In this document: positions 1 to 64,000 of the stretch, piece after piece
Position numbering within the stretch: position 1 is the stretch's first letter
Layout of the letters: each line of letters opens with the position of its first letter
Assembly (NCBI GenBank): GCA_031277165.1
Contig: JAISLT010000104.1
Span: 1-64,000 of the forward strand
DNA length: 64,000 nt
Reading direction: 5' to 3'
Source of the DNA: Spirochaetaceae bacterium
GTDB taxonomy: Bacteria > Spirochaetota > Spirochaetia > Treponematales > Breznakiellaceae
The notes under the pieces: generated by a model
The model's database searches: none
Seen by the model: only the letters and a program-made list of their open reading frames with translations
Told to the model about the DNA's origin: nothing
Position numbers and translations under genes: made by a program

Positions 1-2
1 TT

Positions 3-164
3 TTATATATCATTTATGACACAGTAAGCATTATTATTGAAGACGATGATGAAACTGTGCAAATAGAACATGACAGCAGGACTATTGGGCTTTCTGTCGC
101 CAGGAAACTGGCTTCTGTCCTGGGCTGTGACTATACAAAATTTCTGGACGGCCCATGCCCCTGA
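3..164 (+). CDS. 3' end of an unrecognised gene (partial)
   Basis: An open frame enters from the window edge and stops with TGA at 162-164, giving 53 C-terminal residues. It is acidic in the middle (IIEDDDETVQIEHD) and ends TKFLDGPCP. The next gene starts at 155, so the two overlap by 10 bases in different frames, which is typical of translational coupling within an operon. Position before an OppF-type ATPase suggests a transport operon, but this tail lacks the C-terminal cysteine motif of an OppD-type ATPase and I do not recognise its family. Confidence 0.55.
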   Translation, partial: LYIIYDTVSIIIEDDDETVQIEHDSRTIGLSVARKLASVLGCDYTKFLDGPCP

Positions 165-1237
165 TTACCGTTGACAACCTGCGCAAACGCTTTAACCTCG
201 AAGCGGGATTTTTCGCGGCCCTGGGCCGGTACGTGTACGCGGTCAACGGGGTTTCGTTTGAAATAGGCGAGAACGAATGTTACGGCCTTGTGGGCGAATC
301 CGGCTGCGGTAAAACCACCACTGCCCGGCTCCTGGTGCGGATGTACGATGCCACGGCGGGGTCAATCCGGTATTATCCTTCCGGTCAACCCCAAGCCCAG
401 GGGATGTCCCCAGGGGGCAAAGACATTGCCGCCCTGGGCAAGAAAGATCTGGGTCTGTACCGGGAAAAGGTACGGTATGTGTTCCAGGATCCGGCCCGCT
501 CCCTCAACCCCCGGATGAATGTCTTCAACGTGCTTGTTTCGGGGCTTCGTTATTCCTCCCGCTGGAGGGGCCGCCGGGACGCCCGTGACAGGGCTGCGGC
601 GATCCTGGAAGAAGTGGGCCTTTCCCCCCAGGACCTGGAACGGCGGCCCGCGGAATTTTCCGGCGGACAGCGGCAGCGGGTTTCCATCGCCCGGGGCCTT
701 TTGATGGAGCCGGAACTGCTTATCTGCGATGAAGTCGTCTCCGCCCTGGACGTATCGATCCAGGGCCAGATCCTCAACCTGCTTTTGGACATTAGAAAAC
801 GCCGGAACCTTTCGTTCCTGTTCATTGCCCACGATCTTAAGGTGGCCTCGTACTTCTGCGACCGCATCGGCGTCATGTACCGGGGCGAATTGATGGAAGA
901 AGCCCCCGCCGCGGACCTCTACGCCGCCGCCTGTCATCCCTATACAAAACTCCTCTTTTCATCGGTGGCGGAAATCAAAAACATAAATGGAAGGGAAAAG
1001 CCTTTCCCAAGGGGCGCAGGGAGCTGCGCCCCACCCCCCTCTGTGCCCACCGGGGGAAACCCGCCGGAAGAAGGCTCCCTTCTCCAGGGCGAAGTCGCCG
1101 CGGCCCTGGACGAAGCGGCGGGCTGTGCCTTCGCCGGGCGTTGTCCACTGGCCGGCGGCCTCTGCCGCAGCGAAAAGCCCCCCATGCGGGAGCTGTCCCC
1201 CGGCAGAAAAATCCGCTGTTTCAAGGCAAGTACCTAA
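155..1237 (+). CDS. Oligopeptide/dipeptide ABC transporter ATP-binding protein (OppF type)
   Basis: This is the ATPase subunit of a peptide (or related small-solute) ABC importer, acting at the inner face of the inner membrane. The 360 residues show Walker A GESGCGKTT (47-55), Q-loop Gln111, signature SGGQR (169-173), Walker B LLICDE (188-193) and the switch His226. The C-terminus has the cysteine-rich extension of Opp/Dpp ATPases (CAFAGRCP at 324-331, further Cys at 337 and 355). The D-loop reads DEVVSALD where DEPVSALD is usual. It is longer than the common 310-330 residues because of a low-complexity stretch at about 279-323, whose DNA carries two palindromes. Permease and binding-protein genes would lie upstream, outside the window. 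Substrate cannot be told from the ATPase. Confidence 0.9.
   Translation: MPLITVDNLRKRFNLEAGFFAALGRYVYAVNGVSFEIGENECYGLVGESGCGKTTTARLLVRMYDATAGSIRYYPSGQPQAQGMSPGGKDIAALGKKDLGLYREKVRYVFQDPARSLNPRMNVFNVLVSGLRYSSRWRGRRDARDRAAAILEEVGLSPQDLERRPAEFSGGQRQRVSIARGLLMEPELLICDEVVSALDVSIQGQILNLLLDIRKRRNLSFLFIAHDLKVASYFCDRIGVMYRGELMEEAPAADLYAAACHPYTKLLFSSVAEIKNINGREKPFPRGAGSCAPPPSVPTGGNPPEEGSLLQGEVAAALDEAAGCAFAGRCPLAGGLCRSEKPPMRELSPGRKIRCFKAST
993..1032. repeat. Two adjacent palindromes inside oppF-type gene
   Basis: A 6-bp stem (GGGAAA at 993-998 with TTTCCC at 1003-1008) is followed directly by a perfect 9-bp stem (GGGGCGCAG at 1011-1019 with CTGCGCCCC at 1024-1032, 4-base loop). They lie in the coding stretch for the extra linker of the ATPase, so they may mark insertion of a palindromic element that stayed in frame. 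Confidence 0.6.
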
Positions 1238-1344
1238 ACCTAAAAAACCCGGACAAAACAGGCGGTTTTCTCCGCAGGGTAAGAAAGCCCTATGACTTCT
1301 ACACCCCCAAACACCTGCGTTTTTAGAGGTTCCATAGAAAAATA

Positions 1345-1731
1345 TCAGCGGCCCCTGGGCTTGTTTCCGTCCTCCCGGTATTCCGCAAGAATTTCGGCAA
1401 TTGCCTTGTTAACCCGCAGGAGGATTCGCCGTTTTATTTCCTTGATGTCCCGCCAAACGGCCTCGTTCCACCCCATGTCCCCGGCCAATTTGGCCGCTTC
1501 CCCCGGTTCCGCGGGCCGGAGCAGTTCCCAGGGGCTGATATCCAGGGCGGCGGCTATTTTTTCCAGGGTTTTGTCGCTTACCCAGGTTTTACAGCGCTCT
1601 ATGTCGGTCATATAGGAAAGGGAGAGATCCGCATGGAGGGCCAGCTGCGTCTGTGTTAGATGACGGCCCCTGCGGGCAGCCCGGATATTGGCCGAAAGGA
1701 TTCGCCGTAATTCACTCTCATATTCTTGCAC
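1345..1731 (-). CDS. XRE-family HTH transcriptional regulator
   Basis: This 128-residue protein has an N-terminal Cro/CI-type helix-turn-helix at about residues 13-70 (LTQTQLALHADLSLSYMTDIER, in which the recognition helix lies near SLSYMTDIE) followed by a basic, helical C-terminal part of about 55 residues with no recognised ligand domain. AAGGGG upstream of the ATG serves as ribosome site. It is transcribed away from the beta-barrel gene at 1793, and the shared region between them holds a strong promoter with near-identical direct repeats, so it is a plausible repressor of that gene and of itself. That role is inferred from position only. It converges with the ATPase gene on its other side. 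Confidence 0.85.
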   Translation of the reverse strand: MQEYESELRRILSANIRAARRGRHLTQTQLALHADLSLSYMTDIERCKTWVSDKTLEKIAAALDISPWELLRPAEPGEAAKLAGDMGWNEAVWRDIKEIKRRILLRVNKAIAEILAEYREDGNKPRGR

Positions 1732-1757
1732 CCCTTAAAAATAGGATATTTCTGATA

Positions 1758-1786
1758 TTGACACATATGTTATTACCGTATATAAA
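1758..1786 (+). promoter_or_regulatory. Sigma-70 promoter with XRE-operator candidates
   Basis: TTGACA at 1758-1763, a 17-base spacer and TATAAA at 1781-1786 form a near-consensus promoter for the gene at 1793. Direct repeats TTACCGTATAT (1773-1783) and TTATCGTATAT (1799-1809), plus the inverted repeat CGTAT-ATC-ATACG at 1803-1815, overlap the -10 box and predicted start site. They are candidate operators for the divergent XRE protein. Predicted transcription start falls at about 1793, on the ATG itself. Confidence 0.75.
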
Positions 1787-1792
1787 AAATAA

Positions 1793-2452
1793 ATGGTATT
1801 ATCGTATATCATACGATCCCGGCGATGGGCCGTCCTTATCCTGGGGGTTCCGCTGCTATGCGGTTTTTCCGCGCCGGGGGCGGCTCAGGACCAGAAGGGG
1901 CCGCAAAACACCGCTTTTACCGGAGAGGACGCTTCCTCCGGTACGGCGCCGGAAAGAATAAGATTTAAGGAACAGAGGAATGTTGTTTTTACAGACTTGA
2001 ACGCCCCGATGCTTGCGCTCTTTTATTTGCCCACGGGGATTGAAGGATACGGCTTGGAACTGGGCTACGAGCGGATCCTGCCGGGGGACCGCTTTTCCGG
2101 CATGGTCAGCGTCAAGTACCTGCATTTTTCCCTAACCGGGGCTCTTTTCGAGGTCTGGAACATAGGCCTCTACGGGCGGTACCTAATTCCAACCGAGCGG
2201 AGCATCCTTGTCACCTCCGTCAAACTGGGGGCGCTGATCTACGATTCACCCTACTACGGCGGCAGTACCTTCCTGATGGGGCTGGAGATAAGCTGGAAAC
2301 ACCGGCCCGGCAGACACTTTATGCTGGAGCCCTACATTGGCTGCGATGTCAGCGCCGACGATCGCTATATTATCCCCTTTACCGTGTCGGCCCTGACGGA
2401 ATTTATGACCCCGGGCCTCAACGCGGGGCTCCGCCTGGGCATAGGTTTTTAG
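1793..2452 (+). CDS. Predicted outer-membrane beta-barrel protein
   Basis: This 219-residue protein has a basic N-terminus and hydrophobic core (RRWAVLILGVPLLCGF) ending near the signal-peptidase-like APGAAQ, so it is exported. The mature part alternates hydrophobic and polar residues in strand-length blocks and ends in Phe (GLRLGIGF), the C-terminal signature recognised by the BAM complex in barrel proteins. I do not recognise a named family. The start is unusual: the predicted transcription start coincides with the ATG, so the mRNA may be leaderless, and no Shine-Dalgarno is seen. The next gene follows after 9 bases and is probably co-transcribed. Confidence 0.65.
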   Translation: MVLSYIIRSRRWAVLILGVPLLCGFSAPGAAQDQKGPQNTAFTGEDASSGTAPERIRFKEQRNVVFTDLNAPMLALFYLPTGIEGYGLELGYERILPGDRFSGMVSVKYLHFSLTGALFEVWNIGLYGRYLIPTERSILVTSVKLGALIYDSPYYGGSTFLMGLEISWKHRPGRHFMLEPYIGCDVSADDRYIIPFTVSALTEFMTPGLNAGLRLGIGF

Positions 2453-2461
2453 AGGGACGGC

Positions 2462-3490
2462 ATGATCATAAAAAAGCCGGCGGCACTGTGGATCCTGGTC
2501 AGTTTGATCTTTTTCGCCTGCAATCTCAATCTTGACTGGCTGGGCAATGTCTGGAGCCCCCAGGATCCATACCGGGTGGAAGATTACCCGCGGCTCGTCA
2601 AAAAAAACGGCGAGGACTTTCGCATCCTTCAATTTACCGACACCCACCTCAACGCCTACTACAGTAGTTTTGACAACATAAAAAATACCATCCGGATGAT
2701 GGAAGACGCCGTCCGTAACGAAAAACCGGATCTGCTGGTCCTTACGGGGGACAATGTGGGGAATTTTATCAACTCCCACTGGGCCTGGCAGCTTATCTCC
2801 TGCCTCGATTCATTTGCCATCCCCTATGCGCTGGTCATGGGAAACCACGACGGCGATTTTATTAAAATGCAGGACGATAATCAGCAGCGGGTTATCGCCG
2901 AAATCCTTTCCCGGGGGGCCTACTCACTCTTTACAAGCGGACCGGATAACCTTACCGGCACGGGGAACTACGGGCTGCACATCGTAAACCAGACCGGCGA
3001 AATTATATACGACCTTATCCTGATGGATTCAAATGACGATTACATAGGGCGGGACCAGGTTGAATGGTATGAGTGGTATGTGCGGGGGCTTAACAACGCC
3101 GTACCGTCGGGGGTAAAGAATCTGTTGTTTTTTCACATTCCCCTGCCCGAAATTGAGGATATAAAACGGGAAATGGAACTAAATAACTATCTCGATCGGG
3201 ACGGACGTTCCGCCAAAGATGCCTTTGGCGAATCTCCCCTGGAGCAGAAACGGAACACCGGCCTCTTTGCCGCGGTAAAAACCCTCGGTGATACGACCCA
3301 TCTTTTTTTTGGGCACGATCATGAGAATATCCTTATATACGATTACCAGGGCGTGTGGTTTGTCTACGGCCTTAAGACCGGGTACTGCGGCTACTACAAT
3401 TCGAACCGCCTGGGGGCTGTGCTCATTACCCTCTCCGGGGATGATACGACGACGGCGGCGATCGACGTGAACTACCGCCACCTTAAATAG
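2462..3490 (+). CDS. Lipoprotein metallophosphoesterase (calcineurin-like)
   Basis: This 342-residue hydrolase belongs to the two-metal calcineurin-like/purple-acid-phosphatase superfamily. Visible metal ligands are FTDTH (Asp60, His62), TGDN (Asp97), GNHD (Asn128, His129), His225 in FFHIPLPE and GHDH (His285, His287). The N-terminus is a lipoprotein signal, LVSLIFFAC, with Cys20 as the lipid site, so the enzyme is probably tethered to a membrane facing the periplasm. Substrate is not determinable; related proteins cleave phosphomonoesters or phosphodiesters. GGGAC lies just before the ATG. It probably shares the promoter of the barrel gene 9 bases upstream and converges with the DUF192 gene. 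Confidence 0.88.
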   Translation: MIIKKPAALWILVSLIFFACNLNLDWLGNVWSPQDPYRVEDYPRLVKKNGEDFRILQFTDTHLNAYYSSFDNIKNTIRMMEDAVRNEKPDLLVLTGDNVGNFINSHWAWQLISCLDSFAIPYALVMGNHDGDFIKMQDDNQQRVIAEILSRGAYSLFTSGPDNLTGTGNYGLHIVNQTGEIIYDLILMDSNDDYIGRDQVEWYEWYVRGLNNAVPSGVKNLLFFHIPLPEIEDIKREMELNNYLDRDGRSAKDAFGESPLEQKRNTGLFAAVKTLGDTTHLFFGHDHENILIYDYQGVWFVYGLKTGYCGYYNSNRLGAVLITLSGDDTTTAAIDVNYRHLK

Positions 3491-3510
3491 GGTCCTTCAA
3501 TTCGGCACTG

Positions 3511-4098
3511 CTATCCCTGCAGGTCCCCCAGATCAACCCGGTCGCCGGCCCTAATGCCGGCCCTTTCAAACCATCCCTGGGGGGTCTCCAGGGCATAGCG
3601 GACCGACCGGCTTGACTGGATGGACCGGAGATCCCCCGGATACATGTTCCGGATTTCCAGGATCACGCCGTCGTAGGTAATAAAGGCAATTGAAAGGGGA
3701 ATAAGGGTATTCTTCATCCAGAACGAAAGAACTTCATCCCGGTCAAAAACGAAGAGCATTCCCCTGCCGTCCTGTAATTCGGTCCGGTACATAAGCCCTG
3801 TCTGCCGTTCCGGTCCTGTCCGGGCCAGCTCGGCTTCGATGCGTGCCCCCGCTTCCCCGATGGAGAGAACCCTGGTTTCAAGCCCCCGCTGGGCTTTGCC
3901 GGAGCCGGATCTATTCCCCGAATCCACGGCGGTACATCCCAGGACAAACAGAACCAGCAAAACCAGGGGTTTACCCCGCTTGGCCCATAAACCGGAATTC
4001 TTCGCGGCGTCAAACAAACAGAATCCGCGGCCACCGCAGTTTTCCGGGGACCGGACCGGCACAGGCCAACGGAAATGCCCCAGGACATTACAATTCAT
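3511..4098 (-). CDS. DUF192 (UPF0127) family lipoprotein
   Basis: The C-terminal 110 residues match the DUF192 fold, a small beta domain of unknown function: RQTGLMYRTEL, GMLFVFDR, FWMKNTLIPL, ITYDGVI and a final ALETPQGWFERAGIRAGD. A hydrophobic stretch ending FVLGC (Cys55) is a lipobox, so the domain is presumably lipid-anchored. The ATG at 4098 overlaps the upstream gene by 11 bases and leaves an odd 40-residue lead before the signal sequence. A TTG about 28 codons in would give a more normal signal peptide, so the true start is uncertain. It is co-directional with the secreted protein gene upstream. Confidence 0.82.
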   Translation of the reverse strand: MNCNVLGHFRWPVPVRSPENCGGRGFCLFDAAKNSGLWAKRGKPLVLLVLFVLGCTAVDSGNRSGSGKAQRGLETRVLSIGEAGARIEAELARTGPERQTGLMYRTELQDGRGMLFVFDRDEVLSFWMKNTLIPLSIAFITYDGVILEIRNMYPGDLRSIQSSRSVRYALETPQGWFERAGIRAGDRVDLGDLQG

Positions 4099-4669
4099 CT
4101 AAGAATCCCCGGCGCCTAAAAACTTCCGCGGCCTCTTCCGCCTTGGCCTCTCCCATGATCGCCCTAAACACCCCCATGTCTATGTATTTTACCGTCAGGG
4201 GCCGTTCTATAGAAACCCTGGTCTCTTCGTTTTCCCAGACCGCTTCCTGGGGATTCAACCGCGCCGGTTCACCGTATTTTTTTATAAAAACCGTAAAGAC
4301 CGAATAGTGATCGATCCTGGAGGTATCCAGGCTAAAGGCCATAATAAAAACCTGCCCTTCCCTAAGCTGAAAAAAGGCCCTTCGAATAAAGGAAAGTCCC
4401 GTGGTTTCCACCAGGTTTTCTTCCCTGGCGGGAAGGAAAGACACGTCCCGGTCTCCCCGGAACTCAAAAAGCCCGTCACCGCCCAGGGCTTCTTTTAACT
4501 CCTCCAGGCTCATTCCCAGACGCAGTTCCCTAAAGGTCCGGGGAAGTTCCGCCGATCCGGGGACAATGGAAGGCCCCGGCCGGGAGGGGATAAACACCTC
4601 TATGGTTTCTTCCTGGGCCCAGACAAAAAGGGGAAGAAAAAACAGAAGATAGAAAAATTGTTTCTTCAT
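4088..4669 (-). CDS. Secreted protein of unknown function
   Basis: The 193-residue product opens with a clean signal peptide (MKKQFFYLLFFLPLFVWAQE), cleaved after WAQ or close by. The mature part starts with a loop rich in Pro, then RELRLGMSLEELKEAL, which resembles the short helix-strand modules of BamE/SmpA-like periplasmic proteins (GMS-x-EE-x-K). The rest alternates strands and contains FTVFIKKYGEP. I cannot place it in a family with confidence. It overlaps the start of the DUF192 gene by 11 bases, so the two are likely translated together. Confidence 0.65.
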   Translation of the reverse strand: MKKQFFYLLFFLPLFVWAQEETIEVFIPSRPGPSIVPGSAELPRTFRELRLGMSLEELKEALGGDGLFEFRGDRDVSFLPAREENLVETTGLSFIRRAFFQLREGQVFIMAFSLDTSRIDHYSVFTVFIKKYGEPARLNPQEAVWENEETRVSIERPLTVKYIDMGVFRAIMGEAKAEEAAEVFRRRGFLDEL

Positions 4670-4858
4670 ATTTTAGTATCGGCCCCCCGCCGCTCCTCTT
4701 CAACCGCAAACGCCGCCGCTTTGTTAAACATCCGGCTTAGGCCAAAACCCCGCCAGGGTCATTCCCCTGGCACAAACCGCAGGGTCCGGCGCTGCGGTTC
4801 ATTCGTAGTGGGGTCTGATACCCCGCCTAAGCTCCGGTTCGCGCCTGCCCCCGGAGGC
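4670..4858. other. Intergenic region with three successive hairpins
   Basis: This non-coding gap between two minus-strand genes holds GCCAGGG/CCCTGGC (4752-4758 with 4765-4771), CCGCAG/CTGCGG (4777-4782 with 4792-4797) and the imperfect palindrome GGGGTCTGATACCCC (4810-4824), which belongs to a repeat also present near 57.7 kb. Together they could stop transcription from the cNMP-protein gene. Confidence 0.5.
4801..4824 (+). repeat. Dispersed repeat family C, copy 1
   Basis: The 23-base core ATTCGTAGTGGGGTCT then GATACCC recurs at 57717-57739 with two mismatches. Its second half is an imperfect palindrome. Confidence 0.6.
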
Positions 4859-6115
4859 TCATTTTACCACCGGGCTGTTCCAGGTGGTTCCGTCCCGGCG
4901 GGCCTTTTCGATTTTTTGCATCTTCCGGTAGTATTCGGTCTGTTTGGCAATGTCCGACACGTTCATAGAGTGGATCTTATCCTTTTCCGTATCCTTTAGG
5001 ATCTGGATTTTTTTGTTCTCCAAAAGTTTACGAAGGATTTGAATCCCTTCGGTTTGCGGAATACCGACCATATTAACCAGTTCCTTGGGGCCAAAATCAA
5101 AGGTATAGGACGAGCTGCTGATAGGTATTTTATTTTTTTCCAGCTGGATAAGCAGGGCATCGTACATCCTGCCTATGGGATCGCTGATTAAGGTATTGGC
5201 AAGCTGTTTGTATATGAACCATATTCTTTCTGCCAGCAGGGTGGTAAGCCGGGCCACAATCTGGGGCTGGGTTCCAACCATCCGTTCAAAGTTAACCCGG
5301 TTTACCGCCATCACATGGCAGTCCTCGTAGGCCACAGCGCAGGCTGCCCGGGGCTTCGATTCCAGCAGGGCCATCTCGCCAAAAATATCCCCCGATTTAA
5401 GCACCGCCAGAAGCACCTCGTTGTTATCGACGATTTTTGCTATTTTTACAGAGCCCTTTTGGATAATAAACAGCTCTTCCCCCGGTTCGCCCTCGGAAAA
5501 GATCATGCAGTCCTTGGGGTAAAGCCGGTTAAATTCATCCGGTTTATAATCCAGTTTAACCGACTTTGCATAGGGGGCTATCTTCATCATAAGCTCCCGG
5601 GCCTTATTTGTGTTTTTGTCGCCGGGGCAGTATTTGATATACTGGTGGTAGGCATAGTATGCCTGGTTATACTGGGTCTGCCGGGTATAGTATTCGGCCA
5701 CCTTGTACAGATGGGTCGCATCTTCCTGGGCGTTGCTCTTTAGGGTAAGCCGGGTTAGGGCCTCGTCCAGGTACCTCATCCGCCTGGAGAACTGGAGGAT
5801 AATTTTCATGGCCACCGGAGTATTATTCTGGATTAACTGTCCGTACTGGTCCCTCATTACGGAAATAAGCGTCACGTCGGTAACGGCCTGGGCGGTCTCT
5901 ATGTGACTGTGGGAGGACATGGTAGAAACAACCCCAAAGAAATCCCCCGGACCAAGAAGGCTCCCCCCCTCTTCCTCCACAACCTCCACATCCTTGAAAA
6001 TTCTTACCTTTCCCTGGCGGATGATAAAAAACCTGTCGGCGTTGGGCTTTCCCTCCACCACAATGTATGAGTCTCTTTTATAATTTACAAACGCTAATTG
6101 CAGCGGACCGCTCAT
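4859..6115 (-). CDS. Double cyclic-nucleotide-binding-domain regulatory protein
   Basis: This 418-residue protein holds two cNMP-binding (CRP/CAP-like) beta-roll domains. The first (about 10-115) has a degenerate phosphate-binding cassette (FGVVSTMSSHS), so it probably does not bind nucleotide. The second (about 195-305) has a canonical one, FGEMALLESKPRAA (245-258). A helical stretch at 130-180 (TRQTQYNQAYYAYHQY) looks TPR-like. The C-terminal part (about 312-385) contains FGPKELVNMVG followed by GIQILRKLLENKK, reading like a Crp-type winged helix, so DNA binding is possible. It has its own promoter at 6145-6173 and a good ribosome site (AGGTGGAG). Such proteins are conserved in treponemes; the ligand is unknown. 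Confidence 0.82.
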   Translation of the reverse strand: MSGPLQLAFVNYKRDSYIVVEGKPNADRFFIIRQGKVRIFKDVEVVEEEGGSLLGPGDFFGVVSTMSSHSHIETAQAVTDVTLISVMRDQYGQLIQNNTPVAMKIILQFSRRMRYLDEALTRLTLKSNAQEDATHLYKVAEYYTRQTQYNQAYYAYHQYIKYCPGDKNTNKARELMMKIAPYAKSVKLDYKPDEFNRLYPKDCMIFSEGEPGEELFIIQKGSVKIAKIVDNNEVLLAVLKSGDIFGEMALLESKPRAACAVAYEDCHVMAVNRVNFERMVGTQPQIVARLTTLLAERIWFIYKQLANTLISDPIGRMYDALLIQLEKNKIPISSSSYTFDFGPKELVNMVGIPQTEGIQILRKLLENKKIQILKDTEKDKIHSMNVSDIAKQTEYYRKMQKIEKARRDGTTWNSPVVK

Positions 6116-6144
6116 AGATCTCCACCTAAAGTATCGGCAACCTA

Positions 6145-6173
6145 AGTATAGATACTAAAGGCCGTATTTGCAA
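6145..6173 (-). promoter_or_regulatory. Promoter of the double-cNMP protein gene
   Basis: On the minus strand TTGCAA (6173-6168), a 17-base spacer and TATACT (6150-6145) lie about 30 bases before the ATG at 6115. The -10 box matches five of six consensus bases. Confidence 0.75.
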
Positions 6174-6264
6174 TAGTAACTGATTCGGCCCCTTTACACC
6201 CGTAGGTTTTAATACTGCCCCCTTTGGGGCCGGCCCAAAACCAACCGGGTTTGAACAAGCTTAA

Positions 6265-6939
6265 TTAGCTTTCTTTTACTTTCTTTAGATTTTTGGGAAT
6301 CATTATCCTGGCGATGGTTTCGGTATCGGTCCTAAGGATGTCAAAGGCATTGGCATCCAGGCCCACTTTCTTGAGCAGCAGCACCAGCATCACCAGTCCC
6401 AGCCCGGCCCCCTCGGAATCGTCCAGGAGATCCACCACGGCCTCTTCCATCGAATTGTACTTCCGGGCCTCTATCAGCCGTTTTCGTATCCGTTCCAGTT
6501 CATCCGCCGTGATAGACGAATTATTCCGGATCTCTATGTTTATCATATTGTTCTTTAAGTGCAGGATCAGCTTTACATACAGGCCCTGTTGGCGCTGAAG
6601 TTCCAAATAATGTTTGATATTGTTAAGGGTGTCGTCCTTAAAGGTGGCCATGCCCCGCAGGTACTGTTCATGGTTATTAAGGTCCAAGCCCCGATCGATA
6701 AAGTAAACCCGCTTGGTATTGGCCTTTTTTGCGTTAACCACCAGTTCCTGGATACAGTAAATCACGCTGTCCCGCAAGCGGCTTTGATTAACATAGTCCA
6801 AAAAAAGACTTATTACCTGCTCAATGTACCGCTCCACCTTCCGGGGCAGAGTATAGGTGGTCATAACCAGGGGAATTTCCATCCTGATAGCCCGGTTTAC
6901 TTTTTCAACATCAACAACAACCTCATCGTCATCGGACAC
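6265..6939 (-). CDS. GHKL (histidine-kinase-like) ATPase-fold protein
   Basis: This 224-residue protein lacks a phosphoacceptor domain but carries the ATP-lid motifs of a histidine-kinase-type ATPase: the N-box IQELVVNAKKAN in the first half, IEIRNNSSI in the place of the G1/D box, and a G2-like DSEGAGLGLVMLVLL. The layout resembles anti-sigma-factor or stand-alone HATPase proteins rather than a sensor kinase. It precedes the double-cNMP gene on the same strand with 149 bases between them, each with its own clear promoter. From memory the pair is conserved next to murB and cysS in Treponema. Role is unknown; a regulatory kinase or anti-anti-sigma switch is a guess. Confidence 0.65.
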   Translation of the reverse strand: MSDDDEVVVDVEKVNRAIRMEIPLVMTTYTLPRKVERYIEQVISLFLDYVNQSRLRDSVIYCIQELVVNAKKANTKRVYFIDRGLDLNNHEQYLRGMATFKDDTLNNIKHYLELQRQQGLYVKLILHLKNNMINIEIRNNSSITADELERIRKRLIEARKYNSMEEAVVDLLDDSEGAGLGLVMLVLLLKKVGLDANAFDILRTDTETIARIMIPKNLKKVKES

Positions 6940-7011
6940 CTTGCCACACCTCTGCCTTATAAAATCAATTATTCATAAGAAACATATTATAGATGTTGAA
7001 ATAATAGGATC

Positions 7012-7040
7012 AGTATACAGAGGAATATTACAGTTGTCAA
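7012..7040 (-). promoter_or_regulatory. Strong promoter of the GHKL protein gene
   Basis: On the minus strand TTGACA (7040-7035), exactly 17 bases, then TATACT (7017-7012). The predicted start is near 7005, giving a 5' leader of roughly 65 bases before the ATG at 6939. Confidence 0.85.
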
Positions 7041-7080
7041 GAAAAATTTATGATAAAAACCAAGGCAAATGAGCCTAAAA

Positions 7081-7113
7081 CTGCTTTCAAAAAACTACAG
7101 TTTTGGGAAAACC
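7081..7113. repeat. Dispersed palindrome family A, copy 1
   Basis: CTGCTTTCAAAAAACT is followed by AC and AGTTTTGGGAAA, an imperfect palindrome downstream of murB on the minus strand. The consensus of the family is CTAAAGCTGCTTTCCCAAAA, a short CTGAAG-like centre, then TTTTGGGAAAGCC. Here it could also terminate murB. Confidence 0.7.
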
Positions 7114-7135
7114 TCACATTTCAATGAAATAATGG

Positions 7136-8080
7136 TTAAAACCCCTCCCCGGTAAAAATAATCTCCGGCTCCAGGGTAAATCCCAGGGCGGTATGGACCC
7201 GTTCCTGTACCTCGTCCAGCAGGGCCCTAATATCACCGGCCCGGGCGCGTCCCCGGTTGATAATAAGGTTCCCATGCCAGGGGGCTATTTGGGCATCCCC
7301 CCGGCTAAGACCCCTAAGTCCCAGTTCGTCAATGATTTTTCCCGTGGGTTTGCCAAATTCCCGGTTGTTCTTAAAGGCCGATCCTGCGCTGGGAAAACGG
7401 TAGTGGCCCTTTTTTTCCCGGTCCTTCCGGCGGCTTTCCATTTCTTCCCGGATAAAGGCGGGATCCTTTTTTGTTACCGAAAAAACCCCCCCCAGAATAA
7501 CCAGGGACCTCCCTTGAAAGGGGCTCTTTTTATAACCATAGTCTTTTTTATCCTGAGTCATAGTAAGTATTCTTCCCCCTTCGAGAAGGCGCACCCCGGT
7601 GATCACATCGGCAATTTCCCGGTCATAACACCGGGCATTCATCCACAGGGCGCCCCCGATGGAACCGGGCATGCCGGCAAGGAACTCCAGCCCCGAACAG
7701 GAACGGGCCGCGGCCTCTTCCAGGGCCCTGTCCACCGTGGTTCCCGCCCTAAACCGGAGCAGACCCTCCCCTTCACTTACACCTTCACTTTCATCTTCGA
7801 CTCCGGCGTATCCCGTGGTATCCAGGACAATCCCCCGGATCCCCCGATCCGACACCACCAGATTAGCCCCCCCCCCCAGAATAAAAACCGGGATCCCCCC
7901 CTTCCCCGCGGCTTCCAGCAGGGCCGCGGCATAAGCGGGAAATCCTGCCCCCTCGGGGCGTATCCAGAGATCCGCCGGTCCTCCCACTTTAAAGGTGGTG
8001 TGGTCCGCCAGGGGTTCGTTAAAACGAAAGAGGCCGGTAAAGGCCGGAGCCTGGGAATTGAAATTTGTCATAAATTCCAT
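7136..8080 (-). CDS. murB: UDP-N-acetylenolpyruvoylglucosamine reductase
   Basis: MurB reduces UDP-GlcNAc-enolpyruvate to UDP-MurNAc with NADPH and FAD in the cytoplasm, the second committed step of peptidoglycan synthesis. Visible are the FAD-binding region (PVFILGGGANLVVSDRGI), LEFLAGMPGSIGGA with the second FAD contact, the serine proton-donor segment FPSAGSAFKN and the catalytic Glu near the end (EPEIIF). An ATG at 8131 is in frame, but it would lie inside cysS and adds 17 unsupported residues, so I place the start at 8080 (8071 is equally possible). It is divergent to cysS, whose promoter lies across the murB start. Confidence 0.93.
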   Translation of the reverse strand: MEFMTNFNSQAPAFTGLFRFNEPLADHTTFKVGGPADLWIRPEGAGFPAYAAALLEAAGKGGIPVFILGGGANLVVSDRGIRGIVLDTTGYAGVEDESEGVSEGEGLLRFRAGTTVDRALEEAAARSCSGLEFLAGMPGSIGGALWMNARCYDREIADVITGVRLLEGGRILTMTQDKKDYGYKKSPFQGRSLVILGGVFSVTKKDPAFIREEMESRRKDREKKGHYRFPSAGSAFKNNREFGKPTGKIIDELGLRGLSRGDAQIAPWHGNLIINRGRARAGDIRALLDEVQERVHTALGFTLEPEIIFTGEGF

Positions 8081-8086
8081 TAGATT
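8058..8086 (+). promoter_or_regulatory. Promoter of cysS, overlapping the murB start
   Basis: TTGAAA (8058-8063), a 17-base spacer and TAGATT (8081-8086) precede cysS; the ribosome site GGAG lies at about 8093. The boxes cover the start codons of murB on the other strand. Confidence 0.6.
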
Positions 8087-8106
8087 AATCACGGAGTTAC
8101 TATACC

Positions 8107-9519
8107 ATGCCCCTGCGCCTATACAATACACTTGGCCGCACCACGGAAGAATTTAAGGCCCTTGTACCGGGAAAAGCGGGATTCTACGGATGCGGCCCCA
8201 CGGTGTATAACTACGCCCATATTGGGAACCTTCGGGCCTACACCACCCACGATGTTCTTGTCCGTACCCTTAGAGAGCGGGGTTACGGGGTAACCCATGT
8301 GATGAATATTACCGACGTGGGGCATCTTTCCGGCGACGGTGATCTGGGGGAAGACAAGATGCTTAGGAGCGCCGTGGAACGGGGCAAAACCGTGCTGGAG
8401 ATCGCCGAATTCTACGCCCACGCTTTTTTTGCCGACATTGACCGGATGAACATCCTTCGGCCCGGCATTGTATGCAGGGCCACCGAACATATCGGCGACA
8501 TGATAACCCTGATAAAACGCATAGAGGCCAACGGCTATACCTATTCGGCCGGGGGGAACCTGTACTTTGACATAAGCCGGTTTGAACACTACGGGGACCT
8601 GGGCATGCTCCAGATACAGAACCTAAAGGCCGGGGCCAGGACGGATCTGGATCAAAACAAGCGTAACCCCGGGGATTTTGTCCTGTGGTTTACCAAGAGC
8701 AAATTCGAAAACCAGGCCCTAACCTGGGACAGCCCCTGGGGAAGGGGGTATCCTGGGTGGCACATCGAGTGTTCAGCCATGAGCATACGGTACCTGGGCG
8801 AAACCTTTGACATCCACGCCGGGGGGATCGATCATGTCCCGGTCCATCATACCAACGAAATTGCCCAAAGCGAGGCGGCCACAGGAAAGCATCCCTGGGT
8901 TAGGTACTGGATCCATAATGAATTTTTGATTTTGGACAGGGAAAAAATGTCAAAAAGCGCCGGGGGCTTTTTAACCCTGCAGAGCCTGGCCGATGCGGGG
9001 TACGATCCCCTGGATTACCGTTATTTTTTACTTGGGGGCCACTACCGCAGCCAGCTGCAGTTTTCCTGGGAAAGTCTGGAGGGGGCCCGGAATTCCCGCA
9101 AATCCCTTTTGGACCGGATCCGGGGTTTGGGGGCAAAACCGGTGCAGCCCGGCGCCGGTTCCCCTGCCCTTGCACGGCTTGCGGCCTTTCACGAAGCCCT
9201 GGACGACGACCTTTCCACCCCCCGGGGTTTGGCGGAACTATGGGGCCTGCTTCGGGACAACACCATAGCCCCCGGAGAGGCCCTGTGGGGGCTTCTGCAG
9301 ATGGACAGGATCCTGGGGCTTAAACTGGACGCCGCCATGGAGCCGGTTCCGGGGGAGGATCCGGCATTTGCCGCCGAAATAGAAGCGGCCATAACCCGGC
9401 GGGCCGCGGCTAAGGCCGCCAGGGATTTTGCCCTGGCCGATTCGATCCGGGGGGAGCTAAAAGAAAAGGGCATAGTCCTGGAAGATACCAAAACCGGTAC
9501 CCTATGGCGCCGCGGATAA
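8107..9519 (+). CDS. cysS: Cysteinyl-tRNA synthetase
   Basis: CysRS is a class I synthetase that charges tRNA-Cys with cysteine using ATP. The 470 residues are a normal length. It shows the zinc ligand Cys29 in GCGPTVYNYAHIGN, with the HIGH-type motif HIGN at 38-41; WHIECSAMS and HHTNEIAQSE supply further zinc ligands; KMSKS is at 280-284. The C-terminal helical anticodon region ends ARDFALADSIRGELKEKGI, the usual DALR-like tail. The start at 8107 has GGAG nearby and a promoter at 8058. A small hairpin follows the stop before the ECF sigma gene. Confidence 0.97.
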   Translation: MPLRLYNTLGRTTEEFKALVPGKAGFYGCGPTVYNYAHIGNLRAYTTHDVLVRTLRERGYGVTHVMNITDVGHLSGDGDLGEDKMLRSAVERGKTVLEIAEFYAHAFFADIDRMNILRPGIVCRATEHIGDMITLIKRIEANGYTYSAGGNLYFDISRFEHYGDLGMLQIQNLKAGARTDLDQNKRNPGDFVLWFTKSKFENQALTWDSPWGRGYPGWHIECSAMSIRYLGETFDIHAGGIDHVPVHHTNEIAQSEAATGKHPWVRYWIHNEFLILDREKMSKSAGGFLTLQSLADAGYDPLDYRYFLLGGHYRSQLQFSWESLEGARNSRKSLLDRIRGLGAKPVQPGAGSPALARLAAFHEALDDDLSTPRGLAELWGLLRDNTIAPGEALWGLLQMDRILGLKLDAAMEPVPGEDPAFAAEIEAAITRRAAAKAARDFALADSIRGELKEKGIVLEDTKTGTLWRRG

Positions 9520-9520
9520 C

Positions 9521-9540
9521 ACAACGGCTTTAACCGTTGT
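9521..9540 (+). terminator. Hairpin between cysS and ECF sigma gene
   Basis: ACAACGG (9521-9527) pairs perfectly with CCGTTGT (9534-9540) across a 6-base loop. There is no T-run, so it is at best a weak terminator or attenuator; the next gene begins 15 bases later. Confidence 0.4.
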
Positions 9541-9555
9541 AACGAACGAGGAAGA

Positions 9556-10116
9556 ATGTTGTTTTCAGGAACAGGAGGGGGTTCCCCGGCACAGAAAGAA
9601 GACACCTTTCGCCGTTTATATACTTCGGTTTTTCCGGTTCTGTTCCGGGTGGCGTATCGTATTGCCGGGAGCGAAGAAGCCGCGGAGGATCTTTGCCAGG
9701 AAGCTTTTTTTAGATACTACGAGAAAGAAATGTCCTTTCCCAACCCGGACGAGGCAAAGTACTGGCTTATCCGGGTGGTTAAGAATTCGACGCTGAACTA
9801 TGCAAAACGAAAGGAACGGGAGCGAAGGGCATACCAACGGGCGTTTAGGGAGATCCAAAGGCCCGACGAAACGGCGGAAACGGATTTGTTAAAGCAGGAA
9901 ACCAAGGTAGAAGTACAGGAGGCCCTTGACAGGCTTCCCGAAAAACTGCGGACAGTGCTAATATTAAAGGAATACGGAGAATTGAATTACAGAGAAATAG
10001 GCAGAATTTTGGGCATCAGTGAAGGAAATGTTAAAATACGGGTTTTTAGAGCACGGGAACGGCTGACCGCCCTGCTGGCGGGCGCCGGTGTTTCCGGTAC
10101 GGGAAAGGATGGGTAA
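9556..10116 (+). CDS. ECF-type RNA polymerase sigma factor
   Basis: This 186-residue sigma factor directs RNA polymerase to a small stress or envelope regulon. Region 2 lies at about 20-60 (VLFRVAYRIAGSEEAAEDL, then CQEAFFRYYEK) and region 4 near the end (LPEKLRTVLILKEYGELNYR, then EIGRILGISEGNVKIRVFRA), with no region 3 or extra C-terminal domain. The putative anti-sigma gene follows after one base. From memory a sigma-24-like gene sits after cysS in T. pallidum (TP0092), so this is a conserved locus. Its targets cannot be read from the window; envelope stress is a reasonable inference from the membrane anti-sigma factor. Confidence 0.93.
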   Translation: MLFSGTGGGSPAQKEDTFRRLYTSVFPVLFRVAYRIAGSEEAAEDLCQEAFFRYYEKEMSFPNPDEAKYWLIRVVKNSTLNYAKRKERERRAYQRAFREIQRPDETAETDLLKQETKVEVQEALDRLPEKLRTVLILKEYGELNYREIGRILGISEGNVKIRVFRARERLTALLAGAGVSGTGKDG

Positions 10117-10117
10117 T

Positions 10118-10651
10118 ATGTGTCCTAATCGTGAAATTCTTTCAATCTACTTCGACAAAGAATTAGACTCCCCCTGGAAAGAAAAAGTACAAAAGCATCT
10201 GGAGGGCTGTGCACCATGCCGGGCGCAGCTGGAAAAGTACCGGCGGATCCGGCAGGAACTTACCGGACCGGAAAACAAAGGGGCCATGGAACGGGTCTGG
10301 GACAAGCTTAGCTTTGCCGCAGGCGGCCGGGAGCGTAAAAGCCGGGGCGGCAGGTTCTGGTCCGGTTCGGTCTCTATTCCGATCCCCGCCGCGGCCGCCG
10401 CGGGGCTTGCCCTTATTCTGGCCCTGGGCGCCCTGGCCGCCCAGCGGACCGTCAAGGCGGACGAACCGCCCCTGGCGGGGCTGGAGGTCCAGGACATGGT
10501 ACCGGCCACGGACATGGCAAGCCTGTTACAGTATCTGGAAAGCGAAAATTCCCCGGAAATGGTCATTATCCGTCTGCCCGATACGACCTTTAAAAATGCC
10601 GGGGAAACCACCATGCTTAGGGCGGCGGATTACAGGGGCAGCTCCCGATGA
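10118..10651 (+). CDS. Zinc-finger anti-sigma factor, membrane-bound
   Basis: The N-terminus has the ZAS signature: His27-x3-Cys31-x2-Cys34 in KHLEGCAPC, with Cys2 as the likely fourth ligand. One hydrophobic helix (about 87-107, PIPAAAAAGLALILALGALAA) spans the membrane and puts the C-terminal third in the periplasm. I chose the ATG at 10118 because AAAGGATGGG lies just upstream and it gives a normal zinc-finger N-terminus; a GTG at 10088 would overlap the sigma gene by 29 bases. It begins one base after the sigma stop and overlaps the following gene by 4, so the three are one operon. It should bind and hold the ECF sigma factor. Confidence 0.88.
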   Translation: MCPNREILSIYFDKELDSPWKEKVQKHLEGCAPCRAQLEKYRRIRQELTGPENKGAMERVWDKLSFAAGGRERKSRGGRFWSGSVSIPIPAAAAAGLALILALGALAAQRTVKADEPPLAGLEVQDMVPATDMASLLQYLESENSPEMVIIRLPDTTFKNAGETTMLRAADYRGSSR

Positions 10652-11289
10652 ATGTACCCGGGAGGGTCGCGCCGGGGTCTGTGGGAATCCGGCTTGGGGT
10701 ACTGGCGTCCCTAACCTGGGTGCTTTTTAATGCCCCCAGAATCTGTGCCCAGGACCTGCTGCTGGATGAACTGCCCGCCCTTAAGGAAAAAGCCCTGGTC
10801 CTGCGGATCACCACCCGGATTGAAGAAAACAGCCAGGAGGTCTGGAACGCATACAACTCCAAGGTAACCATCCCGGGACGGCCCGTGAGCATTAAGCTTG
10901 TGGGGGAAAATCTTGTCATTTCCATCCAATTTACCCCCTACACCAGGGGCGAAGGCAAGAACGCCCTGGTTGCCCAAAGCCAAATTTGGCTTAACGTACC
11001 GGACAAGGGTATACACTATAAAACAGCCACCCATTCGCTGCCCATGGAATATGGGGAGCCGATTTACTTCTTCCCCCTGGGTTCCGATGCGGCGGCGGAT
11101 AACCCCCATATAGAGCTGCTGCTTACCCTTTACCGGTACGGCGAAGAGCCGGAGGCGCCGCCGGATCCCGCAGATCCCGCGGCGCCTGTCCCCGCCCTTC
11201 CCGAAGAAAGCCCGGGGCAAAACCGGGAAACCCCTCCCACCCCCAGGGCTTCCTCCCGTTCCGGGAAGGCCCTAAGCGTCCAGCGCTGA
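10648..11289 (+). CDS. Exported protein of the ECF sigma operon
   Basis: The 213-residue product has a signal sequence (IRLGVLASLTWVLFNAPRICAQ) and a mature domain with alternating strands (KALVLRITTRIEENSQEVWN, VSIKLVGENLVISIQFTPY). The last 45 residues are rich in Pro, Ala and Glu and look disordered. I know no family for it. Its ATG overlaps the anti-sigma stop (ATGA) and its TGA shares one base with the next ATG, so it is translationally coupled on both sides. A periplasmic ligand or sensor for the membrane anti-sigma factor is possible from context only. Confidence 0.65.
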   Translation: MNVPGRVAPGSVGIRLGVLASLTWVLFNAPRICAQDLLLDELPALKEKALVLRITTRIEENSQEVWNAYNSKVTIPGRPVSIKLVGENLVISIQFTPYTRGEGKNALVAQSQIWLNVPDKGIHYKTATHSLPMEYGEPIYFFPLGSDAAADNPHIELLLTLYRYGEEPEAPPDPADPAAPVPALPEESPGQNRETPPTPRASSRSGKALSVQR

Positions 11290-11972
11290 TGGTTACCGTT
11301 ATCTCCCTGGGAGGATCCATCGTCGCCCCCGGCCAAGTGGATGTCTCCTTTTTAAAGGACCTTCGCGCTTTAATCGGGGATTTTCTGGACCGGGACGAAA
11401 AGCGCCGCTTTATTCTGGTAGTGGGGGGCGGAGGACCCGCCCGGGCTTGGCAGAATGCGTACCGGGAAATAGTACCTTCGATAAAGGACGAAGATGCGGA
11501 CTGGATCGGGATCATGGCCACCCGGCTTAACGCCCAGCTGGTAAAGGCCGTCATGGGGGGTTGGTGTACCCAGGAGGTAATTATTAACCCCTCTGCGGTG
11601 GGCCCCTTTGTGGGGCGGATCCTGGTGGCCGCGGGGTGGAAACCGGGTTTTTCGTCGGATTACGATGCGGTGCTTCTGGCAGAGTGTTTTCAGGCGAATA
11701 TGGTGATAAATCTTTCCAATATCGAACAGGTCTATACCGGCGATCCACGGAAGGATCCCTCGGCCAAACCCATAGACAGGATCTCCTGGGATGATTTTAG
11801 AACCCTGGTGGGCGATGAATGGGTCCCCGGCAAAAATGTCCCCTTTGATCCGGTGGCAAGCCGCCACGCGGCAAAATTGGGCCTTCAGGTTATCTGCGCC
11901 GGGGGCCGGGATCTTCCGAACCTGCAGAAGATCCTCTCGGGGGAATCCTTCCTGGGAACGATTATTTCCTAA
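11289..11972 (+). CDS. UMP kinase, archaeal-type amino-acid-kinase fold
   Basis: This 227-residue protein has the amino-acid-kinase fold: N-terminal VISLGGSIV, the glycine loop [10 protein letters not shown], the nucleotide/UMP-binding [12 protein letters not shown] and [14 protein letters not shown] close to the end. The pattern fits the short archaeal/spirochaete type of uridylate kinase (UMP + ATP to UDP + ADP) rather than bacterial PyrH, which shares the fold but has different loops. Other amino-acid-kinase members (glutamate or carbamate kinase) are less likely. It starts one base inside the stop of the exported protein, so it belongs to the sigma-factor operon, which is an odd partner for a nucleotide enzyme. 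Confidence 0.82.
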
Positions 11973-11987
11973 TCCTAAACGGTTCCC

Positions 11988-12016
11988 TTGTCCAGCATGA
12001 CCATTCCCGTTACAAT
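11988..12016 (+). promoter_or_regulatory. Promoter of the PPi-phosphofructokinase gene
   Basis: TTGTCC (11988-11993), a 17-base spacer and TACAAT (12011-12016). The predicted start, about 12022-12024, falls in the loop of the palindrome that contains the ribosome site. Confidence 0.65.
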
Positions 12017-12035
12017 CTCCTTAAGTCTAAGGAGA
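12016..12035 (+). promoter_or_regulatory. Palindrome enclosing the pfp Shine-Dalgarno
   Basis: TCTCCTTA (12016-12023), loop AGTC, TAAGGAGA (12028-12035): a perfect 8-bp stem whose right arm is the whole ribosome-binding site of the gene starting at 12041. In an RNA reading through from upstream, the site would be sequestered. In an RNA starting at the local promoter the left arm would be missing. Confidence 0.65.
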
Positions 12036-12040
12036 GAAAC

Positions 12041-13699
12041 ATGGAAATTTCAGCCCTTCAAAATGCCCGGTATGCCTATACCCCCAAGCTGCCCGGCTGT
12101 TTATCCTGTCCGGTGGAGGAAATAACCCTAAAAATGGGGGGCCCCACCGAAGCCATAGCGGATCAGAATGAACTACGAACTCTTTTTAAGCATAGCTACG
12201 GTAAACCCATAGCCCTGTGTACAAACGGAAAAGGGGATATGACAAAGCGCCCCCTTACCGCCGGGGTAATTCTTTCCGGCGGACAGGCTCCGGGGGGGCA
12301 TAATGTTATTGCGGGACTTTATGACGGTCTTAAAAGGGGAAACCCCGGTTCAACTCTGTACGGTTTTTTAGGAGGGCCCAGCGGGCTCTTGGAAGATCAG
12401 GCCGTGGAAATTACCGGTGAACTTGTGGGCCAATACCGGAACACCGGCGGATTTGATATTATCGGATCGGGCCGGACAAAAATCGCCACCCCGGAACAAT
12501 TTGCCGCGGCCCTGGAAACCGCCACAAAACGGGGCCTGGATGCGGTGGTTATCATCGGCGGCGACGATTCAAACACCAACGCCGCCCTGCTGGCGGAATA
12601 TTTTACCGGTCAAGGGTCCCCGATCCAGGTAATCGGATGCCCCAAAACCATTGACGGAGACCTTAAAAACGAATACATCGAAGCGTCCTTTGGCTTTGAC
12701 ACCGCGGTAAAAACCTACAGCGAACTTATCGGCAACATAGAACGGGACGCCACCAGCGCAAAAAAATACTGGCATTTTATTAAGCTCATGGGCCGTTCGG
12801 CCAGCCATATCGCCCTGGAATGTGCCCTGCAAACCCAGCCCAATGTATGCCTAATCTCGGAAGAGGTGGAAGCAAAGGGCCTGTCCTTAAGCCAGATCGT
12901 GGAGGAGATCTGCGCCTCCATTGTTAAACGGGCCGAAGATAAAAACAATTTTGGGGTGGTGCTGGTTCCCGAGGGGCTTATCGAATTTGTGCCGGAAATG
13001 AAGAAGCTTATTAAAGAGCTGAACGATCTAATGGCCGGCTATGCCGATGAATTGGGGGCGATCACTAATTTTATTGATCAGGTATACTGGCTTGACCAGC
13101 ATCTTTCATATGAATCCCTGGACCTTTTTAAAACCCTGCCCCCCGCAATCGGACGGCAGCTTCTGGCGGACCGGGATCCCCATGGCAACGTCCAGGTTTC
13201 CCGGATCGAAACAGAACGGTTACTTATCGAAATGGTAGAAACTAAACTGGCGGAATTAAAAAAAATAAACGCCTATACCGGTAAATTCAGCGCCCTGGCC
13301 CATTTTTTTGGCTACGAAGGGCGCTGTGCGTTCCCCAGTAATTTTGACGCGGACTATTGTTATTCCCTGGGTTTTACCGCCTTTGTTCTTATCGCCTCGG
13401 GCCTTACGGGGTATATCTCCAGCGTCAAAAACCTGGTAGCCCCGGCGGAACAATGGCTTCCCGGGGGTATCCCCCTAACCATGATGATGAACATGGAAAA
13501 ACGCCACGGTTCTTCCAAACCGGTAATTAAAAAAGCCCTGGTAGAACTGGCGGGGGCGCCCTTTAAGGAATTTGCCGCCAGGCGCGGAAACTGGGCTAAG
13601 CAAACCTGCTACCAGTTCCCCGGCGCAATCCAATACTACGGTCCTCCGGAAGTCTGCGACCAGCCCACCAAGACCCTTAAACTGGAACACGGCGGCTAA
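12041..13699 (+). CDS. pfp: Pyrophosphate--fructose 6-phosphate 1-phosphotransferase
   Basis: This enzyme phosphorylates fructose 6-phosphate with PPi instead of ATP, reversibly, as the key step of spirochaete glycolysis. The 552 residues match the long (about 550) plant-beta/spirochaete type. Motifs are [19 protein letters not shown] (PPi loop), [18 protein letters not shown], the catalytic [19 protein letters not shown], and [23 protein letters not shown] in place of the ATP-type GGDGS agrees with PPi use. It is monocistronic or at the head of the DUF2339 operon, whose first ATG is 1 base past its stop. Expression may be governed by the overlapping promoter and ribosome-site palindrome. Confidence 0.95.
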
Positions 13700-13700
13700 C

Positions 13701-16430
13701 ATGGAGATGGCATTTATCCTGGGGATCATCGCCATTTTTCTCTTTTCGTTTTTTGGCGTGATCTGGCTCCTAAAACGGACCGGGAATATTAATACGGAGT
13801 TAAAGAAACTGCGCCAGGATATAAGTGCCCTGCGGAATTCCATGACGGCCCCTTGCCCGGCGAAGGCTGCCGGGACGGTGGAAATAAAGCCGGCGGCGGA
13901 AGCGGTGCCCTCCCCTCCCCCGGCCCTGGAAACAAAGCCGGCGGCGGTTTCCAGATCCGGCGCCGGAATCGCCGCATTTATTCACAGCGGCAACATGTGG
14001 GCCGCCGGGGGCGTTCTTCTGCTTATCGCCGCCTTTGCCATGCTTATGACATATATGGCAAGGCAGGGATTTTTTACCTTGGAAATGCGCATCGCCGCCG
14101 CCGCCCTGGCGGGGATCCTCATGCTTGTTTCCGGCTGGGTCCTGCGAAAACGGCGGCCCCTGTATTTTTTAATACTCCAGGGCGGCGGTACCGGCATCCT
14201 GTACCTAACGGTGTTTGCCGCCTATAAACTTGCGGGGTTCCCTGTCCAGGCCGCCTTCGTTCTAATGAGCCTGCTGATCCCCGCGGCGGTGATCATTGCC
14301 CTGTTTCAAAATTCCCAGGTGCTGGCCTTCTTTGGATTTTTGGGAGGCTTTGCCGCTCCGATCCTGCTTTCTACCGGGGAGGGCTCCGTAGCGTTTCTCT
14401 TTGGGTATTACACGATCCTGTCCCTGGGTATTTTGGCAATAAGCTTTTTTCGTCCCTGGAAATTCACCGCCCTGCTGGGTTTTACAGCGGCCTTTGGGAT
14501 AAGCCTCCGGTGGATCTTTACCGCCTATGCCGCGGATACCTTTGTCCTAACCGGGATCTTTCTCTCTGTCTTTATTGTCCTTTACACCCTGCAGGGGATG
14601 ATTCTGCTGATAAAGAACCCCGGAACTTCCGGCGGGGCAAGGGGCCTTTACCTTGAATCCCTGCTTATCCTGGGAACGCCCTTCTTAGGGGCCCTGGGCC
14701 AATGGAAGGTCTTTTCGGTTATACGGCACGGCTATTCCCTGGCTTCTTTTATCTTTGCGGTCTTTTACCTTATGACGGCCTTTGTTCTGCTGGGGATCCG
14801 CAGGAAATACCCCCAGGGCAGGGCGATCCCTGCGTTTCTTATCGAAGCATACGGCGCCCTGGCCCTGTTCCTGGCAAACCTTATGATCCCCCTGGAACTG
14901 TCCGGTTCCCTTACCATGGCAATCTGGGCGGCGGAGGGGGTTCTGGTCTACTACCTGGGCATACGAAGCAAAAACATTCGGATCCTTCTGGGGGGGCTTA
15001 TTATCCACGCCGCCGCCGCCGTTGATTTTATGGTGGAAACCCCCGGCGCCATATACGGCCCCCTGCGGAGCGCCGCCTTTACCGGGGCCCTCCTTATCGC
15101 AGTTTCGGCCTTTGTAATATTGGCGCTGACAATAAAATCCAAAGAAACCCCGGAACAGAAACCGTTGGTCTTTCTTTCTAAAAACTGGTACCGGACTATC
15201 CTTGTGCTTTGGATCCTCCTGTGGTGGTTCATCGGCTGGGGCATGGAACTGGGACGGATCCTTATCAACGGAGATTCCTTTATGCCGTGGTTTTTTATTA
15301 CCGCATCGGCCAGCGCCCTGCTGTTCTTTGTACTTTCAAAACCGCTGGGGCTTGCCGTTTTAAATTTGGCCGCGGCGCCGTCCCTGGTGATTGCCTGTGC
15401 CGGGATGCTGCGCCCCCTGGGGGCCCGGGCCGCCGGGCTTTTCTTTAACGATCCCACGGCGATCTTTACCTATAACTACTTTGCAGGTCCCTGGCTTTGG
15501 GGATGGCTTAGTTTTGCCGCGGTCCATGGGGGGATCCTGATCCTGTCAAGAAAACGGGCCGGTACAGAAACAGATCCCGCCGGAAATTCCGGAATCCCCG
15601 GACAGATTCCCCGCCCCGATCCACGGAGCGGAATTGTACGCCTTTCCGCCGCAATAAGGGCCCCCTGGACATTCGCCGGGGTTCTTATTATCCTGCCGGT
15701 TCTTACCGCTTCCCTGCGGTATGGAACAAGCTCCCTTCAACTTGCCCCATCGTGGACAGCCCTGGCAGGCATAGGCCCCCTGCTCACGGGCCTGCTTGTG
15801 ATAAGCTTCTTCTCCGGGCGGATTGCCGGTATGGAAAAAAACTTCCGCCTTTTTACCGGCGTCCTCCTCCCATGGATCCTCGGCGGTACCGCGGCACTTT
15901 GGTTTACCATAACCCTTTTTATGTACGGCAATCCCGCCCCCCTTCCCCTGTACATTCCCGTGCTGAACCCCCTGGAACTGCAGGAAGCCCTCTGCGCCGC
16001 CGGGGTGATCCTGTCCCAGACCGCACTTCGCAGGGCAGGCCTCCCTTCCTTGAGCCGTCCCGGGGTGCTTGTTCTGGCGGATGTCATGGGTTTTTTCTGG
16101 CTCGCCGCAATGCTTGCCCGCAGCGTCCATTTTTTTGGTAACATCCACTACAGTGTATTGTTATCCGATGCCTTTAACCTGGGGCTGTTTATTTTGGCGG
16201 CCCTTTGGGGGATAGGCCATATTATCCTGGGCCACCGCCTGGCCCTGCGATCCCTATGGATAGCCGGGACAATCCTAACGGTAATGGATGTGGGCAAACT
16301 GCTGCTGTTTGACATGGCCACCACCGGAACCGCCGTTAGAATAGCCTCGTTCTTTATCGCGGGGATCGTGCTCCTCTTTATCGGCTGGGCCGCGCCGGTT
16401 CCTCCGGCTTTAAAAAAGGGACAGCCATGA
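13701..16430 (+). CDS. DUF2339 family multi-spanning membrane protein
   Basis: About 909 residues with a single N-terminal helix (MEMAFILGIIAIFLFSFFGV), a short Ala/Pro-rich cytoplasmic or periplasmic stretch (60-90), then more than twenty predicted hydrophobic helices to the end. Length and layout fit DUF2339, a polytopic inner-membrane family of unknown function. The frame is open upstream to 13572, but that part lies inside pfp and gives a non-hydrophobic lead, so I use the ATG at 13701. It overlaps the following DUF3999 gene by 4 bases. The two families occur side by side in other bacteria, suggesting one complex. GGDGS-like or transport motifs were not seen. Confidence 0.82.
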   Translation: MEMAFILGIIAIFLFSFFGVIWLLKRTGNINTELKKLRQDISALRNSMTAPCPAKAAGTVEIKPAAEAVPSPPPALETKPAAVSRSGAGIAAFIHSGNMWAAGGVLLLIAAFAMLMTYMARQGFFTLEMRIAAAALAGILMLVSGWVLRKRRPLYFLILQGGGTGILYLTVFAAYKLAGFPVQAAFVLMSLLIPAAVIIALFQNSQVLAFFGFLGGFAAPILLSTGEGSVAFLFGYYTILSLGILAISFFRPWKFTALLGFTAAFGISLRWIFTAYAADTFVLTGIFLSVFIVLYTLQGMILLIKNPGTSGGARGLYLESLLILGTPFLGALGQWKVFSVIRHGYSLASFIFAVFYLMTAFVLLGIRRKYPQGRAIPAFLIEAYGALALFLANLMIPLELSGSLTMAIWAAEGVLVYYLGIRSKNIRILLGGLIIHAAAAVDFMVETPGAIYGPLRSAAFTGALLIAVSAFVILALTIKSKETPEQKPLVFLSKNWYRTILVLWILLWWFIGWGMELGRILINGDSFMPWFFITASASALLFFVLSKPLGLAVLNLAAAPSLVIACAGMLRPLGARAAGLFFNDPTAIFTYNYFAGPWLWGWLSFAAVHGGILILSRKRAGTETDPAGNSGIPGQIPRPDPRSGIVRLSAAIRAPWTFAGVLIILPVLTASLRYGTSSLQLAPSWTALAGIGPLLTGLLVISFFSGRIAGMEKNFRLFTGVLLPWILGGTAALWFTITLFMYGNPAPLPLYIPVLNPLELQEALCAAGVILSQTALRRAGLPSLSRPGVLVLADVMGFFWLAAMLARSVHFFGNIHYSVLLSDAFNLGLFILAALWGIGHIILGHRLALRSLWIAGTILTVMDVGKLLLFDMATTGTAVRIASFFIAGIVLLFIGWAAPVPPALKKGQP

Positions 16431-17794
16431 ACAGCTCCGTCGTTTCCCCCTCTTCCTTCCCCGGGGCCTTGGCGGCTATCCTGGTTTTTCTTTTTCAAGC
16501 CCCCTCCGGCGCCGGGGAGACACCGGCAGTCCCCGGCCCTGTGGATGATTTTCCGGGGAAGATAACAATTACCGGAAACCCCGGAGGTCTACTTTCGTTT
16601 GAGGTTCCCGAAGAACTATACCGGGGCCTTAAACGGCCCAATATGGGGGACCTGCGGATCTACGATTCCCAGGGAAATCCCGCTCCCTTTCTTGTCCGCG
16701 GCGTAAAAGGAACCGTCACGATCCCCCCGGAAAAAGAGGTACCCCTGCTGGTCTGGGATGAAAAATCCGGGCGCTTTACTTCCCCGGAGCTTGAAATTAC
16801 CGTTTCGGGATCGGCGGTTACAATCCTCAGCGGCGGAGCCGGGGAAAGGGACGGATCCGGCGCTTTATATTTGGCGGATCTTTCGGATATCAAAGAGGAC
16901 GATCCATGGCCTTCCAAACTGGTTTTGGATTTTCAGCAAACGGAATTTTTTAATGCGCCGCTTTTGCTGCGAAAAAGCGATGATCTAAGCCGCTGGGAAA
17001 ATTACGGCCCCATACAAACCGCCGCTTTTTACAATAACCCAGGGACGGACAGGAATGAATTTAATATACCCCGGGCCCGGTACATACTTCTTGACTTTAA
17101 CGGGAAGGTTCCACCGGTACATTCCGCCCGGATCCGTTTTAATCCGGTGGAAAATCCTCCGGTGCTGCGGGAAACGGTTTTTTCCGGCACAAGGGGCGCC
17201 GATGGAAAAACGGTACGGTATTATACGGAAGGATACTTTCCCGTGCAGAAACTTTTTTTTAGCATTTCAAAGCCCGATTCCATAGGCTTTAGTATCCGGG
17301 ATCGAAGGACCGAAAACGACGACTGGCGTTATGCCGGCAAAGCCACCGTTTACCGGATCGAGGCGCCGGGGGAGGCCCCCCTGATCAACGGCCCCATCGA
17401 TGTTTCCGGCCAGGGTCCGTATTGGGAACTGGCCATTTCGGGGGAACAAACCTGGACCGAAGTTCCCGCCATGGCCTTTCTCTGGGAGCCCCGGGAAATA
17501 GTGTTTCTTGCCCGGGGGGGCGGTCCCTGGACCCTTGCCTATGGTAACGGCAAATACGGTCCCCAGGAATCGTCCTTAAACATACAGGAAGGAACGGAAA
17601 TTTTTCCCGCCCGCCTGGGTCCGGCCTCTTATGTTGAACCGGAGTCCGGCGGAATGGCTGGTACGGAACGGTGGAGGCAGATAATACTGTGGGGGGTCCT
17701 GGGTCTTGCCGCCGTAGTCGTAAGCGGTCTTGCCTTTTATGCCATACGATCCATAAGCAGCGAACAAAAAAATAATATGGAGGATAAACCATGA
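16427..17794 (+). CDS. DUF3999 family exported, membrane-anchored protein
   Basis: This 455-residue protein has an N-terminal signal (FPGALAAILVFLFQAPSGAG), a large beta-rich domain exposed outside the cytoplasm, and a C-terminal membrane helix (IILWGVLGLAAVVVSGLAFY) with a short basic/acidic tail. It starts with DLRIYDSQGNPAPFLVRGV, a recognisable DUF3999 segment. Its ATG overlaps the DUF2339 stop (ATGA) and its own stop overlaps the next ATG in the same way, so three proteins are made in coupled translation. Function is unknown; partnership with DUF2339 is known from other genomes. Confidence 0.78.
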   Translation: MNSSVVSPSSFPGALAAILVFLFQAPSGAGETPAVPGPVDDFPGKITITGNPGGLLSFEVPEELYRGLKRPNMGDLRIYDSQGNPAPFLVRGVKGTVTIPPEKEVPLLVWDEKSGRFTSPELEITVSGSAVTILSGGAGERDGSGALYLADLSDIKEDDPWPSKLVLDFQQTEFFNAPLLLRKSDDLSRWENYGPIQTAAFYNNPGTDRNEFNIPRARYILLDFNGKVPPVHSARIRFNPVENPPVLRETVFSGTRGADGKTVRYYTEGYFPVQKLFFSISKPDSIGFSIRDRRTENDDWRYAGKATVYRIEAPGEAPLINGPIDVSGQGPYWELAISGEQTWTEVPAMAFLWEPREIVFLARGGGPWTLAYGNGKYGPQESSLNIQEGTEIFPARLGPASYVEPESGGMAGTERWRQIILWGVLGLAAVVVSGLAFYAIRSISSEQKNNMEDKP

Positions 17795-19878
17795 AAAAAA
17801 TTTCCCGCCTTGGTATTGCCCTATTGCTTGTTCTATCCGGAGGGGCCCTCGTACCCTCCGGTGACGGAAAAACCGGAACCGGGGAAAGTTCCGGCCTTTT
17901 TGCCCAGGGTTCCCCGCCGGGAAACCCGGCGCTTCCGGTACGGCGGATCGCCCTTTTTTCTTCCGGCGTGGGGTATTTTGAACATTCCGGCGTCCTTTCC
18001 GGTCCCGGAGAAATAAGTCTTAGCTTCGATGCGGACGCGGTAAACGACGCCCTTAAATCCCTTACCATCGGCGATCCCGCTCCGGGGGCCTCCCCTTCGG
18101 TAAGCTATCCATCGGAGGAAACCCTGGAACGGACCCTGGAAAGCCTGGGCATCGATCTTTCAGGAAACCCCGGTACTGCGGAAATTTTTGCCTCCCAGCG
18201 GGGGGAGGAAATAGAAATATCCGCCCCCAATCCCATCCGGGGCCGTATCGTGGGGGTAGAATTCCGGTTCCTCCCGGGAACCGCAGGCTCCTCCCGGGAA
18301 GCTTTTCTTTCGCTCTTTACCGCCGAAGGTATACGGGTTATTGCCCTTAAGGATATTGTTTCGTTTACCTTTATTGATTCCGCCCTTAACGCGGATCTAA
18401 AACGGGCGCTGGATCTAATTGCCGCCCACCGGGCTTCCCGGACCAGGACCCTGACGGTTACCCTGGACGGAAGCGGCAGCCGCAGCGTCGCCTTAAGTTA
18501 TGTGGTGGCCGTACCGGTATGGAAAGTTTCTTACCGCCTGGACATGGGCCGGCAAAAACCCCTCTTTCAAGGCTGGGCGATCATCGATAACGACAGCGAT
18601 ACGGACTGGAACAATGTGGAACTTTCCCTGGTTTCGGGCCGGCCGGTTTCGTTTATTCAACGGCTGTATCCCCCCTATTATTACACCAGACCTACCCTGC
18701 CCTTGGCCATCGCCGGAACCGCCCAGGCCCGGGTCCATGCGCCGGGGTACGACCGCACAAATCTGGCAGACTCCGGTGCGGATGCAAAAGAAGAAACCAA
18801 AGCGCTCTATGAGGACAGCACCGTAAGGCAGCTTTCCAGATCCCGGGGGGCGGCGGCCCCCTCGCCCGAACCGGCGGGGAATATCACGGCGGTCCAGACA
18901 GCGGCAAGGGGAAGCGCCGCGGGGGATCAGTTTGCCTTTACGGTTAAAAATCCGGTTACCCTTAACCGCAGACAGAGCGCCATGATACCCCTGGTAAATG
19001 GTAATGTGGAGGCGGTAAAAACCCTGATCGTTTCCGGGTCCAGGGCCCTGGGGGGAACCATCCACCCTGAACTGGCGGTGGAACTTACCAACACCACAGG
19101 AACAAAACTTCCCGCGGGACCCATCACGGTCTTTGACGGTGGAACCTATGCGGGGGATGCGCTGATCGAATTTTTAAGCGACGGCGCCAAGCGCCTTATC
19201 ACCTACGGGGAGGACCTTTCCGTTAACGCATCCGCCGCAATTTCAATAGACCGGCTGGTAAGCACCGTCACCATCAGTGCGGGGCTTATGACCATTAACC
19301 GCCGGCAGGTGTACAAACGGACCTATACGATACAAAACGGATCCGCCGAAACCAGACGGCTTATTATCGAACACCCCATCACCGGCGGAGCATCATTGAA
19401 GGAACCGGCAAACCCCTTGGAAAAGACCGATTCCCTGTACCGGTTTGTCCAGAACCTTCCCGCCCGGGGGGAACTGGCCTTTACGGTACAGGAAGAAAGC
19501 CCCCTCCAGGAACGGATAAGCTTAAGCCAGCTCCGGTTGGAGAACATCCTAAGCTTTAGTACCAACCAGGAGATCCCCGGCAATATCCGGGCGGCCCTGG
19601 CCCGGGCGGCGGAACTGCGCCGAAAAGCCGACGGAGCAAAACAGGCCCTGTCTGATATTCAGGCCCGCAGCGCCCGGCTTATGGCGGATCAGAACCGGAT
19701 ACGAAGCAATCTTACCGCAGTGGGCAGCGACAGCGACCTGGGCCGGGAATATATGCGGCGGATGACCGAGCTGGACCGTGACATCGACGGCATTAACGGA
19801 GAGATAGATACGGCCAACGGCCTAATCCAGTCTACCCAGAAGGAACTGGATGATTATATTGCGGGGTTAAAACTTTAG
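17791..19878 (+). CDS. DUF4139 domain exported protein
   Basis: A 695-residue protein with a signal peptide (MKKISRLGIALLLVLSGGAL). The middle and C-terminal parts hold the DUF4139 domain: LSYVVAVPVWKVSYRLD, GWAIIDNDSDTDWNNVELSL and later DGGTYAGDALIEFL and ITYGEDLSVNASA are typical. The last 100 residues (AELRRKADGAKQALSDIQAR onward) form a long coiled coil. Such proteins are exported, and no enzymatic role is established. It ends the operon started by pfp/DUF2339 and is followed by hairpins at 19900-19938. Confidence 0.8.
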   Translation: MKKISRLGIALLLVLSGGALVPSGDGKTGTGESSGLFAQGSPPGNPALPVRRIALFSSGVGYFEHSGVLSGPGEISLSFDADAVNDALKSLTIGDPAPGASPSVSYPSEETLERTLESLGIDLSGNPGTAEIFASQRGEEIEISAPNPIRGRIVGVEFRFLPGTAGSSREAFLSLFTAEGIRVIALKDIVSFTFIDSALNADLKRALDLIAAHRASRTRTLTVTLDGSGSRSVALSYVVAVPVWKVSYRLDMGRQKPLFQGWAIIDNDSDTDWNNVELSLVSGRPVSFIQRLYPPYYYTRPTLPLAIAGTAQARVHAPGYDRTNLADSGADAKEETKALYEDSTVRQLSRSRGAAAPSPEPAGNITAVQTAARGSAAGDQFAFTVKNPVTLNRRQSAMIPLVNGNVEAVKTLIVSGSRALGGTIHPELAVELTNTTGTKLPAGPITVFDGGTYAGDALIEFLSDGAKRLITYGEDLSVNASAAISIDRLVSTVTISAGLMTINRRQVYKRTYTIQNGSAETRRLIIEHPITGGASLKEPANPLEKTDSLYRFVQNLPARGELAFTVQEESPLQERISLSQLRLENILSFSTNQEIPGNIRAALARAAELRRKADGAKQALSDIQARSARLMADQNRIRSNLTAVGSDSDLGREYMRRMTELDRDIDGINGEIDTANGLIQSTQKELDDYIAGLKL

Positions 19879-19922
19879 CACAATTACCGGCTGCCGCAGG
19901 GCATGCCGCGGCGGCCCTTTCT

Positions 19923-19938
19923 CTGCCGTATTCGGCAG
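19923..19938. terminator. Hairpin between convergent genes
   Basis: CTGCCG (19923-19928) pairs with CGGCAG (19933-19938) around a 4-base loop, preceded by a GC-rich imperfect stem at about 19892-19912. The genes on either side converge here, so it may stop transcripts from both sides; there is no T-run. Confidence 0.45.
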
Positions 19939-19975
19939 TATTGCTCTACTATACCCCAAACTTGCAAGGGGGTCC

Positions 19976-21448
19976 TTAAAACTTCCAGCTTAGGATAGTC
20001 TTTATATATGCGTTATCCCGGTACTGTCCCAGTTCCCCGTCGGGGTTTCCACCAAAGAAACCGGCGGCAAGTTCAAGCCCCAGATCGTTCTTGGTCCAGC
20101 TTAGGGCGGGCATAATAAGAAAATCACGGCCCTCGATACCCCAAAGGGCGGAAAGTTTTGTTTCCAATTGATCCATCAAAAAACGTTTGGAGAAGATGGC
20201 GGTAATCCTGGTGGAACTTAGATCCGTTCCTTCCTCGGTGTCGGCCAAGGGAGCGTTGTCGATCCTGCGGTGCATAAGGATTATACTGCCGTTGCCTTGC
20301 AGGTTAAGGTTTATTCCCCAGAACAGATCCCTATCAAACCCCAGGGACCACACCACCGCGGGGTTATACACCGCCCCGTTATCCCCGGTTAAATCGCCGG
20401 TAATATTTATTCCCCCCTCGGCGCGGAAATTAAATCCGCCGATAACCCGGGCAAAATCAAGACCCAGTTGATGGTAGGGATTATAATCTATCGGCACATG
20501 CCTTCGCAGACCTTCCTCTATGGAATCGAGCGAACCGGGAGCGATAGAACCGAGGGCTTCGATGTCTACTTTTCCTATGGCAATCCGGGGCAGCCGTCCA
20601 AAGTAATATTGAAATCCCAGATCCGAAGAACCGGTGGTGGTGGTAAAACGCAGTCCCCCCTGGGCGTATGCCAGGGACAGGGTGTCGCCGTAGATCTTGC
20701 CCGAGGCAAGCCTATCGGCCATATCGGATTCCAGGGCAAAAAAATCCGTCCCGGACCAGCCGTAGATACTATTCAGATCGGGGTAATAACCGGCCAGCAT
20801 TGTTTTTATTGAAGCCAGCTGAGCGGGGATCCAGCGGCCCTCCAGGGCATACTTATGGCCTTGAAACCAGGGAACAAACACCCCCTCCAGCTTGGAGAAG
20901 GAATCCATGTTCCAGGAAACATGAACCATGGGCCGGGCCATTTTAATGTTCCGGGGCGTTCCTATGGCGCTTGGGTCCGTATAATCCAGGGGATTGATCA
21001 CGTCTAGGGGGCCAAAGCTGTCTGCTTTGCCCCAGGTAAGTTTCCGCAGCCCCGCCTCCAGATCCACGGGGCCGAAAAAAAACCGTCCATAGGCTTCGTC
21101 CAGTGAAACCGGAGAAACATGCTGAAACTCGCTTCTAAGGTTAAGGTTTATCACCGCCTCCGCCACGGAGGACGAGGCGGTAAAGTTTATCTTGCCGGAA
21201 AAAATATCCCCCAGACGGGTGTTCCCAAATTTGGCGGAGGAGGCAAGATCGCCGAAAAAAAGGTTCAGTGCCGCAGAAATCTCTCCCCCAAGTTTTAGGG
21301 ACAGGGAGGAGGATCTTTCCTGCGGCAGCCCAAAACCATCCGGGGACTCTTCAAAACCAAAACCGTCCTCCTGGGCGCCGGTATAAACGGCGGTCAGAAC
21401 AAGCAGGCTTATAAGCGCAGCCCCGCGCCGGAACGGGGACCCCTTCAC
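19976..21448 (-). CDS. Outer-membrane beta-barrel protein of the MMPL cluster
   Basis: The 490-residue product has a signal peptide (GAALISLLVLTAVYTGAQ), a short acidic Phe/Gly-rich lead (EDGFGFEESPDGFGLP, residues 27-42) and a long amphipathic-strand domain ending with Phe (KTILSWKF), the barrel C-terminal signal. Repeated segments such as LGGEISAALNLFFGDL and LRKLTWGKADSFGPLDVINP resemble the DUF1302 group of outer-membrane proteins. It sits at the 3' end of a minus-strand operon with a LolA-like protein and an MMPL transporter, overlapping the LolA-like gene by 4 bases. A trans-envelope lipid-handling system is the natural reading of this trio, by inference. Confidence 0.75.
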   Translation of the reverse strand: MKGSPFRRGAALISLLVLTAVYTGAQEDGFGFEESPDGFGLPQERSSSLSLKLGGEISAALNLFFGDLASSAKFGNTRLGDIFSGKINFTASSSVAEAVINLNLRSEFQHVSPVSLDEAYGRFFFGPVDLEAGLRKLTWGKADSFGPLDVINPLDYTDPSAIGTPRNIKMARPMVHVSWNMDSFSKLEGVFVPWFQGHKYALEGRWIPAQLASIKTMLAGYYPDLNSIYGWSGTDFFALESDMADRLASGKIYGDTLSLAYAQGGLRFTTTTGSSDLGFQYYFGRLPRIAIGKVDIEALGSIAPGSLDSIEEGLRRHVPIDYNPYHQLGLDFARVIGGFNFRAEGGINITGDLTGDNGAVYNPAVVWSLGFDRDLFWGINLNLQGNGSIILMHRRIDNAPLADTEEGTDLSSTRITAIFSKRFLMDQLETKLSALWGIEGRDFLIMPALSWTKNDLGLELAAGFFGGNPDGELGQYRDNAYIKTILSWKF

Positions 21449-22224
21449 CGGACTTTTCCTGTCTCGAGGTAGGACGTAGAAAAGACCGGTTCGGGAATAT
21501 CCTGATCATACCTAAGATTTTCTACCGTAATGGTAGTATTGGTTCCCTTTTCTATGGTGGTCATCCTGGTTTTAATGGGACTAAGCCTGCCCTGGACATC
21601 CCGTAATTCCAGAATCTCCAGGGTCTTTACATGGACTCCCCGTTTATCGTAAAGCTCTACTTTGTGGTTGACCGAGTTTGATTTTTCGATCCACTGGACC
21701 ATCTTTGAATACTGGTAAGAACTGTTCTTAGGCCGGGATTCAATTACATAGCATGGTTTTCCGTTGTAGGTTTCTTCCCTAAGAATTACATGGGTGTCTA
21801 AATTCGGATCCCGGTCGTTGGAAGAAATATCGTCGTAGGAAAGATCCGTCCCCATAAAGCTTCCTGAACCTTCCGAAGCGGCGATACGGCGGGTCTTTCC
21901 CAGGGAGGGAAGAAATATCCACTGGTTGTTAGCGGTCCCCTCTTCAATGGTAAGAAACCGGGTCCCCGCCACGGCGGCGGGCTGGATAAATTCAATTATC
22001 ATCCTGGAATTGCCGGAGGAACTGTCCTTGGAATACTGGTTAATAAGCCGTTCGGTGGTCGAGCCGTTTTTGGCGGTAATTACCAGCCGCGAACGGCTTA
22101 GGGTTGTGGCGGCGGTGATCCTATCCCGGGACTGCCGTACTATGGTAAGGGCATCCTGGGAATGGGCGCAAAAGGTTCCTCCCATAAGGGTCCATAGGAC
22201 AAATACACAGATCTTTGCTTTCAC
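21445..22224 (-). CDS. LolA-like outer-membrane lipoprotein-sorting protein
   Basis: This is a periplasmic LolA-like protein of about 259 residues, of the group often found with MMPL/RND transporters. It has a signal peptide (KAKICVFVLWTLMGGTFCAHSQ) and the features of the family: RSRLVITAKNGSTTERLINQ, RFLTIEEGTANNQWIFLPSLG, GTDLSYDDI and CYVIESRP. I prefer the GTG at 22224, with GGAGG six bases before, over ATGs at 22248 or 22239, which would overlap the transporter gene by 14-23 bases and lack a ribosome site. It may carry a lipid or lipoprotein from the transporter to the outer-membrane partner. It overlaps the barrel gene by 4 bases. Confidence 0.82.
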   Translation of the reverse strand: MKAKICVFVLWTLMGGTFCAHSQDALTIVRQSRDRITAATTLSRSRLVITAKNGSTTERLINQYSKDSSSGNSRMIIEFIQPAAVAGTRFLTIEEGTANNQWIFLPSLGKTRRIAASEGSGSFMGTDLSYDDISSNDRDPNLDTHVILREETYNGKPCYVIESRPKNSSYQYSKMVQWIEKSNSVNHKVELYDKRGVHVKTLEILELRDVQGRLSPIKTRMTTIEKGTNTTITVENLRYDQDIPEPVFSTSYLETGKVR

Positions 22225-22225
22225 A

Positions 22226-24904
22226 TCAGCCTCCATTGGCATTGACAAATTTTGGTTTAAACCGCAGCAGTATCGCCGGTATAAGGGTTAAACTTACCAG
22301 GGCGCTGGCCGCCATGGTTAAAGCAATCAGAAGCCCAAAATCTCCCAGCATATTAAACCGGGAAAAGATCAGCACCCCAAAACCTGCGCCCACGGAAAGG
22401 GCATTGATAATTATAGCCTTTCCCGATATGGCAAAGGTTGCTTTAATTCCATGCCGGGCATATTCCCGCTTAAAAGCTTCCATGTAGTGGATCGTATAGT
22501 CTATGCCGATCCCCACCGCCAGGCTGGCAATCATGGAAGTCCCTATGTTAAGTTTAATGCCTAAAAATCCCATGACGGCAAAATTTAACAGGATAGAGAT
22601 GGAAAGGGGAATAATGCCCACGCATCCGGCCGCTAAGGACCGGTTTGAAATGGCAATAATAAGAAACACCAGGAACAGGGAAATAATAAGCGAAATAAGC
22701 TGGGAGCGCACAACCTGTTGATTAAGGGAGGCCTCCACCAGGGGACTTCCCCCCACGGTTACTCTAATGTTTTTGGGGAAACGGGCTGCGACAAAGCGGT
22801 CTATCTCTTCCAAGGCCCGGTTTGTATCGGATTCCCCCAGGGTACGAAGCTGTACCGTGGTTTTTATGGCCGTCGGCTCCAGGGGATCGTTGGAATAGGA
22901 ATCGATATCTCCCGAAAGAAGGATCAGATAATTGGACACCAGCGCCGTCAATTCCCGGGGATCGGATTTTCCGTACCGGGCAGGATCCGCGGGCACTTCA
23001 TAATAGGCGGCCCCTTCAAAGTTGGTAATCTTCTTTAACTCCCAGATCAGATCCTCCACGGTTGGATTTGCCCTTTCTCCGGAGTTGGCGGCGGCGCTTA
23101 ACAGGGCGGTTAATTCTTCCAGGGTATGAACCGCCGTTCCTTCAACGGGGGCTTCCTCTTCCATAGGGGGGGCATCGTCCTTTTCAAATACCCCAAAGCT
23201 AAATTCCCGGGCATCGTCGATTCCAAAATTGCCGAACCCAAAATCATCCGCCGTTTCCGGGGTAAACCCAAAACTGTCTTCAATAAAAGAAGCCTCCGGA
23301 AGCTCCCCGGCGGGGTCTTCGTTAGCGGATCCGGCGGGTCCCGCCAAACCGCCGGGACTTTCGTCGGCGTTAAAAACCTGGTTAACCCGTTTAATCAGGT
23401 CCGTAAAACCCATGACCTTGCCGGCCTCGGGGACGTTCTTTTCCAGGTGCCTGTTAAGGGCATCCATGGCGCTAAGAGAGGCCGGATCCAGCAGGATCTC
23501 GCTGGAATCCGCCTCGGCCACTATGCTGACCACCTTGGATCCGCCAAAATATTCCCGGATAAAATGATCGGACCTGTAAATATCCGTATCCGGTTTAAAG
23601 TATTCCACAAAAACATTATCAATAATAATCCGGGAAAAGCCGGCGATGGAAACAACCAGCACCAGCCCGGCGACGCACAGCACCGCCCACCCATGTCCGG
23701 CGATGGCGGAGAAAAATTCCGCCACCGCTCCGCTCGTACGATCCCCCCGGACAGGGTTTTTTTTAAACCGGGGTCCCCGGATAATAAGCAGGGAGGGTAT
23801 AAATGTGACGGCCACCGCAAAAGAGGTCAGTACGCCAAAGCTGGCAAAAATGCCGAATTCCCGGATGGGAAGCACCGTGGTAAAACAAAAGGACAGAAAA
23901 CCCACAAAGGTTGTCAGGGAAGCAAGGAACAGGGGCTTAAAGAGCCGTTTAACCAGGGCCAGTACCAGTTCCCGGTGGGTTTCCCGATCCATCCCCCCGG
24001 GCCGGTCCCCGGAGCCCAGATCGTCCATATAATGGGTGATCACATGAATTCCGTAGGCGCTCCCCACGGCCACGAGGATCACCGGAAGCACCGTGGAGAT
24101 AACCGAAAGTTTAATGTCAAACAGGGACATGGCCCCCATGGACCATATAACGGCAATTACCACCGTAAGCAGGGGCAGCGCCACCGCGGACAGCCGGCGG
24201 AACGAAAAGAACAGAATAAGCAGGACCACCAAAATTACCAGGGGTACCAGCAGGACCAGGTCCGACCTAATCGACTCGTTTATGGTGGCGCTGATCACCG
24301 GAATTCCCGTGACGTAAACCTCCGCCTGATCCGTGAACATTTCCCGGGCTATATCCCGGACCCGGATAAAATTATCCACCGCCTCGGGCTTCCCCGCATC
24401 ATCGGCGGCTATGTTCATGGGCACCAGAATTTGGGTGGAAGAAAAGTCATCGGAAACCAGGGCCCGTTTGTACATATCCCAGGAAAGGAGCCGTTTCTTA
24501 AGCAGGGAAACCTCTTCCCTGGTCCCGGTAAAATCCTCGGGCAGCAGCTTTTCCACCACGATAGATTCGCTGTCCCCGGTGATATACTGGGCATTAACAA
24601 TCGAAGTAACCGGATCGATCATGTCGATGGATTCAACCCTGTCCACATAGTCCCGGATACGTTTAAGGAAGGACACGTCAAAGACATTCCCATCGGTTCT
24701 GCGCAGACCCACCAGGATAAAAAGGGAGCTTCCAAAGGTATCGTCGATATAGGCGGAAACCTGCCGGGCGGGGTCCTCCGGGGAAATAAACCGGAAATTG
24801 TTATTGTCCAATTCCAGCCGGGGAAGCTGGAATGCAAAGAACACCGTGATAGCCCCAATCAGGGCAAGAATGACAATTGGAAACCGGTACATTTTTTTTA
24901 TCAT
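22226..24904 (-). CDS. MMPL/RND-family transporter
   Basis: An 892-residue inner-membrane protein with two halves, each one helix (about 8-26 and 405-424) followed by a large periplasmic loop and a block of five helices (about 215-375, and the last 190 residues). This is the plan of MMPL/HpnN/Patched-like exporters; GSAYGIHVITHYMDD and VGIGIDYTIHYMEAF are the paired signature helices. The second loop has a disordered acidic insert with Phe-Gly motifs (DSFGF, DDFGFGNFG, EFSFGVF; 543-573). Start ATG 24904 has AAGGT upstream. A promoter with an inverted repeat lies at 25015-25043. Transported substrate is unknown, and lipids are likely for the family. Confidence 0.9.
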   Translation of the reverse strand: MIKKMYRFPIVILALIGAITVFFAFQLPRLELDNNNFRFISPEDPARQVSAYIDDTFGSSLFILVGLRRTDGNVFDVSFLKRIRDYVDRVESIDMIDPVTSIVNAQYITGDSESIVVEKLLPEDFTGTREEVSLLKKRLLSWDMYKRALVSDDFSSTQILVPMNIAADDAGKPEAVDNFIRVRDIAREMFTDQAEVYVTGIPVISATINESIRSDLVLLVPLVILVVLLILFFSFRRLSAVALPLLTVVIAVIWSMGAMSLFDIKLSVISTVLPVILVAVGSAYGIHVITHYMDDLGSGDRPGGMDRETHRELVLALVKRLFKPLFLASLTTFVGFLSFCFTTVLPIREFGIFASFGVLTSFAVAVTFIPSLLIIRGPRFKKNPVRGDRTSGAVAEFFSAIAGHGWAVLCVAGLVLVVSIAGFSRIIIDNVFVEYFKPDTDIYRSDHFIREYFGGSKVVSIVAEADSSEILLDPASLSAMDALNRHLEKNVPEAGKVMGFTDLIKRVNQVFNADESPGGLAGPAGSANEDPAGELPEASFIEDSFGFTPETADDFGFGNFGIDDAREFSFGVFEKDDAPPMEEEAPVEGTAVHTLEELTALLSAAANSGERANPTVEDLIWELKKITNFEGAAYYEVPADPARYGKSDPRELTALVSNYLILLSGDIDSYSNDPLEPTAIKTTVQLRTLGESDTNRALEEIDRFVAARFPKNIRVTVGGSPLVEASLNQQVVRSQLISLIISLFLVFLIIAISNRSLAAGCVGIIPLSISILLNFAVMGFLGIKLNIGTSMIASLAVGIGIDYTIHYMEAFKREYARHGIKATFAISGKAIIINALSVGAGFGVLIFSRFNMLGDFGLLIALTMAASALVSLTLIPAILLRFKPKFVNANGG

Positions 24905-25014
24905 ACTACCGGGACCTTACCGCAGCATGTAAAAACCCGGATCCATGGGGCTTTCCAAAAAAGCCGGCGGTTTCGGGCAGGGCTTCATATCGTATATTTC
25001 TATGGCCATCCATT

Positions 25015-25043
25015 GGTATACTCCATAGACCTGTTCTTGCCAA
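25015..25043 (-). promoter_or_regulatory. Promoter of MMPL operon with inverted repeat
   Basis: Minus-strand TTGGCA (25043-25038), 17 bases, TATACC (25020-25015). The perfect 7-bp inverted repeat TTCTTGC-CAA-GCAAGAA (25034-25050) covers the -35 box and is a candidate operator. Predicted leader is about 105 bases. Confidence 0.65.
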
Positions 25044-25126
25044 GCAAGAATTTTATCCCTTCCATGCTTACAAACAAGGGTATTTCTCATCACTCGGCCG
25101 GTTCAGAAAATGCCCCGTCATAGGGC

Positions 25127-25155
25127 ATCTTTCAAACCTGAAGTTTTGGAAAACT
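25127..25155. repeat. Dispersed palindrome family A, copy 2 (degenerate)
   Basis: CTTTCAAACCTGAAGTTTTGG followed by AAA matches the right half of the family consensus well and the left half with changes. It lies just 3' of a small ATGCCC/GGGCAT hairpin. Confidence 0.6.
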
Positions 25156-25450
25156 TCTATTAAATAAAATATATCCGCTATTAATCACCAATAGTCAAGA
25201 AAATACGCAAACCCGGAGCAATCCCGCCGGCAGGCCCGGGTAGACCGCCTGCCCTGAGTTAAACCCATCGGGGCCCCATAGTCAAGTGCCCCATGGACCT
25301 CCCCGGCAATTCCCGGTTTAGGTGAAAAATGGGAAAATTTGTCATAAACCACAGGCCGCAACACAAACATAAGGAAGTTTCAACGGAAAGCTTTTGTTTT
25401 CTCCGAACTTCATGATAGAAATGAGAATTACGGGCTTTACAAGGATTTTC

Positions 25451-25479
25451 TTGACGGATTACATATTCTATGGTACACT
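25451..25479 (+). promoter_or_regulatory. Promoter of the cyd operon
   Basis: TTGACG (25451-25456), a 17-base spacer and TACACT (25474-25479). The predicted leader is about 70 bases before cydA. No clear Fnr- or Rex-type palindrome was found beside it. Confidence 0.75.
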
Positions 25480-25554
25480 AAAGGCACCTAATAGTTTCGC
25501 GAACTCCGCAGAAGCGGGGGAATTCAGTCAAAGATCGAGAAGATGGAGGAAAGT

Positions 25555-26919
25555 ATGGAAGGAATTTTTCTGGCAAGATTACAGTTTGCCGTAACTTCGG
25601 TATACCACTTTTTCTTCGTACCTCTAACCTTGGGTCTGGGTATTCTGGTGGCCATCATGGAAACCCGCTACGTCCAGACCGATGACGAGAAGTACAAGAA
25701 AATGACCCTGTTCTGGGGCAAGCTGTTCCTGATCAATTTCGCCATGGGGGTGGTTACCGGTATTGTCCAGGAATTCCACTTTGGAATGAACTGGGCCGGG
25801 TATTCGGCGTTCGTAGGCGATATTTTCGGCGCCCCGCTGGCCATCGAAGCCCTGCTGGCGTTTTTCCTTGAGTCGACCTTCCTGGGCATCTGGATCTTCG
25901 GCTGGAACCGGCTGTCCAAAAAGCTCCACCTGGCAACCATCTGGCTGGTGGCTTTTGCCTCGAACCTGTCGGCCTTCTGGATCCTGGTGGCCAACTCCTT
26001 TATGCAAAACCCCGTGGGCTATGAAATGGCGGCGGACGGAAGCCGGGCTTTAATGAACAACTTTCCGGCCCTGCTTGCCAACCCCCATGCGTTGTTCCAA
26101 TTCGGCCATGTCATAACGGCGGGCCTCGTAACCGCGGCCTTCTTTATCATGGGGATCAGCGCCTATCATCTGGTAAAGAAAAATAACCCCGATTTCTTTA
26201 AAAAATCCTTCAAATACGGCGCGGTGGCCGGTATTATCGCCGGGGTGCTGGTGACGCTTATCGGGCACCTCCAGGGCCAGTATCTGACCAAAGCCCAGCC
26301 CATGAAAATGGCGGCGGCGGAGGCGATCTGGGAGACCCAGGACCCCGCGGCCATAGCGATTGTGGCGGGCATTGACGAAAAAAACAAAACCAACACCTGG
26401 GAATTGGCCGTTCCCGGCGGTTTGAGCTTTATGAATTTCTACAGTTTCACCTCCGGCGAGGTCCCCGGAATTAACCAGCTGCAGGCCGAAATGGAAGCCA
26501 AATACGGGCCGGGAAATTACATTCCACCGGTGGCTTTAACCTTCTGGAGCTTCCGCATCATGTTCGGCCTGGCCCTGGTGATGGCCCTGCTGGGACTGCT
26601 GGCAATTATTTTCTACGCCAAGGGTACCCTTGAAAAACAGACCTGGTTCCTCAAGATCATGTTCCCGGCCCTGTTCCTCCCCTACATTTCCAGTTCTTTC
26701 GGGTGGATCATGGCGGAAGTGGGCCGCCAACCCTGGGTGGTCTACGGGCTGCAGCTCCTGAAGGACGGCGTATCCAAATTACCCCTGTCGTTTCTCGTAA
26801 TATCTTTTACGGGATTCGTCATTATCTACACGGCGTTGGCGATTGTGGACGTGTACCTGCTGGTGAAAGCCGCCGGAAAGGTCCCGTCTGAATCCGGCGC
26901 GGCGGTACAGGAAGCATAG
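25555..26919 (+). CDS. cydA: Cytochrome bd ubiquinol/menaquinol oxidase subunit I
   Basis: Subunit I of cytochrome bd oxidises quinol and reduces O2 to water at the inner membrane with high affinity. About 454 residues with nine helices. Likely haem ligands are His18 (TSVYHFFFVPLTLG), His185 (FGHVITAG) and Met336 (SFRIM), and the GRQPW motif is at 390-394. I use the ATG at 25555, preceded by GGAGG at a normal distance, rather than one four codons earlier. First gene of cydABDC, with a clear promoter. In an anaerobe the oxidase most likely scavenges oxygen. Confidence 0.96.
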   Translation: MEGIFLARLQFAVTSVYHFFFVPLTLGLGILVAIMETRYVQTDDEKYKKMTLFWGKLFLINFAMGVVTGIVQEFHFGMNWAGYSAFVGDIFGAPLAIEALLAFFLESTFLGIWIFGWNRLSKKLHLATIWLVAFASNLSAFWILVANSFMQNPVGYEMAADGSRALMNNFPALLANPHALFQFGHVITAGLVTAAFFIMGISAYHLVKKNNPDFFKKSFKYGAVAGIIAGVLVTLIGHLQGQYLTKAQPMKMAAAEAIWETQDPAAIAIVAGIDEKNKTNTWELAVPGGLSFMNFYSFTSGEVPGINQLQAEMEAKYGPGNYIPPVALTFWSFRIMFGLALVMALLGLLAIIFYAKGTLEKQTWFLKIMFPALFLPYISSSFGWIMAEVGRQPWVVYGLQLLKDGVSKLPLSFLVISFTGFVIIYTALAIVDVYLLVKAAGKVPSESGAAVQEA

Positions 26920-26930
26920 GAGGGAATGGC

Positions 26931-27950
26931 ATGCTCAATATCATTTGGTTTATTTTAGTCACGGTTCTATTTACGGGATTTCTATTCCTGGAAGGATTCG
27001 ATTACGGCGTGGGGATGCTGGTGCCCTTTGCCGGCGGCAAAGAAGACAGGGGACGCCGGGTGGTGCTTAACACCATAGGCCCCTTCTGGGACGGGAACGA
27101 AGTCTGGCTCCTTACGGCGGGGGGCGCGATTTTCGCCGCCTTCCCCCTGTGGTATGCGACCCTGTTTAGCAAGTTTTACCTGGCCCTGTTCTTTATCCTC
27201 GTGGGCCTTATCCTCCGGGGGGTAAGCTTTGAATTCCACAGTAAGAGCAAAAGCCCCCAGTGGCGGGCCTGCTGGGACTGGGCCGTCAGCATTGGCAGTT
27301 TCCTCTCCGCCCTGCTCTGGGGCGTGGCGGTGGCCAACCTGATCCGGGGCGTGGTGGCCGCCAAAGAGGGCTGGAGCTTCTTTATCAGCATCCTGCATCC
27401 CTTCTGCCTCCTTGGCGGGGTGGTCGTTTTCCTGCTCTTCCTCTACCACGGCGCATCCTTCCTCACCCTCAAAGTCGGGGACGAAGCGGTGCTGGCCCGG
27501 GCGAAAAAAATAGCCCTCCGGACCGGGATCATCCTGATACCGGTGACGGTTCTCTGGGTTGGCTGGGCCCTGTTCGAGACCCCCATCCTCACTAAACCGG
27601 TGGCCCTTATTACCGTGGCCCTGGCCGCAGTGGCCCTGCTGGTTTCGGTCTTCACCCAGTGGAAGGGGAAACACGGCGCCGCCTTTGTCAGCGTGGGGCT
27701 CATGATCGCCCTGGTAACGGTGACGGTCTTCGCGATTCTGTTTCCCAATGTGCTGATCATCCGGGACGCCCAGGGGGCGATTGTTCCCGACGCGCTGACC
27801 ATCTACAATGCGTCCTCCAGCCAGTACACGCTGAAGATCATGACCATCGTGGCCCTGATCTTTACACCCATCATGCTGGCGTATCAGATTTGGAACTTCT
27901 GGGTGTTCAAAAAACGGGTTACGAGCGATCCCAAGGACCTGGTGTATTAA
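26931..27950 (+). CDS. cydB: Cytochrome bd oxidase subunit II
   Basis: The 339-residue partner of CydA, with eight or nine membrane helices and no haem ligand of its own needed. It opens with the typical LFTGFLFLEGFDYGVGMLVP and has the conserved TIGPFWDGNEVWLLTAGGAI, LRGVSFEFHSK and LFPNVLIIRD. It follows cydA after 11 bases with AGGAGGG as ribosome site, and is followed by cydD after 6 bases. Confidence 0.96.
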   Translation: MLNIIWFILVTVLFTGFLFLEGFDYGVGMLVPFAGGKEDRGRRVVLNTIGPFWDGNEVWLLTAGGAIFAAFPLWYATLFSKFYLALFFILVGLILRGVSFEFHSKSKSPQWRACWDWAVSIGSFLSALLWGVAVANLIRGVVAAKEGWSFFISILHPFCLLGGVVVFLLFLYHGASFLTLKVGDEAVLARAKKIALRTGIILIPVTVLWVGWALFETPILTKPVALITVALAAVALLVSVFTQWKGKHGAAFVSVGLMIALVTVTVFAILFPNVLIIRDAQGAIVPDALTIYNASSSQYTLKIMTIVALIFTPIMLAYQIWNFWVFKKRVTSDPKDLVY

Positions 27951-27956
27951 CCGGGG

Positions 27957-29729
27957 ATGCTCAACAAAAATTTGCTCCGGGAAACCCGGGGCAGCAGAAA
28001 ATTTTTGTTCGGCACGGCGGCCGCCGGTTTTTTTACCGGCGGCCTCATTCTGGCCCAGGCTTTTTTGTTAGCCCGCCTGGCGGACAAGGTTTTTTTGAAG
28101 GGGCAGAACCTTGAGCAGGTTCTGCCTTTTTTTGCGGCCCTTATTCCCATCATAACCCTTCGCGCCCTATGTGCCTGGCTGGAGGAGTGGTTTGCCCTGC
28201 ACCTGGCCCACACCGCCCAAACCGGCCTGCGGGGGGCGATTCTGTCCAAGATAGACCGCCTGGGGCCGGTGCGCCTCCGGGAGGAGCAGACCGGGGAAAT
28301 CCTCCACCTCCTTACCGAAGGCCTTGAGGTGCTCCATGCATATTTTGGCAAGTATATGCCCCAGGTATTCAAGTCCGCGATTATCCCCATCATGTTTTTT
28401 GTGATGATCTTTTCCCGGGACTGGATCACCGGCCTGATTCTGCTCTTCACCGCCCCCATGCTGCCCCTCTTTATGATGCTTATCGGCAAATGGTCAAAGT
28501 CGGTCACCCACAAACAGTGGAAGGTCCTGGACCGTATGACCGGCTATTTCCAGGATCTTTTTCAGGGCCTGGTCACTTTAAAAACCCTTAATCAAAGCAA
28601 AGCCCAGGGAAAAAAAGTAGAAGACCTTAGTGAATCCTTCCGGGTTACCAGCCTGGAAGTTTTGCGGGTCGCTTTTCTTTCGGCCCTGACATTGGAGCTG
28701 TTCAGCACCTTAAGTATCGCCATGGTGGCGGTGGGCCTGGGGCTTCGGCTCCTCCACGGAATGCTCGAATTTGAACCGGCCTTTTTCCTGCTGCTGCTGG
28801 CCCCGGAATTTTACCAGCCTATCCGCAATCTGGGGACCCAGTACCACGCCAGCCTAAACGGAGTGGCCGCGGCGGACAGGGTCTACCGTTTTCTGGAAAG
28901 CCCCGAACCGGAAACCACCCTACTACCGCCGGAACCGGCGGCGGCGGGGTCAAGGGAAACCGCCGCAGCACAGACCCCGGCGGTCCCCTCCGCGGCGGGG
29001 ATTCCCATTGTATTTGAGCGGGTAAGCCACCGTTACGGCGAAGCCCGGACCGAATCTCTCCAGGATCTTTCCTTTACCTTGGATGCGGGACAAAAAACCG
29101 CCCTGGTGGGGCCCAGCGGCGGAGGCAAAACCACGATTCTTCATTTGTTGCTGGGTTTTTTGTCCTCCACCGCCGGACGGATCCTGGTTGACGGGGAAAA
29201 CCTGGAGGGCCTTGACATGGGGGCCTGGCGGCGGCGGATCGCCTGGGTACCGCAGAAACCCTGGCTCTTTGCCGGAACCATCCGGGAAAACCTGCGGATT
29301 GGCAGCCCGGACATCCCGGATTCGGCAATCTGGGAAGCCGGCGAATCCCTGGGCCTTTTGTCCTGGCTGGAGGGGCTCCCCGAAGGCCTGGATACCCGAA
29401 TCGGACAGGGGGGCCGGGAATTAAGCGGCGGCCAGCGCCAGCTTTTGGCTATCACCAGGGCATGGCTCCGCCGGTCCCCCCTTCTGCTGCTGGACGAAGC
29501 CACCGCCAACCTCGACCTGTTTCGGGAAGAGGCGGTACAAGAAGCCCTGCTTTGTCTAATGTCGGGCCGGACCGTGCTGGCCGCGGCCCACCGGCTGCGA
29601 ACGGTAAGCGCCATGGACCGGGTGCTGGTTATCGAAGAAGGCCGGGTGGTAGAAGAGGGGCCCCCGGCTCTTCTAAAGACCGCGGGGGGTACCTACCAGG
29701 CCCTTCTTGAAGCGGGAGGTAATCTGTGA
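27957..29729 (+). CDS. cydD: Cysteine/glutathione ABC exporter CydD
   Basis: Half of the CydDC exporter, which moves thiols to the periplasm and is needed for cytochrome bd assembly. The 590 residues have a six-helix membrane domain (to about 320), a Pro/Ala/Glu linker, then an ATPase with Walker A GPSGGGKTT, signature LSGGQRQLL and Walker B LLLLDEATANLD, followed by the switch His in AAHRL. It sits between cydB and cydC and overlaps cydC by 4 bases. Whether it exports cysteine or glutathione in this organism is not visible. Confidence 0.93.
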   Translation: MLNKNLLRETRGSRKFLFGTAAAGFFTGGLILAQAFLLARLADKVFLKGQNLEQVLPFFAALIPIITLRALCAWLEEWFALHLAHTAQTGLRGAILSKIDRLGPVRLREEQTGEILHLLTEGLEVLHAYFGKYMPQVFKSAIIPIMFFVMIFSRDWITGLILLFTAPMLPLFMMLIGKWSKSVTHKQWKVLDRMTGYFQDLFQGLVTLKTLNQSKAQGKKVEDLSESFRVTSLEVLRVAFLSALTLELFSTLSIAMVAVGLGLRLLHGMLEFEPAFFLLLLAPEFYQPIRNLGTQYHASLNGVAAADRVYRFLESPEPETTLLPPEPAAAGSRETAAAQTPAVPSAAGIPIVFERVSHRYGEARTESLQDLSFTLDAGQKTALVGPSGGGKTTILHLLLGFLSSTAGRILVDGENLEGLDMGAWRRRIAWVPQKPWLFAGTIRENLRIGSPDIPDSAIWEAGESLGLLSWLEGLPEGLDTRIGQGGRELSGGQRQLLAITRAWLRRSPLLLLDEATANLDLFREEAVQEALLCLMSGRTVLAAAHRLRTVSAMDRVLVIEEGRVVEEGPPALLKTAGGTYQALLEAGGNL

Positions 29730-31546
29730 AAACCTTTACCCGGCTTCTGGGCCTTTTACGCCCCCACTGGCCCCTTATGGCCGGGGCCGCCTTCTGCGGG
29801 GCCCTAACTATCGGATCAAACATCAGCCTTCTGGGGGCTTCGGCGGTGTTAATTTCCTCCGCGGCCCTGGCCCCGCCTATACTACAGCTCTACACCCTTA
29901 TTGTGGGGGTGCGGTTCTTTGGCATTTCCCGGGCCTTTTGGCGCTATGTGGAACGGTACGTAACCCACGACGTGACCTTTAGGATTTTAAAAAAACTTCG
30001 AGTCTGGTTTTACCGGCGGATCGAACCGCTGGCCCCGGCGAATTTGCAAAGCCACGGCAGCGGCCGCCTTTTTAAACAGATCATCGGCGACATTGAAAAT
30101 TTGCAGTTTTTTTACCTTCGGGTCCTGGCGGCCCCCTTTATCGCCGCGGCGGTGCTGATGGGCTGCGTAATCTTTATGCTCTTTTACTGTCCCCCCGCCG
30201 CCGGATTTTTAGGGTTCCTCTTCTTTTTGACCGGCGTCGTCATTCCCCTTTGGGTTCGCCGTATTACCCGGGGCATGGCGGCCCGGCAGGCGGACCGGTG
30301 GGAACATTTTCATACCCAGGTGGTGGATTTGGTCCTGGGTTTGGGGGAACTTCAGGTCTATGGGGCGACGGCGGAAAAGCGGGGGGAAATACAGAAACTC
30401 CTTGGCGCCATTACCGCGGGGCAAAAAAAGCTCTTTGCCCTGGATAATCTTACCGCCTGCCTTATCCAGTATTTTAGCCACATCGCCCTGCTGGGGGGGA
30501 TCTTTTTCTCGGTGCCAATGGTGGCGGAGGGCCGGCTCGAGGGGGTGTTTTTGACCATGTGCGGCCTTATAAGCTGGGCGGCCTTTGAAGCGGTGAACCC
30601 CCTGCCCCTGGCCCTGACCAAACTGGATGAGGGTCTTACCGCCGCGGGCCGGCTCTTTGCCCTGGCGGGGGATCCCCCGGAGGCGGAAGGGACGGAGACC
30701 GCAGCAACGGCGGCTCCTTCACCGGAAACGGAGCTGCCCGCTGCCGCAGCGGCGCCGGAAAGGACCACTGTTACTGTCCCGGCAGATGGGGCCGCCGGGG
30801 CGGGTACGCAGGAAGGGTCCGCCGGAACGCCGCCGGAACTGGTATTCGACGGGGTGGACTTCCGGTACGGTCCGGCGGAACAATTCGCCCTGCAAAATAT
30901 TTCCTTCCGTTTGGCGCCGGGGAAAAAGATAGCCCTGGCGGGCCCCAACGGTTCGGGAAAAAGTACCATCATCAACCTGTTGTTAAAATTCTGGCCCTAT
31001 GCCGGGGGGAGCCTTACCCTGGACGGCCGGGAACTGCGGGATTGGCCGGAGGAGGAAGTTCGGGATCTTCTGGGGGTGTTGAATCAGGACCCCTATATCT
31101 TTCATTCCACCATCGAAGAAAATATCCTCCTGGCCCGGCCCGGGGCAAGCATCGAAGAAATAAGAGCGGCCAGCCGCCGGGCCCAACTCGATGAATTTGT
31201 ATTGTCCCTGCCCGAGGGCTATAAAACTCTGGTGGGGGAAAACGGCTTTAAGCTTTCCGGGGGGCAGCGGCAGCGGCTGGCCCTGGCGAGGATCTACCTG
31301 AAAGACAGCCCGGTCCTGGTGCTGGACGAGGTGGAACAGGGGCTGGACACCTTGACCAGCCAGGAAGTTTGGCGCAGTTTAAAATCCTGGGCCCGGAACA
31401 AAACCGTCATTGCCATAACCCACCATCTGCGGGATCTTTCGGAGATGGACGAGGTTCTGGTTATGCAGGAAGGCCGAATCGTGGAACGGGGGAGCCATAG
31501 GGAGCTTTTGGCCCAAGGGGGGCTCTACAGCCGGCTGGCCGGTTGA
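29726..31546 (+). CDS. cydC: Cysteine/glutathione ABC exporter CydC
   Basis: The second half of the CydDC exporter, 606 residues: membrane domain to about 310, then an unusually long low-complexity linker (about 320-370, Ala/Glu/Pro/Thr-rich), then an ATPase with Walker A GPNGSGKST, signature LSGGQRQRL and Walker B VLVLDEVEQGLD; the last departs from the usual DEPT. The switch His is in ITHHL. The start ATG overlaps the cydD stop by 4 bases. It ends the cyd operon; the next gene begins 45 bases later. Confidence 0.93.
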   Translation: MKTFTRLLGLLRPHWPLMAGAAFCGALTIGSNISLLGASAVLISSAALAPPILQLYTLIVGVRFFGISRAFWRYVERYVTHDVTFRILKKLRVWFYRRIEPLAPANLQSHGSGRLFKQIIGDIENLQFFYLRVLAAPFIAAAVLMGCVIFMLFYCPPAAGFLGFLFFLTGVVIPLWVRRITRGMAARQADRWEHFHTQVVDLVLGLGELQVYGATAEKRGEIQKLLGAITAGQKKLFALDNLTACLIQYFSHIALLGGIFFSVPMVAEGRLEGVFLTMCGLISWAAFEAVNPLPLALTKLDEGLTAAGRLFALAGDPPEAEGTETAATAAPSPETELPAAAAAPERTTVTVPADGAAGAGTQEGSAGTPPELVFDGVDFRYGPAEQFALQNISFRLAPGKKIALAGPNGSGKSTIINLLLKFWPYAGGSLTLDGRELRDWPEEEVRDLLGVLNQDPYIFHSTIEENILLARPGASIEEIRAASRRAQLDEFVLSLPEGYKTLVGENGFKLSGGQRQRLALARIYLKDSPVLVLDEVEQGLDTLTSQEVWRSLKSWARNKTVIAITHHLRDLSEMDEVLVMQEGRIVERGSHRELLAQGGLYSRLAG

Positions 31547-31591
31547 ACGGACCTTTGCCCGTCCCGCAGGGGGCATCAAAAAATTGAAACG

Positions 31592-31897
31592 ATGGAGACG
31601 CGTGTGAATTTTTACGGATTGTTTGCCGGGACGGCGGCCCTGTTGATCATCGGACTTTTTCATCCCATTGTCATTAAGGGTGAATATCATTTTGGAAAAC
31701 AGATCTGGCCCCTCTGCCTGGTCTGCGGGATAGCCTTTTTGGCGGGGGCCTGGGTAGTATCCAACATCTATATCTCGATCTTCTTAGGGATCACCGGATC
31801 CAGCTGTCTGTGGAGCATCAAGGAACTTTTCGAACAGGAAAAGCGGGTAAAGCGGGGCTGGTTCCCCAAAAAAGAACCCCGGGAGACGGCCCGCTAA
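31592..31897 (+). CDS. DUF4491 family small membrane protein
   Basis: A 101-residue protein with three hydrophobic helices and a conserved end: LIIGLFHPIVIKGEYHFGK near the start and SSCLWSIKELFEQEKRV with GWFPKKEP at the end, the layout of the DUF4491 family. Function is unknown. A GTG at 31604 with GGAG six bases upstream is an equally good or better start than ATG 31592. It lies 45 bases after cydC and might be read from the cyd promoter. The link to respiration is positional only. Confidence 0.75.
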   Translation: METRVNFYGLFAGTAALLIIGLFHPIVIKGEYHFGKQIWPLCLVCGIAFLAGAWVVSNIYISIFLGITGSSCLWSIKELFEQEKRVKRGWFPKKEPRETAR

Positions 31898-31903
31898 GCG
31901 GGG

Positions 31904-31950
31904 CTGCTTTCCAACTAAGACTGCTTTCCAAAAACTGAAGTTTTGGCACG
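31904..31950. repeat. Dispersed palindrome family A, copy 3, with tandem left arm
   Basis: CTGCTTTCCAA occurs at 31904-31914 and again at 31921-31931, the second continuing as AAACTGAAGTTTTGG. The right arm is cut short after TTTTGG, but a separate GGCACG/CGTGCC pair (about 31945-31972) follows. Confidence 0.6.
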
Positions 31951-32067
31951 GCCCCGGTCAGTAAACGTGCCGTACAGCTTGTGCCCGGTGATTTTCTCCG
32001 GTGTGCAGGGTTCCTCGACACCCGGGGTTTCCTTGACTTTTCGGGTAATCTCCGGCAGAATATTTTT

Positions 32068-34788
32068 ATGGCAGGCAAGACTCCCCCGGGTTCGCCCAAA
32101 GGGGGGATCCTTTTAAGGCTTCTTAAGATGATTTTTGCGGTTTTACTTATCTGTGCCCTCATTACCCTGGGGGCGGAGCTGGTCTTCCTGCTTACCCGGC
32201 TTTCTCCCGATTCGGTTATACCGGACAGATTTTCCGCCTATGTACATATATCCAGTCCCCTGGAACTGGGCTCTAAGGTTCTTGATCATGAATCCCTGCC
32301 GGAGTTAATGGTAAATCCGGCCCTGGCTTCCCTTACCCCGGCCCTAAGCCGTCTGCGGACAAGCGGTATGCTAAAGAACCCCTGGATCCGCCTTGCCCTG
32401 CGGGGTTCCCTTTCCGCGGCCCTAACCGGGGCATCGGAGCCCCTGCTTGCCGCCTGGGATTCCGCCTTTCTTGCACCGGTGCTGCCCCTTCTGCCCCTGG
32501 CGGCCCGGTTCATAGAAATTCCCAATTTGAGTTATCTGCCGGAAGGGGTTCCCCACTTCGAATACCGTAGCGGGGAAACGGTTTTTTACCTGGGGATCCG
32601 GCGGAACCTGCTTATGGTCTCTAACAGCGAAGATCTTCTTTTTAAAGCCCTTTCCCCGGAGGGGGCTTCCTATGCATCCCGAAAGCCCGTGACGATGAAA
32701 AAACAGGATGTTTCCCTGCTGGCCGCATCAAAGACCGTCATTTCCATGCTGGGGGAAGGGAACCCTCTTCTAACCGGGGTGTTTGCCCAACTGCAATTCC
32801 CCGATATTCTGGAACTGGGGCTTAACATAGAACCCAAACAGTTGGACATACATCTCGTAAGTCCCGTGGATACGGATAATCCGGCCTTTGATAAGCTGCT
32901 TTCCAAAAATTCTATTCCGCCTTCTATAATGAACATACTCCCCAATACTACCCAGTACTGTACGGGCCTGGCGGGGATAAGCCTTAAGGATATCCTTGAG
33001 ACGGCGGCGGAAGTCCAGGGGCCGGAATTTAGGAATACCCTTTCCACCGCCGGCAGGGCCGCCAAAACCCTGCTGGGCCTAACGCTGGATGATCTGCTTT
33101 ATTCCTGGACCGGGGAAGAGCTGGCGGTCTTTGGCCTGGAAGACAGGCCCGCGCCGGTCTTTGCGGTAAAAATAGGGGATGAATCAAAACAACGGGCGGT
33201 ATTTGACCGGGCCTTCCGTTCGATCCTGCTATCGGAAAATTCCCGGATGGTGCTGGACGGAAACCGTATTCCGCAGATTGCCCTGCCGCCCTTTGTGTAC
33301 GCATTGCTTAGGATTATCCAGGTACATATCCCCGAACCCTATTATCTAATCCACGAAGACTGGCTTCTTGTTTCCGAGTCGCCGGAAAATATTTTGGCCG
33401 CCGTCACGGCGGCCAGGCAGAATCAGCTCTTAGCGGCAAGCCCGGACTGGCGAAAACTCTCCCGTACCGGCGAAAATTCCACAGTCCCCTCCGGGGCGGA
33501 CCCTTCCCCGGGCAGCGCATCCCTTTCCCTTTATTATTCCCTTAACAGATCCCTGCCGTTTTTTCTAAGGGGCGGAAGCGCCGCCGCTTCGATACTCCGG
33601 ATGTACCACCAGGGGCTTTTTAGGGTTTCTGTTAAGGACAGAATCCTTACCCTTACCCTGTCGGTGGAGCCCGGTTCAAACAAGGGATTGGAGCCGGTAA
33701 CGGGGTATCCCATCGACCTGGGAAGAAGGGCGGGAAATCAGGTTTATGCGGTGATGAACGGGGGGAAAAACGAAACCCGGCTTCTTCTTTCCCGGGAAAA
33801 TACCGCCCTGGCCCTTAATCCGGCGGATCACAAGCTATACGAACTAGCCGGAGAGGACCCGGTATGGGTGATCCCCGCGGAGGGGCTTAGGCCCCGGACA
33901 ATGAAGGACAGCGCCGCCTGGGTGGTTAGTTCCCGGGGGCTGGTTACCCTGGTCAACGGAAACATGGAAGCCGCGGCGGGTTTTCCCGTAATGACCGGCC
34001 TTAGGATCGTGTCCCCGCCGGCGGCCAGGGACGGCAGGGTGTATCTGTCCGCGGAAGAATCCGGCGGCATGGGGACCCTCTATACCGTGGATAGTTTTAG
34101 CCGGGTGGTAAAGCTCGGAGTGGAATTTGAATCGCTCCTTGCCTCTCCGTCCTTCCTGCCCGCCGCCGGACAGGACCGCCCCAAGACCGGGGATACCTTG
34201 ATGGCCCTATACCCCCGGGGTATTCTTGGGGAGATCTACCTCTGCGATGCCGGGGGAAGCCCCAGACCGGGCTGGCCCGTACAAGTTCCGGGCATAGCCT
34301 ACGGGTCTCCACTGCTGTTCCGTTCCGCCGGGCCCGTATATGCGGCCTTTATAACCATGGCGGGGGAACTGTTTGTATATGGGGAGGACGGTTCCACGCT
34401 GCCGGCCTTTCCCCTGGAACTGGGGAAGGTATCGTACCTTCAGCCCCTGTGGGACGGAACATACCTGTGGACCGTTTCCGAAGAGGGGTATCTTTACCGG
34501 ATTGGGCTTGACGGCAGGGTAAGCGAACAGCGGGTACCGGATCTTGCCGTAAAGGAAGAGGGCTGTATCGTAAGCGCCGACGTGGACGGCGACGGAACCC
34601 CGGAGGTATTTATTACCGGAGAGGGAAACGCCCTGTACGGATACTCCCAGAACATGGTGTCTATCGAGGGGTTCCCCCTGCCCGTCTGGGGCAGGCCGGT
34701 TTTTGAAGATTTGGATGGAGACGGCAATATGGACTGCGCCGGCGCCGGAATGGACAATAAACTGTACCGGTGGCGTTTTAAAAAATGA
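32068..34788 (+). CDS. Large membrane-anchored protein with C-terminal propeller-like domain
   Basis: About 906 residues. One N-terminal helix (MIFAVLLICALITLGAELVF) anchors it, with the rest outside the cytoplasm. The first 550 residues are mixed helix/strand and resemble DUF3352-like domains (tandem FALKI-type strands). The last 300 look like a beta-propeller: repeats with GELFVYGEDGS, GYLYRIGLDGR and two Ca-binding FG-GAP-like loops, DVDGDGTPE and DLDGDGNMD. The frame is open from 31981, but ATG 32068 starts right before the anchor, so I use it. Unknown function; a surface or periplasmic scaffold is a guess. It is followed by a 9-bp hairpin and a lipoprotein gene. Confidence 0.65.
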   Translation: MAGKTPPGSPKGGILLRLLKMIFAVLLICALITLGAELVFLLTRLSPDSVIPDRFSAYVHISSPLELGSKVLDHESLPELMVNPALASLTPALSRLRTSGMLKNPWIRLALRGSLSAALTGASEPLLAAWDSAFLAPVLPLLPLAARFIEIPNLSYLPEGVPHFEYRSGETVFYLGIRRNLLMVSNSEDLLFKALSPEGASYASRKPVTMKKQDVSLLAASKTVISMLGEGNPLLTGVFAQLQFPDILELGLNIEPKQLDIHLVSPVDTDNPAFDKLLSKNSIPPSIMNILPNTTQYCTGLAGISLKDILETAAEVQGPEFRNTLSTAGRAAKTLLGLTLDDLLYSWTGEELAVFGLEDRPAPVFAVKIGDESKQRAVFDRAFRSILLSENSRMVLDGNRIPQIALPPFVYALLRIIQVHIPEPYYLIHEDWLLVSESPENILAAVTAARQNQLLAASPDWRKLSRTGENSTVPSGADPSPGSASLSLYYSLNRSLPFFLRGGSAAASILRMYHQGLFRVSVKDRILTLTLSVEPGSNKGLEPVTGYPIDLGRRAGNQVYAVMNGGKNETRLLLSRENTALALNPADHKLYELAGEDPVWVIPAEGLRPRTMKDSAAWVVSSRGLVTLVNGNMEAAAGFPVMTGLRIVSPPAARDGRVYLSAEESGGMGTLYTVDSFSRVVKLGVEFESLLASPSFLPAAGQDRPKTGDTLMALYPRGILGEIYLCDAGGSPRPGWPVQVPGIAYGSPLLFRSAGPVYAAFITMAGELFVYGEDGSTLPAFPLELGKVSYLQPLWDGTYLWTVSEEGYLYRIGLDGRVSEQRVPDLAVKEEGCIVSADVDGDGTPEVFITGEGNALYGYSQNMVSIEGFPLPVWGRPVFEDLDGDGNMDCAGAGMDNKLYRWRFKK

Positions 34789-34792
34789 GCCT

Positions 34793-34813
34793 CCCCGGAG
34801 CAGAGCTCCGGGG
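34793..34813 (+). terminator. Hairpin after the propeller-protein gene
   Basis: CCCCGGAGC (34793-34801) and GCTCCGGGG (34805-34813) form a perfect 9-bp stem with loop AGA, 5 bases after the stop. The following bases are TATTAAA, not a T-run, so termination may be partial. Confidence 0.5.
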
Positions 34814-34895
34814 TATTAAACCAGACTTTCGAATAAAAACCGGGACCCGCCGCCGTACTATACGGCACAGCGGCCTGCGGTACAGGAGGAAGGGC

Positions 34896-35981
34896 ATGAA
34901 AAAACCGTCCTTTGTTTTACTGGGGATTGTTTTCTTTGCGGGCTGTCAAAGCCTCCAACGGGATCTCCAATACACTTCGGAACGGGACGAGGCGGTTTTC
35001 TCCGGCCTGGCGGAGATAATTGTCCCCCTGGACGGAGCGCCCCAGGGGGCCGCCGCCGCCCGGAACCGGATAACGGAGCTGGAAAAGACCAGCATTAAGG
35101 ACAGAAATTTTGAAGGCCGCCTTAAGGCCTGGTCCGGGCGGCTTTTCTTAATTGAGGGCAAAAGACGGGAGGCCGAAGCCCGGTTTAAAGAGGCGGAAAA
35201 CCTTTTTCCCGGCAGTGTGGAGGGCCGGGTCCTGGGCATCCGCCTGGAACAGGACCCGGAAAAACGGCGGATCCTCTGCGAAGAAACCCTTGCCGAGGCC
35301 AGGGGAGGAGGATTCCTTGGCCGCCAGGGGGAGTTTAACATAGAACTGGGCAGAACCCAACTGGAGCTAAAAAACTACCGGGAAGCGGCGGCGGCCTTTG
35401 ACAGCGCCTTTCCCCTGCTAAGCACCCTATACCGCCGGATCTACGGCGATGACCGTAACAAAGCCTGGGAACTGCGGAACCTTGATCCGGAAACCAGCCC
35501 CCGGACCGCCGGGATAAGCTTAAAAAGGACGATCACCTGGGAAGACGCGGTGGAATTAACCAGGACAGAGACGGGGCTGCTCCTTTTTATTACCGGCGGG
35601 GGGAGCCCAAACACCGGGGAACTCTTTCGGCGCTTGACGGATCATTCGGTGATTCCCCCCACCCAGGATATGACCGAAGCAGACGAAAAAATCCCCCCGG
35701 GGCTCAAGCTCCACGATGTCGTACTCCGCTCCGGTGCAGCCTGGTACCTCTGGCGGCTCTTTGCAGAAAACCGGGCGGACCGGAACCTGCTTACCCGGTA
35801 TTCTTCCCGGTATGCCGGGAAAAGCCCCCTGCCGGACCTGGGGGGGACCTCGATCTTCTTCGATTCTATCTTGGGGTGCATTGAACGGCAGTTTATGGCC
35901 CCGGTGGACGGAAAAAACTTTAACGGCGCCGGCACGGTAAGCGGCGCAGAATTTCTTGGGATGCTAAAGAAAATAAGATAG
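34896..35981 (+). CDS. Lipoprotein with TPR-like helices, unknown function
   Basis: The ATG at 34896 has an ideal AGGAGGAAGGG ahead of it and gives a lipoprotein signal MKKPSFVLLGIVFFAGC with Cys17 as lipid site; earlier in-frame ATGs add unlikely charged residues. The 361-residue mature part has helical repeats in its first half (GRLKAWSGRLFLIEGKRREA, EAAAAFDSAFPLLS) like TPR units. The second half has LLFITGGGSPNTGELFRRL and RLFAENRADRNLLTRYSSR. No family was recognised. It lies downstream of the propeller gene and converges with htrA. Confidence 0.68.
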   Translation: MKKPSFVLLGIVFFAGCQSLQRDLQYTSERDEAVFSGLAEIIVPLDGAPQGAAAARNRITELEKTSIKDRNFEGRLKAWSGRLFLIEGKRREAEARFKEAENLFPGSVEGRVLGIRLEQDPEKRRILCEETLAEARGGGFLGRQGEFNIELGRTQLELKNYREAAAAFDSAFPLLSTLYRRIYGDDRNKAWELRNLDPETSPRTAGISLKRTITWEDAVELTRTETGLLLFITGGGSPNTGELFRRLTDHSVIPPTQDMTEADEKIPPGLKLHDVVLRSGAAWYLWRLFAENRADRNLLTRYSSRYAGKSPLPDLGGTSIFFDSILGCIERQFMAPVDGKNFNGAGTVSGAEFLGMLKKIR

Positions 35982-36037
35982 CCCCCGGAGCGCCCAAGAG
36001 CCCCCGGTTTACGGAGCGCCTTAGGACCGGAGGGCAT

Positions 36038-36072
36038 GTATTTCCGGACATTCTGCGAATGTCCGGAAATAC
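36038..36072. terminator. Perfect 16-bp stem-loop between convergent genes
   Basis: GTATTTCCGGACATTC (36038-36053) and GAATGTCCGGAAATAC (36057-36072) pair perfectly around a 3-base loop (TGC). It sits between the lipoprotein gene (+) and htrA (-) and most simply acts as a two-way terminator, but no T-run follows on either strand, and the perfect stem could be a binding site or repeat element. Confidence 0.65.
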
Positions 36073-36101
36073 CATCTGTGATTGCCCGGTAAAGATCGGT
36101 C

Positions 36102-37604
36102 CTACCGTTTGTATTTAGGCGTTTCCAGGGTGGAATCCCCCCGCTGCAGATCAAACCATATTTCCCGGTTTGCCTTTTCCCTAAGTATCCGGTAGAAAGA
36201 GGCAATATCCCGTACCCTTTCCCCATTAATGGAGGTGATAATGTCCTGCCGTGCAAGTCCCATCACCGCGGCGGGGCTTCTGGAAATTACCTGCCCCACG
36301 TAGAGGCCCTCAATTTTTGAATCAAGGCTAAGGCTCTTTCTGATGGTATCGGTAATTGGCACCACATAAACCCCGGGCCAAAGTTTGGAATTTTCCGCGG
36401 CCACTTCGTTGCTCCGCGCTTCGATCCGCACGGTAAGATCCCGGGGGGCGCCATCCCGGATTACCGAGAAGCTTACCCGTTCCCCCGGTTTAAGATCCCC
36501 CACCATAAGGGTAAGCTGGTTCATGCCCCGCACTTCCTTGCCGTTCAGGGCGGTTATAAAGTCCCCGGGCTGGATGCCCCCCTTCTCCGCGGGGGAACCA
36601 AGGAACATCTGGGAAACCAGGGCGCCCCGTTTTCCCGAAAGGTTCAACCCTTGAATTATATCCCGGTCCGGATCCGTCAGGGACACCCCCAGCCAGCCAT
36701 AGCTGATTTCGCCGGTGTTAATAAATTCGTCAATTGAACGTTTTGCATTATTGATTGGAATGGCAAAACCCAGCCCCACGGAACCTCCGCCGGAACTGCT
36801 GGCAATCCAGGTATTGATCCCGATTACCTCTCCCCGGATGTTCACCAGGGCGCCGCCGGAATTACCCTGATTAATGGCGGTGTCGGTTTGGATAAAATCG
36901 TTGATGTTCCCCGCGGGGCCCCCGGTACGTCCCACGGCGCTTACGATCCCCATGGTCATGGAGGACATAAAACCCAGGGGGTTCCCAATGGCAATTGCCC
37001 AATCCCCCACCATAACGGTGTCGGAATCGCCCAGCACCGCCAGGGGAAGATCGTCACTGCACTGAAAAGAAACCATGGCCAGATCCTTCCGTTCATCCTT
37101 TCCAATCAGCTCCGCAGGATATTCGGTTCCGTCGTTCAAGGCTATGTAAATTTCGGTGGCGTCCCCCACCACATGGTGATTGGTCAACACATAATAGGTG
37201 GAAGGCTTGGACCCGCCGCCGTTTACCCTGCGGACAATGATCCCCGATCCAAGTCCCTGGGAACGGAATTCCCGTTCCCGGCCTTCGCCGCTGTCGGGAT
37301 CTCCAAAGAAGAACTCCCAGGGAATGCCGTTAAAATTCGGAACCGGCTGACGCCGGACAGAAACGGTTTTTAATTCCACCACCGAGGGTAAAACCCTGTC
37401 GGAAATTGCCCTGAATGCGGTCTGAAGATTCTCCGCCGCGGAAAGGGCGTCCTGGGGTATTACCACCGTTTGATTTTCCTGGGCCTGGGCCTTGCTGCCC
37501 CCCCTGGTACAGGACAGGGCCAAAACAAACCCAAAAAGTATTCCCAGTAATACCAGATTAAAAACAAAGAAATTTTTGCTTGAAAGTTTCTTCACAAAAT
37601 CCAT
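36102..37604 (-). CDS. HtrA/Deg-type serine protease with two PDZ domains
   Basis: A periplasmic quality-control protease of 500 residues. The N-terminus has a hydrophobic segment (FNLVLLGILFGFVLAL) ending ALSC, a loose spirochaete-like lipobox, so it may be lipid-anchored or a signal-anchor protein. The trypsin-like domain holds the triad: His in LTNHHVVGD, Asp in RKDLAMVSF and Ser in NQGNSGGALVN. Two PDZ domains follow, beginning around GYGWLGVSL-like and SLDSKIEGLYVGQV segments. It matches the DegP/DegQ plan. It is transcribed toward the perfect stem-loop and divergently neighboured by no gene; map is upstream with the same orientation. Confidence 0.94.
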   Translation of the reverse strand: MDFVKKLSSKNFFVFNLVLLGILFGFVLALSCTRGGSKAQAQENQTVVIPQDALSAAENLQTAFRAISDRVLPSVVELKTVSVRRQPVPNFNGIPWEFFFGDPDSGEGREREFRSQGLGSGIIVRRVNGGGSKPSTYYVLTNHHVVGDATEIYIALNDGTEYPAELIGKDERKDLAMVSFQCSDDLPLAVLGDSDTVMVGDWAIAIGNPLGFMSSMTMGIVSAVGRTGGPAGNINDFIQTDTAINQGNSGGALVNIRGEVIGINTWIASSSGGGSVGLGFAIPINNAKRSIDEFINTGEISYGWLGVSLTDPDRDIIQGLNLSGKRGALVSQMFLGSPAEKGGIQPGDFITALNGKEVRGMNQLTLMVGDLKPGERVSFSVIRDGAPRDLTVRIEARSNEVAAENSKLWPGVYVVPITDTIRKSLSLDSKIEGLYVGQVISRSPAAVMGLARQDIITSINGERVRDIASFYRILREKANREIWFDLQRGDSTLETPKYKR

Positions 37605-37702
37605 CGTTAGGTACTCCTCTTCTGATATATATAATAATTGTTCTGCCTAATTAGTTACACAGGCTTATTTCAAAATCTGCTATTTTGCGGCGCCCTGCAC
37701 AC

Positions 37703-38500
37703 TTACGCTAAAACTCCGCACAGGGCCAGGACCCCGCTGTCGTCGCTTAGGACCTCCAGGGTGTTCCCGCTTATTGCCAGGGTATGCTCCCAGTGGGCGG
37801 CCAGGGAGCTGTCGGCGCTTACCACGGTCCAGCCATCGTCCAGCAGGTCCACGTCCCCGGTTCCCAGGTTGATCATCGGTTCCACCGCAATAACCATGCC
37901 GTTAGAAAGCCGCGGATTGGGCCCCTTGGGAACATTGGGAACCTGGGGATCTTCGTGAACCTCCAGACCCACCCCGTGGCCGCAGTACCGGGTAACAATG
38001 CCGTAGCCGGCCCCCTTGGCGCAGGCTTCCACGGCCCGGGAAATTTGTAGCAGCCGGTCCCCGGCCTTTACGGCCCCAATGCCGGAAACAAGGCATTCCC
38101 GGGTGGTTACATTAAGCCGGTGAGCCGCCGGACTTACCGGCCCGGCCTCCACCGTTACCGCCTGGTCGCTGATAAAGCCCCCCAGATCTATGCCGCAGTC
38201 GATGGAAACTAAATCCCCCGGGGCGATCTTCCGCTTTGAAGGGATACCATGGATCACCTCTTCGTTGATCGAAACGCACAGGGCCCCGGGAAAGGGGTTG
38301 CTCCGGGGGCCGTAGCCCAAAAAGGCGGGTTTTCCCCCGGCGCGGCCTATCCACTGCCGGGCCCAATGATCAAGGTCAATGGTGGCAACCCCCGGCTTAA
38401 CCAGGGGGACAAGTTCCCTGTACATGGCAGAGAGCATTTTGCAGGACCTTCTGATTCCTTCTATTTGCTTTTCATTCTTTAGCCGGATCATCGCTCCCAT
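37703..38500 (-). CDS. map: Methionine aminopeptidase, type I
   Basis: Removes the initiator methionine from new proteins using two divalent metal ions. The 265 residues hold the five ligands in order: Asp in SIDCGIDLGG, Asp in FISDQAVTV, His in CGHGVGLEVHEDP, Glu in VIAVEPMINLG and Glu in HWEHTLAISG. No N-terminal zinc or SH3 extension is present, as in bacterial type Ia enzymes. The ATG at 38500 has GGGGG four bases ahead; the one at codon 4 is less well placed. It is upstream of htrA on the same strand with about 100 bases between them. Confidence 0.96.
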   Translation of the reverse strand: MGAMIRLKNEKQIEGIRRSCKMLSAMYRELVPLVKPGVATIDLDHWARQWIGRAGGKPAFLGYGPRSNPFPGALCVSINEEVIHGIPSKRKIAPGDLVSIDCGIDLGGFISDQAVTVEAGPVSPAAHRLNVTTRECLVSGIGAVKAGDRLLQISRAVEACAKGAGYGIVTRYCGHGVGLEVHEDPQVPNVPKGPNPRLSNGMVIAVEPMINLGTGDVDLLDDGWTVVSADSSLAAHWEHTLAISGNTLEVLSDDSGVLALCGVLA

Positions 38501-38591
38501 AATACCCCCAACGGGGAAAAAGAAAAAGTAGACCCATGCGGGGGCCTGCGGACTTTGTACGCTTAGGACAGACCGGGGTTTTTCTGACCAT

Positions 38592-38663
38592 AGCAGCCTG
38601 TGGCGCTTGTTTTTATGGTTTCAACGAAAAAAGCCATAAAACCTGCAGGTACAACGGGCTGCC
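38592..38663. repeat. Dispersed repeat family B, copy 1 (nested hairpins)
   Basis: Outer arms AGCAGCCTG (38592-38600) and CGGGCTGCC (38655-38663) enclose an inner stem TTTTATGG/CCATAAAA with TTTCAACGAAAAAAG in its loop, then CCTGCAGGTACAA. The same arrangement and much of the sequence recur at 54085-54161. It lies just after the stop of the J-domain gene. Confidence 0.75.
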
Positions 38664-38668
38664 AGGAC

Positions 38669-39398
38669 TTATCCGCCTAGGGACCCCCTGACATACCGCT
38701 TTGGCGCCGGTCCCTTTCCCAAACGGTGGAGCGTTTCCGCCATGGAAGCCATCCAACGGTTTCTTTCCCTGGAAGAAAACCCCAGGCTTAAAAGTATTTC
38801 CAAACATTCCAGGTAGGTCTCCCCGTCCACCGCGGATTTCAACCGGAGCCTGACCAGTTCCTTAAGCAGTTTTTCCACATCCGCCATAAAATGCTTAAAA
38901 TAGGGCCGCCGCCGCTCTTCCCGGGTAATCCCCGCCAGGAGCATAAAGGCCTCGTAGGGCCGCCGGCGCTTGTCCAATTCTTCCGCCAAAAGAAAAGCGC
39001 AGTCCATCCAGTATTCCCGGTCCAGGTATTTTTCCAGGGGGAAAATCCAGGCCGCCGATTTTTTTCCAAATTTCCAGGGCTTCCCCGTCTTCCATATGGA
39101 GAAGCAAAAAGAACACCAGCTTTGCCTGACTTGCCGGGTCCCCCTCCCGTTCCTTTAGAAAATTCCGGTAATCAAAGCCCCCGGCGCCGATAAACCGTTC
39201 ATAGGCCCGGTCATATTCAAAACGCCGGTCCGGACTGGAAAGCACCTGGTAGGCCGCCAAAAGCCGGCGCATTTGGGCCTCGGCGTTTTTGCCCGCAATA
39301 TCCGGATGAAACATCTTGGCCCGTTCCCGAAAGGCCCTTTTAATGTCCTGCCCGGAGGCGGTTCTATCGATATTGAGAAGGGTATAGTAATTTTCCAT
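38669..39398 (-). pseudogene. J-domain (DnaJ-like) protein, frameshifted
   Basis: The first reading frame starts at 39398 with a J domain: YTLLNIDRTASGQDIKRAFR then MFHPDIAGKN with HPD at 31-33, and YQVLSSPDRRFEYDRAY. It then runs out of sense at about codon 119. A second frame continues a plausible protein (FPLEKYLDREYWMDCAFLL, AEELDKRRRPYEAFMLLAGI) to the stop at 38669. The change lies at a five-G run, 39037-39041 on the plus strand; removing one G joins both into a single 242-residue J-domain protein. Either a real lesion, a variable homopolymer, or a sequencing error. Without correction the first frame would end at 38895. Confidence 0.8.
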
Positions 39399-39405
39399 GG
39401 CTGGT

Positions 39406-39891
39406 TTAGGCCTGTTTATAGAGCTGATCGATGGCAGGTTCCTTTACCAAAAGAACCGAACATTTTGCACTAACCATAATTTCCCGGTGGGCATGGGTAA
39501 TAATATCCCGGGCGCTCCGGTCCTTTTCCCATCCCCCCAGAACTATGAGGTCCGCCTTTCGTTCATCCGCGGCGCTGAGGATCTCCGTATATACCGCTCC
39601 CCGGCGTATCTCCCGTTCTATCTTTACCCCCTTGGCCCGGGCCAGTTCCTCCACAAAAGAAAGGTACCGTTCCCCGTTGGCCTCCAGGCTTTTTTCGTAT
39701 TCCAGGCTTTCTTCCTGAATAAAGATCTTGCTTAAGGTAAGCTGCCGTATGGTGGCGGTATCGATCACATAGATCCCCGACAGGCGGCAGTGGTACAGTT
39801 TGGACAGCACAATCGCGTATTTGGACGCCAGAATAGAAGCGTCGGAACCGGAGACGGCCACCACGATGTTGGAAAAAAGACCCTTTATCAT
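39406..39891 (-). CDS. Universal stress protein (UspA) family
   Basis: A 161-residue single Usp domain: start NIVVAVSGSDASILASKYAI, then SGIYVIDT and the end DLIVLGGWEKDRSARDII then SAKCSVLLVK. The nucleotide-binding G-2x-G-9x-G(S/T) pattern of ATP-binding Usp proteins is not intact (GGWEKDRS instead), so this may be the non-binding type. Its ATG overlaps the stop of the V-ATPase D gene by 4 bases, so it is made with the V-ATPase. A link between ion pumping and stress is possible. The frameshifted J-domain gene follows 8 bases on. Confidence 0.87.
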   Translation of the reverse strand: MIKGLFSNIVVAVSGSDASILASKYAIVLSKLYHCRLSGIYVIDTATIRQLTLSKIFIQEESLEYEKSLEANGERYLSFVEELARAKGVKIEREIRRGAVYTEILSAADERKADLIVLGGWEKDRSARDIITHAHREIMVSAKCSVLLVKEPAIDQLYKQA

Positions 39892-40511
39892 TCCTTTCCA
39901 GCCTTCCTTTTTAGCAGCTTGCTTGTAAAAAACGAGTCCCTGTCCCGTTCTTCCAGGGCCGCTTCAATGTAACGTTTGGTATCCCTGGCGGTGGGAATAA
40001 CCATTTTTTCCAGGGCGTTAACCCGCCACTGGGTTTTGCGGACCTCCCGGGCAAGCCGCCAGACCACAGTCCGTACCGCCGCCAGTTCCGTAAGAACCTT
40101 AAGCAGTTTAAAGAATTCTAACACGGTTTCATCACATTCGGCAAATGAATTCGCCGGGGAATATTTTAGCTGGGCATTGGGAAGCCGTACCTCCAGACTG
40201 GGAAGGTTCATGCCGGCAATCACAACCCGTTTTTCTTCCAATTCAAAGGGGTAGTGAATTCCCCGGGAAAGCCGATCCGCCCGTTCCCGGCCCACCACCA
40301 CGAGCATGCGCTTAAGGGCCGGGTACGCTGTTTCGGTACAGGCGTCCATTTCTTTTTCCAGCAGCTTTACCTGCTCCACATGCCGCATCAGCTCCATCAC
40401 CAGGATTTCCCGCTTCTGCTCCAGCAGGTCGTACCCTTCCAGGGCCGTGGCGAGCCGTTCCTTAACCCGAAAAAGACTGCTTTTAGTAGGGGCTATCTGT
40501 TCATGGGGCAT
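39888..40511 (-). CDS. V-type ATP synthase subunit D
   Basis: Central-stalk subunit D (coiled-coil rotor shaft) of a V-type ATPase, about 207 residues. The N-terminal IAPTKSSLFRVKERL and a long helix (LEQKREILVMELMRHVEQV) and a C-terminal helix with KTQWRVNALEKMVIP are characteristic. An in-frame GTG at 40544 would add 11 residues; I prefer the ATG at 40511 because homologues begin at this point, though no strong ribosome site is seen. It follows subunit B and precedes the Usp gene in the V-ATPase operon. Confidence 0.92.
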   Translation of the reverse strand: MPHEQIAPTKSSLFRVKERLATALEGYDLLEQKREILVMELMRHVEQVKLLEKEMDACTETAYPALKRMLVVVGRERADRLSRGIHYPFELEEKRVVIAGMNLPSLEVRLPNAQLKYSPANSFAECDETVLEFFKLLKVLTELAAVRTVVWRLAREVRKTQWRVNALEKMVIPTARDTKRYIEAALEERDRDSFFTSKLLKRKAGKE

Positions 40512-40561
40512 GGTTACAATGTAAACCATTAAGAGATTTTTCACAATACCGCGGGAAAAAT

Positions 40562-41950
40562 CTACAGCTGCGGCTCCGGGGGTTTCATATATTTTTCGAT
40601 AAATTCTTCCTTAACCCGCAAAAGTTCATCCCGGGGTATTTCCGCCAGGACCTGCCAGCCTAGTTCCAGGGTACGCCCTATGTCCCGGTCCTCGTATTCA
40701 TCCTGGGCAAGGAACTGGGATTCAAATTTTTCCCCGAATTTAAGGTACCGTTTATCCCCTTCGGAAAGTTCTTCTTCTCCGATAATGCTGGCCAGGCTGC
40801 GGAGCTGCCTAACCTTGGAATATGCGGCAAAGAGCTGGCTGGACAGATCCTTGTGATCTTCCCTGGTCATGCCGGGGCCTATGCCGTCCTTCATCAGCCG
40901 GGAAAGGCTGGGCAGTTCCGCAATGGGCGGATACAGCCCCCGGTGGGAAAGCTCCCGGTCAAGGACAATCTGGCCCTCGGTAATGTAGCCGGACAGATCC
41001 GGTATGGGGTGGCTTATGTCATCGTTGGGCATGGTTAGTATGGGAATTTGGGTAATGGAACCGGTGGAATCCTGAATTTTGCCGGCCCGTTCGTAGAGGC
41101 TTGCCAGGTCCGAATACAAATACCCCGGATAACCCTTGCGGCTTGGGACCTCTCCCCGGATAGAAGAAACTTCCCGAAGGGCCTCGCAGTAGTTGGTCAT
41201 GTCGGTCATAACCACCAGCACATGCATGTTTTTGTCATAGGCCAAATATTCCGCGGCGGTTATGGCGCAGCGGGGGGCCACCAGCCGTTCCAGCGAAGGG
41301 GCATCGGCCAGGGAAAGGAACACCACCACATTTGCCAGAGCTCCGGAATTTTCAAAATCATCCAGAAAAAACCGGGCCACATCGTACTTTACCCCCATGG
41401 CGCAAAAGACCACCACAAAGGACTCGCCGGCGTTTAAAATCTTTGCCTGCCGGACTATCTGGGCCGCAAGCCGGTTGTGGGGAAGGCCGCTTCCCGAAAA
41501 AATAGGAAGTTTCTGCCCCCGGATAAGGGTGTTCATCCCATCGATGGCGGAGATCCCCGTTTGAATAAAGTCCCGGGGACAGGTCCGCGCGTAGGGATTA
41601 ATCGGAAGGCCGTTCACATCCAGGCATACCGAGGAAATAATATTGCCATAGCCGTCAATGGGTTCTCCCAGGCCGTTAAAAACCCGGCCCAGCAGGCCCG
41701 GCCCAACCCGAAGCTCCATGGGTTTTCCCAGAAATTCTACCCTGGTATCGGCCACGGACAGGCCCGTGTTACTGCCGAATATCTGTATGGCGGCCCATTG
41801 GCTGCTCATATCCACCACCCGGCCCAGCCGCCGTCCCTCTTTCCGGTCATAAACGGCCACTACTTCGTTAAAGCCCACATCCTGGCTTCGTCCGGTGATC
41901 ACCACGGGGCCCTCTATGCGGGTAAGGCCCCGGAATTCAACGCCCCTCAT
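40562..41950 (-). CDS. V-type ATP synthase subunit B
   Basis: Non-catalytic nucleotide-binding subunit B of the V1 head, 462 residues. It lacks a Walker A motif: the corresponding loop reads [10 protein letters not shown], typical of B subunits. [14 protein letters not shown]-like and [18 protein letters not shown] (with SGSGLPH) and the closing region [20 protein letters not shown] are conserved. It is separated from subunit A by 87 bases containing a palindrome of family A, the largest gap in the operon. AB hexamer assembly with A is assumed from family knowledge. Confidence 0.95.
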
Positions 41951-42004
41951 GGGTATGTTCCTTTTTGCCGTTTCTATTCACCATACCGTTTCCTTATACT
42001 GGGG

Positions 42005-42035
42005 GACTTTCCCAAAACTGAAGTTTAGGAACGCC
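42005..42035. repeat. Dispersed palindrome family A, copy 4
   Basis: GACTTTCCCAAAACTGAAGT followed by TTAGGAACGCC, inside the V-ATPase operon between subunits A and B. It could form an intra-operon RNA hairpin and set the A/B ratio or protect one mRNA segment. Confidence 0.7.
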
Positions 42036-42037
42036 CC

Positions 42038-43873
42038 TCATAATAGTTCTTTATGCCGGTGGGTCCGCTCAAGGCCCGCCAAAAGATCCGTCATCTCCTC
42101 TTCAAAATCGGCAAGGCCCTGTTCATCCCCATTCTGTATTTCTCCCTTAAGCCGGGAAAGCCGCTCCCGCAGGGGCCGGCCTTTTTCCGTTCCCAGGGCG
42201 CTTATCTTGTACAGGGGCGCTCCCAGGCGTATGCAGGTGCTGGAACGGCGGTAAAATTCCATGATCAGATCCAGAAGCCGGATCTGTTTTGAAGGGACAC
42301 AGTACATGTCTACCTTGTCAAAGGAATTTTGCTGCAAGAAGCCGTTCTTAAGTATTTCCGCCGCCAGAAGAACCAGCCGCTCTCCGTCGGGAAGGGCGTC
42401 GGGGCCGATAAGGTGGACGATCTCTTCCAGGCGCTGCTCCCGCTTTAGCAGTTCCAGCGCTTCTTTTCGAATCGCAACCCAATGGGGGCTTATTTTTTCC
42501 CACCAGGGTTTTACTTCCTCGGCATATTCGGAATAACTGTCAACCCAGCTAATCGCCGGATAATGCCTGTTATTGGCCAAATCCCGGTCCAGGGCCCAAA
42601 AACAGCGGATAAAACGCTTGGTATGCTGGGTTACCGGTTCTGAAAAATCCCCCCCGGGGGGAGACACCGCCCCGATGATAGAAATAGATCCTTCCTTGTT
42701 CCCCAGGGTACGGACCCGGCCGGCCCGTTCGTAAAATTCCGCCAGTCTGGTGGGAAGATACGCGGGAAACCCCTCTTCCGCGGGCATCTCTTCCATGCGG
42801 CCCGAAAGTTCCCGCAGGGCCTCGGCCCAGCGGCTGGTAGAATCCGCCATGATCGCCACATGGTACCCCATGTCCCGGTAAAATTCCGCCAGGGTTACCC
42901 CGGTATAGATAGAAACTTCCCGGGCTGCCACGGGCATGTTAGAGGTATTGGCAATAAGGATCGTCCGTTCCATCAAGGAGCGGCCGGTCCGGGGATCCTC
43001 CAATTGGGGAAATTCGGTCAATACCTCGGTCATCTCGTTTCCCCGTTCCCCGCAGCCTATGTAGACAATCACATCGGCATCGCACCATTTGGCAATGGCG
43101 TGCTGGGTCATGGTTTTGCCGGTGCCAAAGCCCCCGGGTATGGCGGCGGTTCCACCCTTGGACATGGGAAAAAAGAGGTCTATTACCCGCTGGCCGGTTA
43201 TCAGGGGCTGGTCCGGGGAAAGCCGCTCCGCATCGGGCCGGGGGATCCGGACCGGCCACCATTGGGCCAGGGGTATTTCCCGGTTTAGGTTGGTCTTGGC
43301 GATAACATCGCCGCAGGTATAGTTTCCCTCCGGGGCAAGCCATGTGATAGTTTCGGATTCAACGGTTTTAACCGCACCCCTGGGAACCGGCGGAACCATG
43401 ATCGTACAGGTGATGCTTTCCGTTTCTTTGACGGTGCCCAGGATCAAACCCGGCGCGGCCTTTACCAGTTCCGCAGGGTCCGCCCTAAGCCGGTCCGTCA
43501 GGGCCCGGTCCGGTTTAAAGGGCCATTTTTTTTCCATATCCAGGGGTTCGGCCCGGATCCCCGGGTTCATAAAAGCCCCGGCGGCGCCGTAGAGGATTTT
43601 TAAGGGCCGCTGTATGCCATCGTAGATGGTACCAATTAGGCCCGGCCCTAAAAGCACCGACAGGGGCTGTTCTGTGGAGACCGCATCGGCGCCGATCTTA
43701 AGCCCCGTGTTATCCTCATAGACCTGGATTATCGCCTCCCCCTCTTCCAGCCGGACTATTTCGCCCAGGAGCCGCCGGTCCCCCACCTCCACCACGTCAA
43801 AGAGCCCGGCCGTATCCAAACCGCCGGCCCTGATAATGGGACCGCTGATGCGTTTAACTATTCCCTTAATCAT
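42038..43873 (-). CDS. V-type ATP synthase subunit A, catalytic
   Basis: Catalytic subunit of the V1 head, 611 residues. Walker A GGFGTGKT replaces the usual GPFGSGKT but keeps the G-x4-GKT plan. Other marks are [30 protein letters not shown] and the non-homologous region of A subunits ([19 protein letters not shown]). Its start overlaps the end of subunit E by 8 bases, with GGGAG upstream. It hydrolyses ATP to drive ion export, or makes ATP if the ion gradient is high. Confidence 0.96.
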
Positions 43874-44492
43874 GGGCGTTTTCTCCCAAAAGGGCCCCGG
43901 CCAGTTCCATCCGTTTTTCCAAAAGCAGGGTTTCCGCCGCCAGGTCCACCGATGCGGTAATCCGCAGGCGCTTAAAGTCCAGTACCAGGGCGGGGAAAGA
44001 ACCGGCCACGGTATAGAGGGGATCTTCCATTATGTGCAGGGAAAACCGGGCAAGGTTTTTCTGAACCAGCCGGGAAAGCTCCGCGGAAGAAAGACCCCGG
44101 TAACGGAGCTGCCCTTCTTCTTCCCGGATGTCTTCGGGCAGGGCATCCTCAATCCGGGAGGAAAGTTCCGCCTCCAGAATATCCAGCAGCCGGGGACGAT
44201 CCAGGGCGTTTATAAAATCCAACATGGCCCTATGTAAAAACGATTCTATCTTCTTCGAGCGGATCCGCCGTTTGTCCACGGGAAGCCGGGCCATAATTTC
44301 CTGCCGGACATGCTGTTTTTTTTCGTCATACCCGGCCCGGGTTTTTTCCAGGGTATCCTGAAGTTTCTGCTCCCAGTTTAACCGGGAGGCGGCCACCGAA
44401 TCGCCGGCGCTTTTGAGGATCTTAAAGGCTTTTTTTCTGGCGTCTTCCAGGATCTCCTTTTCCAACGCCTCTGTTGATTGTAATTCTTCCAT
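43866..44492 (-). CDS. V-type ATPase subunit E (peripheral stalk)
   Basis: A 208-residue, strongly helical and charged protein with the N-terminal coiled coil [20 protein letters not shown] and a compact C-terminal part ([17 protein letters not shown]) as in peripheral-stalk subunit E. Sequence is weakly conserved, so identity leans on its place just before subunit A. It overlaps the A gene by 8 bases. Confidence 0.8.
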
Positions 44493-44589
44493 ACTTTAAC
44501 TACTGTAACTTACCGCAACTTCGTACTATAGCTTCTTAAAACCGCCATTCATAGGGGCGCTTCCGCCGGCCTTAAACCCCGGAGCCTTC

Positions 44590-44937
44590 CTACACATGGA
44601 TCCCTATGGCCTCCCGGATTGAATCCACCAGGGTTTTTCTTCCCGCCAGATGGCCCATGGTACCGGGAATTTCCACCACCAGGGGATACTTGCCGCCAAG
44701 CTGCCAATCCGTTAGGGTTTCCCCCAGCCAGTCGGCGGTTTCCTCGGTGATTATCAATACCAGGCAGGAACAGTGTTCCCCGGAGGAGACCGGCCCGGCG
44801 GCCTCCCCCCAATCACCGGTCAGCCCCTTAAAGACCGCCAGGGCATCTTCTTTCCCGGAGACCGCATGTCCATGGATTCCCACAAAACGAAAGGCCGTAA
44901 CCAGTTCCGGATCCCCGATAAAGAAATAATCCATCAC
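44590..44937 (-). CDS. V-type ATPase subunit F
   Basis: A 115-residue subunit F, the small Rossmann-like protein at the rotor of V1. FFIGDPELVTAFRFVGI at the start and LIITEETADWLGETLTDWQL with LVVEIPGTMG in the middle are characteristic. It lies directly after subunit K (its ATG is one base from the K stop) and 97 bases before E. Confidence 0.88.
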   Translation of the reverse strand: MMDYFFIGDPELVTAFRFVGIHGHAVSGKEDALAVFKGLTGDWGEAAGPVSSGEHCSCLVLIITEETADWLGETLTDWQLGGKYPLVVEIPGTMGHLAGRKTLVDSIREAIGIHV

Positions 44938-45240
44938 TTACATAAACAGAATAAGCATGGCCACGAGAAAACCCCAAAGACATATCCCTTCGGCCAGACC
45001 CACATAGAGCAGGGCCTTACCGGACACCTCGGGATTTTCGCTTAGGGCCCCCATGGCCGCGGCCCCTATCTGCGCCACGGCTATACCGCCGGCAATACAG
45101 GAAAATCCCACCGCCAGGGCCGCGGCAAAGTATTTCCACACTGCGGCGGCCTGGACGGGGGTTTCTGCGGCGGCGCCCTGGGCAAAAAGGATCGGCCCAA
45201 AAAACACCAACAGGGCTGTGAACAGTACAACTTTACGCAT
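44938..45240 (-). CDS. V-type ATPase subunit K (rotor proteolipid)
   Basis: A 100-residue proteolipid with a cleavable-looking N-terminal hydrophobic stretch (ending FAQG, residues 5-22) and two helices. The ion-binding glutamate is Glu84 in LLYVGLAEGICLWGF; Gln57 in AVAQIGAAAMG lies in the first helix. It is a single hairpin, not the doubled form of E. hirae. Gln in helix 1 fits Na+ binding, but Glu-Gly lacks the following Ser/Thr often seen in Na+ types, so H+ or Na+ is undecided. It is next to subunits I and F. Confidence 0.9.
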   Translation of the reverse strand: MRKVVLFTALLVFFGPILFAQGAAAETPVQAAAVWKYFAAALAVGFSCIAGGIAVAQIGAAAMGALSENPEVSGKALLYVGLAEGICLWGFLVAMLILFM

Positions 45241-45242
45241 AC

Positions 45243-47258
45243 CTATACTCCTTTCTTTGTAAACCGAAAGGGCGCAAAGGCCACGCCGGTTTCGGTAAAA
45301 AACTTGCTGAAAAATTCATAGTATTGCAGACGGATTATCTGGATTGTTACGATCAACCCCTCTAAAAGGATTATCACCGCGTTTCCCAGGATCACAATAA
45401 ACAGGGAAAAGGCCGATCCCAGGGGAAATTCCATTACTTTTTCCGAAAGGATAAAGACGACCAGGGAAAGCACCGCGTGGGAAAGGGCAAAGGCCCCTAC
45501 CCTTAAGAAGCTTACCGTATTGGAGATATAGGTGGAGGTGGTTTCCAGGATCTCCACAAAGCCTTCTATAATAAATACCATAAATCCGTGCTCCAGCACC
45601 GGCCGTTCACCGGAAATTAAACGCCAGATTGCGGGGCCAAAAAACAGTAAAGTCCCGGGAATAAGAATGCCCAGACTGTCGTACCAAAAAAGGGACCTGC
45701 CCAGAATAAGCCGTACCGCGATAAAGATCGCATACCAGAACAAAAAAAGCCCCGCCAGGCCTGTCTTGGCAAAGAACGCGTTTTTGTACTTTTTTAAGGA
45801 CCATTGGTTTACAATGTTTACAATAATCCCCACGGAATTAAGAAAAACCCCCACCGCGACGGTAAAGCCGAAAAAATAAAAAAGCTTGGCCATGTTTCCT
45901 TTTTCAGGCATCAGGTGGAGTATCCGTTCGGGGGGCTCCCCGGCCATGCCCGCCAGATCCATAAAAAACCCCAGCACCGCCTGGGTGGGCTTAACCAGAA
46001 TTTCTTCGTTGGTAAAAAACACGCCGTTTAGAAGGCCCATGATCATCGAGGATATGCCCACCGCCTTAAGGGGAACGGCAAATTTTCCATAGGATTCAAA
46101 GATTGTATTTGTCCTGCCCGCGGCAAAACCCGCCAGAAAAAGAACCAGACCCTGGCCGGCGTCTCCAAACATAATTCCAAAGAGCAGGGTAAAGAAAAAC
46201 GCCACAAAAAGGGTGGGATCCAGGGTACCGTACAGGGGAGCCCCGTAGGAAAACACAATGGACTCGAAACCCCTTACAAAGGTCCCGTGCTTAAGGGAAA
46301 CGGGCACTTTCTTTCTTCCCTCGTTTATATCCTCAACCTCTTCGGGGTTATAGGCCCGTATGGCTATCCGGCCTTCGGTCCGGCGATCCAGCTCTTCCAC
46401 CAGCGCCGTCACATCCTCCGCAGGGACCCATCCCTTAATAACAAACACGTTCTCGGTTCCCCGGAGCTGTCCCTTTAATTCTTCCACAGTCAGGGCCATA
46501 AGGTAGGACTCGGTAAGTTTTTTAAGGGAGGGGCCGTATTCTTCTTCAAAGGCCCTTTTTGTTTGGGCCACATCCGCCAGTTCTTTTTCTATCCCGGCTA
46601 TTTGTTCCGCCAGGCTGTCTAAAAGACCCTCGGGAATTCCCGTATATTCCTTGGGGATTTCGATGGGGGTAAAGGAGGATTTTTTAAGGACCGAATCCAG
46701 GGCAAAACGGCCCTTTCTGGAAGCCGCCGCCAGGATCCGCCCCGTATCGTCCAGGGAGATAATTACCGCCCTGTCCGCCAGGTCTTCCCGCAGTTCTTCC
46801 CGGCGCCGGGGATCCAGCCGCCCCACCCTAAGGGTAAGGTACGAAAGCTGTTCCAGTTCCGAAAAGGGGGCGTTAAGCTTAGAGAAAGCCCGGGCCTCGG
46901 TAAGGGTTTCGGTTAGTTTTTTCTTTTCTTCCTGCTGTTCTTTTTCTTTGGCGCTTAGCCCCAAAATCGCCGAGGCCAGGGTATCGGTTAGACGGTCATC
47001 CGCCGCCTGGGGCAGGGTGGTGTCTTCTCCGCTTTCTCCGGGCAGGTTTATTCCCAGGTACCGGGCCGAAGCCCGAAGGCGGTTTAGTTTTTCCTGGATA
47101 AGAGAGACCGGCCCGGTACCTGTCCCGCCGGAACCCCCGGTAAGGGTATCGCCGGAAAAATGCATAAGTCCCCGGCGGCCCAGGTATTCAATGACCGAAT
47201 CCACATCCCGGGTATGCACGGTCATTTCCAGATGCTTCATTTTTTGGGGACGAATCAT
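45243..47258 (-). CDS. V-type ATPase subunit I
   Basis: The 671-residue stator/ion-channel subunit (a/I family): cytoplasmic coiled-coil half to about 340, then seven or eight helices. The conserved FVAFFFTLLFGIMFGDAGQG marks the first helices, and RVGAFALSHAVLSLVVF, near the end, contains the channel arginine. It overlaps subunit C by 4 bases and ends 2 bases before subunit K. Confidence 0.95.
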   Translation of the reverse strand: MIRPQKMKHLEMTVHTRDVDSVIEYLGRRGLMHFSGDTLTGGSGGTGTGPVSLIQEKLNRLRASARYLGINLPGESGEDTTLPQAADDRLTDTLASAILGLSAKEKEQQEEKKKLTETLTEARAFSKLNAPFSELEQLSYLTLRVGRLDPRRREELREDLADRAVIISLDDTGRILAAASRKGRFALDSVLKKSSFTPIEIPKEYTGIPEGLLDSLAEQIAGIEKELADVAQTKRAFEEEYGPSLKKLTESYLMALTVEELKGQLRGTENVFVIKGWVPAEDVTALVEELDRRTEGRIAIRAYNPEEVEDINEGRKKVPVSLKHGTFVRGFESIVFSYGAPLYGTLDPTLFVAFFFTLLFGIMFGDAGQGLVLFLAGFAAGRTNTIFESYGKFAVPLKAVGISSMIMGLLNGVFFTNEEILVKPTQAVLGFFMDLAGMAGEPPERILHLMPEKGNMAKLFYFFGFTVAVGVFLNSVGIIVNIVNQWSLKKYKNAFFAKTGLAGLFLFWYAIFIAVRLILGRSLFWYDSLGILIPGTLLFFGPAIWRLISGERPVLEHGFMVFIIEGFVEILETTSTYISNTVSFLRVGAFALSHAVLSLVVFILSEKVMEFPLGSAFSLFIVILGNAVIILLEGLIVTIQIIRLQYYEFFSKFFTETGVAFAPFRFTKKGV

Positions 47259-48301
47259 ACCTCTGTCTCCAATATGCCTGACACATCCCTGCCGGCCATG
47301 CCCATATCAAGGCCCTCCGCATTGCTGGTTACAAGATCCTCTTCAAACTGCTTCAACTTAATAAAACAAAAGGCAGCATCCACGGAAGAGGGCTTCTTTC
47401 TAAAGCTGCGAAGAGCAAGCTTGTAAAGATGTTTAGCGGCAGCGTTCTGAAAATACCGGGGATCCGCATTCCAAATGCCGGCGCCGGGGAAGGTCCGCCG
47501 GGAATGGGGAACTTCGGGATTAAGGAACCGGACCCGGCGCCACCGCTCCCATTCACCGCGGCTGTCCAGGGGAAGATCCAGGGCTTCCAGTGCATCCCTG
47601 CTCAGATGGGGCTGTTCCTCCAGTACCACCAGATGCCGTTTAACCTCTTCCCCAATCATACCATAATAGGTCCGAAGCCGCAAGACCCAGGCACAGTTTC
47701 GCAGGGATATTTCTTCGGTGCAGATATCTTCCGCGGATTGTCGATCGGATTTTTTTAAGCGCCGGATACTCTGCCACAGTTTTTTGTAGTAATGGCGGTC
47801 CAAAACCGTATCCAGGGGCAGTCCCTCATATTCTCTTCGGACCCTGCCGTCTTCTTCCAGGAGGAATTCAAATTCTGTCTGCTTAAGCATGGCCCGGGCG
47901 TTGGGCCACTGGTTAAACCGGACCCTGCCGAACCGGCCCAGGTCCACAAAGACCGGCCTTCGGGCCAGGGCATTTTCCGGCGGAGGGATCATCGACAGGG
48001 CCTCTTTTAAATCGTTATACTCGTATACCCGGACCAGCACAGCAAGCAGCTCCGGGGGATCCCTGTATGAATTGACAATGGAAAGGATCGCATCCACGGA
48101 ACGCTTTAGAAGGCGTTTTTCAAGATCCGGAAGCAGTTCCCGTTCGGGAAGTTCCCTGGCGCCGGGGCCAAAGATAAGCCGGTCCAGTTCAGAAAGGCGG
48201 CTTACGGAATGGAGGGCCGCGGTACGGCGGCCCACAAAGGATTTGCCCGTAATTCCACAGGCCTTGGCGTAGGCATACGCCCGTTCCCCCATCGTTGCCA
48301 C
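47255..48301 (-). CDS. V-type ATPase subunit C
   Basis: A 348-residue helical protein that joins the rotor shaft to the K ring. The start MGERAYAYAKACGITGKSFV and ISLRNCAWVLRLRTYYGM (near 210) and RHLVVLEEQ are consistent with NtpC/AtpC of V-type enzymes. Conservation is low, so position in the operon helps. It shares one base with the G/H-like gene upstream and overlaps subunit I by 4 bases. Confidence 0.82.
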   Translation of the reverse strand: MATMGERAYAYAKACGITGKSFVGRRTAALHSVSRLSELDRLIFGPGARELPERELLPDLEKRLLKRSVDAILSIVNSYRDPPELLAVLVRVYEYNDLKEALSMIPPPENALARRPVFVDLGRFGRVRFNQWPNARAMLKQTEFEFLLEEDGRVRREYEGLPLDTVLDRHYYKKLWQSIRRLKKSDRQSAEDICTEEISLRNCAWVLRLRTYYGMIGEEVKRHLVVLEEQPHLSRDALEALDLPLDSRGEWERWRRVRFLNPEVPHSRRTFPGAGIWNADPRYFQNAAAKHLYKLALRSFRKKPSSVDAAFCFIKLKQFEEDLVTSNAEGLDMGMAGRDVSGILETEV

Positions 48302-48609
48302 TAGTGCCGTCCAAAGAACAACGAGAAGGCCAGGGTGTCAAAGGCTTTTCTGTCCGGAGACATGGAGTCTAAACCATGGCTGTATTCTTCCAAGGAATGT
48401 TCATATTCGGCCCGGACAGAGGCCGCTTCCCTTTGGTAGTCCTCTTCCAGTTCCTTAACCAGGGCATGGTGCTGCTTATCGTGCCAGGAACGGTTCTGGT
48501 CTTCCGCTATTTTGAACCGCCTGCCGGCTTCGGCCTGGGCATCATTTACCAGGGCGGAGGCCTGCCCTTCAATTTCGAGCAGATGCTGTAGAATGTCTGA
48601 ATCGTCCAT
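48301..48609 (-). CDS. V-type ATPase G/H-like peripheral stalk protein
   Basis: A 102-residue protein almost wholly a charged coiled coil (LEIEGQASALVNDAQAEAGR, EEDYQREAASVRAEYEHSL) and first gene of the operon. In other V-ATPase operons the first small helical gene codes for stalk subunit G/H. Its stop shares one base with subunit C. Family assignment rests on composition and position. Confidence 0.7.
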   Translation of the reverse strand: MDDSDILQHLLEIEGQASALVNDAQAEAGRRFKIAEDQNRSWHDKQHHALVKELEEDYQREAASVRAEYEHSLEEYSHGLDSMSPDRKAFDTLAFSLFFGRH

Positions 48610-48631
48610 GGTCCATCCATTTTAAGTATCA

Positions 48632-48664
48632 GCATTTCCCAAAAACAGCAGTCTTAGGAAAGCC
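48632..48664. repeat. Dispersed palindrome family A, copy 5
   Basis: GCATTTCCCAAAAACAGCAG followed by TCTTAGGAAAGCC lies between the ptsN-like gene and the V-ATPase operon on the minus strand. It could separate the two units. Confidence 0.65.
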
Positions 48665-48678
48665 CGGCCTGCAGTTTA

Positions 48679-49152
48679 TTAATCTACAGTGGTAAGGATT
48701 GCTTCGTATTTTTTTATGATATCACAGGCTGCGGAAGAATCTGTCTGGGCCGCCAAATCGGTAAAAAACTGGGGGTTTTGAAGTAATTCCGCCAGCCGTT
48801 TTAGGATCCGCAGGTGTTTTTCCGATTCCGTTTGGGGGGCAATAACCATAAACAGCATATACACCGGCTCCCCGTCCAGGGCATCGTAGTCAATACCCCG
48901 CCGGGAAATACCCAGGGTTCCGCAGACCCTGCTTACGGCATTGGTTTTACCGTGGGGAATGGCAATGCCCTTTTGAATGCCCGTGGACATCTTCTGTTCC
49001 CGTTCCCGAACCGCCCCTAAAATATCTTCCCGGATATTAAGGCGGGAACCTTGACAAAAAACATCGGCCAGTTCTTCAAAGGCCTCGTCCTTTTCCTCCG
49101 CCTCAAGGCCAATCTTTATATATTCCGGGGCAAAAATTTCACTTAAAATCAT
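48679..49152 (-). CDS. PtsN-like PTS EIIA domain protein
   Basis: A 157-residue EIIA domain of the fructose/mannitol type. The phosphoacceptor is His67 in GIAIPHGKTNAV; LDGEPVYMLFMVIAPQTESE and LRILKRLAELLQN are typical of PtsN/EIIA-Ntr. No other PTS transport gene is nearby, so a regulatory role is more likely than sugar uptake. It is co-directional with secG (2 bases apart) and under the secG promoter. It lies upstream of the V-ATPase operon. Confidence 0.88.
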   Translation of the reverse strand: MILSEIFAPEYIKIGLEAEEKDEAFEELADVFCQGSRLNIREDILGAVREREQKMSTGIQKGIAIPHGKTNAVSRVCGTLGISRRGIDYDALDGEPVYMLFMVIAPQTESEKHLRILKRLAELLQNPQFFTDLAAQTDSSAACDIIKKYEAILTTVD

Positions 49153-49154
49153 GC

Positions 49155-49496
49155 CTATTCTTCCGTATTTTCAGTCGTATTGCCGTCGTTGTCCAGGTAC
49201 CACTCGTTGTTTTGCCCCGCCGCCTGCCGCCGGCCTTCCGCCTCCACCCCGGCTCCCCCGGAACTGCGGTGCAGAAATGCCAGGGCAAAGCTTAGAATAA
49301 GGAAACAGGCCCCCAGGACCGATGTGGCCCTGGTCAGCACATTCCCCGACCGGGAACCAAAGGCCGAGGAACTGCCCCCGGCAAAAATACCGCCCAGGCT
49401 GTCCCCCTCTTCATTTTGAACCAACACCAGCAGAACAAGCAGAATTGCCACCAGGATAAAAATAACCAGAAACAATGTGCTAAGTATTTCCTGCAT
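49155..49496 (-). CDS. secG: Preprotein translocase subunit SecG
   Basis: SecG assists SecYEG export. The 113 residues have two helices (TLFLVIFILVAILLVLLVLV and VLGACFLILSFALAFLH) joined by the Gly/Ser loop GGIFAGGSSSAFGSRSGNVL, the family's hallmark. A hydrophilic C-terminal tail of about 35 residues (Asn/Glu/Thr-rich) is an extra. Its promoter at 49530-49558 contains a perfect inverted repeat over the -10 box. Confidence 0.93.
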   Translation of the reverse strand: MQEILSTLFLVIFILVAILLVLLVLVQNEEGDSLGGIFAGGSSSAFGSRSGNVLTRATSVLGACFLILSFALAFLHRSSGGAGVEAEGRRQAAGQNNEWYLDNDGNTTENTEE

Positions 49497-49529
49497 GTAA
49501 TAACCTCGAACCAGAAAAGTATACCTAAC

Positions 49530-49558
49530 AGTATACTAGGGGGAAAAAACTTATTCAA
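49530..49558 (-). promoter_or_regulatory. Promoter of secG-ptsN with inverted repeat
   Basis: Minus-strand TTGAAT (49558-49553), 17 bases, TATACT (49535-49530). AGTATAC (49518-49524) and GTATACT (49531-49537) form a perfect 7-bp inverted repeat with a 6-base gap across the -10 and start region, so a repressor could bind here, though the -10-like copy may also be incidental. Confidence 0.75.
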
Positions 49559-49745
49559 GGGCCGGGGGCCTAAAATTACATTTTAAAATAAGGCATTACG
49601 GGGTCCGCTGTGGTTGTTTCTACCGGCGTAACAGGGGATTAATCCGAATCTCCCGCGGTTCTATTCCGGTCCGGTTCAATTTACCCTATCCCGCCGGCCC
49701 CTGTTCCGGGCCGGGACCGGCCGATCGGCGTTTGTTCCGGCCGGG

Positions 49746-50390
49746 TTACTCCCTAATGTCCTCCACCACCACATCGGGGATACTTTTCATTACCGCCTCC
49801 AGTTCACCCTTGGAAAGCTCCCCCACCTTGATCGTTCCCCGGCGGTGGGCCACGTCGTCCCCCTCGGAAGTGACAAAAGAAACGATATTCCCCCCCCTTT
49901 CCGCAATGGCTCCGGAAATTCGGGCCAATTCTCCGGGATGTTCCCCCATGCTAAGGGTAACCCGGACCCCCGCATGGCGGGCGCCGAAGGCGTTAACAAA
50001 AACCCGGAACAGGTCCGTATCGGTGATGATCCCCACCAGAAGGGAGCCCCGCATTACCGGAAGGCAGCCTATGTCCTTGTCCGCCATAATACGGGCCGCT
50101 TCTTCCACCACCTCGTTTTCGTCCACGGTTATTACCTTTTTTACCATAATCTCCTGGACCCGCATCTTCGAAAGCAGGTAGCTTATTTCGTACATATCCA
50201 AGGTGGTTGCCTCGGAAGGGCTGGCCTTGATCATGTCTTCCTTGGTGACAATACCCGCCAGGGTGTTGTTATGATCCAGTACCGGAAGGTGCCCCACCTT
50301 TTCCCGGTCCATAAGGGAACGGGTCTCTGTTATTGACGCATCCGGGTGAACGTATATGGGATTCTTTGTCATTACGCGGGAAATAATCAT
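49746..50390 (-). CDS. CBS-domain pair plus ACT domain protein (AcuB-like)
   Basis: This 214-residue protein has two CBS motifs (about 7-60 and 75-130) and a C-terminal ACT domain (about 140-210). MTKNPIYVHPDASITETRSL and MVKKVITVDENEVVEEAARI are the CBS repeats, binding adenine nucleotides in relatives; RVTLSMGEHPGELARISGAI is the ACT ligand site. AcuB-type proteins are regulatory; the target here is unknown. AGGAGG lies ahead of the ATG. A GC-rich palindromic region follows the stop. Confidence 0.85.
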   Translation of the reverse strand: MIISRVMTKNPIYVHPDASITETRSLMDREKVGHLPVLDHNNTLAGIVTKEDMIKASPSEATTLDMYEISYLLSKMRVQEIMVKKVITVDENEVVEEAARIMADKDIGCLPVMRGSLLVGIITDTDLFRVFVNAFGARHAGVRVTLSMGEHPGELARISGAIAERGGNIVSFVTSEGDDVAHRRGTIKVGELSKGELEAVMKSIPDVVVEDIRE

Positions 50391-50410
50391 GCGGTCCTCC
50401 TTACATTAAT

Positions 50411-50439
50411 TTTATACTCCGTCTAAAGCTGCTTCCCAA
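50411..50439 (-). promoter_or_regulatory. Possible promoter of CBS-ACT gene using a family A repeat
   Basis: Minus-strand TATAAA (50416-50411) has TTGGGA (50439-50434) 17 bases upstream. The -35-like bases come from the right arm of palindrome family A copy 6. The match is moderate. Confidence 0.4.
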
Positions 50440-50467
50440 AATCTGAAGTTTTGGGAAAGCCCCCTCA
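50428..50467. repeat. Dispersed palindrome family A, copy 6
   Basis: GCTGCTTCCCAAAATCTGAA followed by GTTTTGGGAAAGCCCCCTCA is the best-preserved copy with flanks; its arms TTCCCAAAA (50433-50441) and TTTTGGGAA (50449-50457) match perfectly. It lies between livF and the CBS-ACT gene, where it may end livHMGF transcription. Confidence 0.75.
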
Positions 50468-50487
50468 ATAGAGTCCGTTTAAAATAG

Positions 50488-51195
50488 TCAGCCCCCTAAA
50501 TAAGAGGCCTTTACCACATCGTCCTTCATTAGTTCCGCCGCCGGTCCGGATTTTATTACCCTGCCGGTTTCAAGGATATAGGCCCGGGCGGCAATTCCCA
50601 GGGCCTTGTATGCGTTCTGTTCCACCAGCAGTATGGTGGCCCCGGCCTGGTTAATCCGCCGTATGACCTCGAAGATCTCGTCCACCAGAATCGGAGCTAG
50701 TCCCATGGAGGGCTCGTCCAGCAGGAGGAGCCGGGGTTTGGCCATAAGCCCCCGGCCCATGGCAAGCATCTGCTGTTCCCCGCCGCTTAGGGTGCCCGCC
50801 ACCTGGTGCATCCGTTCCTTAAGCCGGGGAAAAAGGGAGTATACCATTTCCAGATCCTCCCTAATCGCCCGGCGATCGGTACGGGTATAGGCCCCCATCG
50901 CAAGATTATCCTGCACCGAAAGGTTGGCAAATATCCGCCGGCCTTCGGGAATCTGGACCAGTCCGGCGGCAACAATTTTATCCGGGGCAAGGCCGGTAAT
51001 GTCGTTTCCGTTAAATTCAACCTTCCCCGAGGTTTTTTTAATCACGTTGGAAATTCCGTTTAGGGTGGTGGATTTACCCGCCCCGTTGGATCCGATTAGG
51101 GTTATAATTTCCCCCTGGTCAACCTCGAAGGAAATGCCCCGCAGGGCCTGAATGGCCCCATAATGGATGGTTAAATCCTGTACCGAAAGGATCAT
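50488..51195 (-). CDS. livF: Branched-chain amino-acid ABC transporter ATPase LivF
   Basis: The second ATPase of the Liv importer, 235 residues: Walker A GSNGAGKST, signature LSGGEQQML, Walker B LLLLDEPSMGL and the switch His replaced in the usual LivF manner (VEQNAYKAL). It overlaps livG by 4 bases and ends the operon. Confidence 0.94.
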   Translation of the reverse strand: MILSVQDLTIHYGAIQALRGISFEVDQGEIITLIGSNGAGKSTTLNGISNVIKKTSGKVEFNGNDITGLAPDKIVAAGLVQIPEGRRIFANLSVQDNLAMGAYTRTDRRAIREDLEMVYSLFPRLKERMHQVAGTLSGGEQQMLAMGRGLMAKPRLLLLDEPSMGLAPILVDEIFEVIRRINQAGATILLVEQNAYKALGIAARAYILETGRVIKSGPAAELMKDDVVKASYLGG

Positions 51196-51983
51196 TTTAC
51201 CGCATCCTCTCCCAGATAGGCCTTGATAACCGCCGGGTTTTTTCGTATTTCTTCCGGGGTTCCCACCGCGATGGTCTTGCCGTAATCTAAAACGATGATC
51301 CGTTCACAGATCCCCATGACCAGCCGCATATCGTGTTCAATCAGCAGGATCGTCAGCTTCCATTCCCGGCGGATAAAATCGATAAGCTTCATCAATTCTT
51401 CGGTTTCCTGGGGGTTCATCCCCGCCGCGGGTTCATCCAGCAGCAAAAGCAGGGGATTGGCCGCCAGGGCCCGGGCAATTTCCAGTTTCCGCTGTTCGCC
51501 ATAGGGCAGGTTCCGGGCCAGCTCGTGCTTTTTATGGCCGATTTTAAAGAGAGACAAGAGCTCTGCGGTCCGCTCGATCATCCGCTCTTCGTCCAGGCGA
51601 AAACGCTTAAGCCGGAACAGAACATCCAGGGGGGTTTCCACCCGCCGGGAATGGAGGGCAATGCGGACATTGTCTTCCACGGTCATGTTGCCAAAGAGCC
51701 GGATGTTCTGGAAGGTCCGGGCAATTCCGATGCGGTTTAAGGCCGCGGGGGCCATGGACCCCGCCTTATGGACCCGGTCCCGGCGATCCCAAAAATCAAT
51801 TTCCCCCGAGCTGGGGGTGTATACCCCGGAGAGCATGTTAAAGACCGTGGTTTTTCCCGCCCCATTGGGGCCGATAAGCCCCACCAGTTCCCCATGGGCA
51901 AGCTCGCAAAAAAAACTGCTTACCGCCTTTAGGCCTCCGAATACAATGGATAGATCCGTTACCCGTAAGAGGAGATCAGTCAT
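51192..51983 (-). CDS. livG: Branched-chain amino-acid ABC transporter ATPase LivG
   Basis: The first Liv ATPase, about 263 residues from ATG 51983, which has GGGAGCGGAA before it; ATG 52055 would add 24 residues inside livM. Walker A GPNGAGKTT, signature NLPYGEQRKLE (LivG type), Walker B LLLLDEPAAGMNPQE and switch IEHDMRLVMG. It overlaps the end of livM by 8 bases and livF by 4. Confidence 0.95.
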   Translation of the reverse strand: MTDLLLRVTDLSIVFGGLKAVSSFFCELAHGELVGLIGPNGAGKTTVFNMLSGVYTPSSGEIDFWDRRDRVHKAGSMAPAALNRIGIARTFQNIRLFGNMTVEDNVRIALHSRRVETPLDVLFRLKRFRLDEERMIERTAELLSLFKIGHKKHELARNLPYGEQRKLEIARALAANPLLLLLDEPAAGMNPQETEELMKLIDFIRREWKLTILLIEHDMRLVMGICERIIVLDYGKTIAVGTPEEIRKNPAVIKAYLGEDAVK

Positions 51984-52980
51984 TTCCGCTCCCCCCTGCC
52001 GGCTTGGCCTTCTTCTTAAAAATAAAGAGCCCAATCCGGTTCCAGAGGCGCACAAAGGAAAGTTCCTTCATTCCCAAAAGTCCCTGGGGCCGGAAGAGCA
52101 TAATAAAGATCAATATTAAGGGGTATATCAGCAGCCGGTAATCCTGCAGGAACCGGAGAAATTCCTGAAGATAGGTAAGCACATAGGCCGCAATGATCGA
52201 GCCGGTCATGGAGCCCATGCCCCCCAGAACCACATAAATAAGGAAGTCAATGGACCTAAGGAACTGGGCTATGTCGGGCTTGACAAAGCCGTTTATCATG
52301 GCAAAAAGGGAGCCCCCTATGCCGGCAATAAAGGCGGCGATGACAAAACCCGCCATCTTATACCGGAAGATGCTTATTCCGCAGGAATTGGCGGCAACCT
52401 CGTCTTCCCGGCAGGCCATAATTGCCCGGCCGTAACTTGACCGGAGGAAATTCTGCAGCAGGGCCACCACAAAGACCAGCACCGCGGTGGCCACCGCCAG
52501 GGCAAGCCGGTTGTTCATCGCCAATATGGTGGTAAACTGCCTTCCGTTGGGCCCCCCCGTGAGGGACTTTAAATTGATAAACACCACCCTGATTATCTCT
52601 CCAAACCCCAGGGTAACAATGGCCAGGTAATCCCCGGAAAGCTTAAGCACGGGAAAACCGATAAGGAACCCGGCGATGGTGGTAAGCAAAACCCCCAGGA
52701 CCGCCGCCAGGGGCAGGGGAAAGCCCATGTCGAGGTTGAAAAAAATGCAGGAATAGGCCCCTATGGCCAGGAACCCCGCCTGCCCCAGGGAAAGCTGGCC
52801 GGTGATGCCCACAATCATGTTCACCGACATGGCCATGATTGCATTAACCCCCCCCAGGGCAATGATCCGGGCCGTATACAGATCGATTAGGCCGGAAAGG
52901 GCCAGATAGAAGGGGATGCATACCGCAAGGATCCCCACCACCGTTAAAATAATCGTTGTACGAAGGGGAAAACCGCTCAT
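51976..52980 (-). CDS. livM: Branched-chain amino-acid ABC transporter permease LivM
   Basis: A 334-residue permease with ten or so helices. GQLSLGQAGFLAIGAYSCIF, VTLGFGEIIRVVFINLKSLT and the coupling-loop segment ACREDEVAANSCGI are typical LivM motifs. The C-terminal 40 residues are basic and longer than in E. coli (KKKAKPAGGSGND). It overlaps livH by 4 bases. Confidence 0.94.
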   Translation of the reverse strand: MSGFPLRTTIILTVVGILAVCIPFYLALSGLIDLYTARIIALGGVNAIMAMSVNMIVGITGQLSLGQAGFLAIGAYSCIFFNLDMGFPLPLAAVLGVLLTTIAGFLIGFPVLKLSGDYLAIVTLGFGEIIRVVFINLKSLTGGPNGRQFTTILAMNNRLALAVATAVLVFVVALLQNFLRSSYGRAIMACREDEVAANSCGISIFRYKMAGFVIAAFIAGIGGSLFAMINGFVKPDIAQFLRSIDFLIYVVLGGMGSMTGSIIAAYVLTYLQEFLRFLQDYRLLIYPLILIFIMLFRPQGLLGMKELSFVRLWNRIGLFIFKKKAKPAGGSGND

Positions 52981-53870
52981 ACCTTTACCCGCAGCTTTTT
53001 ACCCAGTATACCGGTGGGTTTAATTAACAGCACCACAATAAGGATCGAAAAGGAAATGGCGTCGCTGTACTGGCTGGAAAGGAAGCCCTTGGTTAGGGTT
53101 TCGGCGATCCCCAGGATGAATCCCCCCAGCATGGCCCCGGGGACGGAGCCTATGCCCCCTAATACGGCGGCCACAAACGCCTTAAGGCCCGGCATCATCC
53201 CCATCAGGGGGTTAACCTGCGGATATGCGAAGGCATAGAGTACCCCTCCGGCGGCGGCCAGGATCGATCCCAAGGCAAAGGTAAAGGCGATGATCCCGTT
53301 CACGGGAATTCCCATAAGGCTTGCGGCGGTCATGTCAAAGGACACCGCCTGCATGGCCTTACCCCGTTTGGTGGAATTTATTATATAGTTCAAGGCCACC
53401 ATCAACAGTCCCGCAAGAACTATCACAATGCCCTGAATATTTGAAATAGTAAGGGCCCCGCCGTAAAGCTGGATAGTAACCACCGCCGGCCGGGGGAACT
53501 GCCGGGGATTGGGACCGATAAAGGGCAGTACCCGGGCGCCGTTTTCCAGGATTAAACTTACCGCAATGGCGGTAATAAGGGAATTAAGCCGGGGGGCGGA
53601 ACGGAGGGGCCGGTATGCCAGCCGTTCTATGGTAATGCCAAAGGATGCGCAGATAATCATGGACACAATAAAAGCGGCAAGGATCCCCCAGGGACCGGCC
53701 CCGATGGCGCCCAGGACAAAGAACGCCGCATAGGCCCCCACCATAAGAATATCCCCGTGGGCAAAATTAATAAGAAGCACAATCCCATAGACCATGGTAT
53801 AGCCCAGGGCAATGAGCGCATAGATCGAACCCAGGGAGATACCGTTAATTAACTGTTGCAATACAATCAT
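52977..53870 (-). CDS. livH: Branched-chain amino-acid ABC transporter permease LivH
   Basis: The 297-residue partner permease with eight helices. NGISLGSIYALIALGYTMVY, GIVLLINFAHGDILMVGAYA and LKAFVAAVLGGIGSVPGAML are hallmarks of the family. It begins the livHMGF run; livK lies 289 bases upstream on the same strand, with a family B element between. Confidence 0.95.
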   Translation of the reverse strand: MIVLQQLINGISLGSIYALIALGYTMVYGIVLLINFAHGDILMVGAYAAFFVLGAIGAGPWGILAAFIVSMIICASFGITIERLAYRPLRSAPRLNSLITAIAVSLILENGARVLPFIGPNPRQFPRPAVVTIQLYGGALTISNIQGIVIVLAGLLMVALNYIINSTKRGKAMQAVSFDMTAASLMGIPVNGIIAFTFALGSILAAAGGVLYAFAYPQVNPLMGMMPGLKAFVAAVLGGIGSVPGAMLGGFILGIAETLTKGFLSSQYSDAISFSILIVVLLIKPTGILGKKLRVKV

Positions 53871-54084
53871 ATTTTATTCACATACGTTTAAGGTTGCTTT
53901 TCCAAAAGGGACCATAGGGGAAGGCCGGACCCTCCCCTATGGCGCCTGTTCCCAGGACCCTGCTGCGCCTGGCGCATAAAGTCCTGGGTAACCGTTAGGT
54001 TTTGTTGCTCCGCGCATAAAACCCTTACAAACCGCCGGTCAGGCGATTTTTTATCCCGCAAAGTCCATCGGACCAAAGGTCCGC

Positions 54085-54161
54085 AGCAGCCCGCTAATCG
54101 TGGTTTTGATGGCTTTTTCAACGAAAAAAGCTATCAAAACCTGCAAGCACAACGGGCTGCT
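54085..54161. repeat. Dispersed repeat family B, copy 2 (nested hairpins)
   Basis: Outer arms AGCAGCCCG (54085-54093) and CGGGCTGCT (54153-54161) match perfectly. Inside, GGTTTTGATGGCTTTTT pairs with AAAAAAGCTATCAAAACC with one mismatch. It includes bases of the livK stop codon. In RNA it would be a very stable structure between livK and livH and may set their relative levels. Confidence 0.8.
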
Positions 54162-55299
54162 AGTTGGGGTTAACCGTGGTCTTATACGCGTTCACAAGCT
54201 TGCCGTCCCCCTGGCTGACAATCTCCAGGATCTCCACCGCCTTAATGGGGTTACGGTCGGCGTCGAAACGGATATTCCCTGTTACATAGGCGCCGTCGAT
54301 CTTAGCCATGGCGTCTTTTACCGCGGCGGTATCAAAGGTTCCGGCGGCTTTGATGCCGTCGGCCACCAGCATCATGGTGTCATACCCAAGGGCAGAAAAC
54401 TGCGAAGCGGGCCTTTTGTACTTTGCCAGGAAGTTCTTCACAAAGGCCTGTCCCTTGGGATCCGTGGTATCGGCGTTAAAACCCGCGGACCAGAAACCAT
54501 TAAGGGCTTCTTCTCCGGCATTGTCGATCAGGGTGTCCCAGCCGTCGCCCCCTACCAGGGGAACGGTAATGCCCAGGGCCCGGAGCTGCTTAGCCTGGAG
54601 GGCCACATCGTTGTAATAATTGGGCAGGTACACCACATCGGGGTTCTGGGACTTGATCCGGGTTATCTGGGCGTTAAAGTCCACATCCCCCGTCTGGTAG
54701 GCTTCATTGGCCACAACTTCGCCCCCCAGGGTTTTAAAATGCTCCTCGAAGGATTTTGCCAGATCGGTGTTGTAGTCGGCCCCGCCGTCATAGAGAATGG
54801 CGGCCCGGCGGCTTCCCAGATCGTTAAAGGAAAATTCGGCTCCCACCACTCCCTGGAAGGGATCGATAAAACAGGCCCGGAAAATATAGTCCCCGGGGTT
54901 GGTGACGTTTACGTTGGTGGCCGAGGGGGAAATAAGGATAACCTTGTTTGCCTGGGCCTGCTGGGTCATGGACATGGTAGCCCCGGAAGTGCTGGACCCC
55001 AGGATAAAGGAAACCTTGTCCTTGGTGGTAAGTTTGGTAAAGGCGTTGAGGGATTTTTCCGCATTACCCTCATCGTCCTCGGCAATCAGTGTCAGCTGCT
55101 TGCCCAGCAGCCCGCCGGCGGCGTTAATCTCCTCAATGGCCAACAGGGCGCCGTCCCTGGATTCGGTGCCATAATTAGCAACCGGGCCGGAAAGGGGAAA
55201 GACCGCTCCAATGGCCACGGTATCGCTCTCCGCCTTGGTACAGCCCCAAAAAGCTGCCGCACAGCAAAGGGCCGGCAACAATAAACTTAGTTTCTTCAT
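54160..55299 (-). CDS. livK: Branched-chain amino-acid ABC transporter binding lipoprotein
   Basis: The periplasmic binding component, type I fold, 379 residues. A lipoprotein signal ends AAFWGC with Cys20 as anchor, as is common in spirochaetes. GAVFPLSGPVANYGTESRDG at the start and LIAEDDEGNAEKSLNAF, ILGSSTSGATM and RAAILYDGGADY follow the LivJ/LivK pattern. A promoter at 55332-55361 and TGGAGGAAC give a monocistronic start; livHMGF lies downstream behind a hairpin element. Substrate could be branched-chain amino acids or a relative such as urea or amides. Confidence 0.92.
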   Translation of the reverse strand: MKKLSLLLPALCCAAAFWGCTKAESDTVAIGAVFPLSGPVANYGTESRDGALLAIEEINAAGGLLGKQLTLIAEDDEGNAEKSLNAFTKLTTKDKVSFILGSSTSGATMSMTQQAQANKVILISPSATNVNVTNPGDYIFRACFIDPFQGVVGAEFSFNDLGSRRAAILYDGGADYNTDLAKSFEEHFKTLGGEVVANEAYQTGDVDFNAQITRIKSQNPDVVYLPNYYNDVALQAKQLRALGITVPLVGGDGWDTLIDNAGEEALNGFWSAGFNADTTDPKGQAFVKNFLAKYKRPASQFSALGYDTMMLVADGIKAAGTFDTAAVKDAMAKIDGAYVTGNIRFDADRNPIKAVEILEIVSQGDGKLVNAYKTTVNPN

Positions 55300-55331
55300 A
55301 ACTGTTCCTCCATGAAACTCGAATATAGGGT

Positions 55332-55361
55332 ATTTTAACGAATATTTATACAGAATGTCCA
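55332..55361 (-). promoter_or_regulatory. Promoter of livK
   Basis: Minus-strand TGGACA (55361-55356), an 18-base spacer and TAAAAT (55337-55332); predicted leader about 25 bases to the ATG at 55299 with TGGAGGAAC. It lies just beyond the tpiA terminator. Confidence 0.7.
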
Positions 55362-55406
55362 GGGGTCATGTAAGAATCTTGAATAATTATACAAAATTTC
55401 AACAAA

Positions 55407-55454
55407 GCAGGGGCCGGAAAAAGCGGAACCGGCTTCGAATATTCCGGCCCCTGC
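55407..55454 (-). terminator. Terminator of the gapA-pgk-tpiA genes
   Basis: A 13-bp stem (GCAGGGGCCGGAA at 55407-55419 with TTCCGGCCCCTGC at 55442-55454) is followed on the minus strand by a T-rich stretch (TTTGTTGAAATTTTG). It stands directly downstream of tpiA, and its loop has a smaller AGCC/GGCT stem. Confidence 0.85.
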
Positions 55455-55461
55455 CCCGGGG

Positions 55462-56202
55462 CTAAAATTTGGCTATGGGCACAAAGGAATCGGCCTTAAG
55501 GGCCGCTCCGCCCACCAGGGCCCCGTCTATGTTCTCTTTAGCCATAAGCTGGGCGGCGTTTTCCGGCTTTACCGATCCTCCGTATTGGATAATGATCTTT
55601 TCCGCCTCGGCGTTTCCGTAGAGCCTTCCTACCACCTGCCGCACATAGGCATGGATGGCGTCGGCGTCCTCCGGGGTAGCGGTTTTGCCCGTACCGATGG
55701 CCCAGACGGGCTCGTAGGCAAGGACCACCCGGGAAAGGTCCTTCACCCCCTCAAGACCCTTTACAACCTGCCTTTCGCAGACCGCCTCGGCCTTGCCCGC
55801 ATCCCGCTCTTCCAGCAATTCCCCGATGCAGAGAATTACCTCAAAGCCATGGCTAAGGGCCAGTTTTACCTTTTTATTGATAAGGCCGTCGTCCTCTTTG
55901 TACACATGGCGCCGTTCGCTGTGTCCCAGGATGATCGTCTCTACCCCCAGATCCTTTAGCTGCAACACCGACACTTCCCCCGTATGGGCCCCCTGTTCGT
56001 CCTGGGCGCAGTTCTGGGCCCCCAGGCGGATATTGCTGCCCTTGACAATGGGGGCCACCGTTTCGATCAGCGTAAAACTGGGCGCCACCAGGTACTTGTG
56101 TTTTCCGTCCTTAAGCTGGGCCGTCAGGGCCTTGGCAAGTTCCGCCGCCTCGGAACGGGTCTTGTGCATCTTCCAGTTTCCCGCTATATAGTAGTCTCTC
56201 AT
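55462..56202 (-). CDS. tpiA: Triosephosphate isomerase
   Basis: Interconverts dihydroxyacetone phosphate and glyceraldehyde 3-phosphate. 246 residues, a normal length. Catalytic segments: Asn/Lys in GNWKMHKT, the histidine electrophile in LGHSERR, the base Glu in YEPVWAIGTGKTATPE and the phosphate-binding GGSVKPEN. AAGAAGGAG lies upstream. It is last in gapA-pgk-tpiA, with 75 bases after pgk. Confidence 0.98.
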   Translation of the reverse strand: MRDYYIAGNWKMHKTRSEAAELAKALTAQLKDGKHKYLVAPSFTLIETVAPIVKGSNIRLGAQNCAQDEQGAHTGEVSVLQLKDLGVETIILGHSERRHVYKEDDGLINKKVKLALSHGFEVILCIGELLEERDAGKAEAVCERQVVKGLEGVKDLSRVVLAYEPVWAIGTGKTATPEDADAIHAYVRQVVGRLYGNAEAEKIIIQYGGSVKPENAAQLMAKENIDGALVGGAALKADSFVPIAKF

Positions 56203-56277
56203 CTATGGCTCCTTCTTTAATAGGGTATCCGGGACCGGGGCGATCCAAAACCGCCCTTTGTCCCGCCATCGGCGCTT

Positions 56278-57543
56278 TTAGTCCCGGGTAACTTCAATCC
56301 CCGGCAGTTTTTTGCCCTCCAGAAGTTCCAGAGATGCACCGCCGCCGGTACTAACATGGCTCATCTTAGAGGCCAGGTTAAACTTGTTCACCGCCGCCAC
56401 CGAATCGCCGCCGCCGACCACGGTAAGGGCCCCCCGTCCCGTGGCTTCCGCCACCAGGCGGGCCACTTCCCCGGTTCCCTTGGCAAAGGCGTCAAATTCA
56501 AAGACCCCCACGGGGCCGTTCCATACAATGGTCTTGGCCGCGGCAAGTACATCCGTATACGCGGCGACGGTCCTGGGGCCCACGTCAAGACCCATAAGGG
56601 TATCCGGCAGATCCGGACCGTCCACCGGCACGGGCTTAGCGGCGGCATCAAAGGTTTCCGCCCCCACATGGTCCACGGGAAGGACAATTTTTGCCCCGGC
56701 CTTTTCTGCGGCGGCAAGGATGCTCTTGGCCGTATCAAGCTGATCATCCTCCACCAGGGACTTCCCTACCCTATGGCCCTGGGCCTTAAGAAAGGTATAG
56801 GCCATGCCGCCGCCGATAACCAGGGCCGAGGCGTTCTTAAGCAGGCTTTCAAGGACGGCGATTTTGCTGGACACCTTGGCCCCGCCGATGATCGCCGCCA
56901 GGGGCTTAAGGGGATTTGTCACAATGGGCTCAAGGAACCGCACTTCCTTTTCCATAAGAAAGCCCGCCACGGAAAGGGGGACAAATTTGGCGATGGACGC
57001 CGTGGAGGCATGATCCCGGTGGGCCGTGCCAAAGGCGTCGTTGACAAAAATTTCGCCGTAAGCCGCCAGTTCCTTGGCAAGTTTGTCCCGTTCGCCCGGA
57101 TCTTTGCTGGTTTCTTCCTTATGGAACCGGGTATTTTCCAGCATGATCACCGAACCGTCTTTTTGGGCTTCAATAAAGGCCTTTTTTCCGTAACAGCCGT
57201 CTTCGCCGGCAAAGATCACCGGCTTTCCCAGCTTCTTTTCCAGGTATGCGGCCACCGGGGCCATGCGGTGCTTGCCCTTGATATAGGCCGCTTCGTCAAA
57301 GGCTTTGCCGTCTTTTTCGGCCTTTTCCTTGGCCTTTTTGGAATCCTTGGAGGGATCCCCCAGGTGGCTCATCAGGGTAAGGCTTTTTGCCCCCCGGTCA
57401 AGGATGTATGTGATGGTGGGCAAGGCCGCCATGATCCGGGTGTCGTCCTGGACCACCCCGTCTTTCATGGGGACATTAAAATCCACCCTCATGATAATGC
57501 GCCTTCCCTTTAGATCCGCCGATTCGACTGTTTTTATCGCCAT
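56278..57543 (-). CDS. pgk: Phosphoglycerate kinase
   Basis: Makes ATP from 1,3-bisphosphoglycerate. 421 residues: [19 protein letters not shown] at the N-terminus, then [40 protein letters not shown] and GGGDSVAA at the C-terminal nucleotide site. It sits between gapA and tpiA on the same strand. A 237-base gap with repeats separates it from gapA, so it may have its own promoter. Confidence 0.98.
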
Positions 57544-57609
57544 GTTATCCCCCTATTTGCCCTTTCGCCGCTCAACCCCAGGCTTGCCCCGCAAACATAA
57601 GGAAGGGGC

Positions 57610-57639
57610 TTTCCCAAAACCAAACCGGGTTTTGGGAAA
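57610..57639. repeat. Dispersed palindrome family A, copy 7 (perfect stem)
   Basis: TTTCCCAAAACC (57610-57621) and GGTTTTGGGAAA (57628-57639) form a perfect 12-bp stem with a 6-base loop, between gapA and pgk. Adjacent bases CTT at the left and TACCC at the right match other copies less well. Confidence 0.75.
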
Positions 57640-57716
57640 TACCCGAATGCAGCCGGGCATACCACAACGGGCGCCCTGTCCGCGGCAGGCCCCAAAACCA
57701 CGGCGTCCGGGCTGTT

Positions 57717-57739
57717 ATTCGCAGTGGGGTCTAATACCC
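57717..57739 (+). repeat. Dispersed repeat family C, copy 2
   Basis: ATTCGCAGTGGGGTCTAATA then CCC differs from 4801-4823 at two positions. A second hairpin (CCCGC-CTAC-GCGGG at about 57744-57757) follows before gapA. Confidence 0.6.
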
Positions 57740-57780
57740 AAGAGCCCGCCTACGCGGGAGAGGCTCTGCGGCGGGAAGGT

Positions 57781-58857
<1,077 letters not shown>

Positions 58858-58875
58858 TTACATAAATTTACATTA

Positions 58876-58904
58876 ACTGTAGACGAAACCGGCCAAAATG
58901 TCAA
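58876..58904 (-). promoter_or_regulatory. Promoter of gapA
   Basis: Minus-strand TTGACA (58904-58899), 17 bases, TACAGT (58881-58876), about 30 bases before the ATG at 58845 with GGGGG as ribosome site. Confidence 0.8.
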
Positions 58905-58987
58905 GGCTTCCGGGGCGGAACAGCGGCCGGCAATGTACCGCGGCTCCTAGGAACGTATGATAAAATACGGTATGATGGGATTTTACC

Positions 58988-59842
58988 ATGGAGCGGATTT
59001 TATTAATTGCGGCGATGCTTATACCGGCCTTTTCCTGCATGGGAAAAAGCCCTTCACTGTACAGGGGGGAAAGACCGCCGGAGAAAATCCTGGCGGAGGC
59101 TCCGGATACCGGTACCGTATCCGGCGGCGTCCGGACCGGGGAAGGGCTTGGCCGGATCCTGGAAAGGGCGGAACTGCCCCCGGAGATCGCCGGGCATATC
59201 ACCGAAAACACCCCGGCTTTTATGGAGGATCTTGAACGGATCCTTGCGGAGGAAGATCCGTTCCTTCGTATTTTAGTTGACAAGCAGCATCCCCTTCCCG
59301 CGGCTTATGAACCGGATGATCTAGTGGAACTGCGGTACGGATCCTACCGGGCGGGGATATCCGATCCGATGATGCTCCGCCGTAAGGCAGAAGCGGCCCT
59401 GGAAGAAATGGCCGCCGCCGCCAAGGCCGAGGGGCTTGTGCTGACGGTTTCTTCCGCCTACCGTTCCTACGAATACCAGATAGGATCCTTTGACCGGTGG
59501 ACCCGGCGGCTGGGGCTTACGGAGGCGGAACGGGTTTCCGCCAGACCCGGCCATAGCCAGCATCAACTGGGATTGGTGGTGGACTTTGGCTCCATCACCA
59601 ATGAGTTTGCCGAAACCGCCGCGGGCAAATGGGTAAAGGCCAATGCGGGCCGTTTTGGCTGGTCCATCTCCTTTCCCCGGGGCTATGAGGAGCTTACCGG
59701 CTATGCCTGGGAAAGCTGGCATTACCGTTATACGGGCAGGGAGTTGTGCGTCTTTATTGACCGGTGGTTTGGCGGGATCCAGCAATACGCCCTGCGGTTT
59801 ATCCATGAGTGGGAGCAGTTTACCGGCGGCCGGCGCCCATGA
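58988..59842 (+). CDS. VanY-type D-alanyl-D-alanine carboxypeptidase (M15), lipoprotein
   Basis: This 284-residue M15 metallopeptidase trims D-Ala from peptidoglycan stems. The signal MERILLIAAMLIPAFSC ends with a lipobox Cys17. The zinc ligands and catalytic Glu are in ARPGHSQHQLGLVVDFG (SxHxxGxAxD-like, here Leu-Val in place of Ala) and WESWHYRYTG. SAYRSYEYQ is the conserved substrate-binding segment. Its TGA overlaps the ATG of the sensor-kinase gene by 4 bases, so the two are co-translated. A muropeptide or cell-wall role linked to the sensor is possible only by position. Confidence 0.88.
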   Translation: MERILLIAAMLIPAFSCMGKSPSLYRGERPPEKILAEAPDTGTVSGGVRTGEGLGRILERAELPPEIAGHITENTPAFMEDLERILAEEDPFLRILVDKQHPLPAAYEPDDLVELRYGSYRAGISDPMMLRRKAEAALEEMAAAAKAEGLVLTVSSAYRSYEYQIGSFDRWTRRLGLTEAERVSARPGHSQHQLGLVVDFGSITNEFAETAAGKWVKANAGRFGWSISFPRGYEELTGYAWESWHYRYTGRELCVFIDRWFGGIQQYALRFIHEWEQFTGGRRP

Positions 59843-62800
59843 AGCAGATCGTCCATACGATCCAGGAACGCTGCGTGGGGTGTAACCACTGCATCCGGGC
59901 CTGCCCCATCGAGACCGCCAATATCAGCTATATCGATCAGGATAAAAACAACAGGGTAAGGGTTGATCCCGCCCAGTGTATAGCCTGCGGAGCCTGTCTT
60001 TCCGCCTGTACCCACGGCGCCCGGTATTACGAGGACGATACGGAACGGTTTTTTGCGGACCTGCATTCGGGCAGACCTATCAGCCTTATGGTATCTCCCC
60101 TGCTTCGGATAGACTTTCCCCTCTGGAAACGGCTCTTAAGCCTGTTTCGGAACCTGGGAATCCGGGGCATCTACGACCTGTCCCTGGGGGCGGATATATG
60201 TGTCTGGGCGCACATCCGGTACCTGGAAAAAAACACCTCCCCCCTTATTGCCCAGCCCTGTCCGGCGGTGGTTTCCTACTGCGAGGTCCACAGGCCCGGA
60301 CTCCTGGAAAGGCTTTCGCCGGTGCAAAGCCCCGCGGGATGTCTGGGGATATACCTGCGGGAGTACCGGGGAATAACCGGAGACATCGCCGTCCTTTCCC
60401 CCTGCATTGCCCTGGGGAACGAAATTGAAGAATCGGGCGCCGCCGAATACAGCCTGACCTTTTTAAAGGCAGCCGAGTACCTGAAAAAAAATTTTCCGGA
60501 ACTGCCCGCGGAAGAATCGGAATTTACCCCGGGGTTTGAGGACCCTCCGGGGGAAGAAATCCCTCCGGGGGCTATGCTTTATGTACCGGGAGGCTTAGGA
60601 CAAAGCATCGGGTATTTTTCTAAACGCAGATTTTCCGTGGCACAGGGGGACGGACCGGGGGTGTATGGGAACATGGATCTGTTTGCCGATACCCCCGGGG
60701 AACTGCTTCCCCGGGTCTTTGACGTTCTTAGCTGCGCCGGGGGCTGCGGCCTGGGACCCGGAAGCTGCGGCCCTGGGTCCGGGGACTGCGGCCCGGGCGC
60801 CGGGGAAAAAAACATTTTTACCATACAGGCGGCCCTGGGCGGAAGCCGCCATGGGGCGCCGGATTCTGACAGGGATAATTACCGCCGGGCCCTGTTCCGG
60901 CGCTGCGACGAAACCCTTTCTCTGGAAAAATTTCTGCGCCGCCATGTTTCAAAGAACCAGGGGAGGCCGCCGGTTTCGGAGGAAGCCCTGAAGGAAGCCT
61001 TTGCAGCCCTGGACAAGGACACCGAGGCAAAGAGAAATGTAAACTGCGGCGCCTGCGGATCCGCCACCTGCGGAGAAATGGCGCGAAAGATTGCCCTGGG
61101 GATCAACATACCCCTTAATTGCATTGCCAAGGTCCGGGATACCGCCGTGATGGAACGGCAGAGGAATGTGGACCTGTACCGGAAAAACGCCGAGTACATT
61201 GAACTTGTCCACGACGTGGGCTTTGCCCTTATATCCGTGGCCAGCGACAACTTTGACCAGGGAATGTTCAATGCCCTGGAGGCCATATGCATTACCCTAA
61301 AGGGGGCGCAGGTTCAGCTTTGGCGGGCCGAAGACCGGGAAGGTACCACATGGCTTAAAAGATTATTCACCTATCCCCCGGGGGAGGGGGGCATGGATGC
61401 CTTTAACGAAGAGGCCCTGCCCGGCTGGATTGGGGAACTAGCCGCGGGCCGCAACGTGGGCCGGAACTTTTCGATCATGTCGAACCAGGAAAGGGAGATC
61501 TTTCAAAAACAGGGCATCGCATCGGTCATGGGGGTTCCAGTCCTGGTCCGGAACAAATTCTGGGGGATGATCCTGCTTTCCAGCAGCGAGGAACGGTCCT
61601 TTGCCGAAGCGGATGTGGAGGCCATTACCGCCGGGGGGCTTCTGATCGTGGCGAGCCTTATGGAGCGGGAGATGACCCTGCGTCTTATAGAGGCCAAGGA
61701 AGAAGCCCTGGCGGGTACCAGGGCAAAAAGCGACTTTCTTTCCCGGATGAGCCACGAAATTCGCACCCCCATGAACGCCATCATCGGCATGACCAAGATG
61801 GCGGAAATGACCGGGGATATAACAAAGCTCCGGTATTGCCTTTCCACCATCAAGGCTTCCTCCGCCCATCTGCTGGGGCTTATTAACGACATCCTTGATA
61901 TGTCTAAAATAGAAGCGGGCAAGTTTGATCTGGACAGCGTTTCTTTTAACTTAAAAAAAACCCTGGACAAGGTATGCAGTATTATTACAGAACGGGTCAC
62001 GGAAAAATCCCAAACCCTGGGAATAGACATGGATCCTTCCCTGTACCTGCATTACCACGGCGATGAGCTTAGGCTTTCCCAGGTAATTACCAACCTGCTT
62101 TCCAACGCCATAAAGTTTACCCCCGAGGGGGGAACAATTACCGTACAGGTCAAGAAACTAAAAGAGGAGGCCGAAGCGGATTGGCTGCGGTTTTCCGTTT
62201 CCGACACGGGTATTGGGATGACCCGGGAGCAGACGGCCCTGCTCTTTAGGCCCTTTCAACAGGCGGATAAAAACATTACCCAGCGCTTTGGCGGTACCGG
62301 ACTGGGGCTGGCAATTTCCAAATCCATCGTTGAAAAAATGAACGGCCGTATCTGGGTGGAATCCGAGACCGGCAAGGGTTCCGTTTTTTACTTTGAGATT
62401 CCCCTTAAACGGCAGGATCCCGGCGCAATCCAGGCCGAAGGGGATGAGCAGAAGGGCAAAGCCGGGACGGCGGATTTTAGGGACCTGCGGCTTCTGCTGG
62501 CGGAGGATATCGAGATAAACCGGGAGATTTTTAAGGCCCTGCTGGAGAGCACGGGGATTTCCATTGACATTGCGGAAAACGGCAAACGGGCGGTGGAAAT
62601 ATTCCAGAAATCCCCCGGCATCTACGATCTAATCATTATGGATGTTCAAATGCCCGAAATGGACGGCCTTGAGGCAACCAGGGCCATCCGCTCCCTGGGA
62701 ACCCCCCAGTCGGCGGCGATTCCTATTGTGGCTATGACAGCCAATGTCTTTAAAGAAGACATCGAAAACTGCCTGGCCGCGGGAATGAATGATCATCTGC

Positions 62801-62862
62801 AGAAGCCCATCGATGAAAAAGCCTTAATCGAGAAGATAACTTTTTTTGCTAAACGGAAATAG
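59839..62862 (+). CDS. Hydrogenase-like [FeFe] sensor hybrid histidine kinase
   Basis: A 1007-residue fusion. Residues 1-65 hold two 4Fe-4S motifs (Cys12/15/18/22 and Cys47/50/53/57). Residues 75-335 resemble the H-cluster domain of [FeFe]-hydrogenase: Cys141 (AQPCPAVV), Cys189 (SPCIALGNEIEE), Cys299 and Cys303 (SCAGGC) correspond to the H-cluster ligands. The position of the proton-shuttle Cys of enzymes is Pro140, so catalysis is doubtful. Residues 403-428 form a further Fe-S motif (Cys403, 406, 411, 428). A GAF-like domain (about 460-610) leads to HisKA with His639 (FLSRMSHEIRTP), an ATPase (N-box TNLLSNAIKF; DTGIG; GTGLGL) and a receiver with Asp935. A redox or H2 sensor that signals through phosphorylation is likely. 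I start at ATG 59839, overlapping the VanY stop. Confidence 0.88.
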   Translation: MKQIVHTIQERCVGCNHCIRACPIETANISYIDQDKNNRVRVDPAQCIACGACLSACTHGARYYEDDTERFFADLHSGRPISLMVSPLLRIDFPLWKRLLSLFRNLGIRGIYDLSLGADICVWAHIRYLEKNTSPLIAQPCPAVVSYCEVHRPGLLERLSPVQSPAGCLGIYLREYRGITGDIAVLSPCIALGNEIEESGAAEYSLTFLKAAEYLKKNFPELPAEESEFTPGFEDPPGEEIPPGAMLYVPGGLGQSIGYFSKRRFSVAQGDGPGVYGNMDLFADTPGELLPRVFDVLSCAGGCGLGPGSCGPGSGDCGPGAGEKNIFTIQAALGGSRHGAPDSDRDNYRRALFRRCDETLSLEKFLRRHVSKNQGRPPVSEEALKEAFAALDKDTEAKRNVNCGACGSATCGEMARKIALGINIPLNCIAKVRDTAVMERQRNVDLYRKNAEYIELVHDVGFALISVASDNFDQGMFNALEAICITLKGAQVQLWRAEDREGTTWLKRLFTYPPGEGGMDAFNEEALPGWIGELAAGRNVGRNFSIMSNQEREIFQKQGIASVMGVPVLVRNKFWGMILLSSSEERSFAEADVEAITAGGLLIVASLMEREMTLRLIEAKEEALAGTRAKSDFLSRMSHEIRTPMNAIIGMTKMAEMTGDITKLRYCLSTIKASSAHLLGLINDILDMSKIEAGKFDLDSVSFNLKKTLDKVCSIITERVTEKSQTLGIDMDPSLYLHYHGDELRLSQVITNLLSNAIKFTPEGGTITVQVKKLKEEAEADWLRFSVSDTGIGMTREQTALLFRPFQQADKNITQRFGGTGLGLAISKSIVEKMNGRIWVESETGKGSVFYFEIPLKRQDPGAIQAEGDEQKGKAGTADFRDLRLLLAEDIEINREIFKALLESTGISIDIAENGKRAVEIFQKSPGIYDLIIMDVQMPEMDGLEATRAIRSLGTPQSAAIPIVAMTANVFKEDIENCLAAGMNDHLQKPIDEKALIEKITFFAKRK

Positions 62863-62943
62863 CCCTTACGGCAGGCCCGGCAGCGGTTATATCTGCGGAT
62901 CCTCCGCCCGGAACGGCCTGGCCACCCCTTAGGCAAAAAATCC

Positions 62944-62977
62944 CGGTATAGGGCTGCCGGCCCGCCGGCATATACCG
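62944..62977. terminator. Nested palindrome between convergent genes
   Basis: Outer arms CCGGTATA and TATACCG (about 62944-62950 with 62971-62977) enclose GCCGGC-CC-GCCGGC. It lies between the sensor-kinase gene (+) and the RRM gene (-), and likely serves as a shared stop; no T-run. Confidence 0.5.
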
Positions 62978-62981
62978 TAAC

Positions 62982-63260
62982 TTACCAGTTGCCGCCAGAG
63001 TTTGAGCGGCGGGGTTTATCCATTGCTTCGTTTACCCGAATCTGGCGCCCTTCAAATTCCTTGCCGTTGGTACCGTTAATAGCCGCAGAGGCCTCTTCGT
63101 CGGTGCCCATTTCAATAAAACCGAACCCCTTGGAATTACCGGTATCCCGATCAAAGATAATCTTTGCCGAAGCCACCGTGCCAAATCCGGAGAAATAATT
63201 CCGCAGTCCGTCTTCTGTGGTGTTGTAAGAGAGGTTACCGACATACAATTTCTTAGCCAT
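62982..63260 (-). CDS. Single-RRM RNA-binding protein
   Basis: A 92-residue protein with one RNA-recognition motif: RNP2 LYVGNL near residue 5 and RNP1 KGFGFIEM near 45, then a short basic/Gly-Ser tail (KPRRSNSGGNW). This is the plan of bacterial and cyanobacterial small RRM proteins, often cold-regulated. I place the start at ATG 63260, which has GAGAAGGAAA ahead of it; an ATG at 63326 would add 22 unlikely residues. It is divergent to the secreted protein at 63395. Confidence 0.9.
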   Translation of the reverse strand: MAKKLYVGNLSYNTTEDGLRNYFSGFGTVASAKIIFDRDTGNSKGFGFIEMGTDEEASAAINGTNGKEFEGRQIRVNEAMDKPRRSNSGGNW

Positions 63261-63394
63261 GAACAAATTTCCTTCTCCCGGAATTTTCGGCCTCCGGGTG
63301 GGCCTAGGATCCGCCTGAAAAAACAAGCGCTGTTAGAACAGTATCCCAGTTTAGACTTGTCGTCAAGTCAATTTTAATTTATTATTTTTTTCAC

Positions 63395-64000
63395 ATGTGT
63401 TCCGGTAAATTATTGCTTATTCCCCTTTTTTTTGTTTTTTTGTCCCCCGCCTTTAGTCAGGGGAAGCCGGGAACAGCCCCCGGGAAGCCTCCGGAGCCGG
63501 CCCCTCCCGCCGCCGGGGAGGTCTATAGCCCCGAGGGGACCATGCGGGCCCTGGCGGCGGCCTATCCCCGGGCCATAAGCAGGGTGGAATACCGCGGGGA
63601 AGACTGGGCGGTCCTGATGCGGGGAAGATGGTTCTACCATGCCGGGGGCCGCCTTGTGCCGGAGGAACACCTGGATCAGGCCGAATCCTATGCCCGGCAG
63701 TCCTTTTACCGGTACTTTCCGGGGCTTCCCCCGTGGCAGGAGCCTGAAGGGGAACAGGCGGAACGGCTGCGGAACGCCCTGGGAGCCAGAAGGGCCAATC
63801 CCCCCCGGCGGGATCCGGAATTTTACGACACCCTGTGGCAGGCCCATACCAGGGAAGAGGCCGCCGCCAATCTGGTTCAAATCACCTTTTTGGGCAAGGC
63901 CCTGGGGGTTCACAAGGAACTGGCGGACCGGCTTGGTAAAATAGATTCCCTTATCCGGGAGGCCGCCAAAACCGATCCGGAAATTCGCCGGTGGATCGCC
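63395..64000 (+). CDS. Secreted protein of unknown function (cut by window edge)
   Basis: From ATG 63395 the frame is open to the window end (202 codons). It has a signal peptide (KLLLIPLFFVFLSPAFSQ), a Pro/Ala-rich lead, then EGTMRALAAAYPRAISRVEY, EDWAVLMRGRWFYHAGGRLV and a helical stretch (EEAAANLVQITFLGKALGVH). The opposite strand also has a long open frame, but only this frame encodes a signal sequence and amphipathic protein-like sequence. No family was recognised. Its start lies 134 bases from the RRM start on the other strand. Confidence 0.72.
   Translation, partial: MCSGKLLLIPLFFVFLSPAFSQGKPGTAPGKPPEPAPPAAGEVYSPEGTMRALAAAYPRAISRVEYRGEDWAVLMRGRWFYHAGGRLVPEEHLDQAESYARQSFYRYFPGLPPWQEPEGEQAERLRNALGARRANPPRRDPEFYDTLWQAHTREEAAANLVQITFLGKALGVHKELADRLGKIDSLIREAAKTDPEIRRWIA

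What the first reader, a model, noticed from the sequence alone, without database searches (positions are those of the whole stretch)
13701..19878. DUF2339-DUF3999-DUF4139 three-protein operon
Three proteins of unknown function are coupled by 4-base overlaps: polytopic membrane, anchored beta-rich, and secreted with coiled coil. DUF2339 with DUF3999 is a known pairing, the third member here suggests a larger envelope complex, next to PPi-phosphofructokinase.
Basis: partly seen in the sequence, partly recalled or inferred. Interest (0 to 1): 0.5.

Follow-up and report, generated by a model that had tools for sequence, protein, structure and literature searches.

The report
Spirochaete membrane-defence operon, Arc3 type
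A gut spirochaete carries a known two-protein membrane-defence module, which in other bacteria protects against membrane-dissolving enzymes, in one operon with a third secreted protein that turns out to be an old neighbour of the site rather than an obligate partner.

Summary
In detail: DUF2339 (13701-16430), DUF3999 (16427-17794) and DUF4139 (17791-19878) overlap by 4 bases each and follow PPi-phosphofructokinase (pfp) by 1 base. DUF2339+DUF3999 is not of unknown function: it meets the published definition of Arc3A/Arc3B, a module that in Pseudomonas aeruginosa protects against phospholipase toxins and stops lysophospholipid build-up (PMC8926400, PMC12663445). DUF4139 lies directly downstream of DUF3999 in 14 of 18 related treponeme loci, so the linkage is real. 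But pfp-DUF4139 is the resident pair: many relatives have pfp followed by DUF4139 with nothing between, including one of the same genus, and the Arc3 module comes and goes between them (11 changes on the DUF4139 tree). Outside this family the linkage vanishes: 0 of 4 other Spirochaetota and 0 of 12 Pseudomonadota DUF3999 genomes, with co-occurrence at chance in the latter (3 seen, 3.0 expected). Three treponeme loci hold the module without adjacent DUF4139. A dedicated three-protein complex is not supported; a co-transcribed envelope-protection operon is. Upstream lie an ECF sigma factor and a zinc-finger anti-sigma gene, a possible envelope-stress link.

The parts
13701..16430 (+). DUF2339 membrane protein, Arc3A-type (909 aa)
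   Evidence: PF10101 280.2 bits over 97-901; about 21 hydrophobic segments; model about 26 helices, pLDDT 71.5
16427..17794 (+). DUF3999 protein, Arc3B-type: signal-like N-terminus, C-terminal membrane helix, no cysteine (455 aa)
   Evidence: PF13163 145.6 bits; hydropathy; no lipobox cysteine
17791..19878 (+). Secreted DUF4139-domain protein with C-terminal helical hairpin (695 aa)
   Evidence: PF13598 33.7 bits; profile-profile match to canonical DUF4139 proteins, 97.7%; model
12041..13699 (+). PPi-dependent 6-phosphofructokinase (pfp), first gene of the predicted transcription unit
   Evidence: TIGR02477 834.5 bits
11988..12016 (+). Promoter-like element TTGTCC-17-TACAAT before pfp
   Evidence: scan (the region as a whole has no excess of such sites); same hexamers in two genomes of the same genus and a near match in a third relative
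9556..10116 (+). ECF-type sigma factor, upstream in the same gene string
   Evidence: PF04542, PF08281; ECF and zf-HC2 kept upstream of pfp in 17 of 23 relatives' loci with room
10088..10651 (+). zf-HC2 anti-sigma-like protein with one membrane helix
   Evidence: PF13490 25.1 bits, cut-off 22.2; hydropathy
10648..11289 (+). Protein without Pfam match, signal-like N-terminus, in the gene string
11289..11972 (+). Amino-acid-kinase-fold protein
   Evidence: PF00696 101.3 bits

Best explanation
The DUF2339 and DUF3999 genes are an Arc3A/Arc3B module, set between pfp and a resident DUF4139 gene and read with them as one transcription unit. Arc3A (polytopic, inner membrane) with Arc3B (periplasmic domain held by a C-terminal helix) would protect the membrane against phospholipase A attack by keeping lysophospholipids from building up, as shown for P. 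aeruginosa; how they do so is unknown there too. The DUF4139 protein is a separate secreted envelope protein that occurs with or without the module and is co-expressed with it here, not an obligate subunit. Shown: gene order, families, linkage pattern, gain or loss of the module. Inferred: transcription unit, localisation, protective function in this organism.
For: PF10101 and adjacent PF13163 are the criteria that PMC8926400 used for Arc3A and Arc3B (passages). There Arc3A is the gene most needed against Tle3, its loss raises lysophosphatidylethanolamine and monolysocardiolipin, distant Arc3A homologues complement, and Arc3A and Arc3B co-precipitate; PMC12663445 confirms arc3A against other lipase effectors (passages). 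pfp directly followed by DUF4139 without the module: same-genus G198, and G201, G217, G249, G248, G250, G226, G177, G210 and more. Module presence changes 11 times on the 70-row DUF4139 tree. Distances of the module track pfp and DUF4139 alike (r 0.79-0.82), as expected for vertical descent with repeated loss; G204 shows decay in place (DUF2339 internally deleted, DUF3999 gone).
Against: No experiment in a spirochaete was found. P. aeruginosa Arc3 was assayed against injected T6SS lipases; nothing here shows that this organism meets them. The treponeme DUF3999 proteins do not show the N-terminal lipidation that the paper predicts for P. aeruginosa: the window protein has no cysteine at all, and only 4 of 16 treponeme proteins have any cysteine in the first 40 residues. 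The DUF2339 model gave no informative fold match. The conserved tight DUF3999-DUF4139 junction (8 of 14 loci with exactly 4 bases overlap) and one relocated triple (L135) leave room for a functional tie to DUF4139.
Confidence: 0.62

Rival explanations
1. The three proteins form a dedicated envelope complex in this family: Arc3A in the inner membrane, Arc3B in the periplasm on a membrane helix, and the DUF4139 protein as a periplasmic third subunit.
For: DUF4139 directly downstream of DUF3999 in 14 of 18 treponeme loci, with 4-base overlap in 8 of 14; triple away from pfp in L135, and a DUF3999-linked second DUF4139 copy in G250 besides the pfp-linked one; all 7 DUF3999-bearing relatives of 97 also have DUF4139, P 0.03 without correction for kinship.
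Against: DUF4139 in 60 of 97 relatives against DUF3999 in 7; module without adjacent DUF4139 in L126, L134, L137, and no DUF4139 found in the genome of L134 by two searches; no extra covariation over pfp; no linkage in 4 other Spirochaetota or 12 Pseudomonadota genomes.
Confidence: 0.18
2. The neighbourhood is an envelope-stress regulon run by the ECF sigma factor and anti-sigma upstream; Arc3 and the MuiA-like DUF4139 protein are two of its outputs, much as P. aeruginosa SbrI/SbrR drives muiA. (Compatible with the best explanation; it concerns regulation.)
For: ECF sigma and zf-HC2 genes upstream in the same string with gaps of at most 68 bases; kept upstream of pfp in 17 of 23 loci with room; PMC10418997 passage: ECF SbrI, controlled by SbrR, promotes muiA transcription and responds to envelope stress.
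Against: A sigma-70-like element lies directly before pfp and is kept in close relatives, so the tail may be read on its own; no ECF promoter motif was identified; 6 of 23 loci lack the sigma gene; the DUF4139 protein fails the MuiA family cut-off.
Confidence: 0.2

Closest known systems
Arc3 (arc3A-arc3B, PA5114-PA5113) of Pseudomonas aeruginosa, PMC8926400
   Same: DUF2339 protein with an adjacent DUF3999 gene; many membrane segments; C-terminal membrane helix on the DUF3999 protein
   Different: No lipobox cysteine in the window DUF3999; third gene is DUF4139 instead of estA; preceded by pfp; no Gac/Rsm evidence here; fewer membrane segments than the 35 reported
MuiA family (TIGR02231; DUF4140-DUF4139 proteins)
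   Same: DUF4139 domain shared (hhalign 97.7%); secreted; a long helical segment; ECF sigma/anti-sigma genes nearby, as with SbrI/SbrR and muiA (PMC10418997)
   Different: No DUF4140; helical hairpin lies after the DUF4139 domain; score 38.2 against a cut-off of 112.6

Membership tests
Arc3A (PF10101/DUF2339) | PF10101 match and many transmembrane segments | tested here: met
   280.2 bits; 21 hydropathy segments; about 26 long helices in the model
Arc3B (PF13163/DUF3999) | PF13163 match encoded next to the Arc3A gene | tested here: met
   145.6 bits, 4-base overlap with DUF2339
Arc3B (PF13163/DUF3999) | N-terminal lipidation to the outer membrane, as predicted in P. aeruginosa (not part of the paper's search criterion) | tested here: not met
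   No cysteine in the window protein
Arc3 pathway | Protects against phospholipase toxins and limits lysophospholipids | not testable with these tools
   Needs genetics and lipid analysis
DUF4139 (PF13598) | Score over the curated cut-off | tested here: met
   33.7 against 31.8, marginal; 14 of 14 homologues match at E 0.01 or better; hhalign 97.7% to canonical members
MuiA (TIGR02231) | Score over the curated cut-off of 112.6 | tested here: not met
   38.2 bits
MuiA (TIGR02231) | N-terminal DUF4140 domain (presence in the canonical proteins shown) | tested here: not met
   No DUF4140 match in the 14 homologues, present in 9 of 9 canonical proteins

The most novel reading that the evidence does not exclude
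In this family of gut treponemes the Arc3 lysophospholipid-defence module has recruited a secreted DUF4139 protein as a third, translationally coupled component under an envelope-stress sigma factor, giving a three-part membrane guard that the searches did not turn up in print.
Probability: 0.17. Interest if true: 0.55.

Novelty: new variant of a known kind. Interest (0 to 1): 0.3.

Why it matters
It places a recently described and mechanistically unexplained defence module in gut spirochaetes, and shows it as a losable insert beside a conserved secreted protein of unknown function. Close relatives with and without the module at one locus (for instance the window's genome and G198, same genus) make the fitness role of Arc3 outside pathogens a concrete question. 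It also corrects an over-reading: neighbours in a tight operon need not be a complex.

Tried and rejected
Dedicated three-protein complex: tested by co-occurrence, linkage outside the family, tree mapping and distance covariation; not supported. Solved homologues: none for DUF3999 or DUF4139 by sequence at E up to 1. Fold search of DUF4139: best Foldseek hit 8pn9_E, a chain of a human oligosaccharyltransferase complex (E 1.9e-4, probability 0.54, TM 0.11), too weak to use; Sm/Hfq-like matches over residues about 125-203 at Z about 7.5-8.2, near the level of common arrangements; hairpin matches are generic. Fold search of DUF2339: no match at E up to 0.001, only generic helical-repeat matches. 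Neither absence shows a new fold. DUF3999 was not modelled (two predictions allowed). Remnants of the pair in G198's 291-base pfp-DUF4139 gap: none (best E 0.22). Promoter scan: 8 sites against 6.7 +/- 2.9 expected, so only the conservation of the pfp site carries weight. Literature: DUF3999 or DUF4139 gave 2 papers, on Leishmania and Anisakis by title (not opened); DUF2339 gave 10, of which only PMC8926400 was opened; searches for MuiA led to one useful passage.

Counting choices: G247 was labelled as lacking the pair because its DUF4139 lies on a broken contig, G204 as lacking it because it is decayed, and 4 of 74 rows under 600 aa were dropped (among them L138, which has the pair). In one search L133 and L136 were dropped as duplicates of L088 and L085, and loci with under 3.5 kb upstream were not counted. 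Start codons in relatives were chosen by script (nearest to the projected start), so junction lengths carry that uncertainty. The protein searches find divergent members less well than profiles would.

Full report
What is there. Both junctions are ATGA overlaps, and DUF2339 starts 1 base after the pfp stop. The same strand carries, without a gap over 68 bases, cysS (8107), an ECF sigma factor (9556), a zf-HC2 anti-sigma-like gene (10088), a gene without Pfam match (10648), an amino-acid-kinase gene (11289), pfp (12041), DUF2339, DUF3999 and DUF4139. A convergent set follows: a 490 aa protein without Pfam match that looks like an outer-membrane protein (my reading of the sequence), a LolA-like protein (PF17131, 208.5 bits) and an MMPL/RND transporter (PF03176, 175.6 bits).

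What the pair is. PMC8926400 (passages read) names PA5114-PA5113 arc3A-arc3B, defines homologues by PF10101 and by adjacent PF13163, and shows that Arc3A is the gene most critical against the phospholipase effector Tle3, that its loss lets lysophosphatidylethanolamine and monolysocardiolipin rise, that four of the Arc3A relatives tried complement, and that Arc3A and Arc3B associate; Arc3B was auxiliary and the mechanism is stated to be unknown. PMC12663445 (passages) supports arc3A in protection against other lipase effectors. The window pair meets the definition. Differences: the window DUF3999 has no cysteine and so no lipobox.

Is the third gene part of it? Inside the family, yes as a neighbour. 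A scan of the genome-contig collection (one genome per species, 84,980 species by the tool's description) with six family DUF3999 proteins gave 20 loci, 18 of them Treponema or Spirochaetaceae bins (that these come from termite guts is recalled from the kind of records, not read from them). DUF4139 is directly downstream in 14 of 18, absent there in 3 (L126, L134, L137), and 1 contig ends (L133). In the 14, the DUF3999-DUF4139 junction is a 4-base overlap in 8 and within 26 bases in 13; DUF2339 overlaps DUF3999 in 16 of the 19 loci where both were placed, Betaproteobacteria included.

But DUF4139 is the resident. Of 97 relatives, 60 have a DUF4139 homologue, 13 a DUF2339 and 7 a DUF3999, own genome included. 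pfp is directly followed by DUF4139 without the pair in nine genomes, including same-genus G198 and single-contig genome G226, and in further ones. On the DUF4139 tree (70 rows, 14 with the pair) the pair changes state 11 times, at least 10 forced by well-supported branches, against 13.0 for shuffled labels (39 of 500 shuffles as low). G204 shows decay in place: DUF2339 fragments with an internal deletion and no DUF3999 between pfp and DUF4139, across two contigs. Module-to-DUF4139 distances correlate (r 0.79 and 0.81, n 14) no better than module-to-pfp (0.80 and 0.82, n 12). This fits vertical descent with repeated loss; repeated gain is not excluded.

Outside the family the link is gone. In 198 Spirochaetota genomes Pfam finds DUF3999 in 5; in the 4 others than the window's, DUF4139 is on different contigs in 3 and not found in 1, while DUF2339 sits beside DUF3999 in all 4. 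In genomes of another family of the order (G019, G031, G126, G165, G173) DUF2339 and DUF4139 lie far apart on one contig. In 249 Pseudomonadota genomes, 12 have DUF3999 over the cut-off and 63 a DUF4139 match; 3 of the 12 have both, 3.0 expected, one pair 2.5 Mb apart and two on different contigs. In the genome of L134 neither a Pfam nor a family-profile search found DUF4139.

What DUF4139 is. The protein has a signal-like start and no other hydrophobic segment. The model (pLDDT 73.2, pTM 0.45, 14 sequences) shows an N-terminal strand-rich part, a beta-rich middle and a helical hairpin 597-692, with 1-45 and 283-380 unreliable. Canonical DUF4139 proteins from the phylum carry DUF4140 as well (9 of 9); none of the 14 homologues does, and the window protein scores 38.2 against the MuiA cut-off of 112.6. 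It is a divergent DUF4139 protein with a different architecture, not a MuiA member.

Regulation. ECF and zf-HC2 genes lie upstream of pfp in 17 of 23 relatives' loci with at least 3.5 kb of room. PMC10418997 (one passage) says that the ECF factor SbrI, held by SbrR, drives muiA in P. aeruginosa and responds to envelope stress. This parallel is suggestive only: a sigma-70-like element TTGTCC-17-TACAAT before pfp is the same in two same-genus genomes and nearly so in G204, which argues that pfp onward can be read alone.

Verdict. A real, conserved, lineage-limited operon joining a known defence module to a resident secreted protein. The defence role is transferred by family, not shown here. Interest is modest.

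Noticed in passing
window 9556-10651: ECF sigma factor with overlapping zf-HC2 anti-sigma-like gene between cysS and the pfp string, kept in 17 of 23 relatives' loci with room.
   Followed up: partly
window 19976-24904 (-): Convergent set of an outer-membrane-type protein, a LolA-like protein and an MMPL/RND transporter, often kept next to DUF4139 in relatives; may be a lipid or lipoprotein transport set.
   Followed up: partly
window 59809-62859 (+): Protein joining ferredoxin and iron-hydrogenase domains to a histidine kinase and receiver domain (PF02906, PF00512, PF02518, PF00072), a possible hydrogen or redox sensor.
   Followed up: no
window 9519-9556: Inverted repeat ACAACGG-CTTTAA-CCGTTGT in the short gap between cysS and the sigma gene; partly kept in two same-genus genomes.
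   Followed up: no
window 25543-27947 (+): Cytochrome bd oxidase subunits I and II (PF01654, PF02322).
   Followed up: no
L140:9875-10795 and L141:9983-10843: DUF3999 homologues of only 307 and 287 aa in otherwise intact operons, possibly shortened forms or sequence errors.
   Followed up: no
L091, L092: DUF2339 genes without a detectable DUF3999 behind them or elsewhere in the genome (G223, G227), like the solo DUF2339 of G019 and its kin.
   Followed up: partly
L089 and L098: Genome G250 has two DUF4139 copies, one behind pfp and one behind DUF3999 on another contig.
   Followed up: partly

Follow-up and report, generated by a model that had tools for sequence, protein, structure and literature searches.

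A hydrogenase-derived hybrid histidine kinase without the conserved Lys and Ala of the [2Fe] pocket in a Spirochaetaceae bacterium

The window, a stretch of 64,000 nucleotides (contig JAISLT010000104.1) from a Spirochaetaceae bacterium, encodes a real hydrogenase-derived hybrid kinase, a variant of a known sensory type. The protein, which belongs to a lineage of termite-gut spirochetes, keeps its iron-sulfur Cys and has lost the Lys and Ala equivalent to K358 and A230 of CpI. Judging from sequence, we lean slightly toward an Fe-S sensor kinase in which the [2Fe] cofactor has probably been lost and redox, O2 or Fe-S status would be sensed instead of H2. The loss of these two residues, overlooked in the original prediction, is the interesting part of the protein, and the Pro140 that was singled out there is ordinary.

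Domain layout, fold and iron-sulfur ligands

The ORF at 59839-62862 (forward strand) gives a stop-free translation of 1007 aa (Table 1); an alternative GTG start at 59809 would give 1017 aa. Pfam identified Fer4 pairs, Fe_hyd_lg_C (residues 97-307, 60.3 bits against a cut-off of 22.1, E 3e-16), FeS PF04060 (residues 401-428, 22.8 bits, slightly below the cut-off of 23), GAF (24.4 bits against a cut-off of 22.4), HisKA, HATPase_c and Response_reg. The motifs of a hybrid histidine kinase are complete, with His639 in the H-box, Asn756, the N and G boxes and the receiver Asp935. With these domains and intact motifs, the proposal that one 1007-residue chain joins [FeFe]-hydrogenase modules to a full hybrid kinase is borne out.

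Table 1. Features of the kinase gene and its neighbors (positions in the window).
Feature	Position	Strand	Basis or remark
VanY-type D,D-carboxypeptidase	58988..59842	+	Upstream of kinase in 8/8 clade members
H-domain hybrid histidine kinase gene, 1007 aa	59839..62862	+	ORF translation, Pfam; ATG overlaps vanY stop
Two [4Fe-4S] ferredoxin motifs, Cys12/15/18/22 and Cys47/50/53/57	59863..60021	+	Pfam Fer4
H-domain, residues 80-310, ligands Cys141, 189, 299, 303	60076..60768	+	Pfam Fe_hyd_lg_C, hhalign, AlphaFold/Foldseek
Ser86 at CpI A230 position	60094..60096	+	Alignment, CpI numbering checked
Pro140 at CpI C299 position	60256..60258	+	Alignment
Leu192 at CpI K358 position	60412..60414	+	Alignment
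Gly/Pro/Cys insertion, window-specific, directly after L3 ligand loop	60757..60813	+	Alignment; low pLDDT
C-terminal [4Fe-4S] domain, Cys403/406/411/428	61039..61128	+	PF04060 22.8 bits; Cys invariant, 87 sequences
GAF domain, approximate whole-domain limits; Pfam stretch 550-598	61231..61632	+	Pfam; full-length GAF matches in orthologues
HisKA, phospho-acceptor His639	61723..61920	+	Pfam, motif check
HATPase_c with N, G1, G2 boxes	62059..62409	+	Pfam, motif check
Receiver domain, Asp935	62494..62838	+	Pfam Response_reg, motif check
RRM RNA-binding protein	62982..63326	-	Convergent; neighbor in 8/8 clade members

The input module has the hydrogenase fold. An AlphaFold model of residues 1-436 reached a mean pLDDT of 90.4 and a pTM of 0.90, and its top Foldseek matches in the PDB are all [FeFe]-hydrogenases (TM normalized to the query 0.53-0.65). 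Aligned by hhalign against the bacterium's catalytic HydA, the 87-member family profile scored a probability of 99.7%. Cys141, 189, 299 and 303 correspond to CpI C300, C355, C499 and C503, and also align with the catalytic HydA of the bacterium's own genome. The PF02906 fold and the four cubane-ligating Cys of an [FeFe]-hydrogenase H-domain are both present; the misalignment at the cluster ligands that would have spoken against the original prediction was not seen, and its four H-cluster Cys are retained. The protein does not reach the NCBIfam cut-offs for group A or B1 catalytic [FeFe]-hydrogenases (71.6 of 405.95 and 81 of 450 bits); the genome's own HydA passes the A6 model at 791.8 bits (cut-off 765). 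The Fer4-Fer4/H-domain/C-terminal [4Fe-4S] layout followed by a signaling domain matches group C (M2f) as described in PMC13104023, with PAS replaced by GAF, and agrees with the sensory affinity suggested earlier.

All 16 Fe-S Cys columns are conserved among 88 further distinct members of the family, far beyond chance. In the clade of eight Spirochaetota sequences that includes the window protein they are kept in 128/128 cases, and this includes the eight ferredoxin-motif Cys in 8/8 members. Other Cys are less widely shared. The insertion at 60757-60813 brings an extra Cys310 and Cys317 beside the L3 cluster ligands, neither found in the two nearest relatives. Two non-ligand residues, Cys121 (60199-60201) and Cys168 (60340-60342), are shared by 95-96% of the family members that lie beyond the window clade; their equivalents are absent from MCP-type relatives and catalytic HydA.

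The residue before Cys141 is Pro140, as predicted, where catalytic CpI has C299. The position is occupied by Pro in 74/81 and Ser in 7/81 of the family members outside the window clade, and in published sensory hydrogenases by Ala (about 43%), Cys (17%) or Pro (about 10%) (PMC10055695). Since Pro is the norm in the family and is known elsewhere among sensory hydrogenases, Pro140 does not single the protein out, and we rejected it as the key anomaly. No close homologue has the Cys restored; Pro, Ser or Leu stands there. The M353 position is frequently Ser in sensory hydrogenases (PMC10055695), and both Pro140 and Ser187 are thus typical of the group. A single chain carrying kinase and receiver, first taken for a more compact form, is likewise not unusual, because one-chain output is the rule in a family whose outputs vary among HK-REC, GGDEF (L069, L057) and MCP (L100, L116, L129, L131).

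Loss of [2Fe] pocket residues and relaxation of the H-domain

A230 and K358 of CpI contact the [2Fe] cofactor, and in mutants of CpI and CrHydA1 the replacement of K358 is reported to affect cofactor binding. The window protein has Ser86 and Leu192 at these positions, so that neither [2Fe]-contacting residue of a functional H-cluster is present, and Leu247 at the position of F417. The equivalents of P231, P301, P324 and P354 (CpI numbering) are retained. The eight-member clade is monophyletic when the pocket columns are left out (bootstrap 99/SH-aLRT 99, the bootstrap being not fully settled), and its common gene order also supports the grouping. Outside it, Lys occupies the K358 position in 81/81 family members and Ala the A230 position in 80/81. 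Within it the residues are L, R, R, G, G, G, Q, K and S, D, D, D, D, S, S, A, respectively; the same 7/8 members are without both Lys and Ala, and L018 alone keeps both. F417 is mostly lost as well (L, L, L, I, M, Y, F, F). MCP-type relatives have Lys at the K358 position in 15/16 cases; L020, a relative of this type, is an independent exception with His. The combined loss of Lys and Ala makes H2 sensing by the window protein, one of the options in the original prediction, doubtful.

The whole H-domain of the clade evolves under relaxed constraint, and purifying selection persists. For clade pairs the ratio of H-domain dN to kinase dN comes to 3.75, 4.65, 3.94 and 1.69; the 14 other pairs span 0.44-1.81, with a median of 0.92 (Mann-Whitney, one-sided p 0.002; the pairs are not independent). 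H-domain dN/dS is 0.24-0.39 in clade pairs vs. 0.04-0.16 in the others. A loss specific to the pocket was considered and rejected: pocket columns are retained at 0.727 and other conserved H-domain columns at 0.724. With equal retention, our claim is one of domain-wide relaxation that spared the Cys rather than of targeted pocket loss.

Several readings of this decay have to be weighed. The protein may still be an H2 sensor, its pocket accepting [2Fe] despite Leu192 and Ser86 with an altered affinity or potential, and H2 turnover altering kinase activity; we consider this rather unlikely. The varied replacements of the Lys (at least four residues: L, R, G, Q) look like lost constraint and not like a specific new solution, the Lys is invariant in all non-clade family members and in catalytic HydA, and the H-domain is relaxed relative to the kinase. 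Against cofactor loss, however, L018 keeps Lys and Ala, the [2Fe]-bridging ligand Cys and the other cubane ligands are kept along with the four Pro equivalents, the fold is intact (AlphaFold, Foldseek) and the maturases are present. Moreover, group C sensors vary in the second sphere, and TmHydS binds [2Fe] though it is without C299, M353 and M497 (PMC10055695).

Relaxation might also mean that the H-domain is a vestige, with GAF and kinase alone mattering and the Fe-S domains being lost. Identity between sister species is indeed far higher in the GAF (82%), kinase (88%) and receiver (89-94%) than in the H-domain (61-67%). Yet clade branches carry about one change per column, and over such distances the 16 Fe-S Cys are kept in 8/8 members, the reading frame is intact in 8/8, and H-domain dN/dS still indicates purifying selection, which makes a vestige improbable. 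We give very little credence to a third alternative, in which the H-domain was re-adapted to another ligand, for instance a [2Fe-2S] cluster in the former [2Fe] cavity, the arrangement proposed for Nar1, or a gas like NO or CO at the cubane. Nar1 was reported with a [2Fe-2S] cluster whose proposed location is that cavity (PMC12621388), and the two extra Cys of the insertion lie beside the L3 ligands; these Cys are confined to the window species, though, and the replacing residues differ among clade members, so that no common new site is visible.

We return to the slightly favored reading, an Fe-S sensor kinase in which the [2Fe] cofactor is probably lost. From the domains, motifs, residue losses, rates and synteny read in the sequence, we infer the following cluster content, ligand, signal direction and downstream partners. 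On this reading the protein is a hybrid histidine kinase of the cytoplasm that uses a retired H2-sensing module as its input, the Fer4-Fer4/H-domain/C-terminal [4Fe-4S] unit having descended from sensory [FeFe]-hydrogenases of the group C-like kind. The pocket that would take up the [2Fe] half of the H-cluster has decayed in this vertically inherited lineage, while the four cubane ligands and 12 other Fe-S Cys were kept, and three or four [4Fe-4S] clusters would probably be bound with no [2Fe] subcluster. The signal would not be H2 but redox, O2 or Fe-S status. Together with GAF, the Fe-S module may control autophosphorylation at His639, from which phosphate would pass to Asp935 in the receiver of the same chain, and from there probably on to a separate Hpt protein and a regulator. 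The genome contains eight Hpt matches.

Locus, genome and family distribution

The kinase ATG at 59839 overlaps the vanY stop (ATGA), an overlap present in most of the eight clade members. The order VanY, kinase, convergent RRM, M15 peptidase, ilvH and leuA-like gene is found in 8/8 of them, and family members outside the clade have different gene surroundings. The clade is a single locus that has been passed down vertically across at least four genera. Two M15/VanY-type D,D-peptidases (58988-59842 and L050:8396-9334) flank the kinase locus and are kept in 8/8 clade members. An Rfam search found no RNA element near the kinase gene, and promoter and terminator scans gave no more matches than chance.

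The bacterium's own genome encodes HydE, HydF and HydG, all above curated cut-offs, and carries a group A6-type catalytic HydA. Missing maturases are thus ruled out, and the pocket loss cannot be put down to a lack of cofactor supply. HydG was not found in some relatives' MAGs, but these genomes are incomplete and the absence was given no weight. The bacterium also encodes another H-domain sensor (L048:15106-17226, contig C52), which has an MCP signaling domain and keeps the Lys at the K358 position. This sensor is likely an H2 chemosensor and could do the cell's H2 sensing.

The search for homologues and genomic partners that had been proposed as a check covered 120 genomes from the bacterium's own taxonomic family, and 84,980 species genomes were scanned as well. 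Apart from the window protein, 88 distinct proteins that share its 430-aa input module were recovered (39-68% identity). The species scan represents the best 80 of 432 relatives and shows the closest kin rather than the full range; these best 80 of 432 loci all bear termite- or cockroach-type sample names. A termite host is confirmed for the prefixes Nt197, Co191, Emb289, Lab288 and Th196 (PMC7024585), and the host behind the remaining prefixes is taken from their naming, as is that of the Oxalobacter entry, by name a cockroach single-cell genome. Record titles name Spirochaetota, Bacillota, Fibrobacterota, Acidobacteriota, Synergistota, Actinomycetota, Pseudomonadota and Desulfobacterota. Placed on the tree, these labels require 24-25 changes although 8 would be enough, a scatter that fits repeated transfer, though mis-binning of MAGs may contribute. 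We do not claim lateral transfer for the window's own clade, given its vertical synteny. In gut bacteria of several phyla the input module occurs with GGDEF or MCP outputs, possibly through gene exchange in the insect gut. That the family is concentrated in termite and cockroach guts, across phyla and outputs, speaks for exchange of genes and for common selection in a habitat rich in H2.

Close relatives of the window protein probably sense H2. For the wider picture we see the chances as evenly balanced: a pseudo-hydrogenase sensor kinase that lost the cofactor, kept its Fe-S clusters for redox or Fe-S sensing and settled in a fixed locus that couples it to a cell-wall peptidase, with H2-competent insect-gut relatives that exchange outputs and cross phyla.

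Comparison with known systems

The kinase resembles TmHydS of Thermotoga maritima (group C/M2f), compared here by its published description, in its two N-terminal [4Fe-4S] clusters, four-Cys H-domain and C-terminal [4Fe-4S] domain, and in both proteins C299, M353 and M497 are all replaced (PMC10055695, PMC13104023). They differ in that TmHydS has PAS where the window protein has GAF-HK-REC in one chain, and TmHydS keeps the [2Fe] H-bonding residues (PMC10055695), whereas the window protein is without K358 and A230. In TamHydS the C-terminal cluster is unresponsive to H2 (PMC13104023). One family now offers a natural series that begins with complete H-cluster pockets and ends with decayed ones, and it thereby makes testable whether H-domain signaling runs via the [2Fe] site or the Fe-S clusters, the question raised by TmHydS and TamHydS (PMC13104023). 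It also carries a warning: H-domain matches with four cubane Cys need a check of K358 before they are annotated as H2 sensors.

The insect-gut H-domain kinases, diguanylate cyclases and MCPs (L007, L069, L129) share the same ligands and mostly the same Pro140, and are 40-68% identical across the 430-aa input module. They differ in keeping Lys and Ala and in their varied outputs and contexts, while the window protein sits in the clade of eight with its fixed locus. Termite-gut treponemes, whose hydrogen sensors offer a third comparison, are the same kind of host bacterium and have multiple H-domain sensors per genome. Ballor, Paulsen and Leadbetter in 2012 reportedly described transducers of phosphorelay and methylation type. 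Their paper is among those cited by PMC4070709. Finally, Nar1/CIAO3 has the hydrogenase fold and Fe-S clusters but no H-cluster (PMC12621388, PMC12991071). Nar1/CIAO3 differs in being a eukaryotic Fe-S assembly factor without a kinase; Nar1 is a precedent for an H-domain fold that persists without the H-cluster.
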